A stretch of 22,864 nt of DNA, from contig JAIWWG010000184.1 of the NCBI GenBank assembly GCA_025435555.1, positions 1 through 22,864 on the forward strand, in the 5' to 3' direction. This stretch comes from Chytriomyces cf. hyalinus JEL632 (taxonomy: Eukaryota > Chytridiomycota > Chytridiomycetes > Chytridiales > Chytriomycetaceae). The position numbers and the translations under genes were made by a program. Every line of letters begins with the position of its first letter. Position 1 is the first letter of the stretch. The notes under the pieces are model-generated. The model was not told where the DNA came from. It did no database searches and saw nothing but the letters and a program-made list of their open reading frames with translations. This document shows, piece after piece, positions 1 to 22,864 of the stretch.

Positions 1-1713
1 GGGTTCTCCACCATCCAAATGCAGTGCACCACGTGCACCAAACGTTGCAGACTCAACGCAGCGCTGAAGGCAGGAGGGTCGGCCTCTGCGGACCTGTACG
101 CAGAGTGGGAGAAGGCTTTCGGTAAGCTGGTCCCAGTCACTTCCACCACAGGCACAGCAGCAAAGCGCCGCCGCCAGAACTCCGAAGCAGACACTGCCAC
201 TGCAGTCTCTACTTCCACACCCAGTGCTTCCCAGAGTCGTCTGATCCAACAGACCCTCTCATTTGCTGCAGCCACCGCTGGCCGCTCTGTGGATCAGCCA
301 CCAGCAGGCTCAGCAGGCTCAGCAAGCACAGCAACAACCTCAACAACCAATCTCACCACCCCAGCTGGTTCCGCAGGCCTTCCACAGAGCGAATTCAGCT
401 TCATGGCACCCGCGCCAGCCATGCAGACCACCGCTGCAGCCTCCGAAATGTCGCCATCAGTGATTTCGAATGCATTTCCACCCCCTGCTGTGCCTGCCAC
501 AGCTGTCAACTGGCAGCGTGCAGAGGCAGCAGAGGCCGCTACAGCTTCCCTTCAGACGCAGCTGCAGTCCCTGATTGCGCTGCTGGCCCAGCTGGTCACC
601 CAGATGCAGCAGGGCTCAGTTGGTGTGGGTAAGTCATCAGGCACAGCAAATGAGTGTCAGCCAACTGTGGCGCAGCCATTGAGCACAGCAACAGCCCTCT
701 TGGCTTCCATCAGTGCTTCAACTGCTCCCACGCTCGCAGCACCAACTCCCAATGGAGCCCAGTCCACCCACGTGCAGCCCCATGTGCGTACCTCTCGAAA
801 AAGCGGTCGTGGAGGTCGCACTGGACCTGGAGGGCGTATTGTCCCAGGTGCTGCCCCTGCCTCAACAACACTGTTTCTGTACCCGTTGCTGTTGAAAACA
901 CTTCCACACAGGTTGTTGAAGCCGCCTGGTCCACTGTTGCACGTAATGGAACGCGTCGTGCCCCTCCACCATCTTGCGAATCTCGTCAACGCGCGCCGCA
1001 AACTCAGCAGCATATGATGAAAAAACACACCGCATGCGTCAAAAGAAGGCATTACAGATGGCGAAAGCTGTCCCTGAACCGAAAAAGTTTGCAGTGATCC
1101 GTGTTGAACTCCACAGCAGTCGTCAGTTGCGCGGATGTTCCTTCCGGACCGGAAACATTTGATCGATGCGTTTGTGGGACAGATGGGGGTTCGCCACAAT
1201 GTGGCTCTTACCTCATCTATTGGTAACTCCATCATTGAGCTGTATTGTCCGACTGATGTTGTTCTGGAAGTGGTGCGAGTTCTTAGGGAGCGTGGCCAAC
1301 AAGTCCTCCTTGCAGCCTTCAACCCACTCATATCCGACATTGACGGAAATCGCCTTGACTCCACCCAGACAGAAAAAGCTGCCAAGCGCCTCGCGTTTTT
1401 GTGCAAAGCCGCACGTACTGTCAATCTCCGTGCTGCCATCCTTGCCGGTGCCTCTCAGCAACTCAAGGAAGCCACGCAGAAAGTGTTTGAAACCATCCGA
1501 GGCTCCCCATCCGACTCCCTTCTTGCACCCCCACGCCCCCACCGTAGCGCGTTTTGCGAAATTTGCTGCCCCAGACACACTGTCGCTAACTGATTTTGTG
1601 ACTCTCGACCCAGTTCCGGAATCTACTGAGTTTGTCGATAGTCAAGACGATGTTGCCATGTCTGTGTCCAATCTGGATCTTGGTCCCGCGCTGACGCCGC
1701 CGACCAAGAATGA
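1..1713 (+). pseudogene. Element A ORF1, copy 1 (5'-cut, frameshifted)
   Basis: This is the ORF1 nucleic-acid-binding protein gene of element A, lacking its first ~61 codons because the window begins inside it. It is open from base 1 in frame GFSTIQ and retains the second half of the zinc-ribbon-like motif (CTTCTKRC). The frame is broken by single-base losses near 870 (AACAACAA run), 1011 and 1146 (GGG run), a gain near 1551 (TTT to TTTT) and a loss near 1690. The natural stop overlaps the ORF2 start as ATGA at 1710-1713. As written it cannot make the 627-residue protein. All lesions are short indels, mostly in homopolymers or short repeats, so sequencing error is a strong alternative. Confidence 0.85.
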
Positions 1714-4700
1714 TCAAATCGCATTTTCGAATCTCAACGGGCTGTCTGGCAAAGCCGAAGAAGTCCTGAGATTCAAGTCTGCGCAATCTGTTGACCTTTC
1801 TTTAATGGGAAACGTGGCTCTCCCCAACATCCTCCATTCCTTTTCGACCACACCTATTAATATCACAAGTACAACACGAGGCAATTGCGGGAGGTCGGCG
1901 CAATTTTGGCGGCATTTTGGCGTTCTCAACTGCAACTCTCTCCACTCTCTCCCCAATTCCGAGTTATCTATGAAGATCCCTTGGGGTTCTATTGCGCAAT
2001 GCGCATCTCTGATCTTATCCTCATCACTGCCTACATCCCCCCTCTGCTGACAATCGGGTAATCGGGGACATGCTTCAAAGCGGAAACGTTATCTGAAGGC
2101 TTTACGTTGCGTTGTCTTTGGTTGGCGATCTGAACGCACGGTGACGGATGCTGGTGATTCACTCACAAACACACGTGGAACGTATATGCAGCAGGAACTG
2201 TTCAACTCTGGACTTGCGCTTCAAATCCCGGTCTGGGAAATGGACGTCGTGGGCTGGTGGTGGTCGAGGGATTCCGGATGTTGTACTCTCGAGCTTCCCA
2301 GTCTCTAACCTCACAGTTCATGAAGGCGAGTCACTTGGAGGTTCGGACCATCGGCCGCTGACATTTTCTGTGCCACTGGATGTCGAAACCAAGCCCAAGT
2401 CTTTTGCGCGCTGGAATGTTCGTCGCCTCACAACTGCCAAATACCATCAGCGTTTTGCTGAGGAGCTGGAGTCCACGCAGCAGGAGATCATGGATCAACT
2501 GGAATTGCTGCGAACACGCTTGGAAAGCCCTGCTGTGGGATACGTTGCGGGTGTATCACAGTGCGATGCACACACCGTGGCACCTGCAGTAGGCGCCAAC
2601 CCTCCGGGAAGTACTTCCCATGCTTCTCTTGATCCTGTTACCCACACTGCAGATTGCCCCAGAGCCACCACTCACATGTCTGACAGTCCTTCTCAGTCCG
2701 CTGGTCCATCCCACTCCCATCCACGTTCTGTCGATGCTCCCAACCCATCTACGCAGCAGGACATGTGCTTATGCCTGGAATTGCTGCGAACGAGCTTTGA
2801 AAGCCCTGCTGTGGGGTACATCGCGGGTGCATCACAGTGCGATGCACACACCGCGGTACCTGCAGTAGGCGCTCCCCTCCCGGGAAGTACTTCTCGCTCC
2901 TCGCTCTTGAACAATACTCACACACCAAACCGTGCTAGAACTCAAGAGTTGATCAACGAGGCCTGGGAACACTTCCTGTCATGGGTCCGAAATGCTGCGT
3001 CAAAGTCAATTGGTGTCCTCCAAGTCTCTGACCATCTGCCATCGGAGTTTTGGACTGATGAGCTTGAACAAAGTCGGGACAACGTGCAGCAAGAACTTGC
3101 GAACGTGCAACAGGAAATCGAGCGTGGCCAGTTGTCTCGTCTCGAAATCAAACGCCTTGCTTCCGAACTGACCAACACTCAGCGTGCTTACCGGGCGGAT
3201 CTGACCACACGCAAGCGCGTGCTCTTCGAAGATGCTGTCGATAAGCTCACAGTCCCACAAAACATGTCCTCGTTCATGCGCATGGTAAAAGGAGCCAAGT
3301 CGCGAAAAGACCGCACTGTCTGCAAACTGGACCCGGCGAAAATCAATGAACACGCTGCCCATTTTCGAACTACCTTTGGAGCACCTCCGACTGGACATCC
3401 CCAACCTGGACCCCCTGCGCTTGAGGAAATCCAGTCGCGTCCAACTCAGGAAGTCTTCAACCCGGATGCGATCATGTCTGCGATTGCTGGACTCCCACTC
3501 GGAAAGGCTACTGGATCCGATGGAATTCCTGCTGAACTCATCAAAGCCGGTGGCGATCTCATGGCTGACGTTCTCAGTGTTTTCCTGCCCATGGTCCATG
3601 CTGCTGCAACTATTCCATCTGACTGGAGGAAGGCGCTCATTGTGCCAGTCTTCAAGAAGAAGGGATCTGATCAGGACATTGCAAACTACCGACCTATTGC
3701 ACTGACAAGTACGATACGACGACTCTACGAGCGGCTGCTTGTTCCTGAACTTGGACCCGTAATGCAACAACTCGATGACTTTCAAGGTGGCTTCAGACCC
3801 GGTCGGTCCTCGCTCGATCAAGCCATGGTTCTCCACGAAACCCTGAACACCAATGAACATGCTTCGACTATCCTGCTGGACATCAAAGCGGCATATGACG
3901 AAGTCGATCGAAGGGTTCTTTGGCAAATGCTCACACAAGTCTTCGGCCTGGACGAATTCATGCTTGCACGGCTCCAGGATCTTTTCGATCACAACTCGTG
4001 CTGTCTGGTGGTGGCTGGCGTGATTAGTGATCCGATTGACAACGAACGAGGTCTTTTGCAGGGTGCTACTCTGTCCCCGATTTTGTTCAACTGTCACATC
4101 CATGGTCTCTCAATTCGGCTACGTGCTCCTGGAATCCCGCGAATTCGAATCAACGGTATCCATCTCAATAACCTCCTGTTTGCAGACGATACGTCCTTGG
4201 TAGCTGCAAATCAACATGATCTCGCAGTCCTGCTCCGAACGTGTGAGGAATGGTCCAACACTGTCGGCATCCGGTTCTCGCCATCCAAGTGCATCTATCT
4301 CGGTCCTGTTCCAGCACTACGTGATGTACCTCTCAAGCTCTACAACGTGGACCTTCCATCCCAGCAATGTGCCCCGTATCTCGGCATCCCTTTTGGCCAA
4401 CACGGAATCAACTGGGCTCTGCTGGCAAAGGAACGAACTTCAAAAGCGCGTGGTGTCATTGTGGCGCTGGCATCGGTAGGTATGAATGCAATGGGCTGGG
4501 CTCCTGCAGCTTCTGTTCTACTACAGGAGTTTCATTCGGCCGGTCCTTGAATATGGCATTGCTCTCAAGCTCCCATCCGCGTCCACGCTCAAGTTGTACG
4601 AGTCGGTCCAACGTCTTGCACTACGGACTCTCACATCAACACCCCGCAACACGTCCACTGCCGCTCTCACCTGCTGCAAGCGAAGTCGAATTCAAACACC

Positions 4701-5521
4701 GTGCTACCGAGCTCAATCTCATGTGGTCCTCCCGATTGCATAACTCAACTGATCGTTCTATCCCGGCTGTTCGTTTCTGGCGCGGCGCTCTGCTTGGTGC
4801 TGACAAACCATTTCAGGAATGTCTTCCCCGCCTTGCTCGCTCCAACCCACTTGTGACTCATGTGGATGCTAAATGGATTGATTTTCGACAGCAACCACTG
4901 GTTCCCCCACCTCCAGCTGAAGTTCCGTTCCGGTACCCTCCGAAGCCAAAACAAGCGCTGTCTGACAATGCTCGCAAGAAGCTGCGCAAGGAATCCATCG
5001 TCAACCTGGACAACAACCTGGACACCATTGCTGGCGCAATCCAAGTCGAAACCAAAGACCCAGTCCGGCCGTATCTGACTGCCTGCAAGGGAATTGACCG
5101 CAAGACACGCAACAACATCCTTCGCTGGACTCTTGGTGCCGTCACCCGACACGAACCGTGCCTCAAGTGCAACGACGTACTGACCCGATCCCATGCTGCT
5201 GACTGTTCTGGTGCCACTGCTCTCCTGCGCATCAACTGGGACACGCTTGCACCTCCTGCCGGCCGAATGACCTGGCTTGATACGATCCTGAATGAAGTCC
5301 GGAATACACCGCCCTCCGAAATCGACACGTACACCGAAGTCTCTTCTGCCGTAGCTCTCATCTACACCGAATGTCGCCACCTCCAACAGCAAGCCAATGG
5401 CTACTGGGCCGAGCCAGATGCACCCGCACGACCACTGCCGCCTCGAAGACCGCGAAATCGCATACCTCAACCCGGGGGAGCCCCCGCTTGGGCGACCACG
5501 GCAAAACCCGGAGCCTGATAA
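1710..5521 (+). pseudogene. Element A ORF2 (endonuclease/RT), copy 1, frameshifted
   Basis: This corresponds to the 1,273-residue ORF2 of copies 2 and 3. The APE endonuclease part (1710-2235) carries about ten short indels. A single frame is then open from about 2235 to 4515. That stretch includes the endonuclease end (GGSDHRPL), the linker, and RT motifs up to FADD and PYLG. Further indels near 4518 and 4670-4697 break the thumb region. A gain near 5480 and a loss near 5517 disturb the C-terminal tail and stop. The central frame is identical in length to the other copies. As written it is non-functional, but the indel-only pattern makes an assembly artefact likely. Confidence 0.85.
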
Positions 5522-5707
5522 TCAACCGTCAAGCCCGAACTGACCATACATATCTTATTACCTTTACCGATCATCTGTTTTCTTAAACATTTCCGCACTT
5601 TACTTCTGATTCTTTGGAGTTCTTGAACTTTTTTTGAGTGATTTTTGCTATCTTTTCAACCCCCGCACTTGTGTTACTGTGTAACTTGATTAAAAGAAAC
5701 TGAAAAC

Positions 5708-5719
5708 GTTAGGGTTAGG
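5708..5719 (+). repeat. Two-unit telomeric junction, A1/A2
   Basis: GTTAGGGTTAGG follows ACTGAAAAC at the 3' end of copy 1 and is followed at once by the A-rich 5' end of copy 2. The same 12 nt closes every A and B copy here. Confidence 0.95.
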
Positions 5720-5739
5720 ATGAAAAAAGTCTGTTTGAA

Positions 5740-7624
5740 ATGTCCACGGTCATCAAAAGCAGCAGCACCAACACCAAGCACCCGTTCGTGATGCTGGAGC
5801 TCAACATCGCAAAGCGCCTCAAGGGGGACGGCTCGCTGTCCCGTGGCGGGATGCGGGTCGGCCTCTCTGAAGAGCCTTGGGGTGGGAGGGAATCCGAACC
5901 AGTTTGGGTTCTCCACCATCCAAATGCAGTGCACCACGTGCACCAAACGTTGCAGACTCAACGCAGCGCTGAAGGCAGGAGGGTCGGCCTCTGCGGACCT
6001 GTACGCAGAGTGGGAGAAGGCTTTCGGTAAGCTGGTCCCAGTCACTTCCACCACAGGCACAGCAGCAAAGCGCCGCCGCCAGAACTCCGAAGCAGACACT
6101 GCCACTGCAGTCTCTACTTCCACACCCAGTGCTTCCCAGAGTCGTCTGATCCAACAGACCCTCTCATTTGCTGCAGCCACCGCTGGCCGCTCTGTGGATC
6201 AGCCACCAGCAGGCTCAGCAGGCTCAGCAAGCACAGCAACAACCTCAACAACCAATCTCACCACCCCAGCTGGTTCCGCAGGCCTTCCACAGAGCGAATT
6301 CAGCTTCATGGCACCCGCGCCAGCCATGCAGACCACCGCTGCAGCCTCCGAAATGTCGCCATCAGTGATTTCGAATGCATTTCCACCCCCTGCTGTGCCT
6401 GCCACAGCTGTCAACTGGCAGCAGCGTGCAGAGGCAGCAGAGGCCGCTACAGCTTCCCTTCAGACGCAGCTGCAGTCCCTGATTGCGCTGCTGGCCCAGC
6501 TGGTCACCCAGATGCAGCAGGGCTCAGTTGGTGTGGGTAAGTCATCAGGCACAGCAAATGAGTGTCAGCCAACTGTGGCGCAGCCATTGAGCACAGCAAC
6601 AGCCCTCTTGGCTTCCATCAGTGCTTCAACTGCTCCCACGCTCGCAGCACCAACTCCCAATGGAGCCCAGTCCACCCACGTGCAGCCCCATGTGCGTACC
6701 TCTCGAAAAAGCGGTCGTGGAGGTCGCACTGGACCTGGAGGGCGTATTGTCCCAGGTGCTGCCCCTGCCTCAACAACAACTGTTTCTGTACCCGTTGCTG
6801 TTGAAAACACTTCCACACAGGTTGTTGAAGCCGCCTGGTCCACTGTTGCACGTAATGGAACGCGTCGTGCCCCTCCACCATCTTGCGAATCTCGTCAACG
6901 CGCGCCGCAAACTCAGCAGCAGTATGATGAAAAAACACACCGCATGCGTCAAAAGAAGGCATTACAGATGGCGAAAGCTGTCCCTGAACCGAAAAAGTTT
7001 GCAGTGATCCGTGTTGAACTCCACAGCAGTCGTCAGTTGCGCGGATGTTCCTTCCGGGACCGGAAACATTTGATCGATGCGTTTGTGGGACAGATGGGGG
7101 TTCGCCACAATGTGGCTCTTACCTCATCTATTGGTAACTCCATCATTGAGCTGTATTGTCCGACTGATGTTGTTCTGGAAGTGGTGCGAGTTCTTAGGGA
7201 GCGTGGCCAACAAGTCCTCCTTGCAGCCTTCAACCCACTCATATCCGACATTGACGGAAATCGCCTTGACTCCACCCAGACAGAAAAAGCTGCCAAGCGC
7301 CTCGCGTTTTTGTGCAAAGCCGCACGTACTGTCAATCTCCGTGCTGCCATCCTTGCCGGTGCCTCTCAGCAACTCAAGGAAGCCACGCAGAAAGTGTTTG
7401 AAACCATCCGAGGCTCCCCATCCGACTCCCTTCTTGCACCCCCACGCCCCCACCGTAGCGCGTTTGCGAAATTTGCTGCCCCAGACACACTGTCGCTAAC
7501 TGATTTTGTGACTCTCGACCCAGTTCCGGAATCTACTGAGTTTGTCGATAGTCAAGACGATGTTGCCATGTCTGTGTCCAATCTGGATCTTGGTCCCGCG
7601 GCTGACGCCGCCGACCAAGAATGA
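5740..7624 (+). CDS. Element A ORF1, copy 2 (one frameshift near the start)
   Basis: The start ATG at 5740 is the same as in copy 3. The first 29 residues agree, then an extra G in the run at 5822-5826 shifts the frame before the zinc-ribbon-like motif. The correct frame resumes immediately downstream, is open by 5843, and continues to the TGA at 7622-7624. Apart from this the protein matches copy 3: zinc-ribbon-like N-terminus, Ala/Gln/Ser/Thr-rich middle with a predicted coiled coil, Arg/Gly-rich basic patch and RRM-like C-terminal region. The stop overlaps the ORF2 start as ATGA. The indel sits in a homopolymer at the edge of the error-prone copy 1 region, so it may not be real. Confidence 0.85.
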
Positions 7625-10600
7625 TCAAAATCGCATTTTCGAATCTCAACGGGCTGTCTGGCAAAGCCGAAGAAGTCCTGAGATTCAAGTCTGCGCAATC
7701 TGTTGACCTTTCTTTAATGGTGGAAACGTGGCTCTCCCCAACATCCTCCATTCCTTTTCGACCACACCTATTTAATATCACAAGTACAAACACGGAGGCA
7801 ATTGCGGGAGGTCGGCGCAATTTTGGCGGCATTTTGGCGTTCTCAACTGCAACTCTCTCCCCCCAATTCCGAGTTATCTATGAAGATCCCTTGGGGTTCT
7901 ATTGCGCAATGCGCATCTCTGATCTTATCCTCATCACTGCCTACATCCCCCCCTCTGCTGACAATCGGGTAATCGGGGACATGCTTCAAAAAGCGGAAAC
8001 GTTATCTGAAGGCTTTACGTTGCGTTGTCTTTTGGTTGGCGATCTGAACGCACGGATGACGGATGCTGGTGATTCACTCACAAACACACGTGGAACGTAT
8101 ATGCAGCAGGAACTGTTCAACTCTGGACTTGCGCTTCAAATCCCGGAGTCTGGGAAATGGACGTCGTGGGCTGGTGGTGGTCGAGGGATTCCGGATGTTG
8201 TACTCTCGAGCTTCCCAGTCTCTAACCTCACAGTTCATGAAGGCGAGTCACTTGGAGGTTCGGACCATCGGCCGCTGACATTTTCTGTGCCACTGGATGT
8301 CGAAACCAAGCCCAAGTCTTTTGCGCGCTGGAATGTTCGTCGCCTCACAACTGCCAAATACCATCAGCGTTTTGCTGAGGAGCTGGAGTCCACGCAGCAG
8401 GAGATCATGGATCAACTGGAATTGCTGCGAACACGCTTGGAAAGCCCTGCTGTGGGATACGTTGCGGGTGTATCACAGTGCGATGCACACACCGTGGCAC
8501 CTGCAGTAGGCGCCAACCCTCCGGGAAGTACTTCCCATGCTTCTCTTGATCCTGTTACCCACACTGCAGATTGCCCCAGAGCCACCACTCACATGTCTGA
8601 CAGTCCTTCTCAGTCCGCTGGTCCATCCCACTCCCATCCACGTTCTGTCGATGCTCCCAACCCATCTACGCAGCAGGACATGTGCTTATGCCTGGAATTG
8701 CTGCGAACGAGCTTTGAAAGCCCTGCTGTGGGGTACATCGCGGGTGCATCACAGTGCGATGCACACACCGCGGTACCTGCAGTAGGCGCTCCCCTCCCGG
8801 GAAGTACTTCTCGCTCCTCGCTCTTGAACAATACTCACACACCAAACCGTGCTAGAACTCAAGAGTTGATCAACGAGGCCTGGGAACACTTCCTGTCATG
8901 GGTCCGAAATGCTGCGTCAAAGTCAATTGGTGTCCTCCAAGTCTCTGACCATCTGCCATCGGAGTTTTGGACTGATGAGCTTGAACAAAGTCGGGACAAC
9001 GTGCAGCAAGAACTTGCGAACGTGCAACAGGAAATCGAGCGTGGCCAGTTGTCTCGTCTCGAAATCAAACGCCTTGCTTCCGAACTGACCAACACTCAGC
9101 GTGCTTACCGGGCGGATCTGACCACACGCAAGCGCGTGCTCTTCGAAGATGCTGTCGATAAGCTCACAGTCCCACAAAACATGTCCTCGTTCATGCGCAT
9201 GGTAAAAGGAGCCAAGTCGCGAAAAGACCGCACTGTCTGCAAACTGGACCCGGCGAAAATCAATGAACACGCTGCCCATTTTCGAACTACCTTTGGAGCA
9301 CCTCCGACTGGACATCCCCAACCTGGACCCCCTGCGCTTGAGGAAATCCAGTCGCGTCCAACTCAGGAAGTCTTCAACCCGGATGCGATCATGTCTGCGA
9401 TTGCTGGACTCCCACTCGGAAAGGCTACTGGATCCGATGGAATTCCTGCTGAACTCATCAAAGCCGGTGGCGATCTCATGGCTGACGTTCTCAGTGTTTT
9501 CCTGCCCATGGTCCATGCTGCTGCAACTATTCCATCTGACTGGAGGAAGGCGCTCATTGTGCCAGTCTTCAAGAAGAAGGGATCTGATCAGGACATTGCA
9601 AACTACCGACCTATTGCACTGACAAGTACGATACGACGACTCTACGAGCGGCTGCTTGTTCCTGAACTTGGACCCGTAATGCAACAACTCGATGACTTTC
9701 AAGGTGGCTTCAGACCCGGTCGGTCCTCGCTCGATCAAGCCATGGTTCTCCACGAAACCCTGAACACCAATGAACATGCTTCGACTATCCTGCTGGACAT
9801 CAAAGCGGCATATGACGAAGTCGATCGAAGGGTTCTTTGGCAAATGCTCACACAAGTCTTCGGCCTGGACGAATTCATGCTTGCACGGCTCCAGGATCTT
9901 TTCGATCACAACTCGTGCTGTCTGGTGGTGGCTGGCGTGATTAGTGATCCGATTGACAACGAACGAGGTCTTTTGCAGGGTGCTACTCTGTCCCCGATTT
10001 TGTTCAACTGTCACATCCATGGTCTCTCAATTCGGCTACGTGCTCCTGGAATCCCGCGAATTCGAATCAACGGTATCCATCTCAATAACCTCCTGTTTGC
10101 AGACGATACGTCCTTGGTAGCTGCAAATCAACATGATCTCGCAGTCCTGCTCCGAACGTGTGAGGAATGGTCCAACACTGTCGGCATCCGGTTCTCGCCA
10201 TCCAAGTGCATCTATCTCGGTCCTGTTCCAGCACTACGTGATGTACCTCTCAAGCTCTACAACGTGGACCTTCCATCCCAGCAATGTGCCCCGTATCTCG
10301 GCATCCCTTTTGGCCAACACGGAATCAACTGGGCTCTGCTGGCAAAGGAACGAACTTCAAAAGCGCGTGGTGTCATTGTGGCGCTGGCATCGGTAGGTAT
10401 GAATGCAATGGGCTGGGCTCCTGCAGCTTCTGTTACTATCTACAGGAGTTTCATTCGGCCGGTCCTTGAATATGGCATTGCTCTCAAGCTCCCATCCGCG
10501 TCCACGCTCAAGTTGTACGAGTCGGTCCAACGTCTTGCACTACGGACTCTCACATCAACACCCCGCAACACGTCCACTGCCGCTCTCCACAAGCTGCTGC

Positions 10601-11442
10601 AAGTCGAACCATTCAAACACCGTGCTACCGAGCTCAATCTCATGTGGTCCTCCCGATTGCATAACTCAACTGATCGTTCTATCCCGGCTGTTCGTTTCTG
10701 GCGCGGCGCTCTGCTTGGTGCTGACAAACCATTTCAGGAATGTCTTCCCCGCCTTGCTCGCTCCAACCCACTTGTGACTCATGTGGATGCTAAATGGATT
10801 GATTTTCGACAGCAACCACTGGTTCCCCCACCTCCAGCTGAAGTTCCGTTCCGGTACCCTCCGAAGCCAAAACAAGCGCTGTCTGACAATGCTCGCAAGA
10901 AGCTGCGCAAGGAATCCATCGTCAACCTGGACAACAACCTGGACACCATTGCTGGCGCAATCCAAGTCGAAACCAAAGACCCAGTCCGGCCGTATCTGAC
11001 TGCCTGCAAGGGAATTGACCGCAAGACACGCAACAACATCCTTCGCTGGACTCTTGGTGCCGTCACCCGACACGAACCGTGCCTCAAGTGCAACGACGTA
11101 CTGACCCGATCCCATGCTGCTGACTGTTCTGGTGCCACTGCTCTCCTGCGCATCAACTGGGACACGCTTGCACCTCCTGCCGGCCGAATGACCTGGCTTG
11201 ATACGATCCTGAATGAAGTCCGGAATACACCGCCCTCCGAAATCGACACGTACACCGAAGTCTCTTCTGCCGTAGCTCTCATCTACACCGAATGTCGCCA
11301 CCTCCAACAGCAAGCCAATGGCTACTGGGCCGAGCCAGATGCACCCGCACGACCACTGCCGCCTCGAAGACCGCGAAATCGCATACCTCAACCCGGGGGA
11401 GCCCCGCTTGGGCGACCACGGCAAAACCCGGAGCCTGGATAA
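7621..11442 (+). CDS. Element A ORF2 protein: APE endonuclease and reverse transcriptase, copy 2
   Basis: This is an intact 1,273-residue ORF2, apparently identical to that of copy 3. It nicks the target and copies element RNA by target-primed reverse transcription. The endonuclease shows NLNG (8-11), ETW (35-37), GDLNA (140-144) and GGSDHRPL (212-219). The RT shows the catalytic Asp of LDIKAAYD (D726), QGATLSPILFN, and FADD (D828, D829). A C-terminal CX2CX7HX3C finger starts at residue 1154. No RNase H domain is visible. The start is the ATG of the ATGA overlap with ORF1, and the stop is TAA at 11440-11442. Insertion of every copy into TTAGGG repeats implies telomere-specific cleavage by this endonuclease. 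Confidence 0.96.
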   Translation: MIKIAFSNLNGLSGKAEEVLRFKSAQSVDLSLMVETWLSPTSSIPFRPHLFNITSTNTEAIAGGRRNFGGILAFSTATLSPQFRVIYEDPLGFYCAMRISDLILITAYIPPSADNRVIGDMLQKAETLSEGFTLRCLLVGDLNARMTDAGDSLTNTRGTYMQQELFNSGLALQIPESGKWTSWAGGGRGIPDVVLSSFPVSNLTVHEGESLGGSDHRPLTFSVPLDVETKPKSFARWNVRRLTTAKYHQRFAEELESTQQEIMDQLELLRTRLESPAVGYVAGVSQCDAHTVAPAVGANPPGSTSHASLDPVTHTADCPRATTHMSDSPSQSAGPSHSHPRSVDAPNPSTQQDMCLCLELLRTSFESPAVGYIAGASQCDAHTAVPAVGAPLPGSTSRSSLLNNTHTPNRARTQELINEAWEHFLSWVRNAASKSIGVLQVSDHLPSEFWTDELEQSRDNVQQELANVQQEIERGQLSRLEIKRLASELTNTQRAYRADLTTRKRVLFEDAVDKLTVPQNMSSFMRMVKGAKSRKDRTVCKLDPAKINEHAAHFRTTFGAPPTGHPQPGPPALEEIQSRPTQEVFNPDAIMSAIAGLPLGKATGSDGIPAELIKAGGDLMADVLSVFLPMVHAAATIPSDWRKALIVPVFKKKGSDQDIANYRPIALTSTIRRLYERLLVPELGPVMQQLDDFQGGFRPGRSSLDQAMVLHETLNTNEHASTILLDIKAAYDEVDRRVLWQMLTQVFGLDEFMLARLQDLFDHNSCCLVVAGVISDPIDNERGLLQGATLSPILFNCHIHGLSIRLRAPGIPRIRINGIHLNNLLFADDTSLVAANQHDLAVLLRTCEEWSNTVGIRFSPSKCIYLGPVPALRDVPLKLYNVDLPSQQCAPYLGIPFGQHGINWALLAKERTSKARGVIVALASVGMNAMGWAPAASVTIYRSFIRPVLEYGIALKLPSASTLKLYESVQRLALRTLTSTPRNTSTAALHKLLQVEPFKHRATELNLMWSSRLHNSTDRSIPAVRFWRGALLGADKPFQECLPRLARSNPLVTHVDAKWIDFRQQPLVPPPPAEVPFRYPPKPKQALSDNARKKLRKESIVNLDNNLDTIAGAIQVETKDPVRPYLTACKGIDRKTRNNILRWTLGAVTRHEPCLKCNDVLTRSHAADCSGATALLRINWDTLAPPAGRMTWLDTILNEVRNTPPSEIDTYTEVSSAVALIYTECRHLQQQANGYWAEPDAPARPLPPRRPRNRIPQPGGAPLGRPRQNPEPG
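8392..8810 (+). repeat. Internal direct duplication within ORF2 linker (copy 2)
   Basis: Two similar segments of about 143 nt, at 8392-8534 and 8668-8810, lie 276 nt (92 codons) apart in the same frame. Both encode LELLRT..ESPAVGY.AG.SQCDAHT. They fall between the endonuclease and RT domains. The same pair is present at 2475-2617/2751-2893 in copy 1 and at 14307-14449/14583-14725 in copy 3. Confidence 0.9.
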
Positions 11443-11637
11443 TCAACCGTCAAGCCCGAACTGACCATACATATCTTATTACCTTTACCGATCATCTGTT
11501 TTCTTAACATTTCCGCACTTTACTTCTGATTCTTTGGAGTTCTTGAACTTTTTTTGAGTGATTTTTGCTATCTTTCAACCCCGCACTTGTGTTACTGTGT
11601 AACTTGATTAAAAGAAACTGAAAACGTTAGGGTTAGG
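11443..11637 (+). other. Element A 3' UTR, copy 2
   Basis: This T-rich non-coding tail of 195 nt has no ORF. It contains a 5-bp inverted repeat, GTTAC-TGT-GTAAC, and ATTAAA exactly 13 nt before the final GTTAGGGTTAGG (11626-11637). There is no poly(A) tail in the DNA copy. It is probably the region the RT recognises, with the telomeric 12 nt able to pair with the C-rich telomeric strand. Confidence 0.8.
11626..11637 (+). repeat. Two-unit telomeric junction, A2/A3
   Basis: GTTAGGGTTAGG lies between the ACTGAAAAC end of copy 2 and the seven A that open copy 3. Confidence 0.95.
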
Positions 11638-11655
11638 AAAAAAAGTCTGTTTGAA
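11638..11655 (+). promoter_or_regulatory. Very short 5' leader of element A with A-run
   Basis: Only 18 nt separate the telomeric junction from the ORF1 ATG, beginning with seven A and then GTCTGTTTGAA. Element B starts with a similar A7 plus CTTTCTCGAAAT. No TATA box or known initiator can be assigned. Any promoter must lie in this leader, inside ORF1, or in the upstream neighbouring copy. Confidence 0.55.
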
Positions 11656-13539
11656 ATGTCCACGGTCATCAAAAGCAGCAGCACCAACACCAAGCACCCG
11701 TTCGTGATGCTGGAGCTCAACATCGCAAAGCGCCTCAAGGGGACGGCTCGCTGTCCCGTGGCGGGATGCGGGTCGGCCTCTCTGAAGAGCCTTGGGGTGG
11801 GAGGGAATCCGAACCAGTTTGGGTTCTCCACCATCCAAATGCAGTGCACCACGTGCACCAAACGTTGCAGACTCAACGCAGCGCTGAAGGCAGGAGGGTC
11901 GGCCTCTGCGGACCTGTACGCAGAGTGGGAGAAGGCTTTCGGTAAGCTGGTCCCAGTCACTTCCACCACAGGCACAGCAGCAAAGCGCCGCCGCCAGAAC
12001 TCCGAAGCAGACACTGCCACTGCAGTCTCTACTTCCACACCCAGTGCTTCCCAGAGTCGTCTGATCCAACAGACCCTCTCATTTGCTGCAGCCACCGCTG
12101 GCCGCTCTGTGGATCAGCCACCAGCAGGCTCAGCAGGCTCAGCAAGCACAGCAACAACCTCAACAACCAATCTCACCACCCCAGCTGGTTCCGCAGGCCT
12201 TCCACAGAGCGAATTCAGCTTCATGGCACCCGCGCCAGCCATGCAGACCACCGCTGCAGCCTCCGAAATGTCGCCATCAGTGATTTCGAATGCATTTCCA
12301 CCCCCTGCTGTGCCTGCCACAGCTGTCAACTGGCAGCAGCGTGCAGAGGCAGCAGAGGCCGCTACAGCTTCCCTTCAGACGCAGCTGCAGTCCCTGATTG
12401 CGCTGCTGGCCCAGCTGGTCACCCAGATGCAGCAGGGCTCAGTTGGTGTGGGTAAGTCATCAGGCACAGCAAATGAGTGTCAGCCAACTGTGGCGCAGCC
12501 ATTGAGCACAGCAACAGCCCTCTTGGCTTCCATCAGTGCTTCAACTGCTCCCACGCTCGCAGCACCAACTCCCAATGGAGCCCAGTCCACCCACGTGCAG
12601 CCCCATGTGCGTACCTCTCGAAAAAGCGGTCGTGGAGGTCGCACTGGACCTGGAGGGCGTATTGTCCCAGGTGCTGCCCCTGCCTCAACAACAACTGTTT
12701 CTGTACCCGTTGCTGTTGAAAACACTTCCACACAGGTTGTTGAAGCCGCCTGGTCCACTGTTGCACGTAATGGAACGCGTCGTGCCCCTCCACCATCTTG
12801 CGAATCTCGTCAACGCGCGCCGCAAACTCAGCAGCAGTATGATGAAAAAACACACCGCATGCGTCAAAAGAAGGCATTACAGATGGCGAAAGCTGTCCCT
12901 GAACCGAAAAAGTTTGCAGTGATCCGTGTTGAACTCCACAGCAGTCGTCAGTTGCGCGGATGTTCCTTCCGGGACCGGAAACATTTGATCGATGCGTTTG
13001 TGGGACAGATGGGGGTTCGCCACAATGTGGCTCTTACCTCATCTATTGGTAACTCCATCATTGAGCTGTATTGTCCGACTGATGTTGTTCTGGAAGTGGT
13101 GCGAGTTCTTAGGGAGCGTGGCCAACAAGTCCTCCTTGCAGCCTTCAACCCACTCATATCCGACATTGACGGAAATCGCCTTGACTCCACCCAGACAGAA
13201 AAAGCTGCCAAGCGCCTCGCGTTTTTGTGCAAAGCCGCACGTACTGTCAATCTCCGTGCTGCCATCCTTGCCGGTGCCTCTCAGCAACTCAAGGAAGCCA
13301 CGCAGAAAGTGTTTGAAACCATCCGAGGCTCCCCATCCGACTCCCTTCTTGCACCCCCACGCCCCCACCGTAGCGCGTTTGCGAAATTTGCTGCCCCAGA
13401 CACACTGTCGCTAACTGATTTTGTGACTCTCGACCCAGTTCCGGAATCTACTGAGTTTGTCGATAGTCAAGACGATGTTGCCATGTCTGTGTCCAATCTG
13501 GATCTTGGTCCCGCGGCTGACGCCGCCGACCAAGAATGA
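11656..13539 (+). CDS. Element A ORF1 protein (zinc-ribbon-like and RRM-like), copy 3
   Basis: This 627-residue ORF1 protein probably binds element RNA and forms the RNP that delivers it to telomeres. Residues 33-71 hold a zinc-ribbon-like cysteine set: CPVAGC, then about 25 residues containing GNPNQFG, then CTTCTKRC. Residues ~75-225 are rich in Ala, Ser, Thr and Gln. Residues ~226-260 form a probable amphipathic helix or coiled coil starting WQQRAEAAEAA. Residues 319-336 are a basic RTSRKSGRGG patch. Residues ~418-500 look like an RRM-type fold, with SSIGNSIIELYC (462-473) as a beta-strand segment. The ATG at 11656 is the first possible start after the telomeric junction. TGA at 13537-13539 overlaps the ORF2 ATG. 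Domain names are inferred by eye from motifs; LINE ORF1 identity rests on position and composition. Confidence 0.92.
   Translation: MSTVIKSSSTNTKHPFVMLELNIAKRLKGTARCPVAGCGSASLKSLGVGGNPNQFGFSTIQMQCTTCTKRCRLNAALKAGGSASADLYAEWEKAFGKLVPVTSTTGTAAKRRRQNSEADTATAVSTSTPSASQSRLIQQTLSFAAATAGRSVDQPPAGSAGSASTATTSTTNLTTPAGSAGLPQSEFSFMAPAPAMQTTAAASEMSPSVISNAFPPPAVPATAVNWQQRAEAAEAATASLQTQLQSLIALLAQLVTQMQQGSVGVGKSSGTANECQPTVAQPLSTATALLASISASTAPTLAAPTPNGAQSTHVQPHVRTSRKSGRGGRTGPGGRIVPGAAPASTTTVSVPVAVENTSTQVVEAAWSTVARNGTRRAPPPSCESRQRAPQTQQQYDEKTHRMRQKKALQMAKAVPEPKKFAVIRVELHSSRQLRGCSFRDRKHLIDAFVGQMGVRHNVALTSSIGNSIIELYCPTDVVLEVVRVLRERGQQVLLAAFNPLISDIDGNRLDSTQTEKAAKRLAFLCKAARTVNLRAAILAGASQQLKEATQKVFETIRGSPSDSLLAPPRPHRSAFAKFAAPDTLSLTDFVTLDPVPESTEFVDSQDDVAMSVSNLDLGPAADAADQE
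13536..13539 (+). promoter_or_regulatory. ATGA stop/start overlap coupling ORF1 to ORF2
   Basis: The ORF1 stop TGA and the ORF2 start ATG share bases as ATGA. The same arrangement is at 7621-7624 and 1710-1713. Stop-start coupling of this kind is established for some bicistronic LINE RNAs, for example UAAUG in SART1. Its use here is inferred. Confidence 0.75.
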
Positions 13540-16500
13540 TCAAAATCGCATTTTCGAATCTCAACGGGCTGTCTGGCAAAGCCGAAGAAGTCCTGAGATT
13601 CAAGTCTGCGCAATCTGTTGACCTTTCTTTAATGGTGGAAACGTGGCTCTCCCCAACATCCTCCATTCCTTTTCGACCACACCTATTTAATATCACAAGT
13701 ACAAACACGGAGGCAATTGCGGGAGGTCGGCGCAATTTTGGCGGCATTTTGGCGTTCTCAACTGCAACTCTCTCCCCCCAATTCCGAGTTATCTATGAAG
13801 ATCCCTTGGGGTTCTATTGCGCAATGCGCATCTCTGATCTTATCCTCATCACTGCCTACATCCCCCCCTCTGCTGACAATCGGGTAATCGGGGACATGCT
13901 TCAAAAAGCGGAAACGTTATCTGAAGGCTTTACGTTGCGTTGTCTTTTGGTTGGCGATCTGAACGCACGGATGACGGATGCTGGTGATTCACTCACAAAC
14001 ACACGTGGAACGTATATGCAGCAGGAACTGTTCAACTCTGGACTTGCGCTTCAAATCCCGGAGTCTGGGAAATGGACGTCGTGGGCTGGTGGTGGTCGAG
14101 GGATTCCGGATGTTGTACTCTCGAGCTTCCCAGTCTCTAACCTCACAGTTCATGAAGGCGAGTCACTTGGAGGTTCGGACCATCGGCCGCTGACATTTTC
14201 TGTGCCACTGGATGTCGAAACCAAGCCCAAGTCTTTTGCGCGCTGGAATGTTCGTCGCCTCACAACTGCCAAATACCATCAGCGTTTTGCTGAGGAGCTG
14301 GAGTCCACGCAGCAGGAGATCATGGATCAACTGGAATTGCTGCGAACACGCTTGGAAAGCCCTGCTGTGGGATACGTTGCGGGTGTATCACAGTGCGATG
14401 CACACACCGTGGCACCTGCAGTAGGCGCCAACCCTCCGGGAAGTACTTCCCATGCTTCTCTTGATCCTGTTACCCACACTGCAGATTGCCCCAGAGCCAC
14501 CACTCACATGTCTGACAGTCCTTCTCAGTCCGCTGGTCCATCCCACTCCCATCCACGTTCTGTCGATGCTCCCAACCCATCTACGCAGCAGGACATGTGC
14601 TTATGCCTGGAATTGCTGCGAACGAGCTTTGAAAGCCCTGCTGTGGGGTACATCGCGGGTGCATCACAGTGCGATGCACACACCGCGGTACCTGCAGTAG
14701 GCGCTCCCCTCCCGGGAAGTACTTCTCGCTCCTCGCTCTTGAACAATACTCACACACCAAACCGTGCTAGAACTCAAGAGTTGATCAACGAGGCCTGGGA
14801 ACACTTCCTGTCATGGGTCCGAAATGCTGCGTCAAAGTCAATTGGTGTCCTCCAAGTCTCTGACCATCTGCCATCGGAGTTTTGGACTGATGAGCTTGAA
14901 CAAAGTCGGGACAACGTGCAGCAAGAACTTGCGAACGTGCAACAGGAAATCGAGCGTGGCCAGTTGTCTCGTCTCGAAATCAAACGCCTTGCTTCCGAAC
15001 TGACCAACACTCAGCGTGCTTACCGGGCGGATCTGACCACACGCAAGCGCGTGCTCTTCGAAGATGCTGTCGATAAGCTCACAGTCCCACAAAACATGTC
15101 CTCGTTCATGCGCATGGTAAAAGGAGCCAAGTCGCGAAAAGACCGCACTGTCTGCAAACTGGACCCGGCGAAAATCAATGAACACGCTGCCCATTTTCGA
15201 ACTACCTTTGGAGCACCTCCGACTGGACATCCCCAACCTGGACCCCCTGCGCTTGAGGAAATCCAGTCGCGTCCAACTCAGGAAGTCTTCAACCCGGATG
15301 CGATCATGTCTGCGATTGCTGGACTCCCACTCGGAAAGGCTACTGGATCCGATGGAATTCCTGCTGAACTCATCAAAGCCGGTGGCGATCTCATGGCTGA
15401 CGTTCTCAGTGTTTTCCTGCCCATGGTCCATGCTGCTGCAACTATTCCATCTGACTGGAGGAAGGCGCTCATTGTGCCAGTCTTCAAGAAGAAGGGATCT
15501 GATCAGGACATTGCAAACTACCGACCTATTGCACTGACAAGTACGATACGACGACTCTACGAGCGGCTGCTTGTTCCTGAACTTGGACCCGTAATGCAAC
15601 AACTCGATGACTTTCAAGGTGGCTTCAGACCCGGTCGGTCCTCGCTCGATCAAGCCATGGTTCTCCACGAAACCCTGAACACCAATGAACATGCTTCGAC
15701 TATCCTGCTGGACATCAAAGCGGCATATGACGAAGTCGATCGAAGGGTTCTTTGGCAAATGCTCACACAAGTCTTCGGCCTGGACGAATTCATGCTTGCA
15801 CGGCTCCAGGATCTTTTCGATCACAACTCGTGCTGTCTGGTGGTGGCTGGCGTGATTAGTGATCCGATTGACAACGAACGAGGTCTTTTGCAGGGTGCTA
15901 CTCTGTCCCCGATTTTGTTCAACTGTCACATCCATGGTCTCTCAATTCGGCTACGTGCTCCTGGAATCCCGCGAATTCGAATCAACGGTATCCATCTCAA
16001 TAACCTCCTGTTTGCAGACGATACGTCCTTGGTAGCTGCAAATCAACATGATCTCGCAGTCCTGCTCCGAACGTGTGAGGAATGGTCCAACACTGTCGGC
16101 ATCCGGTTCTCGCCATCCAAGTGCATCTATCTCGGTCCTGTTCCAGCACTACGTGATGTACCTCTCAAGCTCTACAACGTGGACCTTCCATCCCAGCAAT
16201 GTGCCCCGTATCTCGGCATCCCTTTTGGCCAACACGGAATCAACTGGGCTCTGCTGGCAAAGGAACGAACTTCAAAAGCGCGTGGTGTCATTGTGGCGCT
16301 GGCATCGGTAGGTATGAATGCAATGGGCTGGGCTCCTGCAGCTTCTGTTACTATCTACAGGAGTTTCATTCGGCCGGTCCTTGAATATGGCATTGCTCTC
16401 AAGCTCCCATCCGCGTCCACGCTCAAGTTGTACGAGTCGGTCCAACGTCTTGCACTACGGACTCTCACATCAACACCCCGCAACACGTCCACTGCCGCTC

Positions 16501-17357
16501 TCCACAAGCTGCTGCAAGTCGAACCATTCAAACACCGTGCTACCGAGCTCAATCTCATGTGGTCCTCCCGATTGCATAACTCAACTGATCGTTCTATCCC
16601 GGCTGTTCGTTTCTGGCGCGGCGCTCTGCTTGGTGCTGACAAACCATTTCAGGAATGTCTTCCCCGCCTTGCTCGCTCCAACCCACTTGTGACTCATGTG
16701 GATGCTAAATGGATTGATTTTCGACAGCAACCACTGGTTCCCCCACCTCCAGCTGAAGTTCCGTTCCGGTACCCTCCGAAGCCAAAACAAGCGCTGTCTG
16801 ACAATGCTCGCAAGAAGCTGCGCAAGGAATCCATCGTCAACCTGGACAACAACCTGGACACCATTGCTGGCGCAATCCAAGTCGAAACCAAAGACCCAGT
16901 CCGGCCGTATCTGACTGCCTGCAAGGGAATTGACCGCAAGACACGCAACAACATCCTTCGCTGGACTCTTGGTGCCGTCACCCGACACGAACCGTGCCTC
17001 AAGTGCAACGACGTACTGACCCGATCCCATGCTGCTGACTGTTCTGGTGCCACTGCTCTCCTGCGCATCAACTGGGACACGCTTGCACCTCCTGCCGGCC
17101 GAATGACCTGGCTTGATACGATCCTGAATGAAGTCCGGAATACACCGCCCTCCGAAATCGACACGTACACCGAAGTCTCTTCTGCCGTAGCTCTCATCTA
17201 CACCGAATGTCGCCACCTCCAACAGCAAGCCAATGGCTACTGGGCCGAGCCAGATGCACCCGCACGACCACTGCCGCCTCGAAGACCGCGAAATCGCATA
17301 CCTCAACCCGGGGGAGCCCCGCTTGGGCGACCACGGCAAAACCCGGAGCCTGGATAA
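13536..17357 (+). CDS. Element A ORF2 protein: APE endonuclease and reverse transcriptase, copy 3
   Basis: This is the complete 1,273-residue LINE polyprotein. The APE-type endonuclease (~1-230) has NLNG 8-11, ETW 35-37, GDLNA 140-144, PDVVLSS 191-197 and GGSDHRPL 212-219. The linker (~230-590) contains a duplicated ESPAVGY segment and a Gln/Glu-rich helical stretch. The RT (~600-930) has GKATGSDGIPAELI, VPVFKKKG, NYRPIALTS, GGFRPGRSS, LDIKAAYD (D726), QGATLSPILFN, LLFADDTSLV (D828, D829) and PYLGIPFG. The C-terminal CX2CX7HX3C finger comprises C1154, C1157, H1165 and C1169. The tail is basic and proline-rich. No RNase H motif is seen. All catalytic acids of both enzymes are present, so it looks active. 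Translation probably depends on re-initiation at the ATGA overlap. Confidence 0.97.
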   Translation: MIKIAFSNLNGLSGKAEEVLRFKSAQSVDLSLMVETWLSPTSSIPFRPHLFNITSTNTEAIAGGRRNFGGILAFSTATLSPQFRVIYEDPLGFYCAMRISDLILITAYIPPSADNRVIGDMLQKAETLSEGFTLRCLLVGDLNARMTDAGDSLTNTRGTYMQQELFNSGLALQIPESGKWTSWAGGGRGIPDVVLSSFPVSNLTVHEGESLGGSDHRPLTFSVPLDVETKPKSFARWNVRRLTTAKYHQRFAEELESTQQEIMDQLELLRTRLESPAVGYVAGVSQCDAHTVAPAVGANPPGSTSHASLDPVTHTADCPRATTHMSDSPSQSAGPSHSHPRSVDAPNPSTQQDMCLCLELLRTSFESPAVGYIAGASQCDAHTAVPAVGAPLPGSTSRSSLLNNTHTPNRARTQELINEAWEHFLSWVRNAASKSIGVLQVSDHLPSEFWTDELEQSRDNVQQELANVQQEIERGQLSRLEIKRLASELTNTQRAYRADLTTRKRVLFEDAVDKLTVPQNMSSFMRMVKGAKSRKDRTVCKLDPAKINEHAAHFRTTFGAPPTGHPQPGPPALEEIQSRPTQEVFNPDAIMSAIAGLPLGKATGSDGIPAELIKAGGDLMADVLSVFLPMVHAAATIPSDWRKALIVPVFKKKGSDQDIANYRPIALTSTIRRLYERLLVPELGPVMQQLDDFQGGFRPGRSSLDQAMVLHETLNTNEHASTILLDIKAAYDEVDRRVLWQMLTQVFGLDEFMLARLQDLFDHNSCCLVVAGVISDPIDNERGLLQGATLSPILFNCHIHGLSIRLRAPGIPRIRINGIHLNNLLFADDTSLVAANQHDLAVLLRTCEEWSNTVGIRFSPSKCIYLGPVPALRDVPLKLYNVDLPSQQCAPYLGIPFGQHGINWALLAKERTSKARGVIVALASVGMNAMGWAPAASVTIYRSFIRPVLEYGIALKLPSASTLKLYESVQRLALRTLTSTPRNTSTAALHKLLQVEPFKHRATELNLMWSSRLHNSTDRSIPAVRFWRGALLGADKPFQECLPRLARSNPLVTHVDAKWIDFRQQPLVPPPPAEVPFRYPPKPKQALSDNARKKLRKESIVNLDNNLDTIAGAIQVETKDPVRPYLTACKGIDRKTRNNILRWTLGAVTRHEPCLKCNDVLTRSHAADCSGATALLRINWDTLAPPAGRMTWLDTILNEVRNTPPSEIDTYTEVSSAVALIYTECRHLQQQANGYWAEPDAPARPLPPRRPRNRIPQPGGAPLGRPRQNPEPG
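14307..14725 (+). repeat. Internal direct duplication within ORF2 linker (copy 3)
   Basis: Segments 14307-14449 and 14583-14725 are similar direct repeats, offset by 276 nt and in the same reading frame. They encode ESPAVGYVAG and ESPAVGYIAG versions of one module in the endonuclease-RT linker. Scattered differences show the duplication is older than the separation of the A copies, all of which carry it. Confidence 0.9.
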
Positions 17358-17552
17358 TCAACCGTCAAGCCCGAACTGACCATACATATCTTATTACCTT
17401 TACCGATCATCTGTTTTCTTAACATTTCCGCACTTTACTTCTGATTCTTTGGAGTTCTTGAACTTTTTTTGAGTGATTTTTGCTATCTTTCAACCCCGCA
17501 CTTGTGTTACTGTGTAACTTGATTAAAAGAAACTGAAAACGTTAGGGTTAGG
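17358..17552 (+). other. Element A 3' UTR and telomeric 3' end, copy 3
   Basis: This is the 195-nt T-rich tail after the ORF2 stop. The inverted repeat GTTAC (17506-17510), loop TGT, GTAAC (17514-17518) could form a small hairpin. ATTAAA at 17522-17527 is followed by a 13-nt spacer ending ACTGAAAAC and then GTTAGGGTTAGG from 17541. The last ~31 nt are nearly the same in element B, which makes this the best candidate for the RT recognition and priming site. Confidence 0.8.
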
Positions 17553-17553
17553 G
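17541..17553 (+). repeat. Telomeric junction A3/B (13 nt)
   Basis: GTTAGGGTTAGGG carries one G more than the other internal junctions. The extra G may belong to the target site or to the 5' end of B. Confidence 0.9.
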
Positions 17554-17554
17554 A

Positions 17555-17992
17555 AAAAAACTTTCTCGAAATTGTGTTGTTGTTGTCCAAGCAGCAACCC
17601 GCCAACCTGCAACCACCAACACCAACAGCGCACCGCCAACACTCTCTGCAACTGGCCACCGGCCACCATCCTTCAGTATTAGCTCTCCCGCAGAGATCTA
17701 CAGTGCTGCAGAACTCGAGCTCTGGAATCTCGCAAAAGGCCGCCTCGTTTGCCCACACTGTGGCAACAGAAAGATCAACGCAGGCGCTGCTGGCAACCCC
17801 AACTCTCTGGGTGCAACCAAACGGTCCCTTGCGTGCAACAAGAACCCTCAGTGCTCCAGGCCCCGGCTTCTGGAATTCTGTCTTGGTCTTGATCACGATC
17901 CAGACTCACCTACACACGACATCTTCACCAAGGCGCAAGCTGTCAAGCAGATCTATACAGATCTGAAATCAGCGCGAAAAAGCGGTCTAGGA
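17555..17992 (+). other. In-frame ATG-less N-terminal extension of element B ORF1
   Basis: The frame of the B ORF is open upstream of its first ATG (17993) all the way to the TAG within the telomeric junction (17549-17551), giving 146 extra codons. They encode SFSISSPAEIYSAAELELW followed by a zinc-ribbon-like motif. This motif has CPHC (Cys codons at 17750 and 17759), GNPNSLG, and CNKNPQC (Cys codons at 17834 and 17852). It lines up with CPVAGC...GNPNQFG...CTTC of element A ORF1. The region is therefore almost certainly translated. Initiation must use a non-AUG codon, or an ATG has been lost by mutation or by an indel near the 5' end. Confidence 0.8.
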
Positions 17993-19636
17993 ATGGCCAG
18001 CAAGACTGCTGGCAAGGGTGCTGCATCCAAGTTGGTGCAGCCAATTCTCTCTTTTTCAAGTGGCAAAGCAGCAACAACAGCAGCAACTCCATCAGTTCAA
18101 CTCGGATCCTCCCGAAACCTCGTCCAAAGCATAGAGACCACTCCCGCTATGCAGCGGGACTGGTCTCTTGCCTCCTCCTCCTCGTCCTCCTCCTCCCAAA
18201 TCGATCCTGTGCAGTCTGAGTCCCCTCTCACTCCCAAGCAGGCCCAGAAACGAGCGCGCGAGTCTGACAGCCCACCCCAGGCACATCAGAACCCCCCGAC
18301 GGCCCCTCTAGACGATGCTGCTGTCGAAAACAACGAATTAAATTGCGATCTGAGTGATCTGGCTGCTGTCTTTGATGGCAGTCAGCACAAAGCCCAGATG
18401 ATCATGAGCTTTATTCAACGAATCATCAACCAATCGAACCAGCAGCACGGCGAGGCCATCCAGGTGCTACTACGAGACAGGGAATCGAAAATCGCGGAGC
18501 AGGAGCACCAGATTGAGCAGCAGCGCGTCGAAATTCAGGAACTTAGGCAAATCATCGAACATGGAACACCAGCAGCATCGAATGGACCCCCAGCAGTGAC
18601 AGCACCGGCGGCATGGCAGGTCCAGCAGCGTGGTGCTGCACCTTCTCGCAGTGGTAAGCGTGTTGGCCGTGGTGGAGCAGTGGTGGGATCACTGCGGAGC
18701 ACACCTGCAACCAATGGTCCAGCATCATATGCCGCTGCAGTTCAGCAGACGTCCACACCAAACCCAGTTCGTCAGTTCCCATCGTATGCCGAAAAGCTCA
18801 AGCAAGCCAAGCAAGAGCAGACAGCAGCAGCTCAAGCAGCCTCCAATCTGGAACTACTGGCTGATCTCAAGAAGCAACAAGAACGTCGTACCAACCCACC
18901 CATTCGTCGGGAGCCAGTCGAGTACAAGTCCTTCATTATCGAGAACCCACTTGGGAACAGGACACGTTTTGTCCAGAACCCACTGCGGCGCATTCGAAGC
19001 ATCCTTGCTGACGAGTACAAAGTCCCTCGCACTATCCGTGAGATCAGCTACATTGGTGCAGCCAAGTCCACCCTCGAGATTTTCATCAAGGTCTCAGACT
19101 ATGATGATGCAATCACCAAGCTCTCAACACCCCTCGACCCAAGTCTTCCGTCCATCTTTGTGACATCCAACCTTGCCCAAGTACCAGACCACCGAGTGTT
19201 TGGCCTCCCCCCCCACCTTGCTCCCAGTGAACAGCAGATGGAGGAGGCCCTCGTAAGGCGCCGTGCTGTCATGCTGGAACGTGCCTTGCGTGAACGTGTC
19301 CCAGTCATGTGCAGCGTGGCTACATCCAATGTCGACAGCTACTTGAAGAACCGAATCTACACAGCAGCCCTTATCCTATTTGAATCAGGATCCCTCAAGC
19401 CATTCCTATTCCCAAATGACATCTCCCGTACAAATCTCGATGCACTCAAAGCCGCAGCAGACAATTTGATCAGAGACGGAGAACTCCGCCCCCTCGAAGC
19501 CTCAGCGGAGCAAGTTAATCTAGTTGCAAAGCGATGTGAACTCCCCAAAGAGGAAGCAAAGCAGCAAGTCAAGAACTTTATTCGTGCCTTTCCACTATCA
19601 GCTCTGGCAGAGTGTCAAGCTGAAGCAGATTCATGA
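17993..19636 (+). CDS. Element B ORF1-like protein (coiled coil plus RRM-like)
   Basis: These are 547 residues from the first in-frame ATG. The real protein probably begins upstream and includes the zinc-ribbon-like extension at 17555-17992. Features in order: a Ser-rich run (~60-70); PKQAQKRARE, a possible nuclear-localisation sequence; a predicted coiled coil from ~158 to 191 (VLLRDRESKIAEQEHQI); a basic RSGKRVGRGG patch; an RRM-like region from about 311 (YKSFIIENPLGN) containing ISYIGAAKSTLEIFI (351-365); and a helical C-terminal domain. The order zinc ribbon, coiled coil, RG patch, RRM-like core matches element A ORF1, although sequence identity is low. The likely role is binding its own RNA within an RNP that also recruits the A ORF2 enzyme; this is inferred. 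The stop is TGA at 19634-19636. Confidence 0.88.
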   Translation: MASKTAGKGAASKLVQPILSFSSGKAATTAATPSVQLGSSRNLVQSIETTPAMQRDWSLASSSSSSSSQIDPVQSESPLTPKQAQKRARESDSPPQAHQNPPTAPLDDAAVENNELNCDLSDLAAVFDGSQHKAQMIMSFIQRIINQSNQQHGEAIQVLLRDRESKIAEQEHQIEQQRVEIQELRQIIEHGTPAASNGPPAVTAPAAWQVQQRGAAPSRSGKRVGRGGAVVGSLRSTPATNGPASYAAAVQQTSTPNPVRQFPSYAEKLKQAKQEQTAAAQAASNLELLADLKKQQERRTNPPIRREPVEYKSFIIENPLGNRTRFVQNPLRRIRSILADEYKVPRTIREISYIGAAKSTLEIFIKVSDYDDAITKLSTPLDPSLPSIFVTSNLAQVPDHRVFGLPPHLAPSEQQMEEALVRRRAVMLERALRERVPVMCSVATSNVDSYLKNRIYTAALILFESGSLKPFLFPNDISRTNLDALKAAADNLIRDGELRPLEASAEQVNLVAKRCELPKEEAKQQVKNFIRAFPLSALAECQAEADS

Positions 19637-19896
19637 TAACCTCGGATTTCCTTTCCTTTCTTTTCTCTTATCTTTTGGTCTTTTCTTTTGATTACGACCA
19701 GGCCTGACTTTCCTCTCTCGCCTGGGATATCCCCCACTTGTCTTCGCTGTTCCCACCCGTCTACCTCAGAAAACTCTTAGTCCATTCATTCTTCCTGAAT
19801 ATCTCCTAGTTTACGCGTTTTTCCTTGTCGCAAAGCACGTCTGATCCCCCTCGGGGCTGTATTGGAATAAAACACACTGAAAACGTTAGGGTTAGG
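19637..19896 (+). other. Element B 3' UTR and telomeric 3' end
   Basis: This 260-nt non-coding tail starts with a long pyrimidine-rich tract (about 19645-19690). It also contains a small CCCC-CTC-GGGG inverted repeat at 19846-19856. AATAAA at 19866-19871 precedes a 13-nt spacer ending ACTGAAAAC and GTTAGGGTTAGG at 19885-19896. Only this last ~31-nt module resembles the element A tail. Confidence 0.8.
19885..19896 (+). repeat. Telomeric junction B/A4
   Basis: GTTAGGGTTAGG joins element B directly to the truncated A copy 4, which begins AGTCTTCGG. Confidence 0.95.
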
Positions 19897-19897
19897 A

Positions 19898-21484
19898 GTC
19901 TTCGGCCTGGACGAATTCATGCTTGCACGGCTCCAGGATCTTTTCGATCACAACTCGTGCTGTCTGGTGGTGGCTGGCGTGATTAGTGATCCGATTGACA
20001 ACGAACGAGGTCTTTTGCAGGGTGCTACTCTGTCCCCGATTTTGTTCAACTGTCACATCCATGGTCTCTCAATTCGGCTACGTGCTCCTGGAATCCCGCG
20101 AATTCGAATCAACGGTATCCATCTCAATAACCTCCTGTTTGCAGACGATACGTCCTTGGTAGCTGCAAATCAACATGATCTCGCAGTCCTGCTCCGAACG
20201 TGTGAGGAATGGTCCAACACTGTCGGCATCCGGTTCTCGCCATCCAAGTGCATCTATCTCGGTCCTGTTCCAGCACTACGTGATGTACCTCTCAAGCTCT
20301 ACAACGTGGACCTTCCATCCCAGCAATGTGCCCCGTATCTCGGCATCCCTTTTGGCCAACACGGAATCAACTGGGCTCTGCTGGCAAAGGAACGAACTTC
20401 AAAAGCGCGTGGTGTCATTGTGGCGCTGGCATCGGTAGGTATGAATGCAATGGGCTGGGCTCCTGCAGCTTCTGTTACTATCTACAGGAGTTTCATTCGG
20501 CCGGTCCTTGAATATGGCATTGCTCTCAAGCTCCCATCCGCGTCCACGCTCAAGTTGTACGAGTCGGTCCAACGTCTTGCACTACGGACTCTCACATCAA
20601 CACCCCGCAACACGTCCACTGCCGCTCTCCACAAGCTGCTGCAAGTCGAACCATTCAAACACCGTGCTACCGAGCTCAATCTCATGTGGTCCTCCCGATT
20701 GCATAACTCAACTGATCGTTCTATCCCGGCTGTTCGTTTCTGGCGCGGCGCTCTGCTTGGTGCTGACAAACCATTTCAGGAATGTCTTCCCCGCCTTGCT
20801 CGCTCCAACCCACTTGTGACTCATGTGGATGCTAAATGGATTGATTTTCGACAGCAACCACTGGTTCCCCCACCTCCAGCTGAAGTTCCGTTCCGGTACC
20901 CTCCGAAGCCAAAACAAGCGCTGTCTGACAATGCTCGCAAGAAGCTGCGCAAGGAATCCATCGTCAACCTGGACAACAACCTGGACACCATTGCTGGCGC
21001 AATCCAAGTCGAAACCAAAGACCCAGTCCGGCCGTATCTGACTGCCTGCAAGGGAATTGACCGCAAGACACGCAACAACATCCTTCGCTGGACTCTTGGT
21101 GCCGTCACCCGACACGAACCGTGCCTCAAGTGCAACGACGTACTGACCCGATCCCATGCTGCTGACTGTTCTGGTGCCACTGCTCTCCTGCGCATCAACT
21201 GGGACACGCTTGCACCTCCTGCCGGCCGAATGACCTGGCTTGATACGATCCTGAATGAAGTCCGGAATACACCGCCCTCCGAAATCGACACGTACACCGA
21301 AGTCTCTTCTGCCGTAGCTCTCATCTACACCGAATGTCGCCACCTCCAACAGCAAGCCAATGGCTACTGGGCCGAGCCAGATGCACCCGCACGACCACTG
21401 CCGCCTCGAAGACCGCGAAATCGCATACCTCAACCCGGGGGAGCCCCGCTTGGGCGACCACGGCAAAACCCGGAGCCTGGATAA
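19898..21484 (+). pseudogene. Element A ORF2 C-terminal fragment, copy 4
   Basis: This corresponds to residues 746-1273 of ORF2 and is in frame from the second base of the fragment. It keeps QGATLSPILFN, FADD, the thumb and the CX2CX7HX3C finger. It lacks the endonuclease, the fingers and the first catalytic Asp (D726 of LDIKAAYD), so no polymerase can be made from it. The frame is intact to the TAA at 21482-21484, which implies recent insertion. An internal ATG at 19919 has no known role. Confidence 0.92.
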
Positions 21485-21679
21485 TCAACCGTCAAGCCCG
21501 AACTGACCATACATATCTTATTACCTTTACCGATCATCTGTTTTCTTAACATTTCCGCACTTTACTTCTGATTCTTTGGAGTTCTTGAACTTTTTTTGAG
21601 TGATTTTTGCTATCTTTCAACCCCGCACTTGTGTTACTGTGTAACTTGATTAAAAGAAACTGAAAACGTTAGGGTTAGG
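21485..21679 (+). other. Element A 3' UTR, copy 4
   Basis: This has the same length as the tails of copies 2 and 3. It includes the GTTAC-TGT-GTAAC inverted repeat, ATTAAA and the final GTTAGGGTTAGG at 21668-21679. Confidence 0.8.
21668..21679 (+). repeat. Two-unit telomeric junction, A4/B2
   Basis: GTTAGGGTTAGG is followed by a single unexplained C and then the truncated element B sequence. Confidence 0.95.
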
Positions 21680-21680
21680 C

Positions 21681-21986
21681 GTCGACAGCTACTTGAAGAA
21701 CCGAATCTACACAGCAGCCCTTATCCTATTTGAATCAGGATCCCTCAAGCCATTCCTATTCCCAAATGACATCTCCCGTACAAATCTCGATGCACTCAAA
21801 GCCGCAGCAGACAATTTGATCAGAGACGGAGAACTCCGCCCCCTCGAAGCCTCAGCGGAGCAAGTTAATCTAGTTGCAAAGCGATGTGAACTCCCCAAAG
21901 ACGAAGCAAAGCAGCAAGTCAAGAACTTTATTCGTGCCTTTCCACTATCAGCTCTGGCAGAGTGTCAAGCTGAAGCAGATTCATGA
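21681..21986 (+). pseudogene. Element B ORF1 C-terminal fragment
   Basis: These are 102 codons, including the TGA at 21984-21986, from the C-terminal helical domain of the element B ORF1 protein, beginning VDSYLKNRIYTAAL. It has no ATG near its start. There is one Glu-to-Asp change (KEEA to KDEA) relative to the longer copy. It is a dead 5'-truncation product with no expected function. Confidence 0.9.
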
Positions 21987-22246
21987 TAACCTCGGATTTC
22001 CTTTCCTTTCTTTTCTCTTATCTTTTGGTCTTTTCTTTTGATTACGACCAGGCCTGACTTTCCTCTCTCGCCTGGGATATCCCCCACTTGTCTTCGCTGT
22101 TCCCACCCGTCTACCTCAGAAAACTCTTAGTCCATTCATTCTTCCTGAATATCTCCTAGTTTACGCGTTTTTCCTTGTCGCAAAGCACGTCTGATCCCCC
22201 TCGGGGCTGTATTGGAATAAAACACACTGAAAACGTTAGGGTTAGG
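21987..22246 (+). other. Element B 3' UTR, copy 2
   Basis: This has the same 260-nt length as the tail of the first B copy. It contains the pyrimidine tract, the CCCC/GGGG inverted repeat, AATAAA and the 13-nt spacer, and ends in the telomeric tail that begins at 22235. Confidence 0.8.
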
Positions 22247-22265
22247 GTTAGGGTTAGGGTTAGGG
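22236..22265 (+). repeat. Internal telomeric tract (TTAGGG)5
   Basis: Five perfect TTAGGG units follow the 3' end of the last B copy. This is the only internal junction with more than two units. It abuts an 18-nt T-run on its distal side. Confidence 0.97.
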
Positions 22266-22283
22266 TTTTTTTTTTTTTTTTTT
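22266..22283 (-). repeat. Poly(A) tail (T18 on the + strand)
   Basis: There are eighteen consecutive T on the + strand after TTAGGG. The first two could belong to a following TTAGGG unit, so the tail is 16-18 A. Confidence 0.95.
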
Positions 22284-22289
22284 GGAGGT

Positions 22290-22295
22290 TTTATT
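22290..22295 (-). promoter_or_regulatory. AATAAA poly(A) signal of the captured transcript
   Basis: AATAAA on the - strand is followed by ACCTCC and then the A18 run. The 6-nt gap is short for a canonical signal, but it supports a processed transcript origin. Confidence 0.7.
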
Positions 22296-22435
22296 CACCC
22301 GGTAACCCAGGGTGTTTGGTAATTTTGACCCAAATAAGTTAAAGTACCAAATCTTTAACCTAAAAAGTGCTAAGTAGAAATCTGAAGAAGGTAGACTAAA
22401 AAGTTGACCCTGAAACGTGTTGGCGACTTGGTGGT

Positions 22436-22811
22436 TCACCTTGTGCGCCAAGTGGCTTGCTGGGTTGACCTTATGTACTGGGGTGTGCTTGGTAAACCTT
22501 GTGTGCCAAGTGATTCAAGATGCGCAAGGGCGGCCACGAGGTCTCCTTTGGCAATGAGCTTGGTCACGGTGCGGTCTTTGGGGCCGGTTGTGGGTGCAGT
22601 GTGGTACAAGACGAGACGTCGAGTCCCTTCTGCAGAAAGACCGGGGCTGTGCTTGAGGACATTGGCAATGCCGGAAGCTGGATTAAAAATGATGACTGGG
22701 CAGGGCTTGACTTGGGCTTTCTGTTTTTGCAGAAATTGGTGGACAATGTGGCGGAGCTTGTGATTTTCACTGAGACGGAGAAACTCCGGTGAAACTGGCA
22801 AAGACGCTAAA
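22436..22811 (-). pseudogene. Unrecognised ORF fragment in captured cDNA
   Basis: About 125 codons are open from the telomere junction to the TGA at 22436-22438, with no ATG near the break, so this is a 3' coding fragment of a longer gene. Residues include SPEFLRLSENHKLRHIV, FLQKQKAQVKPCPVIIFNP and LVAALAHLESLGTQG. I do not recognise the family. The neighbouring signals (3' UTR, AATAAA, A18) all agree with this strand. Overlapping + strand frames such as 22404-22763 lack such support. Confidence 0.6.
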
Positions 22812-22864
22812 GGGTTAGGGTTAGGGTTAGGGTTAGGGTTAGGGTTAGGGTTAGGGTTAGGGTT
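22812..22864 (+). repeat. Terminal telomeric array, (TTAGGG)8 plus partial units
   Basis: GGG at 22812-22814 is followed by eight perfect TTAGGG units and a final TT at the window end. The G-rich strand runs 5' to 3' toward the right, so this side is the chromosome end or leads into it. Confidence 0.97.

Follow-up and report, generated by a model that had tools for sequence, protein, structure and literature searches.

Contig C94 of Chytriomyces cf. hyalinus JEL632 terminates in TTAGGG repeats, and near this terminus lie two copies of a LINE, B, that encodes an ORF1 protein alone. The locus raises the question of how such an element is inserted, which autonomous LINE would supply the enzyme it lacks, and whether it serves the telomere. 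The window, meaning the whole stretch of DNA analysed (22,864 nt of contig C94), reads as a head-to-tail array of units, all of them LINEs and each followed by GTTAGGGTTAGG (Table 1). A run of TTAGGG lies 3' of the second B copy, followed by an antisense poly(A) element (22265-22812). Pfam places Exo_endo_phos_2 (7.3e-9) and RVT_1 (1.9e-25) domains in ORF2 of the neighbouring autonomous LINE, A, whose closest solved structures by sequence are the LINE-1 ORF2 and R2 proteins; endonuclease (EN) and reverse transcriptase (RT) domains are absent from B in Pfam. The original prediction had described B as a unit with its own 5' end, a single ORF, a 3' UTR and neither EN nor RT, present as two copies, one of them 5'-truncated, among A copies in the same orientation. 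The unit boundaries, the flanking 12-bp target and the Pfam results bear out this description.

Table 1. Features of the LINE array in the window (positions in nt, counted from the first letter of the window)
Feature	Position	Strand	Evidence or remark
Broken A copy	ends at 5707		within the window
Autonomous LINE A, full copy	5720..11625	+	
Autonomous LINE A, full copy, immediately 5' of B	11638..17540	+	ORF1 11656-13539; ORF2 13536-17357, with EN and RT
Telomere-like 12-bp target GTTAGGGTTAGG, 5' side of B	17541..17552	+	sequence; the same 12-bp unit is the target-site duplication at interstitial B copies
B, full-length ORF1-only LINE	17553..19884	+	both ends common to five full or nearly full copies
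5'-terminal 26 nt of B, 92% match to autonomous family D	17554..17579	+	blastn
In-frame stretch 5' of the first ATG of B, 47-54% identical to F ORF1	17666..17989	+	alignment; dN/dS 0.19, 0.24
B ORF counted from the first ATG, 547 aa (whole open frame 694 codons)	17993..19636	+	
Long predicted helix, residues 267-337 of the 694-codon frame	18350..18562	+	AlphaFold2 model, mean pLDDT 55
RRM-like fold, weakly supported, residues 458-525	18923..19126	+	AlphaFold2 model, Foldseek
B 3' UTR; final ~22 nt (AATAAA..ACTGAAAAC) are the tail common to A, D and F	19637..19884	+	
12-bp target GTTAGGGTTAGG, 3' side of B	19885..19896	+	sequence
5'-truncated A copy, between both B copies	19897..21667	+	
5'-truncated second B copy	21680..22234	+	

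The genome searched comprises 37.78 Mb in 242 contigs, and all search counts given here are lower bounds. A six-frame search with the B protein returned at least 29 matches, combining copies of B and of an autonomous family, F; all of those listed are B or F copies, and none is the intron-bearing host gene that was sought as a refutation. The B 3' UTR gave at least 12 match rows at no fewer than 11 places, which among the matches listed are B copies only. Together these define at least 12 B loci, including a copy in C50 that has no 3' UTR and leaving out an inverted fragment (B 376-831, 96.7%) beside an old copy in C229. Five copies are full or nearly full (window, C199, C210, C10 and C203; that in C199 lacks the first ~15 nt), and their ORFs are open. 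The 3' UTR begins 3-44 nt past the end of the ORF match in all 11 UTR-bearing copies, leaving no room for an ORF2 in any of them. No difference separates the window copy from that in C199 over 547 ORF codons, 122 codons tested upstream of these or the 248 nt of the 3' UTR; as their sites are unrelated, they point to recent movement. B directly adjoins F in C10, C203 and C95, and several copies are solitary or next to F. A SINE has a non-coding body, whereas B holds a conserved ORF, 547 codons long or more. The sequence comparisons support the view that B is a mobile, non-autonomous LINE that carries ORF1 only and would depend on an RT in trans.

Insertion sites were defined from five interstitial B copies, the remaining loci lying within arrays, next to contig ends or where the DNA is rearranged. 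At each of the five, the 12 bases that follow ...CTGAAAAC are repeated on the 5' side, with 12/12 matches in C199 (GTTTTGGTTAGG), C210 (GTTAGGAATATG) and C203 (GTTAAGGTTAGC) and 11/12 in C180 (GTTAGGGAGCGG) and C166 (GTTTGAGTTAGT); none of 3,036 to 4,500 other 26-base windows per locus matched equally well. Given these target-site duplications (TSDs), the GTTAGGGTTAGG between the window units is best read as the duplicated 12-bp target, which puts the terminus of B at ...ACTGAAAAC, with GTTAGGGTTAGG outside the element. All 11 B targets start with GTT. Perfect telomeric repeats occur at two of the 11 B 3' ends and degenerate sites at the other nine.

These sites bear on the claim that B belongs to a telomere-maintenance system, as HeT-A does in the fly. 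Two B copies do lie near the telomere in the window, and the target does consist of telomeric repeat sequence, but the genome encodes a Telomerase_RBD domain above cut-off (C172:12449-12857), it is TTAGGG repeats that form the contig end, most B 3' ends sit at degenerate sites, and the insertions tested are internal and flanked by TSDs. We therefore consider a maintenance role very improbable and favour parasitism or commensalism.

Three RT-bearing families, A, D and F, possess the tail and target of B. The D unit measures 5452 bp, with RT frames of 1221 codons and an RT 38% identical to that of A; F measures ~6.7 kb, with RT frames of 1230 codons and an RT 40% identical to that of A. Stop-free F ORF2 frames of 1230 codons occur at four places (C92, C137 twice and C10), and intact ORF2 frames are likewise present in A. 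Pfam detects an endonuclease domain in F; for D, the part of ORF2 read covers the RT. A 2669-bp unit in C66, considered as a separate family, was rejected as a 5'-truncated A.

When the terminal 1.5 kb of each of A, D and F is compared with B, only the final 21-38 nt can be aligned, in line with the prediction that the rest of the B 3' UTR is unlike that of A. The accompanying claim, that the last ~31 nt of B nearly match those of A, needs qualification: the identity is 90.6% over 32 nt, but 12 of these are target, and D, at 96.9% over an equal length, and F, at 94.7% over 38 nt, are closer. With the target excluded, 30-nt tail scores are 22 for B-F, 17 for B-D, 15 for A-B, 14 for A-F, 13 for D-F and 11 for A-D, values that were equalled in none of 2000 shuffles for the first four pairs, in 4/2000 for D-F and in 30/2000 for A-D. 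The B variants in C210 and C166 bear a 20-nt tail, AATAAAGACACACTGAAAAC, identical to that of D. Single-sequence folding of five 70-71-nt tails gave no support for a stem-loop, with z-scores of 0.81, 1.37, -1.15, -0.37 and 1.49, no better than shuffles. That this tail is retained in UTRs which do not otherwise align is in keeping with its recognition by the RT.

Genome-wide, the tail pattern matches at least 80 places with two or fewer mismatches; the reversed control matches one. The census, drawn from 74 of 131 RT rows, 11 B ends and all 80 tails, assigns 34 tails to A, 18 to D, seven to B and six to F, leaving four ambiguous and 11 unassigned; the B ends at C210, C180, C166 and C229 fall outside the 80, their tails being more than two mismatches off. 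Perfect telomeric sites flank 14 of the 18 D tails. Seventeen contigs contain two or more tails, with a single 12-mer in nine and mixed 12-mers in eight. In five contigs the uniform 12-mer is non-canonical (C10 7/7, C203 3/3, C140 3/3, C137 2/2 and C198 2/2), one variant being common to A, B and F units in C10 and another to B and F in C203; three consecutive tails in C5 (A, A, F) also carry one variant. This pattern suggests that arrays can grow via repeated insertion into existing junctions, with different families using one site, although the mixed 12-mers in 8/17 contigs mean that junction re-insertion is not the sole process.

The B protein also links the element to an autonomous family. 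F ORF1 is a clear homologue (BLAST E 9e-54, 35% identity over 410 positions), although an identity of just 35% means that F itself is not the parent of B. No D match was found for the B protein, either among the genome matches listed or in the D 5' piece. The prediction that B and A ORF1 have their domains in one order survives only for an N-terminal stretch, the one encoded 5' of the first ATG, which is the sole part in common between B/F and A/D profiles (P 4.9e-6, probability 86%); A ORF1 by itself gives a tblastn E of 0.58 against B, and the B/F profile against A alone reaches a probability of 30%. None of the four ORF1 proteins (A, B, the D 5' piece and F) matches a Pfam family above cut-off, and a PDB sequence search with the B/F ORF1 profile returned one match only (E 0.95). 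Foldseek with the B model, itself weak (pLDDT 55), lists mostly RRM proteins at the top, with a best E of 0.076 and none of 921 matches at E ≤0.001. The long predicted helix is probably a coiled coil, and the stretch 5' of the first ATG, unnamed in family searches, appears zinc-ribbon-like by its CxxC pattern.

A second link to F is provided by a chimeric copy in C10 (56504 to ~58154), whose first 58 nt, two of them target, reproduce an F-subfamily start exactly before B sequence takes over from position ~740-748. Such a structure would result if the template had switched from a B RNA to an F RNA during copying; being a single event, it could also be a DNA recombination product.

The original prediction that an ORF2 acts on B in trans is probably right in outline, but its choice of A as the donor is not favoured, F fitting better. 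ORF1 similarity, the best tail score, the chimera and adjacency rank the candidate donors in the order F, D, A. Some observations run counter to F: target and tail are also present in A and D, D has the 5' end of B, and B sits among A copies in the window. Mobilisation by D, which we regard as unlikely, would account for the match of both termini (92% over the 26-nt 5' end, with the 3' identity given above) and for the D-type tail of the C210 and C166 variants, but it leaves the protein without a D counterpart in the sequences named above, no D chimera was seen, and D tails mostly occupy perfect telomeric sites, which B mostly does not. Still more doubtful is supply by A, the window neighbour. 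A copies bearing an identical target flank B in the window, the two ends are alike over the 32 nt that include it, and A accounts for most assigned tails and has intact ORF2 frames; yet the F and D tails are closer to B, the B protein is F-like rather than A-like, the sole chimera is with F, and several B copies are either isolated or have F as a neighbour.

The age of B was assessed from codon substitutions. A diverged copy in C229 aligns with B over the end of the ORF, the stop and the 3' UTR, with dS 0.91, dN 0.30 and dN/dS 0.33 over 254 codons. It holds two stops and so decayed after insertion, making 0.33 if anything too high. The C50 copy, broken by a 17-nt insertion, gives a dN/dS of 0.26 over 339 codons of the ORF and of 0.19 over 122 codons of the leader, and the C203 leader gives 0.24. 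Against the window copy, the remaining values are 0.43 for C95, 0.52 for C10, 0.55 for C180, 0.56 for the C10 chimera, 0.65 for C210 and 0.97 for the C203 ORF, these six comparisons resting on 7 to 36 changes each. At the codon level these data demonstrate past selection on the B ORF1, in agreement with the prediction that B kept an ORF1 protein of its own, and are ambiguous as to selection on the youngest copies. The same ORF-to-3' UTR junction at a dS of 0.91 means that the lineage has long been without ORF2 and that the protein was kept meanwhile. It is this shared junction, together with the low identity to the nearest autonomous relative found, that makes it scarcely credible that B arose recently from an autonomous element by internal deletion and carries the ORF as a passenger, a reading to which the young-copy ratios and an ATGA overlap at the B ORF1 stop, like that between ORF1 and ORF2 of A, would otherwise lend themselves.

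The constrained region extends upstream of the first ATG. The leaders of B (440 nt), D (664 nt) and F (967-976 nt) are free of ATG, against expectations of ~5, 8 and 13-14, respectively; shuffles preserving mononucleotide content only were equally ATG-free in 18/2000, 0/2000 and 0/2000 cases. The ORF1 frame is open 5' of the first ATG, and B and F have this stretch in conserved form, with constraint on it in B. Non-AUG initiation of the B ORF1 is the likely explanation; a spliced leader or an intron would be an alternative, and the C203 copy, with two ATGs in its leader, runs counter to a non-AUG start.

Taken as a whole, the sequence evidence makes it quite likely that B is a long-lived ORF1-only LINE inserted at telomere-like sites by an ORF2 protein of the A/D/F group, most likely of the F type. 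The B RNA would encode its own ORF1 protein, comprising the long helix, the RRM-like part and the N-terminal zinc-ribbon-like part, and would end in the short tail AATAAA(A/G)..ACTGAAAAC, the presumed recognition end of the A, D and F group. An ORF2 protein of this group, most likely F-type, would nick a 12-bp telomere-like site, either GTTAGGGTTAGG or a degenerate GTT..., and reverse transcription from the B tail, primed at this nick, would produce the 12-bp duplication. Within this scheme we infer that F ORF2 does the work and that its RT recognises the tail; the B ORF1 protein may bind B RNA in cis, and priming may proceed by GUU pairing. Each insertion would yield two target copies, so that later A, B, D and F insertions could enter the junctions and build mixed head-to-tail arrays.

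Contrary to the statement that no telomeric example of this arrangement had been described, one is provided by HeT-A (PMC4700185, PMC5537684) and, more loosely, by MoTeR2 (PMC7367193). According to its published description, by which B was compared, HeT-A has one ORF (Gag) and no RT, depends on TART, has a two-ORF relative in TAHRE, forms head-to-tail arrays and shows signs of negative selection on its ORF (PMC4700185, PMC5537684); its origin is termed unclear (PMC5537684). It joins the chromosome end with its poly(A) on the centromere side, and its host genome lacks telomerase (PMC4700185, PMC5537684). B resembles it as an ORF1-only, telomere-associated LINE that presumably takes its RT from another element. 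By the same description, B differs in inserting at internal 12-bp sites with TSDs rather than at chromosome ends, in a 3' end that faces the telomere in the window, in a junction without poly(A), and in a genome that encodes a TERT domain (Telomerase_RBD). On account of the internal insertion with TSDs and the encoded TERT domain, B is not filed as a member of HeT-A.

HAL1 (half-L1) is not known to be telomere-associated. Its published account describes an L1 derivative encoding ORF1p only (PMC5753468), and B is likewise a non-autonomous LINE with ORF1 alone; the group of B differs in its telomere-like targets and fixed non-poly(A) tail. MoTeR2 of Magnaporthe oryzae is described as having 860 bp and 77 bp in common with MoTeR1 and a 786-bp unrelated stretch, and as likely defective; the two occur in mixed head-to-tail arrays with TTAGGG between units, the 5' end of MoTeR2 points to the chromosome end, and MoTeR1 has a putative restriction-like endonuclease (PMC7367193). 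MoTeR2 is a telomeric non-autonomous partner with termini like those of an autonomous LINE, a looser likeness than HeT-A's, and, set against the published lengths, B has just 26 nt and 32-38 nt in common with A, D or F ends.

SART and TRAS of Bombyx mori are both autonomous. In their published accounts they are APE-endonuclease LINEs inserted inside telomeric repeats in opposite orientations (PMC7265360, PMC5537684), and SART1 is accurately primed only if its poly(A) tail is long (PMC7265360). The A/B/D/F group and a poly(A) element, G, likewise insert in two opposite orientations, but an ORF1-only partner is not mentioned in the available parts of the SART and TRAS accounts (PMC7265360, PMC5537684). 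None of the titles and abstract openings listed in searches of the open-licence PMC literature describes B, although it may be described elsewhere.

HeT-A Gag helps target TART RNPs to telomeres. By analogy, a bolder reading, which we hold to be improbable, would make B part of a two-component LINE ecology, in which a lasting ORF1-only lineage, its non-AUG-started ORF1 preserved while synonymous divergence approached one change per site, borrows ORF2 from several site-sharing LINEs and possibly returns ORF1 for the targeting of RNPs to telomere-like sites, here with telomerase encoded in the genome.

B thus stands as a second and apparently independent case of the HeT-A kind, its genome having retained a telomerase gene; what is new relative to HeT-A is the internal insertion with TSDs and the presence of telomerase. 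With intact candidate donors (A, D and F) beside it, B lets one ask why an RT-less element retains ORF1, whether for packaging of its RNA in cis or for targeting, and which minimal 3' tail opens access to the RT of a foreign LINE.

The leaders of B, the LINE with ORF1 only, and of the autonomous families D and F extend for 440-976 nt without an ATG, and coding sequence upstream of the first ATG is conserved between B and F. Judged from sequence, ORF1 probably starts at a non-AUG codon.

Coordinates of leaders, a unit start and the G copy (L016 and L058 are genome pieces, with local positions)
Feature	Sequence	Position	Strand	Remark
B ATG-free leader	window	17553-17992	+	
D ATG-free leader	L016	1521-2184		
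F ATG-free leader	L058	274-1248		
A run at unit 5' end	window	11638-11644		likewise at other unit starts
G, poly(A) LINE	window	22265-22812	-	antisense to A and B

Units of A, also an autonomous LINE, and of D form long head-to-tail arrays on three further contigs (C66, C48 and C78), where the units recur at almost exact intervals of about 5915 and 5452. A and D units begin with a run of A whose length, about 5 to 8 nt, differs among copies. The first A copy of the window (1-5719) carries broken ORFs, whereas those of later copies are intact; this may reflect decay or an assembly error close to the contig start. At C229:101586-103068 an old B copy (69% nucleotide identity) is adjoined by an inverted, younger B fragment (96.7%), a local rearrangement.

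Two A copies lie beside TTAGGG tracts. One, which begins at A position 83, follows a 126-bp tract (C111:986975-987100) located about 6 kb inward of the contig end. In the other, in the region C209:192000-193588, the ORF2 match stops at 193538 and TTAGGG repeats start at 193547, a junction perhaps formed by telomere addition within the element.

The window copy of G is 5'-truncated with TTAGGG beyond, and its 3' end is preceded by TTAGGG repeats and then a T run. The genome search returned at least 24 G matches, 12 of these no more than 1 kb from the end of a contig, all match counts being lower bounds. Telomere-like sequence precedes several G copies, and four (on C111, C76, C182 and C204) are adjoined by RT matches with 28-35% identity to A.
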